The translations under genes were made by a program, and so were the position numbers. Shown here piece after piece: positions 1 to 64,000 of a stretch of DNA of 64,000 nt; position 1 is the stretch's first letter; each line of letters opens with the position of its first letter. Source of the DNA: Mesorhizobium sp. AR02 (GTDB taxonomy: Bacteria > Pseudomonadota > Alphaproteobacteria > Rhizobiales > Rhizobiaceae); the NCBI RefSeq assembly GCF_024746835.1, contig NZ_CP080531.1, forward strand, positions 1,922,001 through 1,986,000. The letters run 5' to 3'. Under the pieces are notes generated by a model. It was not told the DNA's origin and ran no database searches. It was given only the letters and a program-made list of their open reading frames with translations.

Positions 1-5
1 GCGCG

Positions 6-31
6 AGGCGCAATAATTTCGGCGCCTTTTT
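6..31 (+). terminator. Rho-independent terminator of an upstream gene
   Basis: The arms AGGCGC (6-11) and GCGCCT (22-27) form a 6-bp stem with a 10-nt loop, followed by a run of five T (27-31). The position suggests it ends a plus-strand gene lying left of the window. Confidence 0.55.
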
Positions 32-68
32 GAGATACCCATATCCACACGAGCATCAGGTCTGATTT

Positions 69-1091
69 ATGCACTACCGATCGATTTCCGACATGAACGA
101 CACGATCGTCAGCAACCTTCACCGGCTGCCGCGCGACATCGACCTGGTGGTCGGCGTTCCCAGAAGCGGCGTGCTGGCGGCAACGCTGGTCAGCCTTGCG
201 GCGAACATTCCGATGACCGACCTCGATAGCTTCCTGGAAGGCCGGGTCTACACGTCAGGCATCACCAAGCGCCGCGCCGCGCTCGACCGCAAGGTGTCGG
301 ACATGCGCAAGGTGCTGGTGATCGACGACAGCGTTGCCGGCGGCAATGCCATGCGCGACGCCCGCGCCCGCATTCAAGCTGCCGGCATCGAGGCCGATTT
401 CACCTTTGCCGCCGTGTTCGGCCTGCAGCCGCAGCATCGGGAGATCGACGTCGTCTTCGAGGTCGTGCCGCATCCGCGCATGTTCCAGTGGAATTTCATG
501 CATCACAAATTCCTGGCGCAGTGCTGCGTCGACATAGACGGGGTGCTGTGCCTCGATCCGACCGAGGCGGAAAACGACGATGGCCCGGCCTACGAGAAAT
601 TCCTCAGCGAGGCGCGGCCGCTCCATGCCCCGACGCACAGGATCGGCTGGCTGGTCACCAGCCGGCTGGAGAAATACCGTGCGCTGACCGAGGCATGGCT
701 GGCCAAGCACGAGATCAAGTATGACAAGCTGATCATGCTCGACCTGCCGAGCATGGCCGAGCGCCGGCGGCTCGGCGCGCATGGCAGTTTCAAGGCCGAT
801 TTCTACCGCAAGTCCGATGCCATCCTGTTCATCGAAAGCGAGCATGCGCAGGCGCTGAAGATCACGGAGCTATCAGGCAAGCCGGTGCTGTGCGTCGAAA
901 CGCACATGGTCAGCTTCCCCGACACGCTGTCGCTGCCGGCGCTCGGCCAGGCGGCGCGCAACCTGCCGGCCAGGCTGCGGCAGATCAACTCGCAGGAAGG
1001 CCGCAAAGGCGCCGCCAAGGCCCTGGCCCGCGCCCTGCTCGGTGCCCGTGGCTACGAGACGCTGAAAAGCCGGGTCAAGCGCCCGGCCTGA
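69..1091 (+). CDS. Phosphoribosyltransferase-HAD fusion protein
   Basis: 340 residues. The N-terminal half is a type I phosphoribosyltransferase: a pyrophosphate loop (VPRSG near residue 36) and the PRPP-binding motif VLVIDDSVAGGNAM at residues 82-95. The second half starts with a HAD-type motif I, CVDIDGVLC, with Asp155 and Asp157 as probable nucleophile and acid/base. No signal peptide or membrane segment is visible, so the protein should be cytosolic. The substrate is unknown. PRTase domains combined with HAD phosphatases may act on a phosphosugar or nucleotide, and the neighbouring polysaccharide genes would fit a sugar-nucleotide role, but that is inference. The gene is transcribed alone and converges on the glycosyltransferase at 1143. 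An AGG about nine bases upstream supports the ATG at 69. Confidence 0.75.
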   Translation: MHYRSISDMNDTIVSNLHRLPRDIDLVVGVPRSGVLAATLVSLAANIPMTDLDSFLEGRVYTSGITKRRAALDRKVSDMRKVLVIDDSVAGGNAMRDARARIQAAGIEADFTFAAVFGLQPQHREIDVVFEVVPHPRMFQWNFMHHKFLAQCCVDIDGVLCLDPTEAENDDGPAYEKFLSEARPLHAPTHRIGWLVTSRLEKYRALTEAWLAKHEIKYDKLIMLDLPSMAERRRLGAHGSFKADFYRKSDAILFIESEHAQALKITELSGKPVLCVETHMVSFPDTLSLPALGQAARNLPARLRQINSQEGRKGAAKALARALLGARGYETLKSRVKRPA

Positions 1092-1146
1092 TTTCTTTGT
1101 TTCGACGCAACTCCGGACGGAAACCCGTTTCCGGGAATTGCCCTAT
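1092..1146 (+). repeat. Degenerate copy of the intergenic mosaic repeat
   Basis: This stretch contains the repeat core (GCAACTCCGGACGGAAA, then GGGAATTGCCCTA) found in fuller form at 19701, 27141 and 30811. The first palindromic module is missing and the second is shortened. The stop codon of the minus-strand glycosyltransferase (1143-1145) lies inside it. Confidence 0.6.
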
Positions 1147-2222
1147 GCAGCCTGGCGCGCGCGTTGCTGCACCGCCCTGTCCAATATCGAGAAGAAGGTG
1201 ACGAACTGGCGGTCCGGATCGAGCTCCGGGCGCGCCGCGAAGCTGCGCGCGAGGCTGGAAACCCGCTCGTATTCCTTGTTGTCGTTCCACAGCTGCCTGA
1301 CGGTCGCGACCCAGTCGGCGAGCGGAGCGTCATAGTCGAGCACCGCGCCGCCAGGGCCGATCGCTTCGGGCAGGCCGCCGCGCCGCGAGCCGACGACCGG
1401 GATGCCGCTGCAATGGGCCTCCGAGGCCACACGGCCCCAGGCCTCCTCCCATTTCGAGGGCGCGAGCAGTATCCTGGTGCGGCCATAGATCGTCTTCATG
1501 TCGTTGGTGCGGCTCTCGAGCGTGACATTGCCGAGCGGTGCGATCGTTTCCTCGATGCGTGCGCGATGGTCGTCCTCCAGCTTCCAGCTTTCGACGAACA
1601 GGAACGGGATTTCGGGGCAGGCGCCGGCAATGCGCACCGCCAGCTCGAAGCCCTTTTCCTCATAGGGGTTGATCAAGGTGACGAACTGGCCCGTGGTCGG
1701 CGTGCTGTACAGCGTCGGGTTGATGGTCGGCGGGATCACCGTCGCCTCAATGCCGAATTCCCTGCTGTAGGTACGCGCGGTGAATTCCGAATTGGCAATG
1801 TAGAGCGCGGAGCGCAACTCGCGCAGATCGCCGCCTAGCTCATGGAACTCGACATTTCTGAGATAGACGACCAGCGGCACGCCCTCGGCCTGCAACGCCT
1901 TGCCCAGCGGAACCGATTTGTGGCACTGGACCACGGTTACATCAGGCTTCAGTTTCTTGACGGCAAAACCTGCTGCTTCCCAGGGAAACCATGTCCTGAT
2001 CACCGGGTAACCAGGAAAGCTGTCGACGACCGCGGGTTGCCGCAAGAGCTTCATCTTAGCGCGCGCCTTGAGGCCGAACATTCCGTCGCCGAACAGAGCG
2101 GCGAGCACCGATGCTTCATGCCCGTGTTCGATCAACTGCTCCGCCAGATGATGCGTGCTGGATTGGACGCCGCCACCGAACTCGGGCGGATAGCCGTTGC
2201 CACTGGCAAAGAGGACTTTCAT
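1143..2222 (-). CDS. GT4-family glycosyltransferase
   Basis: 359 residues from the ATG at 2222, which has an AAGGAG ribosome site about 12 bases upstream; the longer upstream frame was rejected because the glycosyltransferase fold begins right at MKVLFASGNG. A glycine-rich N-terminal loop (PPEFGGGVQSS) precedes the first domain. The C-terminal half carries the GT4 nucleotide-sugar site with ASEAHCSGIPVVGSRRGGLPE near residues 265-285. It probably adds a sugar to a lipid-linked or secreted glycan at the cytoplasmic face of the membrane. It is the last gene of a minus-strand run that also holds UDP-glucose dehydrogenase, so UDP-glucuronate or another UDP-sugar is a plausible donor. Donor and acceptor cannot be read from sequence. 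Confidence 0.85.
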   Translation of the reverse strand: MKVLFASGNGYPPEFGGGVQSSTHHLAEQLIEHGHEASVLAALFGDGMFGLKARAKMKLLRQPAVVDSFPGYPVIRTWFPWEAAGFAVKKLKPDVTVVQCHKSVPLGKALQAEGVPLVVYLRNVEFHELGGDLRELRSALYIANSEFTARTYSREFGIEATVIPPTINPTLYSTPTTGQFVTLINPYEEKGFELAVRIAGACPEIPFLFVESWKLEDDHRARIEETIAPLGNVTLESRTNDMKTIYGRTRILLAPSKWEEAWGRVASEAHCSGIPVVGSRRGGLPEAIGPGGAVLDYDAPLADWVATVRQLWNDNKEYERVSSLARSFAARPELDPDRQFVTFFSILDRAVQQRARQAA

Positions 2223-2295
2223 GGAACCGGCTCCTTGTCTGATATTCTGGCTCGTCTCTTCTGCGAAGCGACCTAACCAGGGGGCCACTTGCGCC

Positions 2296-2745
2296 TCACG
2301 CGCTCTGTGGCGGGTCAAGCGTCGCGAACGGGTTGGTGCATGAGTGCCATCCGGTGAACCGGATCGGATCATCGGGCGAACTGCGCCAGGCGTAGTCCGT
2401 CAGCATATGGAACTCGGCGACGACCCAGCGATCGAAATGCCTGAGATCGCGCTGCTTCTGCCTCGGCAGCAACCCGCGTGCCTGCCCGAGCTTCGTCGTT
2501 TCAAGCAAGGTGATGGCGTCGCCCAGTCTTTCACTGGGAAACAGCCACGGATTGCGGTTTTGAAATTCCAGCACGAACTGCTGCAGATGTTCGATGCGCA
2601 TGTTCAGCCTACCGAGATATTTTTCCAGCGTGACGCGAACCAGATCCTCATCCGAAAACGAGGAGACGGCTGCATAGGCTACGCCCGTCGAGGCAACGCC
2701 TCCCGCCAGGATGGCCAGTGCCGAGCGCCGTGTGACTTCGATCAT
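2296..2745 (-). CDS. Tat-exported small subunit-like protein paired with GMC oxidoreductase
   Basis: 149 residues. The N-terminus has a twin-arginine-type signal (TRRSALAILAGG) followed by a short hydrophobic stretch and Ala-rich cleavage region. The rest is small, Trp- and charged-residue-rich, without cysteine pairs typical of haem proteins. It begins 13 bases after the GMC oxidoreductase gene with a GGAG site, so the two are almost certainly co-transcribed. This resembles the gluconate 2-dehydrogenase subunit 3 arrangement, in which a Tat-carrying small subunit escorts a signal-less flavoprotein to the periplasm. The family assignment is inferred from size, signal and neighbour rather than from a diagnostic motif. 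Confidence 0.65.
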   Translation of the reverse strand: MIEVTRRSALAILAGGVASTGVAYAAVSSFSDEDLVRVTLEKYLGRLNMRIEHLQQFVLEFQNRNPWLFPSERLGDAITLLETTKLGQARGLLPRQKQRDLRHFDRWVVAEFHMLTDYAWRSSPDDPIRFTGWHSCTNPFATLDPPQSA

Positions 2746-2758
2746 CGGCCCGCTCCTC

Positions 2759-4201
2759 TCACGCGATCCGGCTCGCCGCCCGCAGGGACAACGCCGCCGC
2801 GGTCAGGCTCGGGTTGGCGCAGGAGCAGCTCGGATAGGTGCTGGTGCCGACGACAACCAGATTTCTCAACCGGTGATGGACCATGTTGCTGTCAACAACC
2901 GAATCGGCTGGGCCGGTGCCCATCCTCAGCGTGCCCTGGACATGCGATTCCGTTGGCCGGATGCCACGGTCGAAGAGCCGTTCGACCGGCAGCGGGGCAA
3001 GCAGCCCAGGCAATTTGTCCAGCGCTCGGGCCATGCCCTTGACCGCGTAGTCCGACGGTGCCTTGAAGGAAACAAAGGCATTGTCGTCCTCGTCGAGGGT
3101 GACGAAATTCTCGTGATCGAGCAGGTTTTCAGTGACCACGACAAGCGGCAGCGTCTGGCGCAACCGCCCCTTTTCGGCCCGCATCCCGTGCTGCCAGCGG
3201 TTTTCGAAATAGACCAGTGCCGCCGCGTGCTCGGACCGGTGCGGACCGTCATAGAGGCCGAAATTCAGGCCGGTGGTGATGGTGCTGCCGTCGAAATTGT
3301 CGACGCCGTCGAGATAGACCTCGAAATTCCAGCCATAGGATTCATGCAGGCCCCGCCCGACGAATTCGTCTCCCAGGCCGGATCGCAGCATGATCGCGGC
3401 GCTCTGGATGGCATTGGCGCCGAGGATGAAGAGATCGCCGCTGACCTGATATTCCTTGTCGTCATGGACGAAAATCACCGAACGGACCGTGCCGCCGACA
3501 TGATCGAGCCGCCGCACTTCCGCGCCGAGGCAGACCGAAACGTCGGGATGCTCGAAGACATGCATCAGGCCATTGTTGACGGTGAATTTCGCGTCGACGG
3601 GACAGAGCCAGCAGCGCAGATTGGCACAGCACGAAGTGCGTTGTGACGTTGGCACGCGGGCGCGGGCGGTCGGCATGACGAAGTGCTGGTCGGGCTGGGC
3701 CGCCTTCATCATCTTGTCCGGCGTCGACATGCGATGCGGCGGTTGCGGAAACGGCTTCGAGCGCGGCAGCATCGCCGCCATGTCGGGATCGCCGGAGATC
3801 GACATGATCTCTTCGGCATCACAATAGAACGGCTCGACGTCGTCATAACTGATCGGCCAGTCATTGCCGATGCCATAGGTGCTTTTCAGCCTGAAGTCGT
3901 TGGGATGGAACCTTGGCGTCTGCGCGAACCAGCAGTTGGTCCCGCCACCCAGCCCGATCGTGTAATTCCACGGCTTGTCGGAATTGGTCTTGTAGGTCGT
4001 CTCGTCGCCGATATCGGTGTTGGCGTTCTGGCCGAGCTGCCATTCATGCGTGTTGTGCCGGCCCCACTCCAGCACCAGGACGCGCGCCTTACGCCGCTTG
4101 GCGAACTCGTGCAGGAAGAAGGCCGAACCGAAACCGGAACCGATCGCGACAACATCGAAATGATCCCTGGTGATTTGCTCGGGCTTTACGTCGAGCACCA
4201 T
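2759..4201 (-). CDS. GMC-family FAD oxidoreductase
   Basis: 480 residues from the ATG at 4201, preceded by AAAGGAG. The FAD-binding Rossmann motif is VVAIGSGFGSAFFLHEFA near residue 20. The GMC signature-like segment GLGGGTNCWFAQTPRF lies near residue 90, and the C-terminal block contains the usual GTLRMG and NPSLTAAALSLRAA elements with the expected C-terminal His/Asn region. The family oxidises alcohol groups of sugars or small alcohols. No signal peptide is present; export is probably with the Tat partner encoded just downstream. Its place between UDP-glucose dehydrogenase and a glycosyltransferase suggests a sugar substrate, but this is inference. Confidence 0.85.
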   Translation of the reverse strand: MVLDVKPEQITRDHFDVVAIGSGFGSAFFLHEFAKRRKARVLVLEWGRHNTHEWQLGQNANTDIGDETTYKTNSDKPWNYTIGLGGGTNCWFAQTPRFHPNDFRLKSTYGIGNDWPISYDDVEPFYCDAEEIMSISGDPDMAAMLPRSKPFPQPPHRMSTPDKMMKAAQPDQHFVMPTARARVPTSQRTSCCANLRCWLCPVDAKFTVNNGLMHVFEHPDVSVCLGAEVRRLDHVGGTVRSVIFVHDDKEYQVSGDLFILGANAIQSAAIMLRSGLGDEFVGRGLHESYGWNFEVYLDGVDNFDGSTITTGLNFGLYDGPHRSEHAAALVYFENRWQHGMRAEKGRLRQTLPLVVVTENLLDHENFVTLDEDDNAFVSFKAPSDYAVKGMARALDKLPGLLAPLPVERLFDRGIRPTESHVQGTLRMGTGPADSVVDSNMVHHRLRNLVVVGTSTYPSCSCANPSLTAAALSLRAASRIA

Positions 4202-4265
4202 CAGCCAAAACTCCTTTCCGCGCCGGGCGCGCCTGCCAGATCCTGCTTGCTCTGAGCGCCCGCTC

Positions 4266-5597
4266 TCATGCCGCCATTCTGCCGATCGAGTGATATTCGA
4301 TGCCGTGGCGCGCCACGACCTTGGGGTCATAGAGGTTGCGGCCGTCGAAGATGACCGGCGTGGTCAGCGCGTCCTTCAACGCGTCGAAGGATGGGGCTCG
4401 AAAACTCTTCCATTCGGTGGCAATGAGCAGCGCATCGGCGCCGCGCAAAGCCGCTTCCTTGGTGCCGCACAGAAGCAGGTCGTCGCGCAGGCCATAGATG
4501 GCCTGGCATTCCTGCATCGCCTCGGGATCATAGGCCTGCACGGTCGCGCCGGCCTTCCACAGCGCTTCCATCAGAACGCGCGCCGGCGCTTCGCGCATGT
4601 CGTCGGTGTTGGGCTTGAAGGCCAGGCCCCAAAGCGCAAAGGTCTTGCCCTTGAGACTGCCCTTGAAATAGCGGTTCACCTTGTCGAACAGCACGGATTT
4701 CTGGTCGTTGTTGCGCTCCTCGACGGCGCGCAGCAGCTTGGCGTCGAATTTGACGCCCTCGGCGGTCTTGATCAGGGCGCGGACGTCCTTGGGAAAGCAC
4801 GAGCCGCCATAGCCAAGACCCGGATAGATGAAGTGGTAGCCGATGCGCGGATCGCTGCCGATGCCCTTGCGCACCTCCTCGATGTCGGCGCCGAGCTGCT
4901 CGGCCAGATTGGCCATCTCGTTCATGAAGCTGATCTTGGTCGCCAGCATGCAGTTGGCGGCGTATTTCGTGAATTCGGCGCTGCGCACGTCCATCACGAT
5001 CATCTTTTCGTGGTTGCGGTTGAAGGGCGCATAGAGCTCGCGCATCACCGCCTCGGTCTCCTCGCTGGATGTGCCGACGATGATGCGGTCAGGCTTCATG
5101 CAGTCGGCGACGGCCGAGCCTTCCTTGAGGAATTCGGGATTGGAGGCGACGTCGAAGCTCAGGTCCTCGCGCCCTCTCTTCTTCAGCGTTTCGGCGATCC
5201 TGGCCTTCACCTTTTCGCAGGTGCCGACCGGCACGGTCGACTTGCCGACGACGATCTTGGCACTGTCCATTTCGCGGCCGATGGTCTCGGCGACCGCCAG
5301 CACATATTTGAGGTCGGCCGAACCGTCCTCGCCGGGCGGCGTGCCGACCGCGATCATCTGGATTTCACCATGCCGGACGGCGGCTGCGGCATCGGTGGTG
5401 AATTTGATGCGGCCGGCGGCGTGATTCTCCCGGACGATGCTTTCGAGGCCTGGTTCGAAGATCGGAACGAAGCCCTGGTTGAGCCGCTCCACCTTGTTCT
5501 CGTCGATGTCGACGCAAACAACCTGGTGGCCAACCTCGGCAAGCACCGCCGCCTGCACGAGGCCGACGTAGCCAATTCCAAACACCGTCAAGTTCAT
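4266..5597 (-). CDS. ugd: UDP-glucose 6-dehydrogenase
   Basis: 443 residues. It converts UDP-glucose to UDP-glucuronate with two NAD+, supplying an acidic precursor for surface polysaccharide. The N-terminal NAD site is [18 protein letters not shown]; the catalytic cysteine is Cys267 in [10 protein letters not shown]; the family segments [13 protein letters not shown] and [19 protein letters not shown] are present. Length matches the bacterial type I family (about 430-450). In rhizobia the orthologue is often called rkpK. It lies 50 bases downstream of a GH16 glycanase and 64 bases upstream of a GMC oxidoreductase, all in one direction, suggesting a polysaccharide operon. Confidence 0.95.
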
Positions 5598-5646
5598 TCG
5601 GTTTCATTCCCATCCATGGCCGCGAACCGTTTTCAGTCCGGCCGGT

Positions 5647-6528
5647 TCAATTCGTCTTTCCCAACTCTTTTACACTGCATACGAGCGATTCAGGAAACTG
5701 ACATGGCTCGCCGAGCGCGGTGAAGGCGACACGCTCGACCCGCAGCGAAAGCTTGCGGCCGGGGTCCGCGAACGCGCCCATCCAGCCCTTCATGGTGTCG
5801 CTGCCCCAAAGACTGAAGAAGATCTTCTGCGCATGGCTGGGCAGCTTGGCCGGATCGGTGATGGTGTTCACCAGCTGGCCGTTGACGTACCAGCGCAAAC
5901 TGTCCTTCTCCCAGACGAAGGCGTAATCGTTGAAGGCCTTGTCAGTGCCGCCCGGCACCTCGACCAGCTTCTCGTTCTTGCCCTTGCCGTCGATATAGGC
6001 GTTGACCTGCACCTTGGAGGTGTCCTTGGTCAGGATTTCGAAGTCGATCTCGTCCCAGGGTTGCTTGTCGGACGGACCGATATAGGAAAAGAAGGCTGCG
6101 TTGAGGCCAGAGCCGGTGTCGGTCTTCAGCCGCGCCTCATAGGTGCCGTAACCAAAGCGCTGCTTGGTCTGGATCTCACCACAGGCGAACTCGCGATCCT
6201 TCAGCTTCTGCTTTTCGAAGCCGAGCGACAGCACTCCGTCGGAAAGCGCGACCAGTCCCTTCGACCAGGTGCAATTTTGATGACTGCCGTTGTTCCAGCC
6301 GTCGGACACATACCAGCGCGACCGATCGAAGCTTTTGAAATCATCGACGAAAGAGGGGGCGGACTGGATATCCTGTGCATGGGCGGGAGCCGCAAAGAGG
6401 CTGCCGAGAGCAGCCAGCAACAGCCCGCCGATCAAGCCCAGCCGCCTGAGGTCGGCTTGCCGGGTCTCATGCGCGAAGGACGTTACGTCAATTGCTGTCG
6501 TGGACGTGGTTTTCGGATCCGAATTCAT
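5647..6528 (-). CDS. Secreted GH16 beta-glucanase (ExoK-like)
   Basis: 293 residues. A long N-terminal region leads into a hydrophobic signal segment (GLIGGLLLAALGSLFAAPAHA, about 31-51) with a likely cleavage after AHA. The GH16 active site is DEIDFEI, with Glu160 as nucleophile and Glu164 as acid/base, and Asp162 between them. Rhizobial members such as ExoK cleave nascent exopolysaccharide in the periplasm or outside the cell and so set polymer length. The context (ugd downstream, exo genes 10 kb away) supports such a role. Three 20-bp direct repeats lie 114-173 bases upstream of its start and may be regulator sites. The glycan specificity is not evident. Confidence 0.9.
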   Translation of the reverse strand: MNSDPKTTSTTAIDVTSFAHETRQADLRRLGLIGGLLLAALGSLFAAPAHAQDIQSAPSFVDDFKSFDRSRWYVSDGWNNGSHQNCTWSKGLVALSDGVLSLGFEKQKLKDREFACGEIQTKQRFGYGTYEARLKTDTGSGLNAAFFSYIGPSDKQPWDEIDFEILTKDTSKVQVNAYIDGKGKNEKLVEVPGGTDKAFNDYAFVWEKDSLRWYVNGQLVNTITDPAKLPSHAQKIFFSLWGSDTMKGWMGAFADPGRKLSLRVERVAFTALGEPCQFPESLVCSVKELGKTN

Positions 6529-6641
6529 ACCAAACTCACCTTTGTGCTGTGCGTCCCCAACCCAAAGTCGACGTTTGAACCGCTTCCAAACGGGCCAACC
6601 TTGATCTCCTCTTCGACCCTCCCGAATTCCCTCTCCTGTCC

Positions 6642-6701
6642 TGCATCATACCTTTGACGCTTGCATCATACCTTCGAAGCTTGCGTCATGCCTTTGAATC
6701 A
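6642..6701. repeat. Three tandem 20-bp iterons upstream of the GH16 gene
   Basis: The units start at 6642, 6662 and 6682: TGCATCATACCTTTGACGCT, TGCATCATACCTTCGAAGCT and TGCGTCATGCCTTTGAATCA. The first two differ at two positions. The 20-bp period is about two helical turns, so repeated binding of a regulator on one DNA face is plausible. Their place in the GH16 promoter region suggests transcriptional control. Confidence 0.75.
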
Positions 6702-6718
6702 GTCTCACGCCCCCATCG

Positions 6719-7120
6719 TCACGCCCGGCCGGCGCCGGCGGGCCTGGCGAAATCGACCGCGGCGGCCGAATCGGACGCCCCACCCTCGTCGAAAACCAGA
6801 TCCAGCGAATGGCGGAGCTCCTTCATCATGCCGTTCTGGCGCGACAACGCCGCGATGCGGCGCTCGCAATTCAGGATCGACTGCGTCAGCGCGCTAACCT
6901 CGGATGAGCGCCTGTCGGAAGCGGAGCCGTTTTCCATGGCTTCGACGAGAAAGGCCGCGTTGGTCGCCGTCTTGCGGTAACGGCTCTCCAGGCCGGTTTT
7001 CTCGGCCTCGATCTCGGCGGCAATCTGCTCGAACAGTTTCGCCAGCCGGTCGAGGCGCGCAATGTCGGTCTGCCGGTCGCGGGCCGGGTCCCTTGATCTG
7101 AAGCCGAATATCGAGGCCAT
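6719..7120 (-). CDS. Small coiled-coil protein of unknown function
   Basis: 133 residues, no recognised domain. Residues about 20-105 are charged and heptad-like (for example IAAEIEAEKTGLESRYRK and ERRIAALSRQNGMMKEL), consistent with a helical coiled coil. There is no signal peptide or membrane segment. The C-terminal tail is Ala/Gly-rich and probably disordered. It lies between a GT2 glycosyltransferase and the GH16 glycanase on the same strand with wide gaps on both sides (288 and 190 bases), so it may have its own promoter. Codon use looks like that of the neighbours. No function is proposed. Confidence 0.6.
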   Translation of the reverse strand: MASIFGFRSRDPARDRQTDIARLDRLAKLFEQIAAEIEAEKTGLESRYRKTATNAAFLVEAMENGSASDRRSSEVSALTQSILNCERRIAALSRQNGMMKELRHSLDLVFDEGGASDSAAAVDFARPAGAGRA

Positions 7121-7408
7121 GAGCTTAAATTCCTGTCACCGCCGGCTTGCGAGCCGGGCATCTGGCCGATCCCCGCAAGCGGGGCTGAAAAACGCGTACC
7201 GCATTGTCCAACTCCACCGATGGGAGAGACTTCGGACCAATCCGATCGGGGGCCAGTTCGGTTGGTCGTCGATTTGCTGCACCGCAACATAGACTGCCAT
7301 CCCCGGAGCGATGAGGCAACCACCCAATTCGTAAACTCATAAATCCGGCGGAAATGGTTTGCGCGGTGAGCGTGCTTCTGGTGGCAAAAACCAGGAATTT
7401 CCCGTGCC

Positions 7409-8431
7409 TTACCGTTCCTTGCCCGCATTGGTCCCGGCCATCAGGAAACGCAGCGGCGGCACCTGCTTTTGCCCGGAGACAAGGCCAACGCGACGAAACA
7501 GCGCCTCGAGCTTGTCGGACGCCACGCCCTGGACGATGGGGACCAGGTTGGATTGACTTGCGAAGGCATAGGCCGCGGCCGAAGCGAGCCCGCGCTCGGC
7601 CTTCACGTCGAGGAAATTGCGCAGCCGGTATTTGTCGCGCACATGCCGCTCGTGCCGCCGCAGCACCGCCTTGGAGCCTTCCGGCAGGCTGTCGATCGCC
7701 AGCAGTGCCAGATCCGCATCGGCCAGCCGCTTCAGATCCTGCGTCTTGTGGCGGCCGCTGAGCGAATCGGCGCGCACGAAAGCGCCGTAACCGCAGGAGC
7801 GGATGATCTTGAACCGTGCGCCGAGGGCGACCGCGCGGGCGTAGAGCTCGTAATCCTCGCCCAGGCGCAGGCTCTCGTCGTAGCGCAATCGGTGCCGGTC
7901 AAGGAAAGCGCGGCTGATCACGGGCTTCAGGAAGCCAAGCTCGCCTCGCTGCACGCGACGCCTGGAGATGTTGCCTTCGACGAAGCGCTCGAAGTCGAGG
8001 AATTCCGGATCGGCGGCAAAATCGGGGGCGACGATTTTGGTTGCGTCACTCGTCGCGTCATCCCTGATGAGCATGATGTTGTCGGCCGCGAAATCCCAAT
8101 CGGCGGCGGCAAACAGGTTGCGGAACCGGCCCTTGAGGAAAAAGTCGTCGGCATCCAGAATGCTGATGAACGGCGCTTTTGAGCCGGCGATGGCGGCATT
8201 GCGGGCGAAGGACGGGCCGCGATTGACGTCAAGGCGCATGACCTTGAGCCGGGCACTGCCGTCGTCGGCGGAGCGGGCGATGTCGGCCGTATTGTCGGTG
8301 GAGCCGTCGTCGACGACGACGACCTCGGCCACCTCAGGTTCGCGCAACGCGGATGCGATGGCGACCGCGATCGTGCGCCCCGCATTTTTGGCCGCGATGA
8401 TCACGCAGACCTCGGATTTCGTCATCGACAT
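7409..8431 (-). CDS. GT2-family glycosyltransferase, linked to the lasso-peptide cluster
   Basis: 340 residues from the ATG at 8431 (AAGAGG site upstream). The GT-A fold begins at once: VCVIIAAKNAG, VVVVDDGSTDNTADIA, then the metal-binding SILDADDFFLKG (DAD motif near residue 100). An alternative in-frame ATG at 8497 overlaps the stop of the nucleotidyltransferase as TGATG, the classical coupling arrangement, and would add 22 residues. Either way the two genes are one transcription unit pointing away from the lasso precursor. The enzyme could act on exopolysaccharide like its other neighbours, or on the lasso peptide. The acceptor is unknown. Confidence 0.85.
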   Translation of the reverse strand: MSMTKSEVCVIIAAKNAGRTIAVAIASALREPEVAEVVVVDDGSTDNTADIARSADDGSARLKVMRLDVNRGPSFARNAAIAGSKAPFISILDADDFFLKGRFRNLFAAADWDFAADNIMLIRDDATSDATKIVAPDFAADPEFLDFERFVEGNISRRRVQRGELGFLKPVISRAFLDRHRLRYDESLRLGEDYELYARAVALGARFKIIRSCGYGAFVRADSLSGRHKTQDLKRLADADLALLAIDSLPEGSKAVLRRHERHVRDKYRLRNFLDVKAERGLASAAAYAFASQSNLVPIVQGVASDKLEALFRRVGLVSGQKQVPPLRFLMAGTNAGKER

Positions 8432-8496
8432 GGGTTTTGCCTCTTGCACAGGTTCCGATATGCCCTCGCCCTGTACGTATTGCGACGCCACCGCCA

Positions 8497-9636
8497 TCAC
8501 GGACTGGCGGGCCGCTCGAAGATGCGGCGGCTGATGTCCGCCGACGCTGCCCAGCCGGCCTCGGCCAGGTAGCGGACGGGAGCCCTGCCGCACAATTCCC
8601 ACAACACCGTTCGCCGCTGCGGCCATCGCAAGGATGACAGCCATGGCGCGATGACCATGTTGAGCAGGTCCTCATTGCCGATGCGCGACAGGATCGGCTT
8701 GGCCCGCTCCGACAAAAGCGTGCCGGTGCCGCCCAGCAGCACATCGGCGGCGCGCAGGCCGAGCAGCAGCGTATCGTCCAGCCCCTGGCTCACCGCCGCA
8801 TCGAGAACACGGCGCTGATCGGCCTCGTCGAGACGGTTGGCGCTGGCCCTGATGTCGCAGACATAACCGGCGCAGGGTTCGCGGTTGAACAGTGCCTTGG
8901 CGACGCTGATGCAGGAGAGCATCAGCGTGTCGGCGACCGACGTGAACGGCACTTCAGTGCCGGTGATCTCGACCAGCCGTTTGCGCCGCAGGAAGCCGTC
9001 GGCATCGCGCGGACTGGGCGAGCCGGGCTGCTGGAGGCGATAGTGAAGGTCGACCGTGGACGATTTCGGCCCGTTGCCGCGGATCATGTGCTGTTCGCCA
9101 AGGAAACGAACCCACCAGACCGAGCGCGACTTGCCAGCGACCTCATAGCCGATCGAGCGTAGTGCATCGCGCGCTTTTGAGAACCCGGCAGGGGAAACCA
9201 GGATGTCGACATCGCCCGAAGGCTTCATGAAATGGTCGTCGTAGAGCAGATGCTGCTGGAACGGACCTTTGAGAAAGACGAAATCGATCTGCCTGTCGCG
9301 CAGCGCCTGGTGGATCGCCATCGAATCCATCAGGCAGGCGGCGTTCATCGAAACCGTCTGCCGGCGATAGGTGCCGAGCCATTGGAAAAGCTCAGCCGGC
9401 CTGTCACCCGCCGGGAGGCGCGACAGCGCCTTCAGAACGAAGGTGGCGACCTTGTTCAGCCTGGCGATATCGGCGACGGCGGCGGCGGAAAGGCTCGGTG
9501 TCGACACCTCGCCGGCCGAGGCCGTCGGTCCAGCGAAATACAACCGCAGGCAGGCCTTCACATAGGCAATCTCGTCGCCGCAATCAGCGGCGCGCAGTCG
9601 TTCATAGGAACTTTCCGGCAAGGCCATTAAGCGCAT
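8497..9636 (-). CDS. NTP_transf_5-type nucleotidyltransferase of the lasso cluster
   Basis: 379 residues from the ATG at 9636, chosen because TGGAGAC stands just upstream; longer and shorter starts (9675, 9627) are possible. The core motif is FLKGPFQQHLLY followed by KPSGDVDILV near residues 125-150, the Gly-Asp-x-Asp signature of nucleotidyltransferase-fold proteins of the NTP_transf_5 (PF14907) type. These proteins recur in lasso-peptide clusters. In the pseudomycoidin system, as far as I recall, such a protein together with a kinase decorates the peptide C-terminus with phosphate and then sugar. The gene is transcribed divergently from the precursor and shares its 505-bp upstream region. 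Assignment to the lasso pathway is inference from this context. Confidence 0.8.
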   Translation of the reverse strand: MRLMALPESSYERLRAADCGDEIAYVKACLRLYFAGPTASAGEVSTPSLSAAAVADIARLNKVATFVLKALSRLPAGDRPAELFQWLGTYRRQTVSMNAACLMDSMAIHQALRDRQIDFVFLKGPFQQHLLYDDHFMKPSGDVDILVSPAGFSKARDALRSIGYEVAGKSRSVWWVRFLGEQHMIRGNGPKSSTVDLHYRLQQPGSPSPRDADGFLRRKRLVEITGTEVPFTSVADTLMLSCISVAKALFNREPCAGYVCDIRASANRLDEADQRRVLDAAVSQGLDDTLLLGLRAADVLLGGTGTLLSERAKPILSRIGNEDLLNMVIAPWLSSLRWPQRRTVLWELCGRAPVRYLAEAGWAASADISRRIFERPASP

Positions 9637-10046
9637 TGTCTCCAAAAAGCGGTTTGCGCGACGCGTATGCTGCAAGTGCGAAGCAAAGCATCCTCAAAAA
9701 CCTCGACGCCGTAAAGTCTTTCCTTTCGCAGTGCGAAATTTTGCAACCAGAGCGTTTGCCGACCTTCCGAGGATCGCGCAATATACGACTGAATTCCGGC
9801 TCTATCGAGGCGTTTTGGCCGGTCACAACCACGGGTCGGCTAACAGAAATCCATCTTTTTAGCGGCGCCTAAAAAAGCATCAACGCTACGAATTTTTTAT
9901 GCAAGCAAAATCAATTGCTTAAAGAATCATCAGCGCAACGCCCGACCGCACATGGTTTCAGCCCGAAAGAGGCGGAATTTTGAGCACTCCGCACACGCAT
10001 GGTGACGCCCGCAACCCGTAATTGATTAACCGCAGGTAAATCAGGC

Positions 10047-10077
10047 TTGACTCATAAATGTTGCCATGCAGCTATTG
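10047..10077 (+). promoter_or_regulatory. Candidate promoter of the lasso precursor
   Basis: GCTTGACT (TTGACT at 10047-10052) matches the alphaproteobacterial CTTGAC -35 box well. The best -10 box, GCTATT at 10071-10076, is poor and gives an 18-base spacer. Transcription would start near 10083, leaving a leader of about 60 bases. Confidence 0.3.
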
Positions 10078-10086
10078 CATCGCAGC

Positions 10087-10140
10087 ATGAAAGTGCTGAC
10101 GGCACTCGACAGGCCGTTTCCAGTCCTCATTGGAGAGTAA
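10087..10140 (+). other. Possible 17-codon upstream reading frame
   Basis: The frame ATG AAA GTG ... GGA GAG TAA encodes MKVLTALDRPFPVLIGE and stops one base before the precursor ATG. Its last codons are the precursor ribosome site (GGAGAG). It lacks a clear ribosome site of its own. It may be chance, or a small coupling peptide. Confidence 0.2.
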
Positions 10141-10141
10141 A

Positions 10142-10294
10142 ATGGAACAGAATGTTGAAAAGCACGAGTACGAAACGCCAAGCCTGACGGTACATGGTTC
10201 CATTGAAACCATCACCCAGGGCGGCGGTGGCAGCACGGCAATCGACGCGTCGTTTCCCGCGCACACCCCAATTGGCGACCTGACGTTCTCCTGA
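10142..10294 (+). CDS. Lasso-peptide precursor (50 residues)
   Basis: 50 codons with a good ribosome site (GGAGAG at 10132-10137). The leader carries the conserved lasso recognition motif YxxPxLxxxG: Tyr10, Pro13, Leu15 and Gly19, in YETPSLTVHG. The conserved penultimate leader threonine is Thr25, which predicts cleavage after Gln26. The 24-residue core would start GGGGSTAID, placing Asp9 for a 9-residue macrolactam ring closed on Gly1, and it ends in TFS. This layout is close to paeninodin, whose ring is AGPGTSTPD and which also ends in Ser. The gene is followed by B1, B2, cyclase, kinase and exporter genes in the same direction. The small size explains why routine gene finding can miss it. 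Confidence 0.93.
   Translation: MEQNVEKHEYETPSLTVHGSIETITQGGGGSTAIDASFPAHTPIGDLTFS
10220..10291 (+). other. Predicted lasso core peptide
   Basis: Codons 27-50 of the precursor. Ring residues 1-9 are GGGGSTAID, with the amide predicted between the Gly1 amine and the Asp9 side chain. The 15-residue loop and tail contain Phe12, His15, two Pro (13, 17), a second Asp (20) and Phe23, a possible plug, before the C-terminal Ser24. By hand calculation the monoisotopic neutral mass is about 2257.07 for the dehydrated lasso form and about 2337.03 with one phosphate. Confidence 0.8.
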
Positions 10295-10303
10295 GACTAG
10301 CCT

Positions 10304-10337
10304 GATCCTGGAGGAGTGACGTTGGGCCTCCGGGATC
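10304..10337 (+). promoter_or_regulatory. Stem-loop 1 after the lasso precursor
   Basis: The arms GATCCTGGAGG (10304-10314) and CCTCCGGGATC (10327-10337) pair over 11 positions with one G-U, around a 12-base loop. It starts 10 bases after the precursor stop. No T-run follows, so it is more likely an RNA stabiliser or partial attenuator than a full terminator. Confidence 0.6.
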
Positions 10338-10353
10338 CAAGAAAAAATGGAGC

Positions 10354-10371
10354 CGGGGATGAAAATCCCCG
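10354..10371 (+). promoter_or_regulatory. Stem-loop 2 (GAAA tetraloop) before B1
   Basis: CGGGGAT and ATCCCCG form a perfect 7-bp stem closed by a stable GAAA tetraloop. It is followed by a pyrimidine-rich stretch (ACTTTCCTTCTTC), not a clean T-run. With stem-loop 1 it forms a tandem structure between the precursor and the enzyme genes. Confidence 0.6.
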
Positions 10372-10427
10372 ACTTTCCTTCTTCGACTGACGACGCGTAG
10401 ACCGTGTGTTGCAAATGAGGTTTTGGG

Positions 10428-10727
10428 ATGAACTGGAACCCATCCGAGCACGATATCGTAAATGCCACGAAGGACGCCGTGGCTTGCGAATTCGGCGATG
10501 GCCTCGCGCTGCTCAACCTGAAATCCAACATCTATTACAGCCTCAACGGCGTCGGTGCGTTCATCTGGGAGCTGATCCAGGAGCCGAAGTCGATCGCCAA
10601 TATCCGCGGCGCCGTGCTTGAGCGCTACAATGTCGACGCCGAGCGCTGCAAGGCCGACGTCGACGCCTTGCTGAAAGGCCTGACTGAGAACGGACTTGTG
10701 AGGCTGCAGCATGAGGCACTTGTCTAG
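10428..10727 (+). CDS. Lasso B1 protein: PqqD-like leader-recognition element
   Basis: 99 residues. The family is the PqqD-like RiPP recognition element, which binds the precursor leader and hands it to the B2 peptidase. Visible family features are the beta-rich N-terminal half with FGDGLALLNLKSNIYYSLNGVGAFIWELI and a helical C-terminal half with the usual VDALLKGLTENGLV. A GAGG site lies eight bases before the ATG. Its last 17 bases overlap the start of the B2 gene, so the two should be translated together. The Tyr and Pro of the leader motif in the precursor at 10142 are the expected contacts. Confidence 0.9.
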   Translation: MNWNPSEHDIVNATKDAVACEFGDGLALLNLKSNIYYSLNGVGAFIWELIQEPKSIANIRGAVLERYNVDAERCKADVDALLKGLTENGLVRLQHEALV

Positions 10728-11226
10728 GCAGGCTGCGCAAAAGGCCATGATCTCGCGGCAAAGACCTGCGATGGACCAAAGACCGAGGCCTGCGAAACGC
10801 CGGCCCAGCCGGAGCCTGGCCAGGGTTCTGTCCCTGAGCGGCTCGGAAGCACTTTTCCTCTGCCATTGCCTGCTGGTGGTCGCCTCCATCCGGCTGGGGC
10901 TGACCTTGTTCTCCTACAACCGTGTTCGCGGCATGGTGACCCGGCTCAACGCCCGCCAGTGCGCCAGCATGGGCGAGCTGCGGCTCGTCGCCTGGGGGGT
11001 TGCCGCGGCTGCGCGGTTCGTGCCGCGCGCCACCTGCCTTACCCAGGCGCTTTCGGGTCAATACATTCTCGCGCGCCAGGGCAATGCCTCCAACATCCGC
11101 ATCGGCATCGAACGTGGCACGGGCGAGCAATTGAAGGCGCATGCCTGGCTGGTCAGCGACAACCATGTCGTGCTTGGCGGCTCCGTCGATGGTTTCGCGC
11201 ATCTGGTCGACCACGGCAGCAGATGA
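10711..11226 (+). CDS. Lasso B2 protein: transglutaminase-like leader peptidase
   Basis: 171 residues. B2 is the cysteine protease that removes the leader before ring closure. The catalytic Cys109 is in RATCLTQAL and His144 in AHAWL; Asp150 or Asp160 may complete the triad. The N-terminal 35 residues are basic and probably flexible. The ATG at 10711 has a GAGG site seven bases upstream and overlaps B1; an ATG at 10747 is the alternative. The stop overlaps the cyclase ATG as ATGA. B1 and B2 are split here, as is usual outside the microcin J25 type, where they are fused. Confidence 0.92.
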   Translation: MRHLSRQAAQKAMISRQRPAMDQRPRPAKRRPSRSLARVLSLSGSEALFLCHCLLVVASIRLGLTLFSYNRVRGMVTRLNARQCASMGELRLVAWGVAAAARFVPRATCLTQALSGQYILARQGNASNIRIGIERGTGEQLKAHAWLVSDNHVVLGGSVDGFAHLVDHGSR

Positions 11227-13145
11227 GCGGCGTGGCCGGAATCCTGCTGCGACAGGGCCCCGCGCCGGCGGATGCGGCGGCCGACATCCAGCAGATGCTG
11301 GCCCGCATGCGCCATCGCGGCCCCGACGGAAATTCATGGTGGCTGGATGCCGGCGTAGCCCTTGGCCACGCCTGGCTCAACACCACGGATGAAGCCGGCC
11401 CCGGCCCACTGACCATGGCCGGAGGCAAGCTCGCCATCACCGCCGATTGCCGGCTGGACAATCGCGACGAGCTGATGGCGCGGCTCGGCATACGCGACAG
11501 GTCGGTTGCGGACGCGACATTGCTGATGCGGGCCTATCTGCGCTGGGGCGAAGCCAGCCCCGTGCATCTGCAAGGCGATTTCGCCTTTGCCATCTGGGAC
11601 GCCGAGCGGCAGCTGTTGTTCTGTGCGCGCGACCATTTCGGGGTCAAACCGTTCTACTACCATGCGGCGGACCGGTGTTTTGCCTTTGCCTCCGAGATCG
11701 GGCCGATGCTTGGCCTCGACGGGGTCGGTGCGCGCATCAGCGAGCGCCGCATTTCGGGATTCCTGGCCGGACTTCCCGACGACCCGCAATCCACCCCCTA
11801 CAGCGATGTCTTCAGCCTGCCGGCGCGTCACAGCCTCACTGTCACCGCGCAACAGGTGGTGCTGCGCCGATACTGGCAGATCGAGCCGTCGGCGCGACCG
11901 CTGCGGTCGGATGCGGCGGAGGAATTCACCCATCTGTTTTCGCAATCGGTGCGCAACCGCATGCGCGGAAGTCAGTCGATCGGCGCGATGCTGAGTGGCG
12001 GCCTCGATTCCTCGTCGATCGCCTGTGTCGCCAGCCTGCAGAACGCCGCCGAGCGGAAACCGAAGCTGCCGACCTTCTCGCTGATTTTCGAGAAGGGTTC
12101 GTCGATGGACGAGCGGCCCTTCATCGATGCCGTGCTGGATCAGCAAAAAACCGATCCGACGCTGATCCCCGTCGGCAATTATGCGCCCTTTGCTGAATTC
12201 GAACGCGTGCTGGAGGAGCAGGAAGGCACCTTCCTGGCGCCGGGCCTGACGCTGACCCGCGGCATCTACCGGACGGCGGGCGCCAAAGGAATCAAGGTGC
12301 TGCTCGACGGCCATGGCGGCGACGAGGTCGTTTCGCAGGGACATGGCCATCTGCACGAGCTTGCCAATGGCGGCAGGTGGCTGGACCTTTGGCGCGAGGT
12401 CCGCAGCGCCTCCAACACCTATGGCGACAGCACGCTCGGCCTCTATTTCCAGTTCCTGACCCTCTACGGGCCGGCCTGGCGGATCGCCAAGGCGAGACAG
12501 CTGGCGACCCGGGCTCTCAACAGGATACGCAAGCCCGCGCAAACACAGCGCGGCCGCAGCTGGCGCGACCTGATCAATCCGGACCTGGCCAGGCGGACCG
12601 AACTTATCGACCGCTTCCACCGGGCCGGCTATATGCCGCCCGGCGTCCAGGCCAGCGACGCGCTCAGCCATCGCTGGATCCTGTCCAACGGCTATGTGCC
12701 GCACTCTTTCGAGGTGCTCGACAAGGCGGCGGCCAATTTCGGCGTCGAGCCGCGTTATCCCTTCTGGGACAAGCCGCTGGTCGAATTCTGCCTGGCGCTG
12801 CCGGGCGAGGAGAAACTCAGCCACGGCTTTGGCCGCTATGTGTTGCGTCGGGCCATGGAGGGCATCCTGCCGGCGGCGGTGCAGTGGCGACGCACCAAGA
12901 TCGATTTCACCGCCAATCTCGTCAACGGCATGGTACGCAACCATCGCGACCTCCTGGAACAGCTGCTGGTTTCGGATGCCGGCCGCATCGCGCCCTATGT
13001 CAACCTGCCACAGGTGAGCGCCGCCTATGCGCGGCTGCTCAGCCAACCCGATCAGGCAGCACCGCTCGATGTCCAATATGTCTGGCGTTCGGCTTCGCTG
13101 TCGCTGTGGCTGCGGCAGGTCCAGCACGCCGGGAGCCCCGCATAA
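11223..13145 (+). CDS. Lasso cyclase C: asparagine-synthetase-like macrolactam synthetase
   Basis: 640 residues. It adenylates the acidic ring residue (predicted Asp9 of the core) and closes the amide with Gly1 while folding the tail through the ring. The N-terminal domain resembles a class II glutamine amidotransferase, but the sequence begins MSGVAGI, so the nucleophilic Cys2 of true asparagine synthetases is absent, as expected for an enzyme that uses no glutamine ammonia. The ATP-pyrophosphatase motif is SGGLDSS at residues 258-264. The start overlaps B2 (ATGA) and the stop overlaps the kinase (TAATG), marking a tightly coupled operon. An ordinary asparagine synthetase is unlikely in this context. 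Confidence 0.93.
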   Translation: MSGVAGILLRQGPAPADAAADIQQMLARMRHRGPDGNSWWLDAGVALGHAWLNTTDEAGPGPLTMAGGKLAITADCRLDNRDELMARLGIRDRSVADATLLMRAYLRWGEASPVHLQGDFAFAIWDAERQLLFCARDHFGVKPFYYHAADRCFAFASEIGPMLGLDGVGARISERRISGFLAGLPDDPQSTPYSDVFSLPARHSLTVTAQQVVLRRYWQIEPSARPLRSDAAEEFTHLFSQSVRNRMRGSQSIGAMLSGGLDSSSIACVASLQNAAERKPKLPTFSLIFEKGSSMDERPFIDAVLDQQKTDPTLIPVGNYAPFAEFERVLEEQEGTFLAPGLTLTRGIYRTAGAKGIKVLLDGHGGDEVVSQGHGHLHELANGGRWLDLWREVRSASNTYGDSTLGLYFQFLTLYGPAWRIAKARQLATRALNRIRKPAQTQRGRSWRDLINPDLARRTELIDRFHRAGYMPPGVQASDALSHRWILSNGYVPHSFEVLDKAAANFGVEPRYPFWDKPLVEFCLALPGEEKLSHGFGRYVLRRAMEGILPAAVQWRRTKIDFTANLVNGMVRNHRDLLEQLLVSDAGRIAPYVNLPQVSAAYARLLSQPDQAAPLDVQYVWRSASLSLWLRQVQHAGSPA

Positions 13146-14158
13146 TGCCCCGCAACCAGCCGCTCGCCACATATCCTGGTGATCCTGCTCCTCATGCCGG
13201 GATGATGCGGGAGCGGCGATACTACCGGGCCTATGGTCTGACCATCGCGTCCGACGTAGCGCTGCCCGAACTGGAGCCGGCGGAGCCGGCGCCAGCGGAT
13301 ATACTGATCGCGATCGGCACGATCGACATGCCGAAGCCTTCGCCCGAGACCGCGACAATCTTCCGCTTCGAGCACGACCGGCAATATCTGGCATGGCATG
13401 CCGTCGGCGCCTTCCTGATCAGCGATTTCGGCCGCATCGACATCGAGCCCGCGCCCGGCGTCGACGACGCGCTGCTGGCCTTCCCACTGCTCGGGCCGGT
13501 GATGGCGCTGCTGCTGCACCGGCGCGGCCTGCTCGTCCTGCATGCCAGCGCCGTTGCGGTGGCCGGCAGGGGCGCCATCTTCATGGGTGACAAGGGCGCC
13601 GGCAAATCGACGACGGCAAGCGCGCTGATCCGGGCCGGTCATGAATTGCTTACCGACGATGTCGTGGCGCTGGATCTCGCCAAACCCGAGACGCCGATGA
13701 TCGTTGCGGGCTTTCCCCAGATCAAGCTTGCCGCCGACGCCGCGGCCGCGATTTCGCTTGGCCGGGCAGAGGTGCGGCCGCAAGTACATCCGCAGATCGA
13801 GAAGATGCAGCATCGCCTGCACGGCGCCTTCTCCAACGGCACGGTGCCGGCGACCAGGATCTATGTCCTCGAGCGCGGCCAAAGGGCCGGGATCACGGCC
13901 TTGCCCGGCATCGCCGCCCTGCCGGCGATCATCAAATTCTCCTATGTGACGCGGTTCGGCCGGGCGGCGCTGTCCGGCGATTTCGCAGCGCTGCATTTTC
14001 GCCAATGTTCAGCAATCGCTAACCATGTCGGTGTGTTCCGGCTGGAAGTTCCGACCGGCCTCGACAGGATTGGCGAGGCGGTGGAGCTGATCGAAACCGA
14101 TCTGGCGGCCCAGGATCCGGTGGCCGGGGATCTGGCAGCTGGCCGCCGGAAACGGTGA
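13145..14158 (+). CDS. HPr-kinase-like lasso-peptide kinase
   Basis: 337 residues. The P-loop is GDKGAGKST at residues 148-156, preceded by HASAVAVAGRGAIFM, and followed by LLTDDVVALD, an acidic motif like that of HPr kinase/phosphorylase. Kinases of this family in the paeninodin-type clusters phosphorylate the side chain of the C-terminal Ser of the precursor. The precursor here does end in Ser50, so enzyme and substrate fit. The ATG at 13145 overlaps the cyclase stop (TAATG) and the stop overlaps the exporter GTG start (GTGA). An in-frame ATG at 13202 is less likely. It lacks the N-terminal domain of true HPr kinases. Confidence 0.88.
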   Translation: MPRNQPLATYPGDPAPHAGMMRERRYYRAYGLTIASDVALPELEPAEPAPADILIAIGTIDMPKPSPETATIFRFEHDRQYLAWHAVGAFLISDFGRIDIEPAPGVDDALLAFPLLGPVMALLLHRRGLLVLHASAVAVAGRGAIFMGDKGAGKSTTASALIRAGHELLTDDVVALDLAKPETPMIVAGFPQIKLAADAAAAISLGRAEVRPQVHPQIEKMQHRLHGAFSNGTVPATRIYVLERGQRAGITALPGIAALPAIIKFSYVTRFGRAALSGDFAALHFRQCSAIANHVGVFRLEVPTGLDRIGEAVELIETDLAAQDPVAGDLAAGRRKR

Positions 14159-16012
14159 GCGCCATCATGTCGAAGTCCTCAATCCTTCGCCTGTCGCTGT
14201 TTCGCGATGTCGCCGCGTTCGGCGCCGTCATCGCCCAGATCGGCGGGCGGCGGACCTGGACGGCACTGCTGTTCCTGATCCTCGGCAGCCTGACGGAAGG
14301 CATCTCGATCCTGCTGCTTGTGCCGCTGCTGCACCTGGTCGGCCGCGCCGACCAGGATTTCGCGGTGCGGTTGCCGAACAATGATTTCGTACGCTGGCTG
14401 GTGCCGGACGGAACGCTGCAGCTGACGACGGTGTTGTGCGCGCTGGTCGGGCTCGTTGCCGTGCAGGCAGCGTTCAACCGCTTCAAGTCGGTCTACATGG
14501 CCAGGCTTCTCTTCGATTTCATCAACCGCTTGCGCATGAACCTGTTCGAGAGCATCGGCAAGGCGCGCTGGGGCGTGTTCTCGCGCATGCGCAGCTCGGA
14601 TCTCGACCACGCCCTGACTGGCGACATCGATCGCGTCCAGGGCGCCGCCTTCTCGCTGCTGATGCTGGTGCAGATATCAGTGCTTTTGGTGGGCTATCTC
14701 GTGATCTCCATGTTCATCTCGCCGGTCATGACGGCGTTTGCGATCGTCATCGGCATCGTGATGTTTATAGCGCTGCAGCCGTTTCGCGCACGCGCCACCG
14801 CTTTCGGGCGTGTCCTCACCAGCAATCGCCAGGATCAGTACCGGACGGTCTCGGAATTTCTCGGCGGCATCAAGGTGGCCAAGAGCCTGAATGTCGAGGC
14901 CAGCTATTTCGCGCAGTTGCAGGCGACGCTGGAAAAGATGAAGGCCGACAACATCGACTATGTCAGCAACAGCTCGATCGGCACCGCCGTGTTCCAGGTG
15001 GCGAGTGTCGTGGGCCTCAGCCTGTTCATTCTATGTGGCGCTGGTCCGCTTCAACCTGTCACTGGCCGAGATTGTCGTGCTGCTGCTGGTTTTCATGCGC
15101 ATCGCGCCGCGCTTCATGGACATGCAGACGCAGGCCCAGCAGGTGCTGATCAACCTGCCCGCCTATACGGCCATGCGCAGCCTGCAAGCGCGTTTCGACG
15201 CCGAGCACGAACCGGGCCATGCCGAAGCTGGGGATGCCAAAAAACTGTCGCTCGATACCGGGCTGAATATTCGCGGTGTTTCCTTCGGCTACGACGACGG
15301 CACCGGCAAGACGGTGGTGAACGACATCACCTTCGGGCTTCCGGCCGGCAAGGTCACCGCCCTGATCGGCCCCTCGGGATCGGGCAAGAGCACGATCGCC
15401 GACATGCTGCTCGGCCTGCTCGAACCGACTGCCGGCAAGATCCTCGTCGACGGCGTCGAGATCGATGCCAGCAATCGCCGGCGCTGGCGCGACCAGGTGG
15501 CCTATGTGCCGCAGGACGTGTTCCTGCTGCATGACACGATCGCGGCGAACCTGCGCCTAGCCGCGCCGCAAGCCGGCGACGACGATCTGTGGACCGCGTT
15601 GCGCGCCGCTCACGCCGGCGAATTCGTCGAACGGCTCGATCAGCGGCTCGACACGATCGTCGGCGACCGCGGCGTGCGCCTCTCCGGCGGCGAGCGTCAG
15701 CGCATCGCGCTTGCGCGCGCGCTGCTGCGCAAGCCGTCGCTGCTCATCCTCGACGAGGCGACCAGCGCGCTCGACTGGCAGAACCAGTCGCTGATCGCCC
15801 GCTCGATCGACGGATTGCGCGGTGCGATGACCATCCTGACCATCGCGCACCGGCCATCGATGATCGCCTTCGCTGACTGGGTGGTGGCGATGGAAGACGG
15901 CCGTGTCGTGGAAGTCGGACAGTATCAGCGGCTGAAGGCGAAGCCGGCGAGCCGGCTGTCCAGGATGCTGTCGGGAGAACAGTCGGAAACCGAACCTGCC
16001 AATGTGGCTTGA
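14155..16012 (+). pseudogene. Lasso-peptide ABC exporter, frame broken by one base
   Basis: The corrected product would be 618 residues: a membrane domain (six hydrophobic segments within about 1-300) fused to an ATPase domain. The ATPase part is intact, with Walker A GPSGSGKST, signature LSGGERQRIALARA and Walker B LLILDEATSALD. The first frame runs from GTG 14155 (or ATG 14167) and matches the family until residue about 292, then turns into nonsense and stops at 15534. The family-like sequence resumes one frame over (YVALVRFNLSLAEIVVLL) at about 15032. Removing one base near 15031 restores a single frame of 619 codons. It may be a real mutation that prevents export, or a sequencing error. 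In lasso clusters this D protein exports the peptide and gives self-immunity. Confidence 0.85.
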
Positions 16013-16036
16013 GGTCAGGCCCTTTCTGACGAAGAC

Positions 16037-16312
16037 CTAATGCAGGCTGCGGCGGGCGCTGCCCAGCTTCTCACCTTCGGCCACGTCGGGCGTGCTCAGC
16101 TGTCTCTCGGCTTCACGCAGCCTGTCAGCCGGCGTCGGCGCACTCCTGGCGATCATGGTATAGACGAGCACGAAATAGCCGGCCTGGATGATCACGGCGC
16201 ATATGATGACGCGCAACAGTGTCGTGCCCAGCGAAGCGCCGCCGAGCCAGGACCAGGCAACAACGATTGCGAGAGCGAAAATCATCCCAACGATGAATTT
16301 TGGAAGCGACAT
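16037..16312 (-). CDS. exoX: ExoX/SyrA-like exopolysaccharide repressor
   Basis: 91 residues from the ATG at 16312; a TTG six bases further up is possible. Two hydrophobic segments fill residues about 5-25 and 30-55 (ending IICAVIIQAGYFVLVYTMIA), followed by a charged tail. Size, topology and the ICAVxIQxGYF segment resemble the small rhizobial membrane proteins ExoX, PsiA and SyrA, which reduce exopolysaccharide synthesis after transcription, probably through ExoY. It is divergent from exoY, as exoX is from exoYF in Sinorhizobium. It ends 24 bases after the lasso exporter on the opposite strand. Identity rests on context as much as on sequence. Confidence 0.65.
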   Translation of the reverse strand: MSLPKFIVGMIFALAIVVAWSWLGGASLGTTLLRVIICAVIIQAGYFVLVYTMIARSAPTPADRLREAERQLSTPDVAEGEKLGSARRSLH

Positions 16313-16912
16313 ACCCAACAGCCCATAAACCGGCCCGGGTTATATCAAACGATAGCCCCACCCGAGCGCCGTCCCTTGTTCTGCGGGCTTGTAAAGGTGC
16401 CCGCTATCGACCGGTTGCTTCCGGCCTTTCAACCTGTCGCCACTCTGACAGGTATAATTTGCAATTCTATTAAGGCGAGCAGGAGGCGGCAAGGGCAACC
16501 GCACATATTTTTGATTGAGCTTGCGCGATCGACTCTATCATGCTGCAACGCACACCACCGCAATTCACTCAACCTGCAGCCACCGGCCCTTTTCAGTACA
16601 ACTAACAATATTATGTAGTATTTTATGTTAATAGTCGCGAACTTCGCCCCTTCCTAAAGCACTAATATGTACCGTTCCCGGCCATTGAGAACGGCCTGCC
16701 CAAAAATCGCCCCAAAAAGGTCCGCATTTTTTTCCGCTTGCCCATTTCTTGTCACAAATGTGCTAACCATCCTGAAAAATGTGCATTGCTAGCTTATTAT
16801 TTAGTCAATTCATGACGCGACTATTTCAGTGGCCCGGGAAATTGTGTGTTGCGCTGCAACATTTTTTTGGTATCGTGTGGTGAACCATTCGTTCAACGCA
16901 TGGAGTTTCCGC
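16313..16912. promoter_or_regulatory. AT-rich divergent exoX/exoY control region
   Basis: This 600-bp stretch has no supportable gene. It is markedly AT-rich for the window (for example 16590-16640 and 16720-16870) with T-runs. A perfect TATAAT at 16453-16458 lacks a suitably spaced -35 box. Both exoX and exoY promoters must lie here, and the unusual length suggests several regulator sites. Confidence 0.5.
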
Positions 16913-17590
16913 ATGAGGGATATTGCCAAGTCGGCCACGGCGGGCTTTTCGCAGGCTGACACCGATTTTCCGCCGCCAATCGGCGGCCTCATCAAGCGCA
17001 GCTTCGATATTGCCGGCTCACTGGTTGGTCTGATCGCTCTTAGCCCGCTGTTCATCATGATAGCGTTGCTGGTCAAGTTTTCCGACGGCGGATCGATTTT
17101 CTACGGTCATCGGCGAATCGGTCGCGGCGGACGGATTTTTCCGTGCCTGAAATTCCGCACCATGGTTCCGAACGGCGACAAGGTGCTGGCCGCCTATCTC
17201 GCCACCAACCCGGACGCCAATGCGGAATGGATAGCGACCCGCAAGCTGAAGAACGATCCGCGCGTCACCCGTGTCGGCGCGGTGTTGCGGAAGCTCAGCC
17301 TCGATGAACTGCCGCAGATCATCAACATCCTGCAGGGCGACATGAGCCTCGTCGGGCCTCGCCCGGTGGTGCGCGACGAACTGGAAATCTACGGCAGCGC
17401 CGCCGTCTACTATCTGAAGTCGCGGCCCGGCCTGACCGGCCTGTGGCAGGTCAGCGGCCGCAACGACGTCTCCTACGACAGCCGCGTCGCCTTCGACCGC
17501 CACTATGTCGAGAACTGGTCGCTGTTCGGCGACGTGCGCATCATCATCAAGACCGTGCCGGCCGTCTGGATGTCACGCGGCTCTTACTGA
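16913..17590 (+). CDS. exoY: ExoY: undecaprenyl-phosphate galactosyl phosphotransferase
   Basis: 225 residues, the same length as Sinorhizobium ExoY. It transfers galactose-1-phosphate from UDP-galactose to undecaprenyl phosphate, the first step of exopolysaccharide repeat-unit assembly. One hydrophobic N-terminal segment ([20 protein letters not shown]) is followed by the polyprenol sugar transferase core: [32 protein letters not shown] and [13 protein letters not shown]. The ATG at 16913 has a GGAG site at 16902; an upstream GTG at 16829 would add 28 unrelated residues. exoF follows after 72 bases, as in the classical exoYF operon. Confidence 0.95.
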
Positions 17591-17593
17591 CCG

Positions 17594-17619
17594 GCCGCCG
17601 GCACAAGACATCCGGCGGC
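17594..17619 (+). promoter_or_regulatory. Stem-loop between exoY and exoF
   Basis: GCCGCCGG (17594-17601) and CCGGCGGC (17612-17619) form a perfect 8-bp stem with a 10-base loop, directly after the exoY stop. No T-run follows. It could moderate read-through or protect the upstream message. Confidence 0.5.
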
Positions 17620-17662
17620 AAGCTCATCGGGCGATGGGGCTAAAACGGATCGGAACGTTCAG

Positions 17663-18934
17663 TTGAAAACAGATATGTTCGAAGCCTTTGGCAGCGGCCG
17701 CTTTTCCGGCCGCTCTCGGCTCATGGCCACCTGCCTTGCGGTGTCGCTCGCTTTTCTTCCCCGGATCGCCGCAGCCGACGACTACCACCTGGGCTCGCAG
17801 GACAAGCTCACCATCCGCATCGCCGAATGGCAGACCGTGGAAGGCACCTTCCGCGACTGGACGGCGGTGAACGGCCAATACACGGTCGGCCCGGGCGGAA
17901 CGCTGTCGGTGCCTTTCGTCGGCGAGTTGCCGGCGGCTGGCAAGACCACTGCGGAAGTCGCGGCGGCAATCGGCGAGGCACTGCAGCGCAAGCTCGCTCT
18001 GTCGGACAAGCCCGAGGCCTCGGTCGAGATGGCGCAGTTCCGGCCCTTCTATATCGCGGGCGAAGTGCAGAACCCCGGCCAGTTTCCCTATGTGCCCGAT
18101 CTGACCGTGCTGAAGGCGATCAGCGTCGCCGGCGGCATCAGGCGCAGCACCGATTACGGTCCCCAGCTCGGCAAAGACCTGGTCACCGCCAAGGGCAATT
18201 TCGATATCTCCGATGACCAGCGCGTCCGGCTGCTCGTCAGGCGTGCCCGCATCGATGCCGATCTGGCCGGCAAGACGAGCTTTGAGGCGCCGAAGGAGGT
18301 CGAGGCCGACCCAAGGCTGCCGACCATCGTCGCCGACGAGATGACGATCCTGACGGCAGACCAGAAGGCGCTGAAGCTGAAGCTAGAGGCGCTCGACGAT
18401 CTCAAGGGGGTTCTGCAGGCCGAAATCGAATCGCTGCAGAAGAAGATCGTCAACCAGCAGAAGCAGGTCGACCTGGCGCAGCAGCAGCTCGACAGCATCG
18501 GTCCGCTGGCGCAGAAGGGCCTGGTCGCCAATTCGCGGCTCCTGGATTCGCAGCAGTCCGTCACCGACCTGCAGGGCAAGATCCTGGACTATGAGACAGC
18601 CATCCTCACTGCCAAGCAGGCGATCAGCAAGGCGACACAGGACGCCATCGATGCCCAGAACACGTTGAGCTCGACCCTCGCCGCCGACCGCCAGCAGACC
18701 GAAGCCGACCTGAACGAGGCTGCGCTGAAGGTGAATATGCAAAGAGGCCTGATCGCCCAGGCCAGCGATCCCGCGACAACGGCCGCCATCACCAGCGACC
18801 AGCAGCCCACCTTGCTCTATTCGCTGGTGCGCAATGTCGACGGCAAGACCAGCGAAATCGCGGCGAAGGAAGAAACACCGGTTCTGCCCGGCGACGTGAT
18901 CAAGGTCAAGCTGGCACCGCTGGCCAGCCAGTAG
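17663..18934 (+). CDS. exoF: ExoF: periplasmic/outer-membrane polysaccharide export protein
   Basis: 423 residues from a TTG at 17663 with a GGAA site six bases upstream; an ATG at 17675 is the alternative. A signal peptide (MATCLAVSLAFLPRIAAADD) precedes the polysaccharide export domain, which begins YHLGSQDKLTIRI and includes YTVGPGGTLSVPFVGEL. The SLBB-like segment FYIAGEVQNPGQFPYVPDLTV follows near residue 125. Residues about 225-360 are strongly helical and coiled-coil-like (LEALDDLKGVLQAEIESLQK), as in ExoF, not a plain Wza. It would form the outer part of the export channel for the exoY-dependent polymer. Confidence 0.9.
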   Translation: MKTDMFEAFGSGRFSGRSRLMATCLAVSLAFLPRIAAADDYHLGSQDKLTIRIAEWQTVEGTFRDWTAVNGQYTVGPGGTLSVPFVGELPAAGKTTAEVAAAIGEALQRKLALSDKPEASVEMAQFRPFYIAGEVQNPGQFPYVPDLTVLKAISVAGGIRRSTDYGPQLGKDLVTAKGNFDISDDQRVRLLVRRARIDADLAGKTSFEAPKEVEADPRLPTIVADEMTILTADQKALKLKLEALDDLKGVLQAEIESLQKKIVNQQKQVDLAQQQLDSIGPLAQKGLVANSRLLDSQQSVTDLQGKILDYETAILTAKQAISKATQDAIDAQNTLSSTLAADRQQTEADLNEAALKVNMQRGLIAQASDPATTAAITSDQQPTLLYSLVRNVDGKTSEIAAKEETPVLPGDVIKVKLAPLASQ

Positions 18935-19099
18935 GATTTCGACAAAGAGCATCGGAGCGTTTCAGGCGTTTTTTAAAGGCAGTTCTCGCGGGCGCAAGCC
19001 GACTGTCCATCGAAGCAATCCCAGGCCACGCCTATTACCCTCGACTCACAAACCTGCCCGCGTGACGATACCGCCGCGGTCGAACGAAGAGAGGGCGTC

Positions 19100-19657
19100 G
19101 TGAACGTCTACCGCATTCGAAGATTTGTGAAGGGTTCGCTCTTCACGCTCGTCTGGAGGGCGAGAGGCATAAAAATTGCCGATCGGGTTTCCGTGCTGGG
19201 AAAGCCGCCTCACATCGCCGGAAGAGGCGGAATAGAGTTTGGCTCGCTTGTTTCATTTCGCGGTTTCGGATCGCGGTCCTGGTTTCATGTGTCGGGTAAG
19301 GGCAAGCTGTCTATTGGTGCGAGATCGTTCGTCAACAGCGGCGTCATGATCGATGCCGCGCTGTGCGTAAGCATCGGGAAAAACTGCCTCATTGGCGATT
19401 GCGTCGTCATCCAGGATTCGAACTATCACGAGATCGACGAAGGCTCAGGCGTCAAGACCAAAGCCGTTCTCATCGGCGATAATGTCTGGATCGGTCGAAA
19501 TTCCATAATTCTGCCCGGCGTCGAGCTTGGCGACCATAGCGTCATCGGTGCCGGATCGGTCGTCACAAAGAGCGTTCCCCCGCGAAGCCTGGTGGCCGGA
19601 AATCCGGCCCGGATCCTGCGCGAGGTCGTGGCGTCCCAAGACTATATTCGATCCTGA
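19100..19657 (+). CDS. Hexapeptide-repeat acyltransferase
   Basis: 185 residues, GTG start with AGAGAGG upstream. The body is a left-handed beta-helix of hexapeptide repeats (SIGARSFVNSGVMIDAA, SIGKNCLIGDCVVI, IGDNVWIGRNSIILPGVELG, VIGAGSVVTKSVPPRS) ending in VAGNPARILRE, the classic end of WbbJ/maltose O-acetyltransferase-like enzymes. A catalytic His is plausible in DSNYHEID. It probably O-acetylates an exopolysaccharide sugar from acetyl-CoA in the cytoplasm. It lies between exoF and exoQ-like genes on the plus strand but 165 bases from exoF, so it may have its own promoter. Confidence 0.85.
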   Translation: MNVYRIRRFVKGSLFTLVWRARGIKIADRVSVLGKPPHIAGRGGIEFGSLVSFRGFGSRSWFHVSGKGKLSIGARSFVNSGVMIDAALCVSIGKNCLIGDCVVIQDSNYHEIDEGSGVKTKAVLIGDNVWIGRNSIILPGVELGDHSVIGAGSVVTKSVPPRSLVAGNPARILREVVASQDYIRS

Positions 19658-19700
19658 CGGGGCGTTCGGCCGATCTCCACGGGCAAGCTTCGTCTTGCCT

Positions 19701-19804
19701 AGAGCATTTCACCGTTTCACGGAAACGGCGAATTGCTCTATCTCTTTGTTTTGAAGCAATTCCGGACGGAAAACCGCTTCACACTTTTCCTGGAATTGCT
19801 CTAG
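19701..19804 (+). repeat. Intergenic mosaic repeat, full copy 1
   Basis: Two palindromic modules. Module one (19701-19739) has arms AGAGCA/TGCTCT with an inner CCGTTTC/GAAACGG pair. Module two (about 19755-19802) has arms AGCAATTCC/GGAATTGCT around GGACGGAAAACCGCTTCACA. It is about 90 percent identical by eye to the copy at 27141. Its terminal CTAG is also the left edge of the insertion sequence. Confidence 0.8.
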
Positions 19805-19823
19805 CAGGCTGTTGAAGAAGTGC
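19801..19823 (+). repeat. Left inverted end of the insertion sequence
   Basis: CTAG followed by CAGGCTGTTGAAGAAGTGC, identical to the reverse complement of the right end. Confidence 0.9.
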
Positions 19824-19880
19824 TGGCGCGGTTGTTTGGAGCGTGATTCACTTCTCCCCGGATGATTTGGGGATTTGTGG

Positions 19881-20987
19881 ATGCGCGGCTCGGACGAACG
19901 GACAGGCTCTCTGTTTTCGTATGTCGATCTTGAGGCGCGGGTTCGACGTGATCATCCGCTGCGGGTGATACGGGAGATCGTTAACGCGGCTCTTGTCGCG
20001 ATGGATGGCGATTTTGCGGTGCTTTATCCACCCGGGCTCGGCCGCCCGTCGATCGCCCCGGAACGGTTGCTGCGTGCGATGCTGTTGCAGGCCTTCTACG
20101 GCATTCGTTCGGAGCGCCAGTTGATGGAGCGGATGGAGTTCGATCTCCTGTTTCGCTGGTTCGTGGGGCTTGGCGTTGACGATCCGGCCTGGGATCATTC
20201 GAGCTTCACCAAGAACCGGGATCGGCTGTTGGAAGGTGAGATCGCGGCAAAGTTTCTGCGCGCTGTGCTGGCGCAGCCAAAGGTGAAGCGGCTTTTGTCG
20301 TCGGATCACTTCTCGGTGGACGGGACGCTGATCGAGGCCTGGGCTTCGATCAAGAGTTTCCGCCGCAAGGACGGAGACGACAACGGTCCAGATGGAGCGG
20401 AGCGCAATGCCGAGCGCGGCTTTCATAAGGAGAAGCGCTCCAACGACACACACCAGAGCACGAGCGACCCGCAGGCGCGGCTCTACAAGAAGGGCGACGG
20501 GCAGCCGGCGAAGCTCTGCTACATGGGGCATGCGCTGATGGAGAACCGCCATGGGCTGGCGGTCGATGGCGGCATCACCCAGGCCACGGGCACGAGCGAG
20601 CGTGATGCCGCGCTCGCCATGTTGGACCGCAGACCGTCGCGGCGGCGCATCACACTGGGTGCCGACAAGGCCTATGACGTGCGCGCTTTCATCAGGGATC
20701 TGCGCGAGCGCAAGATCACGCCGCACATCGCCATCGACGGCCATCTGAGCAAAACCGGCAAGCCTCGCGTGACGGCGATCGATGGTCGCACGCGCTCCCA
20801 TGCCGGCTATGCGGTCAGCCAGCGCTGCCGCAAGCGGATCGAAGAAGTGTTTGGCTGGATCAAGGCCTCGGCCGGCATGGCCAAGGTCAAGCTGCGAGGA
20901 TGCGCCCGTGTGGGCGCGGCCTTCACCTTGAACCTGGCGGCCTACAATCTGGTCCGCTTGCCCAAGCTGCTGGCAGCGCCGGTATGA
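19881..20987 (+). CDS. IS5-family DDE transposase
   Basis: 368 residues from the ATG at 19881, with GGGGA eight bases upstream. The N-terminal DUF772-type region (PSIAPERLLRAMLLQAFYGI) is followed by the catalytic core: first Asp in SVDGTLIEAW, second in LGADKAYD, and Glu in KRIEEVFGWIK. The length is full for this group, and no frameshift or stop is seen, so it is probably active. The gene stop overlaps the passenger ATG (ATGA). Confidence 0.93.
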   Translation: MRGSDERTGSLFSYVDLEARVRRDHPLRVIREIVNAALVAMDGDFAVLYPPGLGRPSIAPERLLRAMLLQAFYGIRSERQLMERMEFDLLFRWFVGLGVDDPAWDHSSFTKNRDRLLEGEIAAKFLRAVLAQPKVKRLLSSDHFSVDGTLIEAWASIKSFRRKDGDDNGPDGAERNAERGFHKEKRSNDTHQSTSDPQARLYKKGDGQPAKLCYMGHALMENRHGLAVDGGITQATGTSERDAALAMLDRRPSRRRITLGADKAYDVRAFIRDLRERKITPHIAIDGHLSKTGKPRVTAIDGRTRSHAGYAVSQRCRKRIEEVFGWIKASAGMAKVKLRGCARVGAAFTLNLAAYNLVRLPKLLAAPV

Positions 20988-21310
20988 GCCTCACCGGCCG
21001 CTGGCGGATTGTCGCGATGCCCGACTATGTCGAGGACTATCGCGACATGATGGAGCCCGCCTACATTGAGTTCGCGGCCGATGGCTCCGGGGAATTCGCC
21101 TTCGGCTGCGTCACCGGGCAGATCATCGGCGCGGGCGACGGCAACGATGTCGCCTTCTCCTGGCAAGGCAATGACGAAATGGACGAAGCCCAGGGCAATG
21201 GCTGGGCTGAAATCCAACCAGACGGCTCCATCAACGGACAAATCTGCTTCCATGGCGGCGACGAAGCTGACTTCGTCGCTCGCAAGTGCACTTCTTCAAC
21301 AGCCTGCTAG
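20984..21310 (+). CDS. Passenger protein carried inside the insertion sequence
   Basis: 108 residues, no family recognised. The sequence is acidic and beta-rich (for example SLTGRWRIVAMPDYVEDY, YIEFAADGSGEFAFGCVTGQI), without signal peptide or membrane segment. It starts by ATGA overlap with the transposase, and its final codons lie in the right inverted end, with the stop TAG supplied by the terminal CTAG. It is therefore a true part of the element. It could be a regulator of transposition or a selfish cargo, but nothing in the sequence shows which. Confidence 0.7.
   Translation: MSLTGRWRIVAMPDYVEDYRDMMEPAYIEFAADGSGEFAFGCVTGQIIGAGDGNDVAFSWQGNDEMDEAQGNGWAEIQPDGSINGQICFHGGDEADFVARKCTSSTAC
21288..21310 (-). 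repeat. Right inverted end of the insertion sequence
   Basis: The reverse complement reads CTAG then CAGGCTGTTGAAGAAGTGC, identical to the left end. It contains the stop codon of the passenger gene. Confidence 0.9.
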
Positions 21311-21354
21311 GTGCCTACCCCACCCTGACAGGATGAGTGCGGGTCAGGACAGGA

Positions 21355-22689
21355 CTATTTGTTTGTTTGGGCATGACCTTTTACGAACGCCGGATTCCAT
21401 CTTTCGGGATCCCGCTCCAGGCCCATGCGATTCGGGTTCGGTGGTTCCGCAAAGCTGACCGCGGACCGCCGCGGATTGGTGGCTGGCACTTTCGCCAGCT
21501 TGAAAAAGCTGTAGTACATGAGAAAGGAGCCGGTCACGTAGGGGTTGAGAATGTCGACCTCCACGAAGGAGCGTATGAGCAGCAGCACCATCACGCCGAT
21601 GAGAATCACCGGCCCCGCTTGCCACGTCCTGAAGATTACCGTCGAGACGTGGCCGTAAAGCGTGCGCAGCATGATCAGGGACAGCATCGCCGCACCGGTG
21701 AAGCCGAGCTCGACAAGCGCCTCGATATAGGTGTTGTGGAAATGGAAGCCTGTGCGGCTCGTGATGTAGAATTCGTTCCATAGCCGCTCGGCCTCGGCAA
21801 AGCCTTGCACCCAATAGGCGGCGTAGCCGATGCCAAGGATCGGCGAGCGTTGCGCGGCGTTCCAGCCCTGTTCCCACAGATATGTCCGCCCGGTGAGCGT
21901 CGAATCCTTGCCGAAGATGCCAAGCACGAAGTCCATGAGCCCGAGATTGAGCGAAACAAGGGCCACCACCACGATCAGGCCGACACCGACCAGGAAAATC
22001 ACTCGGCGATAGCGTCGCGACAAAAGCTTGCTCATGGCAAGGAGCGCGATCAGCGCCAGGACCGCCGGTATGGAGGCTATCGAGGTGGCGGAATGCGAGA
22101 CGGCCAGCACATAGGCCGACAACAGCACGACTGGCACCGTCAGCATGAAGCTCAGCCGGCCACGCCGCAGAAAGACAAGGAACACCACGGAGAAATAGAT
22201 GCCGAGCGAGCCGACGAAGCCGATCTGGTTCTTGGAGGCAAAGGCGCCGACGAAGTTATAGCTGCCGTCGAGGACGTCCTCGGAATAGGCTCCGACCTTG
22301 AGCGAGTAGAGCAGGACGAAGAATATCCCGATCAGGGCACCAAGCGTCAGGGTGCGCACGCTGACGGTGCGCGCGGCGACGTAGGCGCAGAGGATGTGAG
22401 AGAAGTACTGGACCGCCGTTCTCGCGGTGATGCCGGGTGCCTGCGACCAGAAGATGGTGAAGCAGATATAGGCCGCGAACAGCAGCGGCAGCCAGGCGCT
22501 GGAGAGTTGCCGCAGGAAGCGCCGGTAGTCGACCAGGATGAGCGGAAGCCAGACGGCATAGTAAGCCAGGATCAGCATCTGGCCGAAAATGACGGAATAG
22601 GAGAACGCCCAGATCGAGACGGCCACGGCAAAGGCGCCATAGACTGAGTTCTTCTCGGGATCGACCAGCAGGGACTTTGGAATTTTCAT
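21355..22689 (-). CDS. exoQ: ExoQ-like exopolysaccharide polymerase (O-antigen ligase family)
   Basis: 444 residues from the ATG at 22689. About ten to eleven hydrophobic segments span residues 15-395. The long periplasmic loop of the Wzy/ligase family is visible as TLTGRTYLWEQGWNAAQRSPILGIGYAAYW, here in the middle of the protein, followed by FHFHNTYIEALVELG. It probably polymerises lipid-linked repeat units in the periplasm after flipping. The gene points toward the insertion sequence and away from exoYF, so it is a separate transcription unit. Assignment as ExoQ rather than a generic O-antigen ligase is by context. Confidence 0.8.
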   Translation of the reverse strand: MKIPKSLLVDPEKNSVYGAFAVAVSIWAFSYSVIFGQMLILAYYAVWLPLILVDYRRFLRQLSSAWLPLLFAAYICFTIFWSQAPGITARTAVQYFSHILCAYVAARTVSVRTLTLGALIGIFFVLLYSLKVGAYSEDVLDGSYNFVGAFASKNQIGFVGSLGIYFSVVFLVFLRRGRLSFMLTVPVVLLSAYVLAVSHSATSIASIPAVLALIALLAMSKLLSRRYRRVIFLVGVGLIVVVALVSLNLGLMDFVLGIFGKDSTLTGRTYLWEQGWNAAQRSPILGIGYAAYWVQGFAEAERLWNEFYITSRTGFHFHNTYIEALVELGFTGAAMLSLIMLRTLYGHVSTVIFRTWQAGPVILIGVMVLLLIRSFVEVDILNPYVTGSFLMYYSFFKLAKVPATNPRRSAVSFAEPPNPNRMGLERDPERWNPAFVKGHAQTNK

Positions 22690-22875
22690 CTCAGAGTCCC
22701 GTTGACGCGACCAAAGGCCAGGAAGCCCGGCAGGCTGCAAGCCGGCCGGCATATCCGCAAACAGGGGCGTGCAATAAACGGCATCTCCATTGTGCAGTGC
22801 AATATAACCTATCGCACCCCGGGCTCAATGGCAAATCCGGTCACCTTGTCTTACATGGGCGCGAATAGGGAGAGA

Positions 22876-24966
22876 TCAGCCGGTAGCCCGCCCCGCCACG
22901 GCCGCCTGGATCAGGCGGTCGGCGAGGATCGCCAGAAAGGCGATCGACAGGCCGGCGATCAGGCCCATGCCGGCATCGGCCTTGCCCAACGCGACATAGA
23001 CCGCCTGGCCGAGATCGCGTGTGCCGACCAACGCCGCGATCGCCAGCATGGAGAGTGCGGCCATGATGGTCTGGTTGAGGCCCAGCATTACCACCGGCAG
23101 CGCCAGCGGCAGCTTGGCCTGGAACAGCGTCTGCGCAGGTGTCGCACCCATCTGTTCGACCGCCTCGACAATATCGGCGCGCACATGCCGCAAACCGTGC
23201 TCGACATAGCGGATCGGCGGCACGATGGCGTAGAGCATGATGGCGATCAGCGCGGTGAACTCGCCGACCTTGAAGAACATCAGCGCCGGAATGAGGAAAA
23301 CGAATTGCGGCACGGTCTGCAGCGCGTCGCAGACCGACCTGAGTGCGCGGGAGGCGCGTTCGCTGTAAGCCGCCCAGACGCCGAGCGCGCCGCCGATCAC
23401 CAGACAAAGCAGCACCGCCAGTGTGCAGAGATAGAGCGACTGGATCAGCGCACCCCACAGACCGTTGACGAGGATGAGGAGGAATCCCGCCGCGGCAAAA
23501 AGCGCGAGCCGCAGGCCGGCGACCTGGAAGGCGAGCAGCGCAATGCCAAGGATGAAGACCGGCCAGGGAAAGCCGAGAAAACCGGTGTAAAGCAAGGTCC
23601 CGGCGACCAGCACTGCCAGCGCCTGCCGCCAGCCGAGGCGATGCAGCAGCAATGCGATGGCGAGCAGAACGGCAACGAAGTAGGCCGCATTCGCGGCCGG
23701 CGAGAGCGAAAAACCCCAGATGGCAGGAACGGCGGCACCCGATATGCCGATCCTGAGTGGCAGCAGCAGGCAATACAGCACGCCGTTGCGCAGGCCGTCG
23801 AAGAACCAGGCATAGTCGCGCACGAGGCCGAGCAGCCATTGATTGATGCCGCCGACCTGCATGCGCAGCCCGCTCGCCGGCAGCCATGGATCATCCGGCC
23901 ATATCAAGCGGATGGCTATCGCTAGCAAGGCCGCGAGCAGCAAGGCCATGACGAGCCGGCGGCCGGTCATCCAGGCCATGGCCGCCGTCGGTCCGCTCGG
24001 GCGCTCCTTGGCGAAGCCGATGGTCAGCCGGTCGATGAGGATGGCGAGCAGCGCGATCACCAGACCCGACAGGATGCTCTGGCCGAACTCGGCCTTGCGC
24101 ATCGACGACAGCACCTCCCAGCCGATATCCTCGAAGCCGCCGATGATGGCGGCGACGATCACCATGGAGAGCGCCGCCATCGTCGTCTGGTTGAAGCCGA
24201 CAAGGATCTGCGGCAGAGCGGTCGGCACCTCGACCTGCCAGAATTGCTGGCGTCGCGTGCAGCCGCTCATCAGCCCGGCCTCGCCGATGTCGGAGGGCAC
24301 GCGGTCCAGCCCGAGCATGGTGTTGCGCACCATTGGCGGCGTTGTATAGATGGCGCTGGCGATCAGCCCGACCACCGGCCCGAAGCCGAACAGCAGAAGC
24401 AGCGGAATGAGATAGGCGAAGGCCGGCACGGTCTGCATCAGGTCGAGCGCGCCGAGCAGTGCCGGGCGCAGGCGCCGACTGCCATGGCCAAGCACGCCAA
24501 GCGTAAAGCCGAGCCCGGTGGAGATCGGCACGGCGAGCAGCACCAGCGACAGCGTGCTCATGCTTTGCGGCCAATAGCCGGCGATCAGAATGTAGCCGAG
24601 CGCAAGCAGCGCGAACGCCGCCAGCCGGATGCCACTCGATTTGAGCGCCAGCACCGCCACCGCCAGCATCACCGCTGGCCATGGCAGCCAGACCAACACC
24701 AGGCGCGCGCCACGCATCGGCGCGTCGAGTATGGCGGACAGAGCACGAAATGCCGGCTGGACGACGGTCACGACGGCGTCAGTGACCGCGTTGATGGCCG
24801 GCGCCAGCGGCAAGGTCCACTCCTTCGGGAACGTCACCAGCCAGGGGAGATCGGTCTTCAGGACAAGACACAGTGCGCTCAGCACGATGAACACGCACCA
24901 CGGTAGAAGCGCCGGCTCGATCGCCACCCTCGGCGAGGATCGAAATGATGCGGCCGGCGCGGTCAC
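22876..24966 (-). CDS. Double permease of a glycine betaine/proline ABC transporter
   Basis: 696 residues. Two permease domains of the ProW type are fused in one chain, each with its own EAA-type loop: GEAGLMSGCTRRQQFWQVEVPTALPQI near residue 230 and VEAVEQMGATPAQTLFQAKLPLALPVV near residue 600. Each half keeps NQTTMAALSMVIVAA / NQTIMAALSMLAIAAL, a ProW hallmark. At least twelve membrane segments are expected. One chain can thus replace the usual permease dimer. It overlaps the ATPase gene by four bases (ATGA), and the binding protein is further upstream, so the three form one operon for compatible solute or choline-like uptake. Confidence 0.88.
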   Translation of the reverse strand: MTAPAASFRSSPRVAIEPALLPWCVFIVLSALCLVLKTDLPWLVTFPKEWTLPLAPAINAVTDAVVTVVQPAFRALSAILDAPMRGARLVLVWLPWPAVMLAVAVLALKSSGIRLAAFALLALGYILIAGYWPQSMSTLSLVLLAVPISTGLGFTLGVLGHGSRRLRPALLGALDLMQTVPAFAYLIPLLLLFGFGPVVGLIASAIYTTPPMVRNTMLGLDRVPSDIGEAGLMSGCTRRQQFWQVEVPTALPQILVGFNQTTMAALSMVIVAAIIGGFEDIGWEVLSSMRKAEFGQSILSGLVIALLAILIDRLTIGFAKERPSGPTAAMAWMTGRRLVMALLLAALLAIAIRLIWPDDPWLPASGLRMQVGGINQWLLGLVRDYAWFFDGLRNGVLYCLLLPLRIGISGAAVPAIWGFSLSPAANAAYFVAVLLAIALLLHRLGWRQALAVLVAGTLLYTGFLGFPWPVFILGIALLAFQVAGLRLALFAAAGFLLILVNGLWGALIQSLYLCTLAVLLCLVIGGALGVWAAYSERASRALRSVCDALQTVPQFVFLIPALMFFKVGEFTALIAIMLYAIVPPIRYVEHGLRHVRADIVEAVEQMGATPAQTLFQAKLPLALPVVMLGLNQTIMAALSMLAIAALVGTRDLGQAVYVALGKADAGMGLIAGLSIAFLAILADRLIQAAVAGRATG

Positions 24967-26024
24967 GAGCGCGTGCGCCTTTTCTGTTCGCGCTCCAGCA
25001 CGGCCAGCACGGAACCGGCGGTCAGCAGTGCCGGCGGTGCGGCGCCCTCGCCCGCGACGCGGAAGGCGCGAACGCCAGACGCTAGGCGCGGGATGAGCTC
25101 CTCCAGGCTGGTGTCGGCAGCGATGGTCTCATCGGGCGCGGCTGTTGCCTCCAGCGGCGTCGCGAGATCACCTGCCGTGATGACGCGCAGCAGCGGCATG
25201 TCCTCGGTGAACTGCGCGACATAATCATCGGCCGGGTTGAGCACGATGTCGGCCGGGCGACCGATCTGGACGATCTTGCCGGCGCGCATGATGGCGAGCC
25301 GGTCGGCCAGGCGGAAGGCTTCGGCCATGTCATGGGTGATGAAGACGATGGTCTTCTTCAGCATCCTTTGGAGCCGCAGGAACTCGTCCTGCATCTGGCG
25401 GCGGATCAGCGGATCGAGCGCGGAGAACGGCTCATCGAGGAACCACAGTTCCGGCCCGACGGCGAGCGAGCGGGCAATGCCGACGCGCTGCTGCTGACCA
25501 CCGGAAAGCTGGTGCGGAAAGGACGCCTCGCGGCCTTCCAGCCCGACCAGCGCGATCATCTCGCGGGCACGGGCTTCGCGGTCCTTGATAGGTTTGCCCT
25601 GGATCTTCAGCGGGAAGGCGACATTGCCCAGAATGGTGAGATGCGGCAGCAGGCCGAAATTCTGGAACACCATGCCCATGGCGTGGCGGCGCAGCTCTAT
25701 CAGCTCCTTGCCGCTGGCCTTCAGCAGATCCTGGCCGTCGAGCAGGATTTCGCCGGCGCTCGGCTCGACCAGCCGTGACAGGCAGCGCACCAGCGTCGAC
25801 TTGCCGGAACCGGAGAGCCCCATGATGACGAAGATCTCGCCGGTCGCGACTTCGAAGGTGGCATCGACCACGGCCGGGAGATGCGCCTCCGCGCGCAGCC
25901 GTTCGGCCAGCGCGTCCGGCTCGATGACGTAGCCGCGGGAATCGAAGTAATAGGCGGGACGACGCCCATAGACCTTCCACACATTGCGGCAGGCGAGCTT
26001 GATCGAAGGTGTGGCGGCATTCAT
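24963..26024 (-). CDS. proV: ATPase of the glycine betaine/proline ABC transporter (ProV-type)
   Basis: 353 residues. Walker A is GLSGSGKST, the signature LSGGQQQRVGIARSLA, and Walker B ELWFLDEPFSALD. An N-terminal extension (about 50 residues, KVYGRRPAYYFDSRGYVIEPD) before the ATPase and a C-terminal domain with DTSLEELIPRLASG, resembling a CBS-type sensor, are typical of ProV/OpuAA. The substrate cannot be told from the ATPase itself. It is translated just before the double permease with a 4-bp overlap. Confidence 0.88.
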   Translation of the reverse strand: MNAATPSIKLACRNVWKVYGRRPAYYFDSRGYVIEPDALAERLRAEAHLPAVVDATFEVATGEIFVIMGLSGSGKSTLVRCLSRLVEPSAGEILLDGQDLLKASGKELIELRRHAMGMVFQNFGLLPHLTILGNVAFPLKIQGKPIKDREARAREMIALVGLEGREASFPHQLSGGQQQRVGIARSLAVGPELWFLDEPFSALDPLIRRQMQDEFLRLQRMLKKTIVFITHDMAEAFRLADRLAIMRAGKIVQIGRPADIVLNPADDYVAQFTEDMPLLRVITAGDLATPLEATAAPDETIAADTSLEELIPRLASGVRAFRVAGEGAAPPALLTAGSVLAVLEREQKRRTRS

Positions 26025-26116
26025 CGCTTCAGGCCCTCACACGAGCCGAACCCGGCTCCGCAAAATGCGAAGCCGGGCCGGCAAACCGGCCGCCGCACGA
26101 GCGGGGAGACATGGAC

Positions 26117-26146
26117 GCTTGTCACTTGGCCGCTTGTCACTTGGCC
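26117..26146. repeat. Perfect 15-bp tandem duplication across a stop codon
   Basis: GCTTGTCACTTGGCC occurs twice in a row (26117-26131, 26132-26146). On the minus strand it covers the end of the binding-protein gene, so the TGA stop is repeated 15 bases later. It is most likely a replication slippage product. Confidence 0.85.
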
Positions 26147-27075
26147 GCATCGACCCAGGGCTTCCAGACGGTCTCGTTCTTGTCGACCCATTCCTTGACG
26201 ACGGCGTCGAGATCCTTGCCCTGCTTGTCGACGGCCAGCATCAGCTTCTGCTGTTCGGTGGCGTCCATCTTGAACGTCTTGAGGAAGGCGTAGGCCGCGG
26301 GCCATTTGGCGCCGAAGCCTGACCAGACGATCTTGTCGACATCGGGCGGGGTGATGCAGTGGTCGTTGCTCTGGACCTTGCAGGGCGGCATGGTGATCCA
26401 GCCGACTTCGTTTTCGGCAAGCGCGTAGTGCGGCCCCCAGAACATCATGACCAAGGGCGACTTGGCGGCCTCGGAGGCTTCAAGCTCGGCGACAAGCGCG
26501 CCTTCCGATCCCGCCGGCACGGCGGTGTATTGCATGGTGTTGTCGGCGAGAATGGTCGCCGCGCGCGAACCCCAATCGGCGGGATAGTCGAGGAAGCGGC
26601 CGTTGGGCGCGGTCTCGGGCGTCGACAGCGCCTGGATGCATTCCGGCTTGTTCAGTGCGGTCCAGTCGGGAAGACCGGGGCAGATTTTTTCCATGAATTT
26701 CGGATAGATCCAACCTTCCTGCGTCTTCAGATCGAGCTTGCCGATGTCCTCGATCTGCTTGGCGGCAAGCGTCTTGGGATAGATGTCGCCGACATTGTTC
26801 ATCCAGACTTCGACCGAGGCGCTCAGCGTGCCGTCGGCAAGGCCGGAGAATTGCGGGAAATTGCCGGCGGTGACGTATTCGACCTTGTAGCCGAGCTTCT
26901 CCAGCAACTGCCCGGCGATGTGGGTGGAGACATGCGCGCCGGTCCATTCGAGCATTGCGAGCTTGATCGGCTCGTCCTTGGCGCCGAGTTCGGCGCTCAG
27001 GCCCGACGTCGTGGCGGCAAGCACCAGCGCCAGGCCAATTCCGGCATTTCTCAGTCTGTTCCTTGAATTCGGCAT
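26137..27075 (-). CDS. proX: Periplasmic binding protein of the glycine betaine/proline transporter (ProX-type)
   Basis: 312 residues from the ATG at 27075, with AGGGGA six bases upstream. A signal peptide (RNAGIGLALVLAATTSGLSAE) leads to an OpuAC-type domain: KLAMLEWTGAHVSTHIAGQ, then Trp-rich ligand segments SVEVWMNNVG and MMFWGPHYAL. The aromatic cage of such Trp and Tyr residues binds quaternary amines. It is the first gene of the proX-proV-permease operon, with a 112-base gap before proV. A TetR/BetI-like regulator 1.4 kb away might be related, but that gene stands in another unit. Confidence 0.88.
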   Translation of the reverse strand: MPNSRNRLRNAGIGLALVLAATTSGLSAELGAKDEPIKLAMLEWTGAHVSTHIAGQLLEKLGYKVEYVTAGNFPQFSGLADGTLSASVEVWMNNVGDIYPKTLAAKQIEDIGKLDLKTQEGWIYPKFMEKICPGLPDWTALNKPECIQALSTPETAPNGRFLDYPADWGSRAATILADNTMQYTAVPAGSEGALVAELEASEAAKSPLVMMFWGPHYALAENEVGWITMPPCKVQSNDHCITPPDVDKIVWSGFGAKWPAAYAFLKTFKMDATEQQKLMLAVDKQGKDLDAVVKEWVDKNETVWKPWVDAAK

Positions 27076-27140
27076 GATCATTCCCCTGTTTTGGATGTTA
27101 TGGTTCGAGCTGAATTTCATCCTTGATGGCGAGGCTGCCG

Positions 27141-27246
27141 CTAGAGCGGTTCACCGTTTCACGGAAACGGCGAACCGCTCTAACTCTTTGCTTTGACGCA
27201 ATTCCGGACGGAAAACCGCTTCACACTTTTCCTGGAATTGCTTTAG
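27141..27246 (+). repeat. Intergenic mosaic repeat, full copy 2
   Basis: Module one (27143-27181) is a near-perfect palindrome with arms AGAGCGGTTC/GAACCGCTCT and inner CCGTTTC/GAAACGG. Module two ends GGAATTGCTTTAG at 27246. It differs from copy 1 at a few paired positions in both arms, so the stems are kept by compensatory changes (AGAGCA/TGCTCT against AGAGCGG/CCGCTCT). Confidence 0.8.
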
Positions 27247-27286
27247 CCCCGCGCGCCACTCCCCCGGCGGCGGGCATTCCGGTCGA

Positions 27287-28324
27287 CTACCCCGTGAAGT
27301 CGATGACGAACCTGCCTTTCGACTGGCCGCTTTCCAGCGTGGCGAGCGCGTCCGAGACCTGGTCCAGGCTGATGGTCTCGACGGTGGTTTCGAGCGGTTG
27401 CTCTGCGTGCATGGCGACCAGTTCGCGCATCTCCTGCCTTGTGCCGACGCTGGTGCCGGTGATGACGACGCCGGTGGCCGTCAGCCACTCCTGAATGAGT
27501 GGCACCGGCTGGAACACCATGGCGGCGGCAATGATCCTGCCGCGCGGGCGGATGCCCGCGACCATGGCGTCCCAGGTCGCGGTGGTGGGCGCGAAGTTGA
27601 TGCAGGCGTGATATTTTTCGCTCCTCGCCGCGAGCCTCGACGGCAGGCCGCTGTCGGCGATCTCGGTTTCGACAGCGCCATAGCGGCGAGCGATTTCCAG
27701 CTTCGCCGGATCGCGATCGACCGCCAGCACCTTGACGCCGAGCCGGCTGGCGATCTGCACCGCATAGAGGCCAAGCCCGCCGCAGCCGAAGACGATGGCG
27801 CTCTCGCCTGCCTTCAACCCGGCCCGCTTCACCGCGCCATAGGCGGTGATGCCGGCGCACATCACCGGGGCGGTGGTCACCGGGTCGATGGTCTCGGGCA
27901 GCGTGACCGCGAAGCTGGCGTCGCAGACCACATATTCGGCAAAGGCGCCAGGTACGTTCAGACCATGCGCGCGATGGTGCTGGCAGAAGGATTCGTCGCC
28001 ATCCAGGCATTCGTCGCAATGGCGGCAGGTGTCGTGGATCCAGGGCACGCCTGCCCGGTCACCGAGCGCCCAGCCGCTCACGCCCTCGCCGATCGCCTCG
28101 ACGCGACCGACGCCCTCATGGCCCATGACGAAGGGGGAAGGCGCATGCGGCGGGACGCTCTCGCCGCGCCAGATATGCACATCGGTGTGGCAGACGCCGC
28201 AGGCTTGCAGCCGCACCAGGATCTGGCCGGGACCGGCGACGGGGCGAGGCACGCTGGTGACATCGAGCGGCTCACCATACCTGCCGAGGACCGCGGCCCG
28301 CATCGTTTGGGTGTGCGACGTCAT
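27287..28324 (-). CDS. Zinc-dependent alcohol dehydrogenase
   Basis: 345 residues from the ATG at 28324; the longer open frame upstream is not coding. Catalytic zinc ligands are in ACGVCHTDVH and GHEGVGRVEAIG, structural zinc cysteines in CRHCDECLDGDESFC, and the NAD site is FGCGGLGLYAVQIA. It is of the medium-chain, AdhP-like type and should oxidise a primary or secondary alcohol in the cytoplasm. It is divergent from a TetR regulator 112 bases away, which may control it. Its position beside the acetone carboxylase region suggests a small alcohol such as isopropanol, but ethanol-type substrates are equally possible. Confidence 0.9.
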   Translation of the reverse strand: MTSHTQTMRAAVLGRYGEPLDVTSVPRPVAGPGQILVRLQACGVCHTDVHIWRGESVPPHAPSPFVMGHEGVGRVEAIGEGVSGWALGDRAGVPWIHDTCRHCDECLDGDESFCQHHRAHGLNVPGAFAEYVVCDASFAVTLPETIDPVTTAPVMCAGITAYGAVKRAGLKAGESAIVFGCGGLGLYAVQIASRLGVKVLAVDRDPAKLEIARRYGAVETEIADSGLPSRLAARSEKYHACINFAPTTATWDAMVAGIRPRGRIIAAAMVFQPVPLIQEWLTATGVVITGTSVGTRQEMRELVAMHAEQPLETTVETISLDQVSDALATLESGQSKGRFVIDFTG

Positions 28325-28370
28325 CGATAGCCTGCCTGACCAATGCTTGCCTTTGCAGCCTAGGTCGGCG

Positions 28371-28416
28371 AAAATTATATGACAACAGAAAAATTTGTTA
28401 GAGCGTACAAAAATTT
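28371..28416. promoter_or_regulatory. Three phased AAAATT motifs between adh and tetR
   Basis: AAAATT occurs at 28371, 28390 and 28410, spaced 19 and 20 bases; the last two are within identical AAAAATTT blocks. They lie between the divergent alcohol dehydrogenase and TetR genes and could be regulator sites or phased A-tracts. Confidence 0.4.
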
Positions 28417-28435
28417 CGTCGGATATACGAAACCC

Positions 28436-29074
28436 ATGACGACCAGGACAAAGAAACAACGGACCCGTATCGAGGACATCAGGCGGGTCGAGCTGATCGA
28501 GGCGGCGCATCGCATCTTCCTGCGCGATGGCCTGAAAGGTCTGACGACCACCCGCATCTGCCACGAAGCCGGCATGTCGCAAGGCATCCTGACCTACTAT
28601 TTCAAGGACAAGGATCAGGTGCTGTTCGAGATGGTGCGGTACGCCAACCGCGTTCTGATGGATGCCGTCGTGGTCAATCTGCGCCAGGCGGAAACAAGGT
28701 GGGATCGCCTGACGGCGATCGTCGACGGCAATTTTCCGGAGGAGAAGTTCGAGCGCAACACCGCCAACGCCTGGGTTTCCTTCTACGCGGAAGCCGCTCA
28801 CAACCCCCGCTATGCAAGGCTGCAGGATCTTTTCTACAAGCGCCTGCGCTCGAACATAGGTTCGGCGCTGTCGCCGCTGTGGTCGAAGAGCGAGATCGAC
28901 CACTTCGTGCGCGGCTTTGCCGCCATGCTTGACGGCTTCTGGCTGCGGCGCGGCCACTCCGATGGCGACATCTCGCATCTGGAGGCGAGAGCGCTGCTCA
29001 TCGAATATTCGGAAAAGATGCTTGGCGCGGGCACGGTGTCGAAACTGAAAAGGCTTCAGCTGCGGGCGGCGTGA
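28436..29074 (+). CDS. TetR/BetI-like transcriptional regulator
   Basis: 212 residues from the ATG at 28436; an ATG at 28379 would add 19 residues but would cover the AAAATT motifs. The N-terminal helix-turn-helix is LKGLTTTRICHEAGMSQGILTYYFKDKDQVL. The C-terminal part resembles BetI, with NAWVSFYAEAAHNPRYARLQ. It is divergent from the alcohol dehydrogenase and convergent with the short-chain dehydrogenases. The most likely target is its own intergenic region. The ligand is unknown; the BetI resemblance hints at choline or an aldehyde. Confidence 0.85.
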   Translation: MTTRTKKQRTRIEDIRRVELIEAAHRIFLRDGLKGLTTTRICHEAGMSQGILTYYFKDKDQVLFEMVRYANRVLMDAVVVNLRQAETRWDRLTAIVDGNFPEEKFERNTANAWVSFYAEAAHNPRYARLQDLFYKRLRSNIGSALSPLWSKSEIDHFVRGFAAMLDGFWLRRGHSDGDISHLEARALLIEYSEKMLGAGTVSKLKRLQLRAA

Positions 29075-29117
29075 CGTTCCCGCTCGTCCCCTCGCTGGCG
29101 GCGAGGGGTTGGGAACG
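29075..29117. terminator. Large stem-loop between convergent genes
   Basis: Outer arms CGTTCCC (29075-29081) and GGGAACG (29111-29117) and inner arms CCCCTCG (29088-29094) and CGAGGGG (29102-29108) form a two-part hairpin. It begins right after the tetR stop and lies 20 bases from the end of the opposing dehydrogenase. T-runs are lacking, so termination efficiency is uncertain. Confidence 0.6.
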
Positions 29118-29136
29118 CTCCTTGCCGGCCGGGTTA

Positions 29137-29967
29137 CTACCATAAGGCTCCACCCGTTATCTGGATGTTCTCCATGGTGATCCCCTTGGCCAGATCCGAG
29201 CACAGGAAGACCGCGAGGGCTGCGATCTCTTCCGGCTGCAGCATGCGCCCCTGGGGATTGCCCTTCCTGAATTCGTCCATCACCGCCTCGGCGCTGCGGC
29301 CCTTGCCCTCGCGCTCGACGACCTGCGCCACATTGCGGCGCATCAGTTCTGTCTCGACCCAGGTCGGGCTGATCATGACGCAGGTAACGCCGTGTGCGGC
29401 GCCCTCCAGCGCCACGCAACGAGTCAGGCCGAGAAGGCCGGCCTTGGAGGCGCAGTAGGCCGGATTGTCCTTCCAGCCGACGGAGGCGGCGGTCGAGCCG
29501 ATGTTGACGATGCGGCCCCAACGTCGCTCGATCATGCCGGGCAGCACGGCGCGTGTGGCTCTGAAGGCACCGGTCAGATTGGTGTCGACAATCTTGTCCC
29601 ACAGCGCGTCGGAATGGCCGCAAACCGGCTGCTCGGCGGTGGTGCCGGCGGCGTTGACCAGGATGTCGGCCTGACCAATGGCCGCCTGGGCTTCGGCGGC
29701 GAAAAGGTTGGTCACCTCGCTGTCGCGGACATCGAGATGGGCGGCATGAACCCTTGTGCCATATGCAGACAGGGCCGAGCGCACGCGCTCGATCTCATCG
29801 GCGCCGGGATAGTAAGCGGCATCGGATTTGTCGCTGCCGGCGGGCGCGATGTAGGAGCCGACGGCGACATTGGCGCCGGCCTGCGCCAGAGCCGTGGCGA
29901 TGGCGAAACCCATGCCGGAAAACCCGCCGGTGACGATCGCGCTGCGGCCGGAAAGGTTTGTCATCAT
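29137..29967 (-). CDS. Short-chain dehydrogenase/reductase
   Basis: 276 residues. The NAD(P) site is VTGGFSGMGFAIA, the NAG-type motif NAAG, and the catalytic Tyr-Lys are in YCASK, preceded by a Ser in NIGSTAAS. A slightly long loop (YIAPAGSDKSDAAYYPGADE) follows the first beta-alpha unit. It is the last gene of the acetone carboxylase transcription direction, 54 bases after another short-chain dehydrogenase. A secondary alcohol or 3-hydroxyacid dehydrogenase role is plausible in that pathway. The exact substrate is unknown. Confidence 0.85.
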   Translation of the reverse strand: MMTNLSGRSAIVTGGFSGMGFAIATALAQAGANVAVGSYIAPAGSDKSDAAYYPGADEIERVRSALSAYGTRVHAAHLDVRDSEVTNLFAAEAQAAIGQADILVNAAGTTAEQPVCGHSDALWDKIVDTNLTGAFRATRAVLPGMIERRWGRIVNIGSTAASVGWKDNPAYCASKAGLLGLTRCVALEGAAHGVTCVMISPTWVETELMRRNVAQVVEREGKGRSAEAVMDEFRKGNPQGRMLQPEEIAALAVFLCSDLAKGITMENIQITGGALW

Positions 29968-30021
29968 GCGTGTTCTCCGGACAGTTCAGTGCGGGCAATC
30001 AGGCCCAACGAGGTTTGAAAT

Positions 30022-30792
30022 TCAGACGGCAAGATAGCCTCCATCGACGACCATTTCGGAGCCGGTGACGAATTTGGATTCATCCGAGGCGAGGTAGAGG
30101 ACCATGTAGGCGATGTCGTTCGGTTCGCCGAGAAAACCTATGGGATGGCGGGCCAAGGCCTTGGCCTTCTCCTGCTCGAGCTTGCCGAGATCGCGCAGAT
30201 AATTTTCGGTCTGCGGCGTCCAGATGTAGCCGGGGTGAATCGAGTTGCAGCGGATGCCGTAGCGCTGTTCGGCGCAGTGCACGGCGACAGCCTTGGTCAG
30301 CGTGCGCACACCGCCCTTGGACGCGCAGTAGGCGGCGAGGTCGGCCTCGCCGATGATGCCGTCGATGGACGACAAATTGATGATCGAGCCGCCGCCCGAC
30401 TGCTTCATCAAGGCGATGCCCTGCTGGCAGCCGAAGAACACACCGTCGAGATTGACGGCCATGGTGCGCCGCCAATCCTCAAGCGAGGTGTCCTCGATGT
30501 TCTTGGCAATGGCGATGCCGGCATTGTTGACCAGCACGTCGAGCCGGCCGAATCTTTTCGCCGTCGCTTCCATCACCCACGGCCAATCTTCAGGGTTGGA
30601 AACGTCGTGACGATGGAAAAGACTTTCACCGCCGTCCTTACCGATCAGGTCGGCCGTCTCCCGGGCGGCTGCCTCATCGATGTCGGTGACGACAAGCTTG
30701 GCGCCCTCGGCCGCCAGCAGCAACGCAGCCGCCCGCCCGAGGCCCATGCCGGCCCCGGTGACGAGCGCTACCTTGCCTGCGACGCGGTTCAC
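30022..30792 (-). CDS. Short-chain dehydrogenase/reductase
   Basis: 256 residues from a GTG at 30792 with GGGGGAT upstream; a TTG at 30810 is the alternative. The motifs are VTGAGMGLGRAAA, NNAG and YCASK with the catalytic Ser in NLSSIDG. The acidic residue after the second strand (VVTDIDE) indicates NAD preference. It lies between the acetone carboxylase gamma gene and a second dehydrogenase on the same strand. In acetone-using bacteria such enzymes oxidise isopropanol to acetone or act on 3-hydroxybutyrate; I infer a role of this kind. Confidence 0.87.
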   Translation of the reverse strand: MNRVAGKVALVTGAGMGLGRAAALLLAAEGAKLVVTDIDEAAARETADLIGKDGGESLFHRHDVSNPEDWPWVMEATAKRFGRLDVLVNNAGIAIAKNIEDTSLEDWRRTMAVNLDGVFFGCQQGIALMKQSGGGSIINLSSIDGIIGEADLAAYCASKGGVRTLTKAVAVHCAEQRYGIRCNSIHPGYIWTPQTENYLRDLGKLEQEKAKALARHPIGFLGEPNDIAYMVLYLASDESKFVTGSEMVVDGGYLAV

Positions 30793-30810
30793 AAGATCAA
30801 TATCCCCCAA

Positions 30811-30875
30811 GCAATTCCAGGAAAAGTGTCGAACAGTTTTCCGTCCGGAATTGCGTTAAGCCAAGACTCTAGAGT
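30811..30875 (-). repeat. Intergenic mosaic repeat, partial inverted copy
   Basis: This is module two in reverse orientation: GCAATTCCAGGAAAAGTGTC at 30811, then TTTTCCGTCCGGAATTGCGT. Module one is reduced to CTCTAGAG. It lies between the gamma subunit and dehydrogenase genes. Confidence 0.7.
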
Positions 30876-31354
30876 GGTTTGCCCAACCATTCGCGATAGA
30901 AACCTTCGAGGTCGGGTTCGAAATCATGCACGATGGGATAGCCGGGGGCGGCCGCCTCGACCTCGTGCATGGTGCCGCATTGCGGGCAGATGAATTCGCG
31001 GATTTCCATCCACTGCGGATCGGGGATATCGCTGTTCGGATAGATCTCGCGCAACGATTCCTCGGTGTTGCGCACGATGATCGCGGCCTTGAGCTTCCAG
31101 TTCTTGCGGTAGTCGCCGAAGGAGTGGCCGCATTCGCAGCGGGTGATCCGCTCGTCGCCACTCTGGCAGATGAACAAATGATCCGAGACCGGCAGCAGGA
31201 TCGGGTCCTTCCAGGCGACGCGGTCCTGGTAGACGGCGACCATCTTGAAGAAGCGGTCATCGTCCTTGTAGGCGCTCATGATGCGCCGCGTCTGCGGCCA
31301 GGGCAGCTGGCCGGCGGCCAGATCGCGGAGGACTTCCTTGCTGTACGCGGTCAT
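30869..31354 (-). CDS. acxC: Acetone carboxylase gamma subunit
   Basis: 161 residues, the usual gamma size (about 165-170). Two cysteine pairs, CECGHSFGDYRKNW and CPQCGTMHEVE, form a zinc-ribbon-like site typical of the gamma subunit. Acetone carboxylase joins acetone and bicarbonate to acetoacetate with ATP hydrolysis; the gamma subunit completes an alpha2-beta2-gamma2 complex in the cytoplasm. The ATG overlaps the alpha subunit stop by four bases. Confidence 0.9.
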   Translation of the reverse strand: MTAYSKEVLRDLAAGQLPWPQTRRIMSAYKDDDRFFKMVAVYQDRVAWKDPILLPVSDHLFICQSGDERITRCECGHSFGDYRKNWKLKAAIIVRNTEESLREIYPNSDIPDPQWMEIREFICPQCGTMHEVEAAAPGYPIVHDFEPDLEGFYREWLGKPL

Positions 31355-33555
31355 GGCTTTGCTCCCGGCATGAAGATCGATCTGGCGTCGACGTTCCAGA
31401 AATCGCTGAATTCCCTGGTGAAGCGCGAGGAAAGCTTGATCGCGCTCGCGTACATTTTCTTCACTTCGGGGGCGAAGTCGGCCTTCTCAACGCGGCCACG
31501 CTCGGCAGCGATCCAGTCCGAAACGGGAATTGCCTTGGCCAGCCGCTCCTTGCGCATGGCAGCACGGCGTTCGACCGTGGCGTCGATGTCGGCAACCGGA
31601 TAGCCCTCGGCGTCGTCTTTCAACACGATGCCGAAGATCTGGTCGGCCGCCTGGCGGGTGAGGAACCCGTTTTCGACATCCCAGGCCGTCTTGATCGGAT
31701 CACGCTCCAGCACGTCGCCATAGCCGCCGCCGCCATTGTAGGAATGGCTGAAGATGTCGCCTTCCTTGTGCGGCGCGGTGATGTAGGGGCCCTCGACCAC
31801 GACATGGTCGCCGCCGATGTTCTTCTCGTAGTCGGAGACATGCGGGTCGATGCCGGGCGCATGCGCCAGCGGTTCGCCTTTGGCCGCCAGTTCATGGATG
31901 TTGGAGTTGCGCACGGCGCGATGCTTCTGGCAGGTCGGCGCCGGATAACCGCCGCACATGCCGCCATTGTCGAACACGCGCGAGGAGTGCTCCGAGGTGT
32001 GGAGCCGCAGATGCGAGGTCTTGTTGATCAGCCAGGTCGAGACGAAGGAACAGCCGCCGCGATATTTACCGGCGCCGCCCGAATTGGGGACGATCGAGCG
32101 GCCGATATAGACCATCGGCATCGACTGTTCCCAGACCTCGATGTTGCCCATGTCGGATTCCGGGTTCCAGCCGACATAGGCGGTGTCGAGACCGTCGGCG
32201 ATGGCCAGCGCGCCGGAGCCAGCGGCAGCGCATTCGAAATGCGCCATGCCGAACGGCGTGCCGTACTGGCTCTCGCCACCCATCTCGATCATCGGGCTGT
32301 TGACCTGGCCGACGAAGGCCTCCTCGACGAACCCGCGCGCCACGAAGCCGCGCGACAAAAGCCGCTGGAACACGCCGTAGGCTGGCAGCAGCAGCGCCCA
32401 TGAGGTGGCGGTCGCCACCATCTCGTTGTCGGGGTTGGTCCAGGTGCCGTGCGGCAGTTTCAGTTCGGTCGCCATCCAGGCGCCGTCATTGACCAGGCCT
32501 TCGAAATTCATGTGCTGGGTCAAGGTGACGAACATGCCGCCATCCATGCCGGCCGGCGTGCAGTTCATCGAATGGTAGCCCCAGGGCTGGGTGCCCTCGA
32601 AGTCCATGGTGATCTTGCCGTCGGTGGTGATCTCCATCTCGATCGGGATGTTGTAGAGCCAGTCGGGATCGCCGAGCAGCTGGAAGCCGGGCTTGCCCGC
32701 CGTCACGTGGCCATAGAAGGTATGGCCGCGATAGATGCCTGGCACGGTGAGTTGGCGGGTGCGGGCGAGCTGGGCGCGGCGGCCCTCCTCGATGAACTCC
32801 TTCGATACCTTCATCCAGTAGTCGAGGCCGATCTCGGAGATCAGCTGCTTGACGCTTTCGCGCATGTCGATGCAGGAGGCGACCTTGGCCTTCTCGTCGA
32901 GCACCCAATAGATCGGCATGCGCAGATTGCGCTCGCAGCGGATGACGTAGTCGCGGCGGATCTCGTCATTCTCGCCGATCTTCTCGGCGCAGACGAACAG
33001 CCCTTCGGTGAAGCGCTCCTGCGCCAGGCAGACGTCGCCGCCAGGGGTGATGCCGCCGGCCTCCAGCTCGTGGCAGACAGCGCCGGCCCAGCCGACCAGC
33101 GTGCCCTCATGGAAGATCGGCACCACGTCCATGACATCGGGCACCTGCACGGTGCCGATGAAGGCATCGTTGTTAGCGAAGATATCGCCCTCGCGGATCT
33201 TCGGGTTTTCCTCGTAATTGTTCTTGATCATCCATTTGATGAAGCGGCTCATCGTGTGGACATGCACCATGATGCCGTTGGAGAGCGCGATGGCGTCACC
33301 TTCGGGGGTGTAGATGGCTACCACCATCTCGCCGACCTCGCGCACGCCCGGCGAAGCCGAGATGCGGCGGGCCATTTCGCGGGCCGAGACGCAATAGGCG
33401 CGCAGCTTGGTGTGCAGTGTCTCGAATTTCAGCGGATCCTGGTTGCGCAGGGTGAGTTCGGTGATGCCGTCATAGCAGCCGGTCTCTTCCATCAGCCGCT
33501 CGGAATCGAGCAGTCTTTCGCGAAGGCGCAGGGCCGAAGCAGGTTTGTCCAACAT
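31351..33555 (-). CDS. acxB: Acetone carboxylase alpha subunit (hydantoinase B-like)
   Basis: 734 residues, slightly shorter than the Xanthobacter subunit (about 775). The hydantoinase B/oxoprolinase fold is visible in AIALSNGIMVHVHTMSRFI, EGDIFANNDAFIGTVQVPDVMDV, GGISPG-like ITPGGDV and the C-terminal GGGGYGDVLERD. Metal binding in this family involves His and Asp near NNDAF and the HVHT segment. It works with the beta subunit, which phosphorylates acetone and bicarbonate. The gene starts 12 bases after beta and overlaps gamma by four bases. Confidence 0.92.
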   Translation of the reverse strand: MLDKPASALRLRERLLDSERLMEETGCYDGITELTLRNQDPLKFETLHTKLRAYCVSAREMARRISASPGVREVGEMVVAIYTPEGDAIALSNGIMVHVHTMSRFIKWMIKNNYEENPKIREGDIFANNDAFIGTVQVPDVMDVVPIFHEGTLVGWAGAVCHELEAGGITPGGDVCLAQERFTEGLFVCAEKIGENDEIRRDYVIRCERNLRMPIYWVLDEKAKVASCIDMRESVKQLISEIGLDYWMKVSKEFIEEGRRAQLARTRQLTVPGIYRGHTFYGHVTAGKPGFQLLGDPDWLYNIPIEMEITTDGKITMDFEGTQPWGYHSMNCTPAGMDGGMFVTLTQHMNFEGLVNDGAWMATELKLPHGTWTNPDNEMVATATSWALLLPAYGVFQRLLSRGFVARGFVEEAFVGQVNSPMIEMGGESQYGTPFGMAHFECAAAGSGALAIADGLDTAYVGWNPESDMGNIEVWEQSMPMVYIGRSIVPNSGGAGKYRGGCSFVSTWLINKTSHLRLHTSEHSSRVFDNGGMCGGYPAPTCQKHRAVRNSNIHELAAKGEPLAHAPGIDPHVSDYEKNIGGDHVVVEGPYITAPHKEGDIFSHSYNGGGGYGDVLERDPIKTAWDVENGFLTRQAADQIFGIVLKDDAEGYPVADIDATVERRAAMRKERLAKAIPVSDWIAAERGRVEKADFAPEVKKMYASAIKLSSRFTREFSDFWNVDARSIFMPGAKP

Positions 33556-33567
33556 GGCGGTGCCCTC

Positions 33568-35727
33568 TCAAGCGTGGGTGTAGTGCAGCAGCGTCCATTC
33601 ATCGACATGGACGCGGTCCTGCGGATGAACGACGAGCGTGGTGGCGGGATGTTCGATGATGGCTGGGCCGATGACTTCATGGCCGGGCTGCAGAAGGTCC
33701 ATCTCGTAGAGATTGGCCTTGTGCCAGCGTCCGCCAATGTAAGCCTCGCGCACGCCCTTATGGGCGGCTGCCGGGTCGGACTTGCCGAGCGGCCGCTTGA
33801 GCAGCACCGGCTTGACCTTGTCGGCTGTGGCGATCAGCCCGAGTTCGGTGATGGTGAAGCCGGCTTCGCCATAGCGCGAGACGCGATGGTTGACCTTGGC
33901 ATAGACCGCCTCGAATTCGTCGATGACCCTGCGCATGTCGTCAGCCGAATTGACCTCGGCAAGCGGCGCCATGACTTCGACGTCCTCGAGCTGGCCGGTG
34001 TAGCGCATCATCAGGAACGGCACCGTCTTGATCTTCTCGCGGGCGTGGCCGTCGGTGATCATCTCGTCGACCGTGGCCTTGGTCAGATCATTCCAGACAT
34101 TGGTGACCTTGGCCCCGAAAGCAGCCAGCGTTGCCTCGTCGGCACGGGCGGGAATGTCGTGCTGTGTCGACACCGAATGGCGGCGCATGAAATCGGCCGT
34201 GGTGCAACCGAAGGCGGAGAAGGCGGCAGCGAACTGGAAGGTGATGATGTCCTTGAAACCGATGCCCCTTGAGCAGCCGGCGAGATGCAGCGGACCGGAG
34301 CCACCATAGGAAAGCAGGGTGAATTCCGAGGGGTGGATGCCCTGGCCGGAGATGACGCGGCGCAATGCGTTGTTGGCGTCGGCCTCCAGCATGTCGATCA
34401 TGCCCTCTGCGGCCTCCTCGACCCCAACGCCAAGCACGCTGGAGCATTTTTCCTCGAACGCCTTGCGCGCCTTTTCGACCTGCAGCACGACCTTGCCGCC
34501 GAGGAAATAATACGGATTGAGGCGACCAAGAATGGCGTCGCAATCGGCGATGGTTGGTTCGGTGCCGCCCTTGGCGAAGCAGATCGGGCCGGGATCGGAG
34601 CCCGCACTTTCCGGCCCGAGCGAGACCTTCTTGGTCAGCGGATCGACCTTGAGGATCATGCCGGCGCCGGCGCCGATCGTGTCGAGATGCAGCGTCGGCA
34701 CGTTGAGCTTGAAACGGTCCATCAGCGGCTCGTTCTCGATCCGGGTCTGGCCGCGCGAGATGACGCCCATGTCGAACGAGGTGCCGCCCATGTCAGAGCA
34801 AATGAGCGAATCATTGCCGATCAGCTTGCCGACATAGGCCGCCCCCAGGATGCCGCCGATCGGGCCGGAGATCATGGTTTCGTGCAGGCGCGGGTGGTTG
34901 ATCGAGGTCAGGCCGCCGAAGGAAAGCAGCGTCTGCACGCCATATTTGAAGCCGTATTTTTTCGAGACGTCCTCGATGCCCTTGAGCTGCTTGCGGCCGC
35001 GCGAGGTGGCATAGGCCTCGATCAGCACCGAGTTCAGCCGCGACTGTTCGCGGATGACCGGCCGAACCTCGTGGCTGGTGTAGACGGTGATGTCGGCGCC
35101 GGCTTTGTCGATCTCCTCGCGGCAGATCTCGGCAATGCGCTTCTCGTGCACCGGATTGACGTGCGAGAAGATCGTCATGATGCAGATCCCCTCGACCTTG
35201 TCGGCGATCAGCTTTTTGGCCGCAGCAGCGACTTCGTGCTCGTAGAGCGCCAGCACGATGTCGCCGAACTGGTCGATGCGCTCGGTGACGCCATGGGTGC
35301 GGCGGCGCGGCACCAGCGGATCTGGATGGTGGTGAGTCACCGCATGCAGCCGGTCGGCATAGGAATAGTCGGCCCAGGCCTGCAGCCCACGGCCCATCAG
35401 GATCATGTCTTCCAGGCCCTTGGTGGTGATCAGGCCGAGCCGGCGGCCGGTGCGCGACAACAGCGTGTTGAGCATGCCGGTGCCGGAATAGAGCACGACG
35501 TTGACGCCGGAAAACAGCTGCTCCAGTGAGATGCCCCAGGCATCCGCCGCGTCCTCGGCAGAGGCCAGGAAGCCTTCCGCCTCGTTCTTCGGCGTCGTCG
35601 CCGACTTGCCGATCTTGAAGTGGCCGTCCTGATCGACAAGGATCGTGTCGGTCATGGTGCCGCCGGCGTCGATACCAATGACGATCGGGTTGCCGATTAT
35701 CGGGGCAGAGGGATGGGGTTGGGTCAC
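33568..35727 (-). CDS. acxA: Acetone carboxylase beta subunit (hydantoinase A-like)
   Basis: 719 residues from the GTG at 35727, which matches the known length of about 717; GAGG lies five bases upstream. The actin-like ATPase motif is GIDAGGTMTDTILVD near residue 20. Further family segments are GGTSFDMGVISRG and VLYSGTGMLNTLLSR. It uses ATP to activate acetone and bicarbonate. It is the first gene of the acx order beta-alpha-gamma, as in Xanthobacter acxABC. A dyad in its leader could fold over the ribosome site. A LuxR-type gene is divergent from it, in place of the sigma-54 activator AcxR known elsewhere. Confidence 0.92.
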   Translation of the reverse strand: MTQPHPSAPIIGNPIVIGIDAGGTMTDTILVDQDGHFKIGKSATTPKNEAEGFLASAEDAADAWGISLEQLFSGVNVVLYSGTGMLNTLLSRTGRRLGLITTKGLEDMILMGRGLQAWADYSYADRLHAVTHHHPDPLVPRRRTHGVTERIDQFGDIVLALYEHEVAAAAKKLIADKVEGICIMTIFSHVNPVHEKRIAEICREEIDKAGADITVYTSHEVRPVIREQSRLNSVLIEAYATSRGRKQLKGIEDVSKKYGFKYGVQTLLSFGGLTSINHPRLHETMISGPIGGILGAAYVGKLIGNDSLICSDMGGTSFDMGVISRGQTRIENEPLMDRFKLNVPTLHLDTIGAGAGMILKVDPLTKKVSLGPESAGSDPGPICFAKGGTEPTIADCDAILGRLNPYYFLGGKVVLQVEKARKAFEEKCSSVLGVGVEEAAEGMIDMLEADANNALRRVISGQGIHPSEFTLLSYGGSGPLHLAGCSRGIGFKDIITFQFAAAFSAFGCTTADFMRRHSVSTQHDIPARADEATLAAFGAKVTNVWNDLTKATVDEMITDGHAREKIKTVPFLMMRYTGQLEDVEVMAPLAEVNSADDMRRVIDEFEAVYAKVNHRVSRYGEAGFTITELGLIATADKVKPVLLKRPLGKSDPAAAHKGVREAYIGGRWHKANLYEMDLLQPGHEVIGPAIIEHPATTLVVHPQDRVHVDEWTLLHYTHA

Positions 35728-35730
35728 GGT

Positions 35731-35778
35731 CGCCTCGAGATTGGGTCTAGGATGACGCAAGGCTAGATTCGAGAGGCG
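35731..35778 (-). promoter_or_regulatory. Nested dyad in the acxA leader
   Basis: Outer arms CGCCTC (35731-35736) and GAGGCG (35773-35778) and inner arms TCTAG (35746-35750) and CTAGA (35763-35767) nest around one centre. In the acxA message the outer arm is the GAGG ribosome site itself. It may be a protein operator or an RNA hairpin that hides the start. Confidence 0.35.
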
Positions 35779-35839
35779 GCCTTGCGCCATATGCCTAAAG
35801 ACACAATGACGGTCGGACCGGGATCGCCGAGAAAAGGGC

Positions 35840-36619
35840 ATGCGCATGGGCAACATCTGGGCGCCGCTCGCCAAGGCGATCGCCGCCACCGGCACGGACA
35901 GACATGTCGACTGCCTGATCGACCTGATCGGCGCTGATATCGACCATGACCTGGTGACGGTGACGCGCTATTCGACGACGCAGACACCGGAATTCGTCAA
36001 GCACCGGCGCTTTTCCGACGAGATGGTCCAGCGCTATCTCGCCAGCTACTACGTGTTCGACCCGTTCTATGCCTCGTGGCGGCGCGAGCGCCGATTGGGC
36101 ATCATGCCGCTGAAGCGGCTTGCCGACGAGGAAGCCAAGCGCGGCCAATACATAGCCGGCTTCCTGGCGCAATCGGAGATCTGCGACGAGGTCGGCATCA
36201 TGCTGGCCGATGGCGGCGACTGGTGCCTCGGCATCTTCCTTGATCGCTCGACCAGTGCGTTCAAGGACAGCGAGATCGCCCTGCTGGACGAGCGGCTGCC
36301 GGTGTTCGAGGCGCTGCATGCGCTCGACATCAAGGCGCGCGGACGCGACTTCTTCCGCACGACGGCGCCGACCGGCCCAGGCGCTTCGCCGCGGCAGGAG
36401 CCGACCATCCCGATGGGCCTGTGGCCGGAACTGTCGCTGCGCGAGCGCGAGCTAGTGCAACTGATCCTCGCCGGCCATCCGACCGCCAACATCGCCGAGC
36501 GCCTCGGCATCACCGTCGGCACGGTCAAGAACCACCGCCGGCGCATCTATGAAAAGCTCGACATCACCACCGAGAGGGAGCTGTTCCTGCAGTTTTTTCA
36601 GCACCGGGCCGATCGATAG
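35840..36619 (+). CDS. LuxR-type transcriptional regulator
   Basis: 259 residues. The C-terminal helix-turn-helix is LSLRERELVQLILAGHPTANIAERLGITVGTVKNHRRRIYEKL, a GerE/LuxR domain at about residues 200-245. The N-terminal 170 residues are of a ligand-sensing GAF-like type (VTVTRYSTTQTPEFV, GIMLADGGDWCLGIFLDR), not a receiver, as no phospho-acceptor Asp pattern is seen. It is divergent from acxA with a 112-base gap, so it probably regulates the acetone carboxylase operon. ATGs at 35840 and 35846 are both possible. The ligand is unknown. Confidence 0.82.
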   Translation: MRMGNIWAPLAKAIAATGTDRHVDCLIDLIGADIDHDLVTVTRYSTTQTPEFVKHRRFSDEMVQRYLASYYVFDPFYASWRRERRLGIMPLKRLADEEAKRGQYIAGFLAQSEICDEVGIMLADGGDWCLGIFLDRSTSAFKDSEIALLDERLPVFEALHALDIKARGRDFFRTTAPTGPGASPRQEPTIPMGLWPELSLRERELVQLILAGHPTANIAERLGITVGTVKNHRRRIYEKLDITTERELFLQFFQHRADR

Positions 36620-36667
36620 CCTGGGTTCGGACAGTTCAAGCAATTTGCTGCTCTTTCCCGCTGCAGA

Positions 36668-36967
36668 TTAGAGCTCATCCTCCCAATTGGCGCCGCCATA
36701 GAACACACGCAAAATCACCACTTGGTCGGGTTCCACGGTAAAGGTCACTGTCACACGGCGCTCGAAACCGATGACCCGAAGCCCCCGCCGCAGATCGTCA
36801 CGGCGTGTCCCTCGCTCCGAAGCGTAGTCAAGCCCCCGGCAATGGACTTCGATCCGCTCTATATAGCGCATGGCCGTGGCGTTGCCGGCGGCCGACGCGA
36901 TGGTATCGTATATCCACCGCAAGTCCGCTTGGGCTTCCGGCATCAGAACAACATGTCGGTGCTTCAC
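36668..36967 (-). CDS. parE: ParE/RelE-type toxin
   Basis: 99 residues, GTG start overlapping the antitoxin stop as GTGA. The ParE/RelE fold is shown by VLMPEAQADLRWIYDTIASAAG, the RIE(V)xCRGLDYASERGTRRDDL middle part and the C-terminal beta hairpin VVILRVFYGGANWEDEL. ParE toxins poison DNA gyrase, RelE toxins cleave mRNA; the sequence favours ParE but cannot prove it. It is encoded with a CopG-type antitoxin on the minus strand between two metabolic islands. Confidence 0.85.
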   Translation of the reverse strand: MKHRHVVLMPEAQADLRWIYDTIASAAGNATAMRYIERIEVHCRGLDYASERGTRRDDLRRGLRVIGFERRVTVTFTVEPDQVVILRVFYGGANWEDEL

Positions 36968-37245
36968 TCGTCCCCCTTGAGGCGGGTAGCGTGATGCGCA
37001 CGGATGCTGTCAAAACCTTGGTCGGCCGGGATGACTCGGGAAGGGTCTGCCTTCCATTTGTCATAGGTCGGCACGACTTCCTCGCGCAGCCAGCGCTCTA
37101 CGGCAGCGTCGCGCTCCTGCAGGGCGCGAAGCCCTGCGCGGATCACTTCGCTGCTGGTCGCATAGGTTCCTGATTCAACGAGGCGGTCGATGAAGGCAGC
37201 CTGCTCCGTCGGCAGGCTGAAGGTGCGTTTTTCGGTGGCGGCCAT
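36964..37245 (-). CDS. parD: ParD/CopG-type antitoxin
   Basis: 93 residues. The N-terminal ribbon-helix-helix is TFSLPTEQAAFIDRLVESGTYATSSEVIRAGLRAL, which binds DNA as a dimer. The C-terminal half (WLREEVVPTYDKWKADPSR) is the toxin-wrapping tail. It precedes and overlaps parE by four bases. A near-perfect palindrome 17 bases upstream of its start is the likely autoregulatory operator. Confidence 0.87.
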   Translation of the reverse strand: MAATEKRTFSLPTEQAAFIDRLVESGTYATSSEVIRAGLRALQERDAAVERWLREEVVPTYDKWKADPSRVIPADQGFDSIRAHHATRLKGDE

Positions 37246-37261
37246 GATCGCTCCTATAAGA

Positions 37262-37284
37262 TTGGTGTGATAATATCATACCAA
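37262..37284. promoter_or_regulatory. ParD operator palindrome
   Basis: TTGGTGTGATA (37262-37272) and TATCATACCAA (37274-37284) match at 10 of 11 positions around one central base. It lies 17 bases upstream of parD, where ribbon-helix-helix antitoxins repress their own operon. Confidence 0.7.
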
Positions 37285-37452
37285 AGAAGGATCGCACCTG
37301 AAATCTGAGGGGATGTCGACATACTCGCCGCGGTCAAGGACATAGCGCGCTTTCGTCCGGCGTTCGGTTCAAGACCGGAATGACCGGCCGACCACCTCAA
37401 AATTCCTCTTGCGGAACCACGCCATCCCAGCTTAGTCTTGGCTTCGCGCGGA

Positions 37453-37473
37453 AAATGAAATTTAATTCCATTT
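37453..37473. promoter_or_regulatory. IclR-type operator 1, upstream of the fused E1 gene
   Basis: The palindrome ATGAAATTTAATTCCAT (37455-37471) with flanking AA/TT is the reverse complement of the site at 52519 except for one central base. Such A/T-centred dyads are typical of IclR-family operators. Confidence 0.65.
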
Positions 37474-37546
37474 ATCTGCCGACCCCCCGTAAGCTAGTGT
37501 GTCATGCCCAGAAAAAAGACCTGACACAATCGACTGAGAAAATATT

Positions 37547-37556
37547 TGATATATCA
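37547..37556. promoter_or_regulatory. TGATATATCA palindrome (candidate GntR site 1)
   Basis: A perfect 10-bp palindrome 24 bases before the fused E1 start. The same sequence lies upstream of the aminotransferase gene. Confidence 0.5.
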
Positions 37557-37580
37557 TCTACCAGAATGGAACTAGCCTGA

Positions 37581-39755
37581 ATGGTCCAACAGACATCGAT
37601 CCAGCCATCGGCGCCCTGGTTGCGGCTCGACGTCGACGATTCGGACTGGAACGCCGCCGAGGTGTCGAGCCTGGTGCGCTGGTATCACCAGATGCTGCTG
37701 ATCCGCCGGTTCGAGGAAAAGGTGCTCGACCTCGCCAATGCCGGGCTGGTGCACGGGCCCGCACACGCAAGCATCGGCCAGGAGGCGACGGCGGTCGGCG
37801 CCATGTCGATGCTCGGCACCGGCGACCGCATCAACGGCACCCACCGCGCCCACCACCAGGTGCTGGCGAAGCTCGTCAACGCGCAGACCCCTGGAGGATT
37901 CGATCCGCTGCACGACGCTTTCAATCCGGACATGCAGGGGTCGGTGCGCGGCCTGATGGCCGAGATCATGGGTCTCAACGCGGGCTATTGCGGCGGGCGT
38001 GGCGGCTCGATGCATATGCGTGACGACGCCTCCGGCATTCCGGGCACCAGCGCCATCATCGGCGGCAACCTGCCGCATGCGGCTGGCTATGCGCTGGCCG
38101 ACAAGCTGCTTGCCACCGGCAATATCTCGGTCGCCTTCTTCGGTGACGGCACGATGATGGCCGGACCGGCCTATGAAGCGATGAACATCGCTGCCCTCTA
38201 CCGGCTGCCGGTGATCTTCTTCGCCGAAAATAATTTTTATGCCGTCTCTACCCATGTCAGCGAACAGACGCGCGAGACGCGGCTCGCCTCGCGCGGCCCG
38301 ATGCTGGGGTTTCGCGGCATAGAATGCGACGGCATGGATGTGGTGGCGGTGCATCACGCCATGCGCGAGGCGCGCCGGGTGATTGAGGACGAGGGCGGCC
38401 CGGTGCTGATTGAAGCGCTCTGCTACCGCTTTCTGCACCAGAGCGGTGCGCGCCCAGGCAGCGAATTCGGCTACCGCACGCGGGCCGAGGAGGATGCCTG
38501 GAAGGCACGCGATCCGCTCACCACAATGGCGGCACGGCTGAAGACCATGGGCATTCTCGGTGCCGCCGACCTCGCCACGCTCGAGCAGCGGGTCATGGAC
38601 GTGGTCAACACCGCCGCGGACTCGCTGACCGAAATGAGCGGCAATGCGCTGCGCATTCCCGACCATCTGTGGCCAGACGCCGGCGAAGTCGACAACCAGA
38701 TCCGCGGCGACCTGTCGGAACTCATGGACGAGCGTTTCCTTGAGATCGAGGACGTGCCGCCGGCCGAGACCAGGCCTGTCAAGTTCATGGTTGCCGCATC
38801 CGAGGTGATCGCACGCGCCATGGAGCGGGACCCGCGCATTATCATCATGGGCGAAGACGTGCACCGGCTGCGCGGCGGCGTCTCCGGCGCCACCAAGGGC
38901 GCACTGGAGCGCTGGCCAGAACGCGTGCTGGCGATGCCGATCGCCGAGAACGGCTTTGTCGGCGTGGCGCTGGGCGCGGCACTGTGCGGCCTTCGGCCGA
39001 TCGTCGAAATCATGTTCGGCGATTTCTGCCTGGTCGCCGCCGACCAGCTTTTCAATGCGGTGAGCAAGGTGCGCCACATGTTCGGCGGCGGCTTTCCGGT
39101 GCCGATCGTGGTGCGGGTTCGTGTCTCGCCGCACACCGGCTACGGCTCGCAGCATTCGGGCGATCCGTCAGGCCTGTTCGCGCTCTATCCCGGCTGGCGT
39201 ATCGTCGCGCCGACGACGCCCTTCGACTATGTCGGCCTGATGAATTCGGCCTTGAAATGCGACGACCCGGTGGTCGTCATCGAGCATGTCGAATTGTTCC
39301 CGAACGAAGGCCCTGTTCCGACCGATGACCGCGATTATTACGTGCGGTTGGGTAAGGCGAAGATCGTCAGGCCGGGCAGCGCCTGCACGCTGCTCACCAG
39401 CGCCAGCATGGTGTCCGTCGCCACACAAGTGGTCGAGGAGACCGGCGTCGATGCCGAGATCATCGACCTGCGCAGCCTCGACCCGACCGGGCTCGACTGG
39501 CCACTGGTGGAAACCTCGATCCGCAAGACCAACCGCGTCGCCGTCGTCGAGCAGGTACAGCGCGGGTTGTCGCTTGGCGGACGGCTGACACAGGAGATTC
39601 AGGACCGCGTGTTCGACTATCTCGACCACGAGATCCTGCATGTGACGGGCAGCCTCTCGGCTCCCGTCGTATCGGCCCCGCTCAACCGGGCCGCACTGGG
39701 CGGCGCTGACAAGCTCAAGGCCGCGCTTCGATCCCTCACCAGCGTGGGCGGATAA
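37581..39755 (+). CDS. Fused alpha-beta E1 component of a 2-oxoacid/acetoin-type dehydrogenase
   Basis: 724 residues. The first half is an E1 alpha domain with the thiamine diphosphate motif GDG (188-190) to NN (217-218). The second half, from about residue 390, is an E1 beta domain (VKFMVAASEVIARAMERDP, MGEDV, AENGFVGVALGAAL). Acetoin and branched-chain 2-oxoacid dehydrogenases normally have alpha and beta as separate genes. No E2 or E3 gene is near, so it may borrow these subunits or catalyse simple decarboxylation. Two operator-like palindromes precede it. A binding-protein gene follows after 48 bases. Confidence 0.85.
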   Translation: MVQQTSIQPSAPWLRLDVDDSDWNAAEVSSLVRWYHQMLLIRRFEEKVLDLANAGLVHGPAHASIGQEATAVGAMSMLGTGDRINGTHRAHHQVLAKLVNAQTPGGFDPLHDAFNPDMQGSVRGLMAEIMGLNAGYCGGRGGSMHMRDDASGIPGTSAIIGGNLPHAAGYALADKLLATGNISVAFFGDGTMMAGPAYEAMNIAALYRLPVIFFAENNFYAVSTHVSEQTRETRLASRGPMLGFRGIECDGMDVVAVHHAMREARRVIEDEGGPVLIEALCYRFLHQSGARPGSEFGYRTRAEEDAWKARDPLTTMAARLKTMGILGAADLATLEQRVMDVVNTAADSLTEMSGNALRIPDHLWPDAGEVDNQIRGDLSELMDERFLEIEDVPPAETRPVKFMVAASEVIARAMERDPRIIIMGEDVHRLRGGVSGATKGALERWPERVLAMPIAENGFVGVALGAALCGLRPIVEIMFGDFCLVAADQLFNAVSKVRHMFGGGFPVPIVVRVRVSPHTGYGSQHSGDPSGLFALYPGWRIVAPTTPFDYVGLMNSALKCDDPVVVIEHVELFPNEGPVPTDDRDYYVRLGKAKIVRPGSACTLLTSASMVSVATQVVEETGVDAEIIDLRSLDPTGLDWPLVETSIRKTNRVAVVEQVQRGLSLGGRLTQEIQDRVFDYLDHEILHVTGSLSAPVVSAPLNRAALGGADKLKAALRSLTSVGG

Positions 39756-39803
39756 AGCGAACGCATTGCCAAAACGATCCGACAAGAAAATGGGAGAAAT
39801 GAC

Positions 39804-41402
39804 ATGAATATCCTACCAAAAACCAAGACCAGGGCCACGATGCTGGCGGCCGCGCTTATGGCCACCAGTGCCTTCTGGGCGCCAGCGACGTTTGCACAGG
39901 ACAGCAAGCCGCTGGTCATCGCGCGCAACATCGACCTCAACTCGCTCGATCCGCACCGCGCCTTCTGCGACACCTGCCAGATCTACAATTCCAGCGTCTA
40001 TGAATCGCTCTTGACGCTGGACAAGGACAACAAGCTGATCCCGCTCTTGGCTTCCAAGTGGGAAGGCAATGCGGATCAGACTAGCTTCACCTTCACGCTC
40101 GACCCGGCCGCCAAATTCTCCGACGGCTCGCCGGTCGAGGCCAAGGACGTGAAATGGTCGTGGGAGCGGCTGAAGAACCTCAAGGGCAGTGCTTCGTTCC
40201 TGATGGACAATGTCGCCTCAATCGAGACCCCGGACGCGCATACGGTCGTGGTCAAGATGGTGGCGCCGAGTTCGGAATTCCTCAACATCGCGGCAGCGCC
40301 CTATACGGCCGTCGTCAACAGCAAGGTCGCTTCCGAAGCCGGCGCCAAGGCCGGTGCGGATGCCTCGACGACGGACAATGCCGAGGCCTGGTTCCTGGCG
40401 CATTCGGCCGGCAGCGCGCCGTTCGTGCTGAAATCCTATGAGCCGAATTCGGAAGTGCGCCTGGTGCGCAACGACAAGTACTGGCGCACCGCGCCGGCGC
40501 TGAGCGAAGTCGTCATCCGCCAGACCAAGGACGCGGTGGCGCAGGCACAGATGCTGCAGAGCGGCACCGCCGACATCGCCATGCAGATCGACCCGGATAC
40601 CGCCAAGACGATGACGGGCAGCGACGTCAAGATCGAGACGGTGCCGTCCTACAACTTCATCTATGTCGCGCTGTCGCCCGGCGCCAAGGCCAACAAGGTG
40701 CCGCTGACGCCTGAGGTGCGCGAGGCGATCTCGCTTGCGCTTGACCGTCCGAGCATCCTCGACTTCACCATCGGCTCCGAGGGCCAGCTGATCAGCGCGC
40801 CGATCCCGCTCGGTTTCCCCGGCGGTTCGGGTTTCGAGGCACAGCCCTATGACCTCGCCAAGGCAAAGGAATCGCTTGCCAAGGCCGGCCATGCCGACGG
40901 CTTCGAGATGGAAGCGGCCTTTCCGGGCATGAACGTCTATGGCGTCGATCTCTCGCTGTTGATGCAGAAGGTCCAGCAGGATCTGGCCAAGGTCAACATC
41001 AAGCTCGACCTGCAGCCGATCCCCTTCGCCAACTGGCGCGAGCGCATCAATGGCGACGGCATCCCGATGACGGCGGTGTTCTACGCGCCGGACTATTACG
41101 GCACCTCGCAGTACATCGAGTATTTCGCCATGACCAAGGGCAGCCCGTGGTCGCGCCGCGCAGGCGCGGAACGCGAGCCGTCGGTGCTCAACCCGAAGGA
41201 GTCCGAGATCTACAAGGCGGCCCTTGCAGCGAGCGGTGACGAGGCCGCCAAGCTCTGGCACCAGGCTGGCGAGGAAATGATCAAGGACAGGATCATCCTG
41301 CCGCTGGTCAGCCCGAACCTGATCCTGGCCTACAAGTCCGACGTAAAAGGCGTGCGCTACAGCGCCTGCTGCAACCTGCCGCTGGCCGAACTCAGCCACT
41401 AG
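39804..41402 (+). CDS. Periplasmic binding protein of an Opp/Dpp-type ABC transporter
   Basis: 532 residues, with GGGAG before the ATG. A signal peptide (MLAAALMATSAFWAPATFAQ, cleavage before QDSK) is followed by an SBP family 5 domain: NIDLNSLDPHRAFCDTCQIYNSSVYESLLTL at the N-terminus and ETVPSYNFIYVALSPG with EVREAISLALDRPSI in the middle. It should bind a peptide, opine or oligosaccharide-like ligand. The matching ATPases and permeases are 7-11 kb away on the other strand (48445-52417), so this protein is probably their receptor. A strong terminator follows the gene. Confidence 0.88.
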   Translation: MNILPKTKTRATMLAAALMATSAFWAPATFAQDSKPLVIARNIDLNSLDPHRAFCDTCQIYNSSVYESLLTLDKDNKLIPLLASKWEGNADQTSFTFTLDPAAKFSDGSPVEAKDVKWSWERLKNLKGSASFLMDNVASIETPDAHTVVVKMVAPSSEFLNIAAAPYTAVVNSKVASEAGAKAGADASTTDNAEAWFLAHSAGSAPFVLKSYEPNSEVRLVRNDKYWRTAPALSEVVIRQTKDAVAQAQMLQSGTADIAMQIDPDTAKTMTGSDVKIETVPSYNFIYVALSPGAKANKVPLTPEVREAISLALDRPSILDFTIGSEGQLISAPIPLGFPGGSGFEAQPYDLAKAKESLAKAGHADGFEMEAAFPGMNVYGVDLSLLMQKVQQDLAKVNIKLDLQPIPFANWRERINGDGIPMTAVFYAPDYYGTSQYIEYFAMTKGSPWSRRAGAEREPSVLNPKESEIYKAALAASGDEAAKLWHQAGEEMIKDRIILPLVSPNLILAYKSDVKGVRYSACCNLPLAELSH

Positions 41403-41414
41403 GCGAACAGATTG

Positions 41415-41442
41415 CGGGAGGCGGCCAACCGCCTCCCGTTTT
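41415..41442 (+). terminator. Strong Rho-independent terminator
   Basis: CGGGAGGCGG (41415-41424) and CCGCCTCCCG (41429-41438) form a perfect 10-bp stem with a CCAA loop, followed by TTTT. It starts 12 bases after the binding-protein gene. Confidence 0.9.
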
Positions 41443-41494
41443 CCCACTTTGGAAGACTGGAAAATCCTGTTCTTCCAGCATTCAAAATAATATA

Positions 41495-41504
41495 TGATAT
41501 ATCA
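41495..41504. promoter_or_regulatory. TGATATATCA palindrome (candidate GntR site 2)
   Basis: The perfect 10-bp palindrome lies 18 bases before the aminotransferase ATG at 41523, in an AT-rich stretch. It is identical to the site at 37547. Confidence 0.5.
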
Positions 41505-41522
41505 ATGAGCGGAGACGTCGTC

Positions 41523-42752
41523 ATGCCTGCCCTGATCAACTCCAAGGACCAATTGCTGCGCGAACGCGCGGCCTCGGTCATTCCGGGCAGCATGTGGGGC
41601 CATATGGCTACCCGCTATCTCGGCTCCGCCTATCCGCAGTTCTTCGAACGCGCCGATGGCTGCCGGGTCTGGGATGTCGACGGCCGCGAATACATCGACC
41701 TGATGTGCAGTTGGGGCCCGAATATCCTTGGCCATCACCATCAGGCGGTCGAGGAAGCGGCGGCGCGGCAGCGCAGCCTCGGTGATGCGATGAACGGTCC
41801 CGGTGAGGTGCTGGTCGAACTGGCCGAGCTGCTGGTCAAGACCGTCGCCCATGCCGACTGGGCGATGCTGCAGAAGAACGGCACCGACGCCACCACGGCC
41901 TGCGTGACCATCGCGCGCGCCGGCACTGGCCGGCGCAAGGTGCTGGTGGCGCGCGGCTCCTATCATGGCGCGGTGCCGTGGTGCACACCCTCGCTCGCCG
42001 GCGTCACCGCCGAGGACCGCGCCCATTTGATCCATTTCGACTACAATGACGTTGCCAGCCTGGAGGCAGCGGTCGAGCAGGCGGGCAATGATCTCGCCGC
42101 TGTCGTCGTCACCGCCTTCCGCCACGACATTGCCCGCGACCAGGAACTGCCGATCGCCGCCTTCGCCAGGCGCGCGCGGGAACTCGCCACTGCTGCTGAC
42201 GCAGCACTGATCGTCGACGATGTGCGGGCCGGTTTCCGCATCGATCTCGCCGGCAGCTGGGAGCCGCTCGGCGTACGGCCCGACCTTTCCGCCTTCTCGA
42301 AAGCGATCGCCAATGGCTATCCCCTTGCCGCCATCACCGGCACCGACCGTTTTCGCGAAGCGGCGACCAAGGTCTATGTGACGGGATCATTCTGGTATGG
42401 CGCCGTTGCCATGGCCGCCGCGATCGCCACCATCAAGACGCTGCGCGACACCAATGCGATCGCCAGCATGAATGCGGCTGGCGAGAGATTGCGCTCGGGG
42501 CTCGATGCGGCGGCGAAGAAGCATGGCCTTTCGCTTCGCCAGACCGGACCGGTGTCGATGCCGATGGTGCTGTTCGACGGCGATGGCGAGTTCAAAAAGG
42601 CCGATGCCTTCTGCTCGGCCGCCTTGCGCGAGGGCGCCTATTTCCATCCCCGGCACAACATGTTCCTGAGCGCCGCGCACACCGCGAAGGACGTGGATTT
42701 GGCGCTGCAGGCCGCCGATGCCGGCATGGCCGCGGCGGCGCAGGTGGCGTGA
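41523..42752 (+). CDS. Class III PLP aminotransferase / aminomutase
   Basis: 409 residues from the ATG at 41523 with GGAGACG upstream; the ATG at 41505 would add six residues. The fold matches glutamate-1-semialdehyde aminomutase-like class III enzymes: KNGTDATTACVTIARAGTGRRKVLVARGSYHG, LIVDDVRAGFRID (Asp binding the PLP nitrogen) and FSKAIANGYPLAAITG with the Schiff-base Lys. The true heme-pathway enzyme reads DEVMTGFR there, so this is probably a catabolic aminotransferase or racemase. It lies after a terminator and has its own palindromic promoter site. Confidence 0.85.
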   Translation: MPALINSKDQLLRERAASVIPGSMWGHMATRYLGSAYPQFFERADGCRVWDVDGREYIDLMCSWGPNILGHHHQAVEEAAARQRSLGDAMNGPGEVLVELAELLVKTVAHADWAMLQKNGTDATTACVTIARAGTGRRKVLVARGSYHGAVPWCTPSLAGVTAEDRAHLIHFDYNDVASLEAAVEQAGNDLAAVVVTAFRHDIARDQELPIAAFARRARELATAADAALIVDDVRAGFRIDLAGSWEPLGVRPDLSAFSKAIANGYPLAAITGTDRFREAATKVYVTGSFWYGAVAMAAAIATIKTLRDTNAIASMNAAGERLRSGLDAAAKKHGLSLRQTGPVSMPMVLFDGDGEFKKADAFCSAALREGAYFHPRHNMFLSAAHTAKDVDLALQAADAGMAAAAQVA

Positions 42753-42786
42753 GCCAACGCCTGTGCGTTTGGAGAGAAAAGATCGC

Positions 42787-43524
42787 TTAGCTGGCCGCCG
42801 ACACCAGGCGGCCGTTCTGTGCCGCGCGGCGCAGTTCCTCAGGGGTGACCGAGCCGTCGTTCAGCCTTTCCAAAACCTTGACCAGCAAACGTCCGCCTTC
42901 GATCATGTCCTGCTGGATGCCCTTGCGCACGCCGTTCTCGTCGCGGGCGCGCAGCGCGTCGAGAATGTCGAGATGACGGTGGCGTCCGTCATAGGTCGGC
43001 CTGGCGTTCGGGTACTGGTAGTTGACCAGCGGGCCATTGCGCAGCCAGATGCCCTCGATGATGGCAAGCAACTCCGGCATGCCAGCCGCCTGGTAGATCG
43101 AGTGGTGGAATTCCCAATTGTCGCGGACGGCTTCGAACCAGCGGCCATTGTCCTCGTCGGCGATCAGCCTCTCATGCACCGCCGCAAGACGGTCGATCTC
43201 GCGCGGCTCGATGCGCGTCGTCGCCGCAGCACCCGCCATGCCTTCGAGATGCAGGCGAATGCTGCGCAGCTCCAGATACTGGGCGAGCGACAGCTGGGCG
43301 ACGGTGATCGAACGCCCCGCCTCCATCTCCAGGCCCTTTTCACGGACCAACTGCATCAGCGCCTCACGCACCGGCGTTTCGGACACCTGAAGGCTGGCGG
43401 CAAGATCGCGGATCTTGAAGCGATGGCCCGGCCAGAAGCGGCCTTCCATCATGGCGCGGCGCAGCTCTTCGTAGACGCGGGTCGTCAGATTGTCGCGCGC
43501 GATCGGCGCGATGGAAGCAGTCAC
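42787..43524 (-). CDS. GntR-family (FCD-type) regulator
   Basis: 245 residues from the GTG at 43524 with CGGAG upstream. The winged helix-turn-helix is FKIRDLAASLQVSETPVREALMQLVREKGLE near residues 38-68. The all-helical C-terminal FCD domain has the metal-ligand pattern (LRSIRLHLEGMAG, then NWEFHHSIYQAAG, GRHRHLDILDAL with several His). It is divergent from the kinase gene at 43656, and a TGATATCA palindrome lies between them. It probably responds to an intermediate of the island. Confidence 0.87.
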   Translation of the reverse strand: MTASIAPIARDNLTTRVYEELRRAMMEGRFWPGHRFKIRDLAASLQVSETPVREALMQLVREKGLEMEAGRSITVAQLSLAQYLELRSIRLHLEGMAGAAATTRIEPREIDRLAAVHERLIADEDNGRWFEAVRDNWEFHHSIYQAAGMPELLAIIEGIWLRNGPLVNYQYPNARPTYDGRHRHLDILDALRARDENGVRKGIQQDMIEGGRLLVKVLERLNDGSVTPEELRRAAQNGRLVSAAS

Positions 43525-43583
43525 ATCCAGTCTCCGTCCTTGCGGTGGCGCAGGCGTCGCTTGCGTCGAGCGGGCTGTGTATA

Positions 43584-43591
43584 TGATATCA
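43584..43591. promoter_or_regulatory. TGATATCA palindrome in the gntR/kinase control region
   Basis: The 8-bp palindrome TGATATCA inside TATATGATATCAC is a shorter relative of the TGATATATCA sites. It stands about midway between the divergent gntR and kinase genes. Confidence 0.4.
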
Positions 43592-43655
43592 CGACCTGCC
43601 TGGCCATCGACATCAAACAAGCCATCGACAGCAAAAAGGCAGGGAAACGAGCCGC

Positions 43656-45032
43656 ATGACCGCGTCGAAGCCCTCCCTTCTATTCGGCGCCATTGCCGAT
43701 GATCTGACCGGCGGCACCGAACTGGCATCAATGCTGGTGGCGCGCGGCATTGCCACGGGATGCACGGTCGGGCTGGAGGCACCGGTCGCGTCTGGCAATC
43801 TCGCCCATGTGATCCTGCTGAAGACCCGCGTCATCGCGGCCGGCGATGCGGTGCGCCAGGTGCTCGCGGCCGCTGATCGGCTGGTCGAGGCGGGCGCGCG
43901 GCAGATCTTCTTCAAATACTGCGCCACCTTCGATTCGACGCCTGCCGGCAATATCGGCCCCTGCGCGGAAGCGCTGCTCGAGCGGCTTGGCGGCGGCGTG
44001 ACGCTGCTCACGCCGGCGCTGTGCGAGACCGGCCGCACTGTCTATCAGGGGCATATGTTCGGGGGTGCGCAACTGCTGGCCGAATCGCCCAAGCGTTTCG
44101 ATCCGCTGACGCCGATGACCGATTCCAATCTGGTCCGCGTGCTGCAGGCGCAAAGCAAGGGCAAGGCAGGCCTGGTGCCGTACCTCACCGTCGATGCCGG
44201 CGCCGAGGCCATCCGCGCCGCCGTGCGGGAAAAGAGCGCACGCGGTGAGACGTTGCTGGTCACCGACACGCTCCGCGAGCGCGATCTGGCAGTGATCGCG
44301 GAAGCGGCCTTCGACCTGCCACTGATGACCGGCAATTCCTCTGTTGTGGCGCACCTGCCGCCGGCCTGGCTGGCGCATGGGCTCGTGACGTCAACCGATC
44401 TCCTTGCCGCCAGCCTGCCGGCTGTGGACGGCCCGGCCGCGGTGCTGGCCGGCAGCGTCGCCGACCGTACCATCGAACAGCTCGACCGCTTCGCGCATAA
44501 AAATCCGTTGCTGACCATCGACCTTGCTGGCGCCTTCGCCGGCAAGGATGTCATCGCCGAAGCGCACGCCTTTGCCGAGCGCCATTTGCCCGACGCAATG
44601 ATCGCCATAGCGACGACTGCACCGCAGGCCACGGTCGAGGCGCTGCAGCAGGCGCATGGCCGTGACGCCGTAGCGGCACGGGCGGAAGAGATACTGGCCA
44701 GGATTGCGCAAATCCTGGTGCGCGATCTCGGCGTGCGGCGGCTGGTCGTCGCCGGCGGCGAGACCGCCGGCTCGGTGGTCAAGGCGCTCGGCATCACCCG
44801 GATCGCCATGGGCGCCTATGAGGGTCCTGGTCTGTCGCGCGCCATCGCCCACCTGCCCGGCCTGCCCTCCGATCCATTGGCGCTGATGCTGAAATCCGGA
44901 AAGCTCGGCGGCCCCGACATCTTCGCCGATGTTCTGCAAGACATGACGCGGGCAACCACCATCGCCCCGGCAATCGACACATGGCCGCCGACAAAGTCGA
45001 TCATGGGGCCAACTACAGGGAAAGCATCGTAA
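43656..45032 (+). CDS. otnK: Four-carbon acid sugar kinase (OtnK-like)
   Basis: 458 residues. It phosphorylates 3-oxo-tetronate or a related four-carbon acid sugar. The N-terminal DUF1537 domain begins FGAIADDLTGGTELASML, with the substrate-binding Asp pair. The C-terminal nucleotide domain holds VVAGGETAGSVVKAL and LMLKSGKLGGPDIF, the OtnK/DtnK hallmarks. The following gene overlaps by TAATG and encodes a class II aldolase, exactly the OtnK-OtnC pairing of erythronate/threonate degradation. No erythronate or threonate dehydrogenase of the usual type is adjacent, so the exact entry substrate is uncertain. Confidence 0.87.
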   Translation: MTASKPSLLFGAIADDLTGGTELASMLVARGIATGCTVGLEAPVASGNLAHVILLKTRVIAAGDAVRQVLAAADRLVEAGARQIFFKYCATFDSTPAGNIGPCAEALLERLGGGVTLLTPALCETGRTVYQGHMFGGAQLLAESPKRFDPLTPMTDSNLVRVLQAQSKGKAGLVPYLTVDAGAEAIRAAVREKSARGETLLVTDTLRERDLAVIAEAAFDLPLMTGNSSVVAHLPPAWLAHGLVTSTDLLAASLPAVDGPAAVLAGSVADRTIEQLDRFAHKNPLLTIDLAGAFAGKDVIAEAHAFAERHLPDAMIAIATTAPQATVEALQQAHGRDAVAARAEEILARIAQILVRDLGVRRLVVAGGETAGSVVKALGITRIAMGAYEGPGLSRAIAHLPGLPSDPLALMLKSGKLGGPDIFADVLQDMTRATTIAPAIDTWPPTKSIMGPTTGKAS

Positions 45033-45664
45033 TGGATACCGCACGCGCCAGTCTGATCGCCGCGACCGAGACGCTGGACGCCAGCGGCATGAATGTCGGC
45101 ACGACAGGCAACATCAGCGTGCGGACGGCAACCGGCATGCTGATCACGCCGACGGGAATAGCCACGAGCGCGCTGCGGCCGGAGCAGATGGTGGCGATGC
45201 AGCTCGACGGGTCCTGGGACGGTGCATTCAAGCCGTCGAGCGAATGGGAAATGCATGCCGAGATCTACAAGGCATTCCCGGGAGCCGGCGCCGTGGTGCA
45301 TGCCCATCCCGACCATTGCGTGGCGCTGTCGTGCCTGCGCGAAGGACTGCCGCTGTTTCACTACATGGTCGCCGGCTTCGGCGGCGACGATGTGCGCTGC
45401 TCGGACTATGCGCTGTTTGCCTCAAGCGAGCTGGCCAAGGTGGCTGTTGTGGCGCTCAAGGACCGCACAGCCTGCCTGCTCGCCAATCACGGCATGATCG
45501 CCTTTGGCGGCGATCTCGACACGGCGCTCCTCCGCACCATCAAGCTCGAAACCCTGGCGCGGCAATATCTGCTGGCGCGCAGCGCCGGCACGCCGGTGCT
45601 GATCGGCGAGACCGAACTCGCCGCCATTCGCGGGCGCTACAAGACTTACGGCCAGCAGAAGTAA
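45032..45664 (+). CDS. otnC: Class II aldolase/decarboxylase (OtnC-like)
   Basis: 210 residues from the ATG at 45032, overlapping the kinase stop (TAATG), with AGGGAAAG upstream; an ATG at 44981 lies inside the kinase gene. Metal-binding His residues are in VVHAHPDHCVALS and LLANHGMIAFGG. Gly-rich GTTGNISVRT binds the phosphate. In the tetronate pathway the enzyme removes CO2 from 3-oxo-tetronate 4-phosphate to give dihydroxyacetone phosphate. A fuculose-phosphate aldolase type reaction is the alternative. Confidence 0.86.
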   Translation: MDTARASLIAATETLDASGMNVGTTGNISVRTATGMLITPTGIATSALRPEQMVAMQLDGSWDGAFKPSSEWEMHAEIYKAFPGAGAVVHAHPDHCVALSCLREGLPLFHYMVAGFGGDDVRCSDYALFASSELAKVAVVALKDRTACLLANHGMIAFGGDLDTALLRTIKLETLARQYLLARSAGTPVLIGETELAAIRGRYKTYGQQK

Positions 45665-45673
45665 CTGGACCGG

Positions 45674-47110
45674 TCAGTCGACCTGCAGGTGCGAGACGAA
45701 CTTCGAGTTGAGATAGCTTTCCAGCGCGTCGGCGCCGCCCTCGGTGCCGTTGCCGGAATCGTTGATACCGCCAAACGGCACCTCCGGCAGCGCCAGGCCG
45801 TAGTGGTTGATCGACACCATGCCGCTGGCGATGCCGGACGACATTTTTGCAGCACTTGCCGCCGAGCGGGTGAAGCCATAGGCGGCGAGGCCGTAATTCA
45901 GGCGGTTGGCTTCGGCGAGCGCCTCGTCCAGCCCGTCCACCGGGGTCATCAGCGCCAGCGGGCCAAACGGCTCCTCGTTCATGGCGCGGGCATCGGTGCC
46001 GACGTTCGACAGGATGGTTGGTTCGAAGAAATAGCCTGAATTGCCGATGCGCTTGCCGCCGGTGATGAGCTCGGCGCCTTTCTGCACGGCGTCGTGGACC
46101 AGCTCCTCCATCGCCTGCACGCGGCGCGGATTGGCGAGCGGCCCCATGGTCGTGCCTTCGGCAAGGCCATCGCCGATCTTGATCCGGCTTGTTGCCTCGG
46201 CGAAGCGGCCGACGAAATCGTCATAGACGGCATGGTCGACAAGGAACCGCGTCGGCGCCACGCAGATCTGGCCGGCATTGCGGAATTTCGACGCGACCAT
46301 CGAGCGCGCGGCACGGTCGAGATCGGCATCGGGCAGGACAATGACCGGCGCATGGCCGCCGAGCTCCATAGTCGCCCGCTTCATGTGCAGGCCGGCAAGG
46401 GACGCCAGTTGCTTGCCGACTGGCGTCGAGCCGGTGAAAGAAATCTTGCGGATCACCGGATGCGGAATGAGATAGGCCGAGATTTCCCACGGCGTGCCGT
46501 AGACCAGATTCAAGACGCCGTCGGGCAGGCCGGCATCGACAAAGGCGCGCACCAGTTCGGCGGGTGAAGCCGGCGTTTCCTCCGGCCTCTTGATGATGAT
46601 CGAGCAGCCGGCGGCGAGCGCCGCCGACAGTTTGCGCACCGCCTGATTGAGCGGGAAATTCCACGGCGTGAAGGCGGCCACCGGGCCAACGGGTTCCTTG
46701 ACCACCGACTGGCTGACGCCATCGAGGCGTGCCGGCACGATGCGGCCATAGCTGCGCCGGGCCTCCTCGGCGAACCAGTCGATGATGTCGACGGCTGCGA
46801 AGGCCTCCATGCGCGATTCGGCGATCGGCTTTCCCTGCTCCAGCGTCATCAGTGTCGCGATGTGCTCGTTGCGCTCGCGCAGGATGTTGGCGGCCTTGCG
46901 CATCAGCTTCGAGCGGTCGAAGGGCGAGACGCGCCGCCAGGTTTCGAAGCCTTTCGCGGCGGCGGCGAGCGCCTCATTGAGATCGTCGATGCCGGCATGG
47001 GCGAGCGCGCCAAGGACGGCCTCCGTGGCCGGATTGACAATGGGCATCGTGCGTCCGCCCCGCGCCGGGCGCCACGAGCCGTCGATGTGCAGGTGGACGT
47101 CGGGATACAT
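45674..47110 (-). CDS. NAD(P)-dependent aldehyde dehydrogenase (succinate-semialdehyde type)
   Basis: 478 residues from the ATG at 47110, with CGGAG upstream. The motifs are PWNFPLNQAVRKLSAALAAGCSIIIKRPEE for the cofactor, ELGGHAPVIV with the general base Glu, and NAGQICVAPTRF with the catalytic Cys. It resembles GabD-type succinate-semialdehyde dehydrogenases. The gene converges on the aldolase gene with 9 bases between stops and lies downstream of a CoA-transferase. It may oxidise the semialdehyde produced by the aminotransferase; that link is inference. Confidence 0.88.
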   Translation of the reverse strand: MYPDVHLHIDGSWRPARGGRTMPIVNPATEAVLGALAHAGIDDLNEALAAAAKGFETWRRVSPFDRSKLMRKAANILRERNEHIATLMTLEQGKPIAESRMEAFAAVDIIDWFAEEARRSYGRIVPARLDGVSQSVVKEPVGPVAAFTPWNFPLNQAVRKLSAALAAGCSIIIKRPEETPASPAELVRAFVDAGLPDGVLNLVYGTPWEISAYLIPHPVIRKISFTGSTPVGKQLASLAGLHMKRATMELGGHAPVIVLPDADLDRAARSMVASKFRNAGQICVAPTRFLVDHAVYDDFVGRFAEATSRIKIGDGLAEGTTMGPLANPRRVQAMEELVHDAVQKGAELITGGKRIGNSGYFFEPTILSNVGTDARAMNEEPFGPLALMTPVDGLDEALAEANRLNYGLAAYGFTRSAASAAKMSSGIASGMVSINHYGLALPEVPFGGINDSGNGTEGGADALESYLNSKFVSHLQVD

Positions 47111-47129
47111 GTCAGGCTCCGTAAAAAAG

Positions 47130-48401
47130 TCAGGCGGAAACAGGCTCAGCGGCAGGCGTGAAAACGCCAATGGCGCCGGCGCCGATCAGTTGGTCGATGG
47201 TCTCGGGGCTGTAGCCGAGGGTGTCGGTCAATACAGCGGCCGTGTCCTGGCCGAGCATCGGCGGAGCGGTGAAGTCGGCGGTCAGCTGCGCGGCGAGCCC
47301 CTGCGCCGGGCGCACCATGGCGACGGAACCGAGATGCGGATGCGGCAAGGTGTGGACGAGGCCGCGCTCACGGACATTCGGGCTATCGAAGACTTCCGGG
47401 ATCGACTTCACCGTGCCGGCCGGCACGCTGGCCGCGGCACAAGCCGTCATCCAGTGACCACGCGTCTGCGTCCGGAAGACGGCGGCGAGTTGCGGGATCA
47501 ACGCCTCGCGATTGGTGGCGCGAGCGCCTGCCCTGATGAAACGCTGGTCCTTCGCCAGATGCGGCAGGCCGACGACCTTTTCGCACAGCGCCGCGAATTG
47601 CTTGTCATTACCGACGGCGAGCGCAAATCCGCCATCGGCGGCTTCGAATATTTGATAGGGAACGACCGTCGGATGCGCGTTGCCGTAGCGGGCAACCTCG
47701 CGGCCGGTGTTGAGGTAGCCGCTGCCGACATTGATCAGAAGGCTTAACGCACAGTCGATCAGCGACAGGTCGAGGAACTGGCCCTTGCCGGTCGTCGCGC
47801 GCTCGTAAAGGGCGGCCAGGATCGATTGGGTGGCGACCATGCCGCAGACGATATCGGTGATGGCGACGCCGACACGCATCGGCTCGCCGTCGGTCTCGCC
47901 TGTGATGGCCATCAGGCCGCTTTCGGCCTGCATGACGAAATCATAGCCGGGGCGGCCGGCATCGGGGCCGGTCTGGCCATAGCCGGAGATCGAGCAGTAG
48001 ATCAGGCGCGGATTGGCGGCGCTGAGCTCCTTGTAACCGACGCCAAGACGGTCGGCGGTGCCGGAGCGGAAATTCTCGACGACGATGTCGGCCTTCGCGG
48101 CCAGTTCGCGCACGATAGCCAGGCCTTGCGGGCTTTTCATGTCGAGCGCGATGCTCTGCTTGCCGCGATTGGCGCAGAGATAATAGGTCGAGACGCCCTT
48201 GTAGCTCGGCACCGACCAGGCGCGGGTGTCGTCGCCGCCATCGATGTTCTCGATCTTCCAAACCTCGGCGCCAAGATCGGCAAGGCTCATCGTTGCCCAA
48301 GGACCGGCGAGCACACGCGAGAGATCGAGCACCTTGATGCCTTCGAGCGGCAGGCGCGCGCGGTCCGTTATCGCGGCATCGTTGGTTTGGGCTTCAGTCA
48401 C
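47130..48401 (-). CDS. Class III CoA-transferase (CaiB/BaiF family)
   Basis: 423 residues from the GTG at 48401 with AAGGA upstream; the longer frame runs into the preceding gene. The family start [29 protein letters not shown] is followed by [13 protein letters not shown] and the conserved catalytic Asp in [21 protein letters not shown]. It moves CoA between a thioester donor and an organic acid in the cytoplasm. Together with the aldehyde dehydrogenase gene 19 bases downstream it would channel an acid into CoA metabolism. Substrates are unknown. Confidence 0.9.
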
Positions 48402-48444
48402 ATCGCAATCCTTCGGTAGATTCGGTAGCTGCCTGGCCAAGCGG

Positions 48445-49485
48445 TCAGACAGTCCTGAAGGCATTGACGGGTTCCGGGAAATGGCAGGCGACACGGTGCT
48501 TTTCGCCGGATGGTCCGAGCGGCGGCTCGACGGAGGCGCAGATCGCCTGCGCCTTGAAGCAGCGTGTGCGGAAGCGGCAGCCCGACGGCGGATTGAGCGG
48601 GCTCGGCACGTCCCCGGTCAGCACGATCCGCTCGCGCTTGCGCTCCTTCTCGGGGTTGGCGAGCGGCACGGCCGACAGCAGCGCCTGCGTGTAAGGATGC
48701 AGCGCCTTGGAATAGAGCTCGGCTGCCGGCGCGATCTCGACGATCTTGCCGAGATACATCACCGCGACCTGATGCGAGATGTGGCGCACGACCGAGAGAT
48801 CATGGGCGATGAACAGGTAGGATGTGCCGAAGGACTGCTGGATGTCCTTGAGCAAATTGAGCACGCCGGCCTGCACCGAGACATCGAGCGCAGAGACCGG
48901 CTCGTCGAGGATCACCACTTGCGGGTTGAGCGCGAGCGCGCGGGCGATGACGACGCGCTGGCGCTGGCCGCCGGAGAGTTCATGCGGGTAGCGCTTGCCG
49001 TGCTCGGGATTGAGCCGCACCAGTTCGAGCAGTTCGGCGACGCGCGCGCGGCGGTCGGCCTTCGACATGTCGCTCATGCGCAGCGGTTCGGCGATGTTGT
49101 CGGCGATGCGCATGCGCGGATGCAGCGACCCGTAGGGGTCCTGGAAGACGAGCTGGATGTAGCGCCGCATCAGGCGCATGTCTTCGTGATTGAGCGCGAG
49201 CAGGTTCTGGCCGCGGAACCAGCTTTCGCCGCTGGTCGGCTCGATCAACCGCATCAGGCAGCGCCCGAGGGTCGACTTGCCGCAGCCGGATTCACCGACA
49301 AGGCCGAGCGTCTCACCTGGTGCCACGTCGAAGGAGACATCGGCAACCGCACGGACATGGGCAACCGCGCGGTCGAAGACGAGGCCGCCGCGAACCGGGA
49401 AATCCTTGACCAGATGACGAACCGACAGCGCTGCTTCCGGCGCTGGCCTGGTTTCCGCTTGAATCTGCTCCGCTGCTGCGCTCAT
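48445..49485 (-). CDS. Oligopeptide-type ABC transporter ATPase (OppF/DppF)
   Basis: 346 residues. Walker A is GESGCGKST, the signature [16 protein letters not shown] and Walker [13 protein letters not shown]; the C-terminal part carries the oligopeptide-transporter cysteines in [15 protein letters not shown], a possible 4Fe-4S site known in this family. It overlaps the OppD gene by four bases. It would power uptake of the ligand caught by the binding protein at 39804. Confidence 0.9.
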
Positions 49486-50558
49486 CGGGTCACGCTTCCA
49501 GTCTCCAGGCTTGCCGCTGCCAGCGCAGCGCTGTGGAAGGGCGGCAAGGTCGTCGCGAAATGGCAGGCTGAGAAGCGGCCACCAATGTCATGCAGCGGCG
49601 GATCGTCAACCCGGCAGCGCGCCTCGGCATGGATACAGCGCGGATGGAAAGCGCAGCCGCCCGGCAGCCGGCCAAGTGCAGGCGGCGAGCCGTCGATCGA
49701 GAACAACCGGTCGCGGCTTTCCTCGAGGTTCGGGATCGAGGCGATGAGGCCGCGCGTATAGGGATGGCGCGGGTCCGCGAACAGGTCCGACACGGTGGCC
49801 TGCTCGACGACACGGCCGGAATAGACGACGGCGACGCGGTCGGCATGGCCGGCGACGACGCCGAGGTCATGGGTGATCAGCACCAGGCCGAGGCCGAGTC
49901 GCTCCTGCAGCGAGCGCAGCACGGTCAGGATCTGCGCCTGCACCGTCACGTCGAGCGCCGTGGTCGGCTCGTCGGCGATCAACAGGTCTGGGTCGTTGGC
50001 GACGGCCATGGCGATGACCGCGCGCTGGCGCATGCCGCCGGAGAATTCATGCGGATACTGGCTGACGCGGCGCTCCGGCTGCGGGATCGCCACCAGGGCG
50101 AGCAGTTCGACCGCACGCGCCATGGCCTGCTTGCAGGTGACACGCTGATGCAGCCTGACCGCCTCGGCGATCTGGGCGCCGACGGTCATCACTGGATTGA
50201 GCGAGGACAGCGGATCCTGAAAGATCATGGCGATGCGCGCGCCCCTGATCTTGCGCATTTCGCGCGACGATTTGCCAACCAGTTCCTCGCCCTTGAAGCG
50301 GACCGAGCCGGTGACCACCGCGTTCTTCGAGGTCAGGCCGAGTGCCGCAAGCATGCCGACCGACTTGCCCGAACCGGATTCGCCAACAATGCCGACCACC
50401 TCGCCCTTGGCGACGTCGAGGTCGATGCCGCGCACGGCCTCGAACTGGCTGCCGGCCTTGCGGAACCCGACCCGCAACCCGCGTATGGACAGCAGCGGCT
50501 CGCGCTCGCCTGGCCTGTCGATCGCGCCGGAGCGCGCTGAAGATAGCTGTGCGCTCAT
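49482..50558 (-). CDS. Oligopeptide-type ABC transporter ATPase (OppD/DppD)
   Basis: 358 residues. Walker A is [12 protein letters not shown], the signature [14 protein letters not shown] and Walker [13 protein letters not shown]; the C-terminal cysteines are in [15 protein letters not shown]. It forms a heterodimer with the OppF product. The ATG is three bases downstream of the OppC stop. Confidence 0.9.
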
Positions 50559-50561
50559 CGC

Positions 50562-51404
50562 CTAGTCCGACCTTGGATCGAGAATGTCGCGCAGGCCGTC
50601 GCCGATGAAGTTGAAGCCGAGCACGATGGTGAGGATGGCGACGCCGGGGCCGAAGGCGATCCACCATTGGTAGAAATGCACGGCGCCGTCGGAGATCATC
50701 GAGCCCCATTCGGGCGTCGGCGGCGTGGCGCCAAGGCCGATGAAGCTGAGCGATGCGGCAAGCAGCACGACCTGGCCGAGATCCATGGTGGCGCTGATCA
50801 GCACCGGGGTCCAGCAGAGCGGCAATATGTGCGTGAACAGGACGCGGCTTGGCCGGGCGCCGGCGGCGATCGCCGCCTCGACATGCTCGCGCTCCTTCAC
50901 CTCCAGCACCTGCGCGCGCATCAGCCGGGCGTAGACCGGCCACCAGACCAGCACCATGGCGATGGCCGCATTGCCGAGGCCTGGCCCGAGTGAGGCTGCG
51001 ACAGCCATGGCCAGCAGCATCGGCGGGAAGGAGAGAGTGATGTCGACCAGCCGCATGATCGCCGCACCCGTCAGGCCGCCGACGAAGCCGGAGATCGCGC
51101 CGAGCAGCGAACCGATGACGACGGCCGAAACGACGACCAGAACCGCGATCGGCAGCGAATGCGCCGCCCCGTGCAAGGTGCGGGCCAGCACGTCGCGGCC
51201 GAGTGCGTCCGTGCCCAGCCAATGCGCCCAGCTCGGCGGCTGCAGGCGGCGCGCCACCATTTCCAGCGGATCGAACTGCACCACCAGATTGGCGAACACG
51301 GTCATGAACAGCCAGAACAGGATGACGACCGTGCCGATGACGAGCGGCGCGGTCAGCCATTCGGGGATGGCGGCGGAGCGGGATTTGGTGACGATTGCCG
51401 ACAT
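50562..51404 (-). CDS. ABC transporter permease (OppC/DppC)
   Basis: 280 residues with about six membrane segments. The N-terminal HWLGTDALGRDVLARTLHGA and the EAA loop VEAAIAAGARPSRVLFTHILPL (near residue 180) are hallmarks of the OppC subfamily. It starts one base after the OppB reading frame ends (ATGA-type junction). Confidence 0.9.
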   Translation of the reverse strand: MSAIVTKSRSAAIPEWLTAPLVIGTVVILFWLFMTVFANLVVQFDPLEMVARRLQPPSWAHWLGTDALGRDVLARTLHGAAHSLPIAVLVVVSAVVIGSLLGAISGFVGGLTGAAIMRLVDITLSFPPMLLAMAVAASLGPGLGNAAIAMVLVWWPVYARLMRAQVLEVKEREHVEAAIAAGARPSRVLFTHILPLCWTPVLISATMDLGQVVLLAASLSFIGLGATPPTPEWGSMISDGAVHFYQWWIAFGPGVAILTIVLGFNFIGDGLRDILDPRSD

Positions 51405-52417
51405 CAGCTCAACCTCACGCGCGGATTGGCGACGACATAGAGGATGTCGGTAATGAGGTTGGTGACCAGGAAGGCGAGGCCGCCGACGATGGTGACGCCG
51501 ATGATCGCCGGGAAGTCGAGCGCGCGCGCCGCCTCGACCGCATAGGAGCCCATGCCTGGCCAGGAAAAGATGGTCTCGGTCAGCACCGCGCCGGTGATCA
51601 GATAGGCGAAGGAATAGCCGATGACGGTCAAGGTCGGCACCATGGTGTTGCGCAGCGCATGCACGGTGACGACGCGGAATTCGCTCGCCCCCTTGGCGCG
51701 CGCGGTGAGCACGAATTCGCGGCTCATCACGTCAAGCATGTTGGCGCGCACCAGCCGCGATATGGTTCCCGATACCGTCCAGCCGAGCACGAAAGCCGGC
51801 AACAACAGATGCCACACAGCATCCTTGAAGACGGTGAGGTCGCCGGCCAGCAGCGAATCGATGGTCAGGAATCCGGTGATGCCGGGCGGCAGCGGCAGCC
51901 TGGCATCGAGCCGGCCCGGTCCCGGCAGCCAGTTCAGCATGACGGAGAAAATGAAGAGCAGGCCAAGGCCGGACCAGAACACCGGCAGCGACGAGCCGAA
52001 CAGAGCGAACAGCCGCGCGCCGTGGTCGATCAGGCTGTTGCGGAAATAGGCGGCCAGCACGCCAAGCACGATGCCAAGCGTGGTGCCGAAGATCATCGCG
52101 GCGAAGACCAGCTCGAGCGTTGCCGGCAAGCGGTAGAGGATGTCGGTGCCGACATTGCGCTTGGTGATGAAGGACGTGCCGAGGTCGCCACTCAACAGAT
52201 TGCCAAGATATATCATATAGCGTTCCGGCAGGGAACGATCCAAACCCCAGCGGGCCTTGGCGGCGGCCACCACTTCGGGATTGCTCATCTGCTGCTCGGC
52301 GACGATTGCCGTCAGGGGATCGCCCTTGGTCACCGTGGTGATCAGAAAAGCAATGGTGACGATGCCAAGCACCAGGAACGGCATCGCGATAAGCCGGCGC
52401 AAAATATAGCGGGACAC
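51404..52417 (-). CDS. ABC transporter permease (OppB/DppB)
   Basis: 337 residues from the GTG at 52417 with GAAGG upstream. The N-terminal MSRYILRRLIAMPFLVLGIV, then GDLGTSF and the EAA loop REFVLTARAKGASEFRVVTVHALRN identify OppB. It is the first gene of the minus-strand transporter operon (OppB, C, D, F, then CoA-transferase and aldehyde dehydrogenase). The operon promoter region is shared with the divergent iclR gene. Confidence 0.9.
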   Translation of the reverse strand: MSRYILRRLIAMPFLVLGIVTIAFLITTVTKGDPLTAIVAEQQMSNPEVVAAAKARWGLDRSLPERYMIYLGNLLSGDLGTSFITKRNVGTDILYRLPATLELVFAAMIFGTTLGIVLGVLAAYFRNSLIDHGARLFALFGSSLPVFWSGLGLLFIFSVMLNWLPGPGRLDARLPLPPGITGFLTIDSLLAGDLTVFKDAVWHLLLPAFVLGWTVSGTISRLVRANMLDVMSREFVLTARAKGASEFRVVTVHALRNTMVPTLTVIGYSFAYLITGAVLTETIFSWPGMGSYAVEAARALDFPAIIGVTIVGGLAFLVTNLITDILYVVANPRVRLS

Positions 52418-52485
52418 GTGGCTACCTTCACAAGGACGGGCTTCGTAAGATGGCACAGGGCGCTTGAAGATGCCATCGAGGGGAC

Positions 52486-52518
52486 ATATTGACAGGCTGC
52501 AAAAGCTGCTGTCAATAT
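52486..52518. promoter_or_regulatory. Symmetric divergent promoter between oppB and iclR
   Basis: ATATTGACAG (52486-52495) and CTGTCAATAT (52509-52518) are perfect inverted arms 13 bases apart. Each arm contains a TTGACA -35 box for one direction, and the opposing arm then supplies CAATAT as -10 with an 18-base spacer. The two promoters therefore occupy the same DNA and should compete. Confidence 0.55.
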
Positions 52519-52539
52519 AAATGGAATTTAATTTCATTT
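52519..52539. promoter_or_regulatory. IclR-type operator 2, beside the divergent promoter
   Basis: ATGGAATTTAATTTCAT (52521-52537) is the inverted twin of operator 1 at 37453. It adjoins the -35 of the oppB promoter and covers the early transcribed region of iclR, fitting control by the IclR product. Confidence 0.65.
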
Positions 52540-52603
52540 TTTACTGCACCGCGCCGGCGAGACCGGCCCGACAGGCGGACACTCCGCCAGAAAGATCGCC
52601 AGC

Positions 52604-53413
52604 GTGCGCAAGCGAGCGACAAGGGACGAGACGGAACTCGACGGCGATGGCGCACAGCTTTCCTCATCGCTGGTGCGCGGGCTCGGCATCCTGCGCGCCT
52701 TCCGGCCGGGCGACACCTCGCTCGGCAACCAGGACATCATCGCGCGCACCGGCCTGCCCAAGGCCACGGTTTCGCGCATCACCTACACGCTGAGCGCTCT
52801 CGGCTACCTCCTCTACGACAAGGACCTCGGCCGCTACAGCCTGGGGCCGGCGACGGTGGCGCTCGGCTATTCGGCGCTGAGCTCCAGTGCCGTCGTCCAC
52901 ATCGCCAGGCCGCTGATGCAGCCGCTGGCCGACCTGACAGGGGCGGCGGTGGCGATCGGCACGCGCGACAGCCTCAACATGGTCTATCTCGCCAATTGCC
53001 GGTCGGAGAGCCTGGTGACGCTGCGGCTCAACCCAGGCTCCTATTTGCCGATCTGGAAGACTTCGATGGGGCTGGCCTATGCGGCGGGACTTCTGCCGGA
53101 AGAACGCGCCAGTCTTGTGCGTACACTGCAAGAGGCAGAGCCCGATAAGGCAGCAATGATCGCGGCGGCGATCGAGGACGCGATCGCCCAGCATGCGCGG
53201 ATCGGCTATGTCACCTCGTTCGGCGCCTGGCACAGCTATATCCACGCGGTCGGCGTGCCGTTCCGCCCGCGTGACGGCTCGCCGCTGGTCGCCATCACCT
53301 GCGGCGGCATCGGCGAGATCATCACCGAGCAACGCGCGCATGCCGAGATTGGCCCCGCGCTGGTGGCGATGGTGGAAGCCCTGCGCCAGCAGCTCGAGGG
53401 GACTGCGGCATAG
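52604..53413 (+). CDS. IclR-family transcriptional regulator
   Basis: 269 residues, GTG start. The winged helix-turn-helix is near residues 24-75 (LVRGLGILRAFRPGD, IARTGLPKATVSRITYTLSALGYL). The C-terminal IclR effector domain includes MVYLANCRSESLVTLRLNPG and SYIHAVGVPFRPRDGSPLVAITCGG. It is divergent from the Opp-type transporter operon, and an IclR-like palindrome lies 65 bases upstream. The same palindrome occurs before the fused E1 gene, so it probably controls both ends of the island. The effector is unknown. Confidence 0.9.
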   Translation: MRKRATRDETELDGDGAQLSSSLVRGLGILRAFRPGDTSLGNQDIIARTGLPKATVSRITYTLSALGYLLYDKDLGRYSLGPATVALGYSALSSSAVVHIARPLMQPLADLTGAAVAIGTRDSLNMVYLANCRSESLVTLRLNPGSYLPIWKTSMGLAYAAGLLPEERASLVRTLQEAEPDKAAMIAAAIEDAIAQHARIGYVTSFGAWHSYIHAVGVPFRPRDGSPLVAITCGGIGEIITEQRAHAEIGPALVAMVEALRQQLEGTAA

Positions 53414-53529
53414 GCTGCCCCGGGCATTGGCCCAGACGATCGGCCTGCATGCCGGCTTGAACTTGCCTGGTCGTGACCTCACAGTCTCCGCCGATGGCCT
53501 TCAGCCAACATAGACAGGGGGAGACTCAG

Positions 53530-54282
53530 ATGCCGATGAACTTCGCGGGACGCTTCGCCGGCCGGTCGGCCGTCATCACCGGCGGCGCCTCGGGCATCGG
53601 CCTGGCAGTTGCGCAAAGGATCGTCGACGAGGGTGGGCGCGTTTGCGTCTGGGATCGCGATCCGGCCCAGATCGAACAGGCAAAGGCTATCGTCCCTGGC
53701 CTGCACGGTGTTGCCATCGACGTCGCCGATGCCGCCGGCGTTGAAGGCGCCGCCGCACGGACGATCGAAGCCCTTGGCGGCGTCGACATCCTGGTTACCA
53801 GTGCGGCGATCACCGGGCCGAACATGACGACCTGGGCGTATTCGGTCGAGGATTGGCAGAGGGTCATCGACATCAACATCAACGGCGTCTTCTACTGCAA
53901 CAAGGCGCTGGTGCCGCATATGCTCGAGCGCAATTACGGCCGCATCGTCAACATCGCCTCGATCGCCGGCAAGGAAGGCAATCCCAACGCTTCCGCCTAC
54001 AGCACCTCGAAGGCGGCGGTGATCGGCCTGACCAAGTCGCTCGGCAAGGAACTGGCCAAGACCAAGGTGACGGTGAATTGCGTGACACCGGCGGCCGTGC
54101 GCACCGCAATCTTCAAGCAGATGAGCCAGGAGCATATCGACTTCATGCTGTCCAAGATACCAATGGCGCGCTTCGGCGAGGTCGAGGAAGTGGCGGCGCT
54201 GATCTGCTGGATCGCCTCGGAAGAATGCTCGTTCACGACCGCCGCCGTCTTCGACGTCTCCGGCGGGCGCGCCACGTATTGA
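53530..54282 (+). CDS. Short-chain dehydrogenase/reductase
   Basis: 250 residues from the ATG at 53530 with GGGGAG upstream. The NAD site is ITGGASGIGLAVA, the catalytic set is Ser in NIASIAGKEG and YSTSK, and an acidic residue (VCVWDRD) suggests NAD. It resembles 3-oxoacyl-ACP reductase-like sugar or sugar-acid dehydrogenases. It follows iclR by about 115 bases on the same strand and could supply the oxidation step feeding the four-carbon-acid kinase, which otherwise lacks a nearby dehydrogenase. That link is inference. Confidence 0.87.
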   Translation: MPMNFAGRFAGRSAVITGGASGIGLAVAQRIVDEGGRVCVWDRDPAQIEQAKAIVPGLHGVAIDVADAAGVEGAAARTIEALGGVDILVTSAAITGPNMTTWAYSVEDWQRVIDININGVFYCNKALVPHMLERNYGRIVNIASIAGKEGNPNASAYSTSKAAVIGLTKSLGKELAKTKVTVNCVTPAAVRTAIFKQMSQEHIDFMLSKIPMARFGEVEEVAALICWIASEECSFTTAAVFDVSGGRATY

Positions 54283-54509
54283 GCCTGATCGAAACATCCC
54301 CGCATTGGCCGATGCAACTACAATTCCGCGTGACGAGGCAACGATCGGAACCGGACAGGCGTATAGTAGCTGACGTCTGTATGGGCAGTGACAGAACAGG
54401 ATTTGCGGGAAAGCGATGACACGACGAGACAGTTTGGCAGGGCCGATGATCCATGGCTGCCATACCGGCACCGCGCGATCGACGGGAGCATTGACCATCA
54501 GGCTGGGGT

Positions 54510-55868
54510 TTGCATCGTTTGCCTGAAGCAGATCCCGCCGCGCTATCCGACGACGAGCTCCTGGACCGCTATCAGCGCGCGGCCTTCGGCTATTTCCTGG
54601 AGACTGTGAACCCCGACAACGGGTTGGTCGCCGATACGTCGCGGCCGAACTCCCCGGCCAGCATCGCCGTCGTCGGTTTCGCCCTCTCCTGCTATCCGAT
54701 CGGCGTCGAGCGCGGCTGGATGACGCGCGCGGCGGCGGCGGAGCTGACGCTTGCGGCGTTGCGCTTCTTCTCCACCAGCCCGCAAGGCGGGGGTGATGAT
54801 GTCACCGGCCACAAGGGCTTTTACTACCATTTCCTCGACATGCGCACCGGCCTGCGCGTCTGGCGCTGTGAGCTGTCGATGGTGGACACCGCCTTGCTGA
54901 TGGCCGGCATACTGGTGGCCGGCGCCTATTTCTCCGGCGAGGACGAGAGGGAGGCCGAAATCCGGCAATTGGCCGAAGCGCTCTACCGCCGCGTCGATTG
55001 GCGGTGGGCGCAAGGCAGCACGCCGACCTTGCGGCAAGGCTGGAAGCCGAAGAGCGGTTTTCTGCACTATGGCTGGGAAGGCTACAACGAAGCGACCATC
55101 CTCTACGTGCTGTCGATGGCCTCGCCCGACAGCCCGACCTCCGACGACAGCTACAAGGCCTGGACGGCGACCTACCAGTGGGAAAACATCTACGGTCATG
55201 ACGTGCTCTATGGCGGGCCGCTGTTCATGCACCAGTTCTCGCATGCCTGGATCGATTTCGCCGGCATCCGCGACGCCTTCATGCGCGAGAAGAATTCCGA
55301 CTATTTCGAAAACAGCCGCCGCTCGACCTACCTCCAACGCGACTATGCCCGCCACAACCCCTATGGCTTTGACGGCTATGGCGCGAACCTTTGGGGCCTT
55401 TCGGCAGGAGACGGACCAGGCGGCTTCCGCGCCAGTGTCGAGCGACGGCGGCACCGGTTTTCCGGCTATGCCGCGCGCGGCGCTCCCTTCGGGCCGGATG
55501 ACGGGACGATCGCGCCATGGTCCTATCCGGCGTCGCTGCCCTTCGCCCCCGATATCTGCCTCGCCGCCATACGCCATCTCGGTGACCGCTATCCCCAGGT
55601 GATCGACAATTTCCGGCTGCCGAGCGGCTTCAATCCGACCTTGGCCAACCGGCGAAAATTCGGCCGCAACGGCTGGGTGTCGGAAGGCCATTACGGGCTG
55701 GACCAGGGCATCGTGGTGATGATGATCGAGAACCACCGCTCGCGCCTGATCTGGGAGCTGATGCGATCCAATCCTCACATCCGCCGTGGCCTGGGGAAGG
55801 CCGGCTTCACCGGCGGCTGGCTGTCGCAGCCGGCAGGCCCCGCTTCAGGGGGCCGCGATGGCGCGTGA
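54510..55868 (+). CDS. Putative glucoamylase-like protein (PF10091 type)
   Basis: 452 residues from a TTG at 54510; no good ribosome site is seen, so the start is uncertain. The central segment resembles the glycoamylase-like domain also found in cyclic beta-glucan synthases (NdvB/ChvB): GHKGFYYHFLDMRTGLRVW, SMVDTALLMAGIL, SGFLHYGWEGYNEATILYVLSMASP, MHQFSHAWIDFAGIRD, and EGHYGLDQGIVVMMIENHRS near the end. Catalytic acids are probably among the Glu of WEGYNEA and the Asp of LDQG. No signal peptide is visible. It overlaps the next gene by 11 bases. Substrate would be a beta- or alpha-glucan; unproven. Confidence 0.83.
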   Translation: MHRLPEADPAALSDDELLDRYQRAAFGYFLETVNPDNGLVADTSRPNSPASIAVVGFALSCYPIGVERGWMTRAAAAELTLAALRFFSTSPQGGGDDVTGHKGFYYHFLDMRTGLRVWRCELSMVDTALLMAGILVAGAYFSGEDEREAEIRQLAEALYRRVDWRWAQGSTPTLRQGWKPKSGFLHYGWEGYNEATILYVLSMASPDSPTSDDSYKAWTATYQWENIYGHDVLYGGPLFMHQFSHAWIDFAGIRDAFMREKNSDYFENSRRSTYLQRDYARHNPYGFDGYGANLWGLSAGDGPGGFRASVERRRHRFSGYAARGAPFGPDDGTIAPWSYPASLPFAPDICLAAIRHLGDRYPQVIDNFRLPSGFNPTLANRRKFGRNGWVSEGHYGLDQGIVVMMIENHRSRLIWELMRSNPHIRRGLGKAGFTGGWLSQPAGPASGGRDGA

Positions 55869-57387
55869 ACGGACAAAGGCCGCCACTTTCCCTGTCGACC
55901 GCAACGACGTCGAACTGATCCGGGACGCGCATCCGCCGCACTGGAAGAACCCTACCCCAGACGGCCCCTACAATCTCGTCGTCATCGGCGCCGGGTCGGC
56001 CGGACTGACCGCGGCGCGTGACGCCGCAAGCCTTGGCGCGAAGGTTGCGCTGATCGAGCGCAGGTTGATCGGCGGTGCCTGCGTCAATGTCGGCGGCGTC
56101 CCGTCGAAGTCGATCATCCGCACGGCCAGGCTCTATGCCGACATGCGCGATGCCGAGAATTTCGGCGGCGACACGCCGGAGCGTCTCCACGTCGACTTCG
56201 AGCGGGCCATGATGCGGATGCGGCAGATCCGGCAGCGGCTCAGCCGCGCCGATTCGGCCGCGACCATCGCTTCGGAAGGCATCGACCTCTATTTCGGCGA
56301 AGCGCGCTTCGCCGGACCGGATTGCGTGGCGGTCGCGGACAAGGTCCTGCATTTCAAAAAGGCATTGGTTGCGACGGGCGCGCATCCGAGCGGGCCGGCG
56401 ATCCCGGGACTTGCCGAAGCCGGTTACCTCGACAACGAAAGCATGTTCAACCTCACGGAATGTCCCCAGCGGCTCCTGGTCATCGGTGGCGGGCCGCTTG
56501 GCTGCGAGACGGCGCAGGCCTTCTGTCTGCTTGGCGCGAAGGTCATCCTGGCGCAGAGCGATCCGATGTTCCTGCCTGGCGAGGAACGCGACGCCGCGCA
56601 GATCCTTTCGGACGCGCTGGCGCGCGAGGGCGTCGAGGTGCGCCTGAACACCGAAGTGGTGGCGGTGCGGACGGAGGGCGGCAAGAAGCTCGCCGACCTG
56701 ATGCGGGACGGCGACACGACGACGATTTCCGTCGATGAGATCATCACCGGCGTCGGCCGTTCGCCCAATGTCGATGGTCTCGGCCTGGAAGACGCCGGGG
56801 TGGCGTATGACGCCAACGGCATCAAGGTGGACGATCATTTGAGAACCACAAATCCGCACATCTACGCGGCGGGCGATGTGTGTCTCGAATACAAGTTCAC
56901 CCATACCGCCGAGGCCACGGCGCGCATCGTCGTGCGCAATGCCCTGTTTCGCGGGCGCGAAAGGCTCAGTGAACTCGTCGTTCCCTGGTGCACCTATACC
57001 GATCCGGAGATCGCCCATGTCGGGCTCTATCCGATCGAGGCGCGGCGGAACGGCATTCCGGTCAAGACCTATACGGTGCTGATGCACGATGTCGCCCGTG
57101 CCGTGATGGACGGCGAGGAGGAAGGGTTCGTCAAAATCCATGTCCGGGAGGGATCCGACCGTATCCTCGGGGCGACGGTCGTCGCCAGCCATGCCGGCGA
57201 GATGATCAATGCGGTGACGCTCGCCATTCGGTCGGGCATGGGATTGCATGCCCTGGCCGATGTCATCCATCCCTTCCCGACGCAGGCCCAAGGCATCAAG
57301 ATGGCGGGCGACGCCTACAGGCGAACCCGGTTCACCTCCTTGCGCAGGCGTCTGGCGGCGCGCTGGCTGGCATGGTCCAGGCGATAA
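55858..57387 (+). CDS. Flavin disulfide-reductase homologue lacking one redox cysteine
   Basis: 509 residues from the ATG at 55858. The fold of mercuric reductase/dihydrolipoamide dehydrogenase is clear: FAD site VVIGAGSAGLTAARDAASLGAKVALIE, NAD(P) site LLVIGGGPLGCETAQAF and FAD site IYAAGDVC. The redox motif reads GGACVNVGGVPSK, so Cys75 is present but the second cysteine of CxxxxC is Gly80. The C-terminal region has IHPFPTQ instead of the HPHPT-Glu pair. It is therefore unlikely to be a classical disulfide reductase, and may be an NAD(P)H oxidase or transhydrogenase-like enzyme. It is coupled to the glucoamylase-like gene. Confidence 0.85.
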   Translation: MARERTKAATFPVDRNDVELIRDAHPPHWKNPTPDGPYNLVVIGAGSAGLTAARDAASLGAKVALIERRLIGGACVNVGGVPSKSIIRTARLYADMRDAENFGGDTPERLHVDFERAMMRMRQIRQRLSRADSAATIASEGIDLYFGEARFAGPDCVAVADKVLHFKKALVATGAHPSGPAIPGLAEAGYLDNESMFNLTECPQRLLVIGGGPLGCETAQAFCLLGAKVILAQSDPMFLPGEERDAAQILSDALAREGVEVRLNTEVVAVRTEGGKKLADLMRDGDTTTISVDEIITGVGRSPNVDGLGLEDAGVAYDANGIKVDDHLRTTNPHIYAAGDVCLEYKFTHTAEATARIVVRNALFRGRERLSELVVPWCTYTDPEIAHVGLYPIEARRNGIPVKTYTVLMHDVARAVMDGEEEGFVKIHVREGSDRILGATVVASHAGEMINAVTLAIRSGMGLHALADVIHPFPTQAQGIKMAGDAYRRTRFTSLRRRLAARWLAWSRR

Positions 57388-57449
57388 GCCGTGCAGCCGG
57401 CCGAGGGCTCGGACGGAAATATTCAAAAATAGACACTGCTTGACGAAAG

Positions 57450-57469
57450 CCTTGTTCAGCTAAACAAGG
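57450..57469 (+). promoter_or_regulatory. Hairpin covering the ribosome site of the GT4 gene
   Basis: CCTTGTT (57450-57456) and AACAAGG (57463-57469) pair over seven positions with a CAGCTA loop. The second arm contains AAGG, the probable ribosome site for the ATG at 57478. It could hide the site in RNA or be a protein operator in DNA. Confidence 0.45.
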
Positions 57470-57477
57470 TGGCTCCG

Positions 57478-58776
57478 ATGTTTGTGATCACGGAATCGTT
57501 ATCAATGCCATCTGAATCGGACCCCCTGCCTGACACAACGCCTCCGGCGCCCGCATTGAACGGCACAGGCGCGCAACCGGCTGTCGCCACCCCCGCGCGG
57601 GTGGCGCAGAAGCGTACGCTGATCGTGTCGTACGATCCGGGCTTTCCGCCGGCTTCGGGCTCGGATCTGAGAAACTACCGCAACGCCGAAGCGGCTGCCA
57701 GGTTCGGACCGGTCTGCCTGGTTTCGGTGCGGCCGAAGATAGCCATGGATGCTCCCGGTCCGTTAATCCGCGTCGAGGGGCTGTCGATCGCGGGAGAGCC
57801 CCGCACGGCCTCGATCGGCTGGTGGCGCTCAAGGGTGGAGAATCGCATACCGCGTTCCGCCCTGACGCGGCTTGAGACGCTCGCCCGTGAATTCCGCCCT
57901 GACACCATCATTGTCGAGGGCATCGGCCTGTTCAAGCTGCTGCGGCCCCTGCGGCCGCTGGCCGAGCAGCTCATTCTCGACATGCACAATGTCGAGTCCG
58001 ACCTGGCCGGACAGATCAGGCGTCTCAGTGCCAAGCGAACCGCGGCGGCATTCGGCGTCAGGTTCCTCGAGAGGAAGGCACTATCCCTTGTAGACAGAGT
58101 ATGGGTTTGCTCGAACCTGGATCGCCAGAAGCTGATGACGCTTTCCCGGCACAAGATCCCGATCGACGTCGTTCCGAACGGAATTCCGCAAGCCGGGGAT
58201 GGTCCCGCGCGCCTGCCTGCCGAGCCGTCGACCGGCAACGGCTTTCCGGTGATCGTGTTCATCGGCCATCTCGCCTATCCGCCAAACGTCGATGCCGCGC
58301 AGCGATTGGCCAGTGTCATATTGCCCCCCATCCGAAACGCCCTGCCGGATGCCAGGCTTGTCCTGGCGGGACGCACGCCGAGACCGGAGGTGCAGGCATT
58401 GGCCAGATTGCCTGGTGTGGAGCTCATCGAAGATCCCGCGGATGTGGCGCCATTCTTGTCCAGCGCGCATCTCACCATCGTCCCGCTGACGGCGGGCGGC
58501 GGCACGCGCATCAAGATCCTGGAAGCAATGGCCGCGGGCGTGCCGGTGATCGCCACGCCGATCGCGGCCGAAGGCCTGGACCTGGTCGAAAATGACGAGG
58601 TGCTGCTGTCTCACTCCGACGAAACGCTTGCCGAGATGGCCATCGGACTCTGTCTCGATCCCGAACGCAGGGCGCGGCAACGCCTTCGCGCGCATCAGGC
58701 GGTATGGGCAAGGTTCGGCCCGCAAGCGATCCGCGACGCCGTTCGTGACGGGCTTGGACTAAACGGTGCCGCATGA
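57478..58776 (+). CDS. GT4-family glycosyltransferase
   Basis: 432 residues from the ATG at 57478, with other starts at 57469 and 57505. The N-terminal 45 residues are low-complexity Pro/Ala-rich. The donor domain has VIVFIGHLAYPPNVDAA, then LVLAGRTPRPEV and the GT4 pattern TAGGGTRIKILEAMAAGVPVIATPIAAEGLD. It probably extends a surface glycan from a nucleotide sugar. Its stop overlaps the ATG of the next glycosyltransferase (ATGA), so the two act together. Confidence 0.85.
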   Translation: MFVITESLSMPSESDPLPDTTPPAPALNGTGAQPAVATPARVAQKRTLIVSYDPGFPPASGSDLRNYRNAEAAARFGPVCLVSVRPKIAMDAPGPLIRVEGLSIAGEPRTASIGWWRSRVENRIPRSALTRLETLAREFRPDTIIVEGIGLFKLLRPLRPLAEQLILDMHNVESDLAGQIRRLSAKRTAAAFGVRFLERKALSLVDRVWVCSNLDRQKLMTLSRHKIPIDVVPNGIPQAGDGPARLPAEPSTGNGFPVIVFIGHLAYPPNVDAAQRLASVILPPIRNALPDARLVLAGRTPRPEVQALARLPGVELIEDPADVAPFLSSAHLTIVPLTAGGGTRIKILEAMAAGVPVIATPIAAEGLDLVENDEVLLSHSDETLAEMAIGLCLDPERRARQRLRAHQAVWARFGPQAIRDAVRDGLGLNGAA

Positions 58777-60347
58777 TCCCAGCCATCCTGCACCAGACAT
58801 GGAAGAGCGACACCATTCCCGCACGCTTCCAGGCATATGCCGACAGCTGGAAACGGCATAATCCGCGCTGGACGGTGATGTTCTAGAGCGACCGGATGTT
58901 GCTCGAATTCGTGGCCGGGCACTACCCTGATTTCCTGCCGATGTTTTGCAGCTATACGAATGGCGTGCAGCGGTCGGATGCTGCCCGCTATATGCTCCTG
59001 CATCATTTTGGCGGGGTCTACGCCGACATCGATTGCGAATGCGTCGCCGCCTTCGATCCGATCATGGACGAAACCCGGATCGTGCTGTGCAAGGAGCCGG
59101 CTTCGCATGCGGCCGTCCAGGCGGATTTCCGGGGTCTGCCCTACCTCCTGTTCAACGGAACAATCGCGAGCCCGCCTCGCCATCCATTCTGGCTGCATCT
59201 CCTGTCCATGATGCCGGGGCTCGCCGGCGCCAAGGACGTGCTCGACGCGACCGGTCCCTGTCTGTTGACCTCCGCGCAGCGCGGCTACAGCGATCAGGCG
59301 GCCTTCGCCATTCACCCTTCCGGCCTGTTCGCGCCGGTGACATCGGACGGCAGCACGGAGCGTGAGACTGGCGACGATACGGCAGCACTTTCGATCCACC
59401 ACTGGGCCGCCACATGGTGGATCCCGGAGCCGCCACCGAAATGGACGACCAAGCTTCGCAACCGAGCCTATCGGCTCCGGTACCACCTGACGCGCGGCGC
59501 GTATCTGGATGAGGCTGTGGCGAAAGCCAGCGTCGACAAGGCGGTTCTGGCGGCACCGCCGCCTTCAGGCCAAAACATCGCCGTCCTGGTGCCGCTTCGC
59601 GACGCCGCCGACCTCATCCAACCGTTTCTCGATGCGCTGGACGGGCTCGACTATCCCAAGGACAGGATCAAACTGGTCTTCTGCGAAGGCGACAGCCTGG
59701 ACGGAAGCTGGGAGCGGCTGCATGCGGTGACGGCGGGATTAGCCGGCAAATATCGTGACATTGTCCTGCTGCAAAGACAGGTCGGCACCCGGCTCGACAG
59801 GGTAAAGCGGGCAAAGCCTCGCATGCAACGCGTAAGGCGCGGCGCGATTGCCAAGGTGCGCAATCACCTGATCGATCACGGGTTGAAAGAAGACGACGAC
59901 TGGGCGCTGTGGATCGACATCGACGTCTGGCGCTTCCCCCATGATGTGCTGAACCGGCTGATCGCCACGCGACATCGCATCGCGGTGCCCAACTGCGTGA
60001 AGATCGCCGGCGGCGGCAGCTTCGACCTCAACAGCTTTATCATCAGACGGCAGACCAGGGATTATCGCTACTACCGCGAGATACGCGGCGGTCTCCACCA
60101 GCCTCCGGCACAGACACCAAATCGATATCATCTGAGCGATGTCAGGCATCTCCACATCATCGGCCTCGATGCGGTCGGCGGGACCATGCTGCTGGTCGAT
60201 GCCGCCTTGCATCGCGGCGGCCTTCGCTTCCCCGAAATTCCCTACCGCGACCTGATCGAGACCGAAGCCTTTGGCATGCTCGCCAACGATCTCGGCATCA
60301 GGCCGGTCGGTTTGCCGAAGCTGGAAATCCTACACGTCCCCTGGTGA
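58773..60347 (+). pseudogene. GT32-GT62 fusion glycosyltransferase with an in-frame amber codon
   Basis: The complete frame from the ATG at 58773 is 525 codons including the stop, but codon 38 (58884-58886) is TAG. The sequence before it (MIPAILHQTWKSDTIPARF) is a textbook GT32/OCH1 N-terminus, and the sequence after it continues the same domain in frame up to GGVYADIDCEC with the DxD motif (about residue 86). A Trp (TGG) is the likely original codon. The C-terminal part from about residue 270 is an Anp1/GT62-like domain with WALWIDIDVWRFPHDVL. An internal start at 58896 would lose the N-terminal strand. So it is a recent nonsense mutant, a read-through gene or a sequencing error. Confidence 0.75.
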
Positions 60348-60417
60348 AGCGGCAGCCAGCCGAAGTTCTTGCCTGAGGGGCTCCAGACAGACCTGTGGCC
60401 GCAGATGTCGCCAGGCG

Positions 60418-60993
60418 TCAGTCGTGCAACTCCCGTGAAATCGGCGGACCGACCGAAAATCCGGAGAACGTGACCTCGAAACCCTCGCGCTGCGGCGAAC
60501 AGCACATCATGCCGAGATCGACCGTCTTCGAGACCGGGAAATAGGCAAGCCGCACCGGTTTCCAGTGGCCGTCCGAAGCATCGAGATACTGGACGCGGAT
60601 CGCCTCACCATGGCGGGTGAGGCGGATCCTGACGCCGTTCGGATCGGCGTGAATGGCGACCAGCGACCAGTCCGATGTGTCGTTGGTGACGACGACTGAG
60701 AAATAGGCGAGGCCGTCGGTGTATTCGATACCGGCCTTGATCCAATGCGTTTCGCTCAGCCGGACCATCAGTCCAGCCTGGTCATAGAGCACCTTGTAGT
60801 CGCCCTTGACGGTGACTTCGGCAGTGAAGTCGCCCTCGACCGGCCGATGCAGGAAGTGGCCATTGTCACGCCAGAAACCATAGAAGGTCTCGCGCCAGAA
60901 ATCGGTCTCCCTGCCGGTGCGCACGCGGACGGCATCACCGTCGATGACGTGGTGCGGCGGCGGGTTGAGCCAGGTCAGGTCCTGCAATGTCAT
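60418..60993 (-). CDS. DUF1349 family protein
   Basis: 191 residues. The sequence is a beta-sandwich, concanavalin-like fold: FWRETFYGFWRDNGHFLH, then YDQAGLMVRLSETHWIKAGIEYTDG and LAYFPVSKTVDLGMMCCSPQREGFEVTFSGF, which are the DUF1349 signatures. Members are cytosolic, possibly carbohydrate-binding, and were once named after an enolase regulator in yeast. No catalytic residues are known. It converges with the glycosyltransferase gene and stands 54 bases upstream of the aldehyde dehydrogenase stop on the same strand. Confidence 0.85.
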   Translation of the reverse strand: MTLQDLTWLNPPPHHVIDGDAVRVRTGRETDFWRETFYGFWRDNGHFLHRPVEGDFTAEVTVKGDYKVLYDQAGLMVRLSETHWIKAGIEYTDGLAYFSVVVTNDTSDWSLVAIHADPNGVRIRLTRHGEAIRVQYLDASDGHWKPVRLAYFPVSKTVDLGMMCCSPQREGFEVTFSGFSVGPPISRELHD

Positions 60994-61047
60994 TGCCTCA
61001 TGCCGTTTCCGCGGTGAAAGCTCGCCGGCCGATGAGCCGGCGCCCGG

Positions 61048-62487
61048 TCAGCCTGCAAAGGTATAGGCGGTCTTCACCGTGGTGTAGAACTCCATGGCGT
61101 AGCGGCCCTGTTCGCGCGGGCCGTAGCTCGAGCCCTTGCGGCCGCCGAAGGGAACATGGAAGTCGACGCCCGCCGTCGGCAGATTGACCATCACCATGCC
61201 GGCCTCCGAATTGCGCTTGAAGTGGGTGGCGTGCTTCAGGCTCGTGGTGCAGATGCCCGAGGTCAGCCCGAAGGGCGTGTCGTTGGCAACGGAAAGCGCC
61301 TCGTCATAATCCTTGACGCGGATGACGCTGGCGACAGGGCCAAAAATCTCCTCGCGCGAGCTGCGCATGGCATTGGTGGCCTCGGTCAGCAGCGCCGGCC
61401 TGAGATAGAAGCCCGGCGTCTTGCGGTCGAGCCGTTCGCCGCCGAAGGCGAGCGTGGCGCCCTCCCTGACGCCGATGGCGATGTAGTCCTCGTCCTGCTT
61501 CAACTGTGTCGCGTCGACCACCGGGCCGATCTGCGTCTGCGCGTCGAGCGCATCGCCGATCACCAGCTTGCCCATGCGATCCTTGAGCGCGTCGACGAAA
61601 CGGTCGTGAATGCCGTCCGTCACGATCAGTCGGGACGAAGCGGTGCAGCGCTGGCCGGTCGAGAAGAAAGCACCGTTGAGCGCACAATCGACAGCGACCG
61701 CAAGATCGGCGTCGTCGAGCACGACCAGCGGGTTCTTGCCGCCCATTTCGAGCTGAAACTTGCGCATGTGCTCGACGCTTGCGGCGGCGACGCGTTTTCC
61801 CGTGCCGACCGAGCCGGTGAAGGTGATGGCGTTGACGTCAGGGCTGTCGAGCATCGCCTGGCCGACCACCGAACCCTTGCCCATGACGAGGTTGAGCACG
61901 CCCTTCGGCAGGCCGGCGCGATGCAGGATATCGACGATGGACCAGGCGCTTTCGGGAACGAGTTCGGCCGGCTTGAAGACGATGGTGTTGCCATGTGCCA
62001 GCGCCGGAGCGATCTTCCAGGCCGGAATGGCAATGGGGAAATTCCACGGCGTGATGATGCCGACCACGCCGACCGCTTCGCGCGTGATTTCGACGCCGAC
62101 ACCCGGCCGCACGCTTGGCACCATCTCTCCGGCCAGACGCAATGTTTCGCCGGCAAAGAAATCGAATATCTGGGCGGCGCGAATGGTTTCGCCAATGCCC
62201 TCGGCCAGCGTCTTGCCTTCCTCACGTGCCAGATTGCGGCCGATCTCGTCCTTGCGCGCCATGATCTCGTCCGAGGCCTTTTTCAGCACCGCGTGGCGCG
62301 CCAGCGGACCGGAGCGCGACCATGCCGGAAACGCCGCCTTGGCCGCCGCGATGGCCTGCTTGGCCTGTTCGACACCTGCCGAGGCATATTCGCCGACGAC
62401 GTCGCCTGTATCCGAAGGGTTGATGTTGCGGGAGCCGGCGTCGCCGACCCATTCGCCATCGATGAGGTTCTTTCGAAACTGCGCCAT
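61048..62487 (-). CDS. Aldehyde dehydrogenase (2-oxoglutarate-semialdehyde type)
   Basis: 479 residues from the ATG at 62487 with CAGGAC upstream. The motifs are PWNFPIAIPAWKIAPALAHGNTIVFKPAE, QLEMGGKNPLVV with the general base Glu, and TGQRCTASSRLIV with the catalytic Cys. GQRCTASSR and the C-terminal GPREQGRYAMEFYT are typical of 2,5-dioxovalerate (2-oxoglutarate semialdehyde) dehydrogenases of sugar-acid and hydroxyproline pathways. A divergent TetR gene starts 274 bases away and may regulate it. Confidence 0.88.
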   Translation of the reverse strand: MAQFRKNLIDGEWVGDAGSRNINPSDTGDVVGEYASAGVEQAKQAIAAAKAAFPAWSRSGPLARHAVLKKASDEIMARKDEIGRNLAREEGKTLAEGIGETIRAAQIFDFFAGETLRLAGEMVPSVRPGVGVEITREAVGVVGIITPWNFPIAIPAWKIAPALAHGNTIVFKPAELVPESAWSIVDILHRAGLPKGVLNLVMGKGSVVGQAMLDSPDVNAITFTGSVGTGKRVAAASVEHMRKFQLEMGGKNPLVVLDDADLAVAVDCALNGAFFSTGQRCTASSRLIVTDGIHDRFVDALKDRMGKLVIGDALDAQTQIGPVVDATQLKQDEDYIAIGVREGATLAFGGERLDRKTPGFYLRPALLTEATNAMRSSREEIFGPVASVIRVKDYDEALSVANDTPFGLTSGICTTSLKHATHFKRNSEAGMVMVNLPTAGVDFHVPFGGRKGSSYGPREQGRYAMEFYTTVKTAYTFAG

Positions 62488-62761
62488 GTCCTGGTCTTTC
62501 CTGCTGGTTGGCCGCGCGGCGGCATCTGTCTGAATTGGTATTTGCCAGACAAATGCCTGGCGGGAAAGCAAACACTGGCCGAGCAGCCGCGACAAAAATC
62601 CCCAAGCCTGTCCTTGCGCCGATCGTGCGGCGGCGCCAGCGCCCCATCGACGGCAACCCGGCTAATATCCGCGGGGCGCCATCCAGGCTCAAGCGAATTG
62701 CTCTGTACAGTCATGTCCATAGCCTTGATTTGCCTGACCCGGCGTGTCATGCGTCGTGCTG

Positions 62762-63421
62762 ATGGCAGCTCTCGAAACGACGATCCAGCGCGCCGGCGCC
62801 ACCGGCAACATCAAGGCCACGCGTGAAGACTGGCTGAAGCTGGCGCTTGAAACACTGATCTCGGATGGCGTCGAACGCGTCCGCGTGCTGACGCTTGGCC
62901 AGCAACTCGACGTCTCGCGTTCCAGCTTCTACTGGTATTTCAAGAGCCGCCAGGATCTGCTCGACCAGTTGCTGGACTATTGGCGGCAGACCAACACCAG
63001 GTTCATCGTCGAACGCGCCTCGCGGCCTTCCGCGACCGTCATCCGCGGGGTGATGAGCATTTTCGAATGCTGGGTCGACGAAAGGCTGTTCGATCCCCGG
63101 CTGGATTTCGCCATCAGGGCCTGGGCCCGCCGCTCCCCCGCAATCCGGCGCGCACTCGACGAGGCCGACGAAGAACGCGTCAATGCCATACGCGACATGT
63201 TCAAGCGTCATGGCTATGAGGAAGAAGATGCGTTCGTGCGCGCCCGCGTGCTCTATTTCATGCAGATCGGCTATTACTCGCTCGAACTCAACGAACCGAT
63301 GAGCACCCGCCTGGCCCAGGTCGCCTCGTATCTGCGCAGCTTCACCGGCCAGGAGCCTCCGGCCGAGGATGTCGAGGACTTCGCGCGCTACGTCGAGAAG
63401 ACGATTTCCGGCAAACGGTAG
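62762..63421 (+). CDS. TetR-family transcriptional regulator
   Basis: 219 residues from the ATG at 62762; a GTG at 62744 would add six residues and no strong ribosome site separates them. The helix-turn-helix is VRVLTLGQQLDVSRSSFYWYFKSRQDLLDQLL near residues 40-70. The C-terminal helices carry no recognisable ligand motif. It lies between a divergent aldehyde dehydrogenase and a downstream FAD oxidoreductase, both plausible targets. Confidence 0.87.
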   Translation: MAALETTIQRAGATGNIKATREDWLKLALETLISDGVERVRVLTLGQQLDVSRSSFYWYFKSRQDLLDQLLDYWRQTNTRFIVERASRPSATVIRGVMSIFECWVDERLFDPRLDFAIRAWARRSPAIRRALDEADEERVNAIRDMFKRHGYEEEDAFVRARVLYFMQIGYYSLELNEPMSTRLAQVASYLRSFTGQEPPAEDVEDFARYVEKTISGKR

Positions 63422-63505
63422 ACGCGGACACCGGCCGCCTCGACTATACCGCTTTTCTTAAATCCCATAGCCAGCTTGCTCCGCGTCAGCTTCGCAATAC
63501 ACTAG

Positions 63506-63515
63506 ACACATGTGT
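63506..63515. promoter_or_regulatory. ACACATGTGT palindrome before the FAD oxidoreductase
   Basis: A perfect 10-bp palindrome in the 141-bp gap between tetR and the oxidoreductase, 47 bases before its ATG. A TetR-type operator is possible, but no second copy was seen near the aldehyde dehydrogenase. Confidence 0.3.
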
Positions 63516-63562
63516 ACAATGCCGGTAGGATGCGCCGCCATGGCTTGACGGAGTGCGGCGGA

Positions 63563-64000
63563 ATGAAATCGCAATACAGGGCGGTCGTTATCGGCGGCGG
63601 CGTGGTTGGGGCCTCGGTGCTCTATCACCTGGCGAAATTCGGCTGGAGCGATGTCGCACTGATCGAACGCGAAGTGCTGACCGCTGGGTCGAGCTGGCAT
63701 GCGGCCGGCGGCTTCCATGCGCTGAATGCCGATCCCAACATCGCCGCGCTGCAGGCCTATACGATCGACCTGCTGTCGGAGGTCGAGAAGGAATCGGGCC
63801 AGAACATCGGCATGCACATGACCGGCGGCATCTCGGTTGCCTCAGCACCGGAGCGCTGGGAATGGCTGAAGGCTTCCTTCCGCATTTTTCAGACCATGGG
63901 CATAGACGACGTCCATCTGGTCGGCGTCGACGAGATCAAGCAGCGCTGCCCGATCCTCAACACCGACGGCATGCTGGGCGGCCTTTATGCCGCGCGGGAA
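63563..64000 (+). CDS. FAD-dependent oxidoreductase of the sarcosine/dimethylglycine dehydrogenase type, partial
   Basis: Only the first 146 codons lie in the window; the frame is open to the edge. The N-terminal FAD motif is VVIGGGVVGASVLYHLAKFGW followed by IEREVLTAGSSWHAAGGFHAL, the flavin-linked pattern of dimethylglycine and sarcosine dehydrogenases. LVGVDEIKQRCPIL also fits this group. It should demethylate an N-methyl amino acid. The ATG at 63563 follows GGCGGA. Full length would be about 800 residues if it has the folate-binding C-terminal domain, which cannot be seen. Confidence 0.85.
   Translation, partial: MKSQYRAVVIGGGVVGASVLYHLAKFGWSDVALIEREVLTAGSSWHAAGGFHALNADPNIAALQAYTIDLLSEVEKESGQNIGMHMTGGISVASAPERWEWLKASFRIFQTMGIDDVHLVGVDEIKQRCPILNTDGMLGGLYAARE

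Follow-up and report, generated by a model that had tools for sequence, protein, structure and literature searches.

Among the lasso-peptide systems described so far, pseudomycoidin from Bacillus pseudomycoides depends on an HprK-like kinase, PsmK, and a nucleotidyltransferase, PsmN, which according to a review account phosphorylate and glycosylate the C-terminal Ser that serves as acceptor (PMC9266682). Paeninodin likewise has a kinase for its C-terminal Ser, PadeK, and the paeninodin-like clusters of Bacilli often sit with capsular polysaccharide loci (PMC9266682, PMC13381572). The leaders of this group are described as carrying a near-invariant WxxP motif, extensive gain and loss is said to erase the history of the clusters, and what paeninodins and the linear peptides related to them do is stated as unknown in the same paper, of May 2026 (PMC13381572). 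The Bsf cluster of Bradymonas sediminis combines A, B1, B2, C and D genes with K and N genes; its kinase BsfK is reported to bear the motif H-G-G-G-K-S-D-D (PMC10368454). In Butyrivibrio, a different phylum from Mesorhizobium, lasso clusters are described in the company of an HPr kinase, a nucleotidyltransferase, a GT2 glycosyltransferase and EpsH (PMC7533575).

The window analysed here, 64,000 nucleotides of Mesorhizobium sp. AR02, contains a set of genes resembling these systems, and from its sequence the lasso-peptide cluster is real. The reading preferred, with a probability of roughly 0.7, is that the block at 8497-16012 encodes the components of a pathway predicted to yield a 24-residue lasso peptide closed by a Gly1-Asp9 ring; Ser24 of this peptide would be phosphorylated and then likely glycosylated, and the peptide would act at the cell surface with exopolysaccharide. 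In this pathway, B1 would bind the YxxPxL leader and bring the precursor to the kinase, the peptidase and the cyclase, as its family and published relatives suggest; K, judging by its catalytic motif and the invariant Ser, would phosphorylate Ser24; NTP5, if it acts like PsmN, would place a sugar on the Ser24 phosphate; B2 would cleave after TQ and C would close the ring, as expected of their families; and D, interrupted in the window genome, would export the product. Compared with pseudomycoidin, the host is not a member of the Bacillota, NTP5 runs divergently from the precursor gene, and a rhizobial exo locus surrounds the block. The lasso kind is already known, and the first-pass annotation's description of the precursor as easy to miss is weak, because several NCBI records among the matches listed already read 'lasso peptide [Mesorhizobium ...]'; in the open-licence literature, the titles and abstracts among the matches listed contain nothing on this cluster.

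The precursor gene A (10142..10294, plus strand) consists of 50 codons, with the leader at 10142-10219 and the core at 10220-10291. The ATG at 10142, the length, the leader segment YETPSLTVHG, the Thr at -2 and the core GGGGSTAIDASFPAHTPIGDLTFS are confirmed from the sequence, as are the masses, recomputed at 2257.065 for the lasso and 2337.031 with phosphate; the modified product is predicted at 2337.03 Da with phosphate and 2499.08 Da with a hexose in addition. The precursor scores above the cut-offs of NCBIfam NF033528 (lasso_cyano; 38.9 bits, cut-off 33) and NF033521 (24.6 bits, cut-off 19), and it combines the YxxPxL leader and Thr at -2 with a Gly at core position 1 and an acidic residue within positions 7-9. 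An equivalent 50-codon ORF lies 5' of B1 in 70/70 Mesorhizobium-type loci, which is beyond chance; the precursor-like homologues beside B and C genes on which the earlier proposal had been made to depend are thus present in every one of these relatives. Asp9 occurs in 71/71 precursors, and position 9 is acidic in 92 of the 96 listed family members having the TQ junction, so that the proposed Gly1-Asp9 ring gains support at the level of sequence; the four leading glycines, by comparison, are no family trait, Gly being found at core position 3 in only 35 of 71 precursors. Ten core positions are invariant in 71/71. The C-terminal Ser is present in all 71, encoded by four different codons, and ends the sequence in 117 of the 120 family members listed. 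The dN/dS values of the precursor are 0.020 for the leader, 0.181 for the core and 0.126 for the tail; for dN/dS, A, B1 and C were represented by 71/71 loci, K by 59, NTP5 and GT2 by 55 each and the sugar transferase by 38, rows being excluded if their length was not divisible by three, if they contained stops or if their coverage was below 75%. In contrast to the WxxP of the Bacillota paeninodin clade, the leader has YxxP in 71/71 precursors. In alignment, the tail pattern is common to cyanobacterial and other alphaproteobacterial precursors: the lasso_cyano family of Nostoc and Calothrix shares both Asp9 and the F..xTP....TFS tail. Five cyanobacterial loci differ in that the precursor is downstream of C, with a kinase present, and homology gave no exopolysaccharide neighbours there.

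The core enzymes follow on the plus strand. B1 (10428..10727), the leader-binding RRE of the PqqD family, matches Pfam PF05402 (72.9 vs 23.4 bits) and falls below the narrower lasso-B1 models of NCBIfam (58.4 vs 80; 51.4 vs 70). B2 (10711..11226), the leader peptidase, matches PF13471 and passes NF033537 (63.3 bits, cut-off 33), with Cys109, His144 and Asp167 kept in 71/71 relatives, while the macrolactam cyclase C (11223..13145) scores 797 bits against the NF033535 cut-off of 525 and has SGGLDSS in 71/71 and Ser at residue 2. B1, B2 and C are thus adjacent, with their catalytic residues present and B1 recognised by Pfam alone. The overlap between consecutive plus-strand genes noted earlier holds at B1/B2, B2/C, C/K and K/D and fails at the first junction, A and B1 being 133 nt apart. 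It could be argued that an asparagine-synthase-like gene in such surroundings tailors exopolysaccharide together with its neighbours, without any lasso pathway, and the polysaccharide-associated amidotransferase model TIGR03108 does match the cyclase weakly; however, the 207 bits scored are far under the cut-off of 816.9, the lasso cyclase model is exceeded, and B1, B2 and the precursor are present and co-conserved. The amidotransferase reading of the cyclase is therefore refuted, and the chance that the block is purely a polysaccharide-tailoring set is close to negligible.

Two further enzymes bear on the tail of the lasso peptide. K (13145..14158, plus strand) is an HprK-like precursor kinase, predicted to act on the C-terminal Ser, that matches Pfam Hpr_kinase_C (PF07475; 37.2 vs 33.3 bits) and reaches the cut-off of no NCBIfam kinase model; H133, G148, K154, S155, D171 and D172 are conserved in 71/71 relatives. 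NTP5 (8497..9675, minus strand), an NTP_transf_5 nucleotidyltransferase (PF14907, 110 bits vs cut-off 31.2) with a predicted PsmN-like role as tail-sugar enzyme, probably starts at M14 or M17 (about 9636 or 9627) and has KG and DxD motifs in 70/70 aligned relatives. This divergently transcribed gene was absent from the first-pass annotation; judged from its distribution, it belongs to the lasso block, as it occurs in all 103 of the 146 Mesorhizobium genomes with the cyclase and otherwise in G123, a 79%-complete assembly. The kinase His/Gly/Lys/Ser/Asp-Asp residues, the C-terminal Ser and a nucleotidyltransferase gene in the cluster together make up the pseudomycoidin set, in which NTP5 would take the part of PsmN; by this analogy the tail Ser is likely phosphorylated, then glycosylated. 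The Bsf cluster shares the gene complement and the kinase motif, whereas BsfA ends in Asp and is reported as phosphorylated on Ser3, and its penultimate leader residue is Ile (PMC10368454) where Mesorhizobium has Thr. Both BsfK and LppK target Ser3 according to these sources, unlike the C-terminal site predicted here (PMC10368454, PMC13381572); in the window core, position 3 is Gly, and the alternative Ser residues are at positions 5 and 11.

The ABC exporter D (14155..16012, plus strand), previously taken for a single gene, turns out to be interrupted in the window genome: homology in the frame opening at 14155 (ORF 14155-15534) ceases near 15,030, and the remaining part is encoded in a different frame (ORF 14960-16012). 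In contrast, the two halves share one frame in 76/76 related loci, 73 of which are stop-free and three of which have stops confined to either end of the aligned region. The strain may therefore be unable to secrete the peptide, unless the break is a sequencing error. This raises the question as to whether the module is decaying in the window strain into a non-secreted or non-functional remnant of which the broken exporter is the first lesion. Among the loci checked, the exporter frame is broken in the window genome alone; the cyclase is broken in G051 and G078, and other genomes bear deletion scars (below). However, all other block genes are open in the window genome and those examined have the catalytic residues that their relatives conserve, an isolated frame break could stem from a sequencing error, and a lesion in this strain says nothing on other genomes. 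Decay is thus a possible but doubtful account.

The surroundings of the block are those of an exopolysaccharide locus. To the left, on the minus strand, lie an ExoK-type endo-beta-glycanase of family GH16 (5647..6528; NCBIfam NF052392, 448 bits vs 350) and a GT2 glycosyltransferase (7409..8644; PF00535) that probably starts near 8431, because its homology begins there; to the right, on the plus strand, follow an ExoY-like undecaprenyl-phosphate sugar transferase (16829..17590; PF02397, with TIGR03022 at 312 bits, below its cut-off of 403) and a polysaccharide export protein (17663..18934; PF02563) that we take to be ExoF-like. In 70 Mesorhizobium-type loci the sugar transferase is found in 70, the export protein in 69, GT2, NTP5 and ExoK in 69 each and a UDP-sugar dehydrogenase in 68, each of them in the expected orientation; the only gaps, in L050, L073 and L079, coincide with the ends of the contigs. 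The gene order GT2-NTP5-A-C-sugar transferase is kept in 69/69 loci, and the setting first described as an exopolysaccharide island is accordingly supported, and more strongly than had been claimed, with GT2 and ExoK on the left in 69/70 and the sugar transferase on the right in 70/70. Among loci of 36-53% cyclase identity, L101 keeps NTP5, GT2, ExoK, sugar transferase and export protein, L121 the same genes save ExoK, L122 NTP5, sugar transferase and export protein, and L123 NTP5, GT2 and ExoK.

The cyclase is present in 103/146 Mesorhizobium genomes, and as 43/146 live without it, it is dispensable. The export gene at 17663, in comparison, is found in 140/146 genomes of the genus, in three of them (G012, G030 and G131) with a match no stronger than E about 1e-71. 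Of the 43 cyclase-minus genomes, 25 were inspected for scars: in 25/25, GT2 and the sugar transferase are 1.05-1.49 kb apart, an exporter 3' coding remnant persists in 18/25 and NTP5-side sequence in 23/25, so that the lasso block has been deleted from the exopolysaccharide locus of these genomes and the polysaccharide genes are joined over the scar. GT2, considered as a lasso tailoring gene, is ruled out since it stays in 25/25 of these loci while NTP5 goes. The deep lasso-minus branches with small genomes need not have lost the block: in G141 (L120), the single deep-branching cyclase-minus genome read, no lasso genes were found. On a gyrB tree of 80 genomes (42 cyclase-minus, the 43rd, G123, being without a gyrB hit, and 38 of the 103 cyclase-plus), lasso presence changes state at least six times; for Bacilli at least 102 gain/loss events are reported (PMC13381572), on a different scale. 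In a class-wide search, the sole addition among the matches listed is G544, at 31%.

Over 2628 locus pairs (of 2775 from 75 rows, pairs lacking a gene being omitted), the divergence of the cassette correlates with that of the flanks (r = 0.92), and the block mostly descends vertically, sharing the history of its flanks. Of 20 pairs flagged as mosaic, 18 involve G116, one joins G046 and its sister G130, and one, L033-L097, is marginal. G116 and G046, not sisters on gyrB, have a divergent cassette (A, B1, B2, C, K and the exporter membrane half) between native flanks, with an identical alternative core. These cassettes would also fit conflict selection on the core and, with the repeated loss of the block and the fact that antibacterial lasso peptides are well known, are what could be cited for a bacteriocin of narrow spectrum, or an agent of kin discrimination, aimed at other rhizobia and placed in the exopolysaccharide locus by chance. 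The shared history of cassette and flanks, the concentration of mosaic pairs on G116, the ten invariant core positions and the widely shared tail pattern make such an agent unlikely; a simple arms-race antibiotic would fit poorly with presence across the genus and a core that is conserved for the most part, although the two divergent cassettes keep a competition role alive. A part in competition or symbiosis, as suggested in the first-pass annotation, is speculative. Rather than as a sporadic antibiotic, the peptide most likely works, from what its genes and their setting suggest, at the cell surface with exopolysaccharide, for example in association with the matrix. What connects the two is the position of the genes and their shared descent; the genes could be mere neighbours in one locus, and in the five cyanobacterial loci homology shows no such polysaccharide genes alongside. 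A bolder version of the surface role, in which the Ser phospho-sugar handle would join or anchor the lasso in polysaccharide and give a lasso-tipped matrix whose head is exchangeable between strains as a cassette, appears quite improbable.

With the cyclase in 103/146 genomes and exopolysaccharide genes adjoining each of the 70 copies examined, the purpose of such peptides becomes testable. In contrast to Bacilli, Mesorhizobium offers one locus with mostly the history of its flanks, natural deletions and two species with a divergent cassette, and therefore ready-made comparisons for finding the function of the peptide. The exopolysaccharide of M. loti, which may not be the product of this locus, is reported as important for nodule infection (PMC4456278).

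Two non-coding stretches are conserved as well. Upstream of the precursor, a block at 10018..10141 (plus strand) that contains CTTGACT consists mostly of columns with at least 70% identity across 71 aligned upstream regions and is likely a promoter or regulatory region. For the spacer between A and B1, Rfam holds no known RNA family, the sole match (E 0.77) lying inside the exporter and far under the gathering score. Pairing was counted over 42 of 70 spacers, L064 (230 nt) being dropped for its length: on the plus strand, a first RNA helix (10306..10335) has 91.3% of cells paired and two-sided changes in 4/6 pairs, and a second (10350..10374) has 95.7% of cells paired and two-sided changes in 2/10 pairs.

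The window lies on a 7.47 Mb contig of an 8.9 Mb genome and carries, from 10142 on the plus strand, a 50-codon lasso precursor gene (A) followed on the same strand by open reading frames for the leader-binding RRE (B1), the leader peptidase (B2), the macrolactam cyclase (C), an HprK-like kinase (K) and the ABC exporter (D), in that order. A scores above the cut-offs of two NCBIfam precursor models, B2 and C likewise reach NCBIfam cut-offs, and B1, K and the nucleotidyltransferase NTP5 reach Pfam gathering scores; in the profile search, B1 and K fall short of NCBIfam's narrower models. The lasso cluster with a 50-codon precursor proposed in the first-pass annotation is thus borne out. Residues that match published or known catalytic ones are conserved in all 71 relatives compared (L031-L101): H133, G148, K154, S155, D171 and D172 in the kinase, C109, H144 and D167 in the peptidase, and in the cyclase the SGGLDSS motif plus a serine at residue 2, the position of a cysteine in glutamine-using asparagine synthases. 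Since its family models are matched and its neighbours keep their catalytic residues in 71/71, A is not a chance open reading frame. The intact exporter gene of the same annotation has to be abandoned: in the frame that runs from 14155 onward, homology stops near 15,030 and resumes in an open reading frame at 14960-16012, so that D is interrupted. In all 76 related loci that hold both halves, D is a single frame (73 without any stop, three in which stops are confined to the ends of the alignment), and intact exporter copies therefore exist. Among the genomes checked, the break (14900-15140) occurs only in the window's own. Peptide export could fail in this strain; alternatively, a sequencing error may have produced the break.

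The lasso genes are embedded, as had been claimed, in an exopolysaccharide island. To the left of the block stand the glycosyltransferase gene GT2 (7409..8644, minus strand), a short open reading frame (6886-7428, minus strand) that has no Pfam or NCBIfam match and is poorly conserved (33-86% identity where found), ExoK (NF052392, 448 versus 350 bits) and a UDP-sugar dehydrogenase; to the right lie a sugar transferase and then a Poly_export protein, which by analogy we take to be of the ExoY and ExoF kinds, respectively. Unrelated genes for an ABC transporter of the choline/glycine-betaine type (22876-27120) begin just past the polysaccharide genes. Divergent from A-D lies the NTP_transf_5 nucleotidyltransferase NTP5 (8497-9675, minus strand, PF14907), which the earlier sequence-only reading had overlooked. 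The sugar transferase is present in 70/70 Mesorhizobium-type loci (L031-L100), the export protein, GT2, NTP5 and ExoK in 69 each and the dehydrogenase in 68, the absent genes falling at contig ends (L050, L073, L079); wherever found, flank genes and NTP5 lie on the expected strand, and the order GT2-NTP5-A-C-sugar transferase is constant in 69/69 loci over a span of 8.1-8.6 kb. The cyclase occurs in 103 of 146 genus genomes (E up to 1e-80) and NTP5 in 104 (E up to 1e-40); comparison of the two listings gives the same 103 genomes plus G123, a 79%-complete assembly. In two genomes counted as positive, G051 (locus L124) and G078 (L125), the cyclase is disrupted, with pieces in different frames or part of its middle gone. 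Beyond the genus, at 36-53% cyclase identity, the four loci with sufficient flank (L101, L121, L122, L123) retain NTP5 and at least two polysaccharide genes; orthologues are rare elsewhere, being found in 10 of 394 sampled family genomes, six of them Mesorhizobium, and in 2 of 387 genomes of a class-wide sample, one of which is the window's own. What ties the block to exopolysaccharide is gene position and shared evolution rather than function.

Loss of the block has left traces. Of the 43 cyclase-minus genomes, the 25 with an export protein at least 67% identical were inspected; in all 25 loci, 1.05-1.49 kb separates GT2 from the sugar transferase and the spacer preceding the sugar transferase is still recognisable in the gap, which also holds NTP5-side sequence (window 9550-9756, mostly just 5' of where NTP5 probably starts) in 23 and an exporter 3' coding remnant in 18. 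This remnant implies that, at least in those 18 loci, the block was once present and then deleted while GT2 was kept; by its scars and by GT2 retention, the lasso block, from NTP5 to D, is thus distinguishable from the exopolysaccharide genes. In a gyrB tree built from 80 genomes (38 of 103 cyclase-plus, 42 of 43 cyclase-minus), presence and absence require at least six changes, four of them forced by well-supported branches, gain and loss being indistinguishable in the deepest, small-genome branches. Divergence of the cassette correlates with that of its flanks (0.92, 2628 pairs), and the two therefore have mostly one common history. Twenty pairs combine close flanks with distant cassettes: 18 include genome G116, one is G046-G130 and one is marginal. 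Against their close relatives (G117, G130), G116 and G046 are 72-85% identical from A to K and in the membrane half of D, as opposed to 91-98% in NTP5, GT2, the ATPase half of D and the sugar transferase. These two genomes, non-sisters on gyrB, have the identical core GTGGDTALDGVFPIHTPKGQLTFS (L227, L228); their cassettes are only 74-88% identical to each other and therefore do not stem from one recent transfer. A, the enzymes and the exporter membrane half appear, from these comparisons, to travel as a unit. The divergent cassettes are compatible with a role of the peptide in competition, the main rival to a surface or matrix role.

Across 71 precursors, dN/dS is 0.020 in the leader and 0.181 in the core (ring 0.307, tail 0.126), with 0.156-0.249 in the block's other genes; the core is thus about as constrained as those genes, the tail more strongly and the ring more weakly. 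Gly1, Asp9, Phe12, Pro13, Ala14, Thr16, Pro17, Thr22, Phe23 and Ser24 are invariant in 71/71, Ser24 being encoded by four different codons, and the four-glycine run is not conserved (Gly3 in 35/71). Among the 120 family members listed of 261, a set from an alignment search biased to similar sequences, 117 have a C-terminal Ser and 104 end in LTFS, and an acid occupies position 9 in 92 of the 96 with a TQ junction; Nostoc and Calothrix precursors have their tail pattern in common with those of Mesorhizobium. According to PMC9266682, the pseudomycoidin kinase PsmK phosphorylates a C-terminal Ser and the nucleotidyltransferase PsmN adds hexose there, a part for a host enzyme not being excluded by that source, and the paeninodin kinase PadeK modifies its precursor ahead of cyclisation. 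BsfB1 of the Bradymonas sediminis cluster accelerates kinase and peptidase (PMC10368454). By analogy, K would phosphorylate Ser24 before cyclisation and NTP5 would attach hexose at the phosphorylated Ser24 as PsmN does; the predicted product mass is 2257.07 Da, rising to 2337.03 upon phosphorylation and to 2499.08 once one hexose is added. Speaking against this scheme, Ser3 is the target of some such lasso kinases (PMC13381572, PMC10368454). The block likely works in the paeninodin manner; however, it lacks WxxP, the motif that marks the paeninodin clade, and is therefore not placed there. Because the block occupies one locus, its tail is near-constant and phospho-sugar tailoring genes accompany it, we infer that the peptide may act at the surface or in the matrix. 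Lasso clusters that combine a kinase with a nucleotidyltransferase have precedents, as does their location in capsule loci of Bacilli (PMC13381572) and, in Butyrivibrio, next to GT2 and EpsH (PMC7533575), and Mesorhizobium lasso precursors are already named in NCBI records; no paper on the rhizobial block was found among the matches listed in the open-licence literature. Apparently new are its fixed place in a rhizobial exo locus, the finding that NTP5 belongs to it, the deletion scars and the divergent cassettes.

About 120 nt immediately 5' of A (window 10018-10141) are strongly conserved across 71 loci and contain CTTGACT and AATTGATTAA..GGTAAATCA; they form a candidate promoter or regulator site. 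The 133-nt A-B1 spacer holds two RNA helices (window 10306-10374) with compensatory changes: 94.0% of 672 cells are paired and 40 cells carry two-sided changes, either value being reached in 0/500 shuffles, and the covariation score (0.329 against 0.261) is as high in none of 500. The number of pairs changed on both sides (269/500 shuffles equally high) and further pair types (233/500) are not distinctive, and no Rfam family matched the helices. Pairing is lost when the helix partners are slid against each other, and the helices may set the precursor-to-enzyme ratio.
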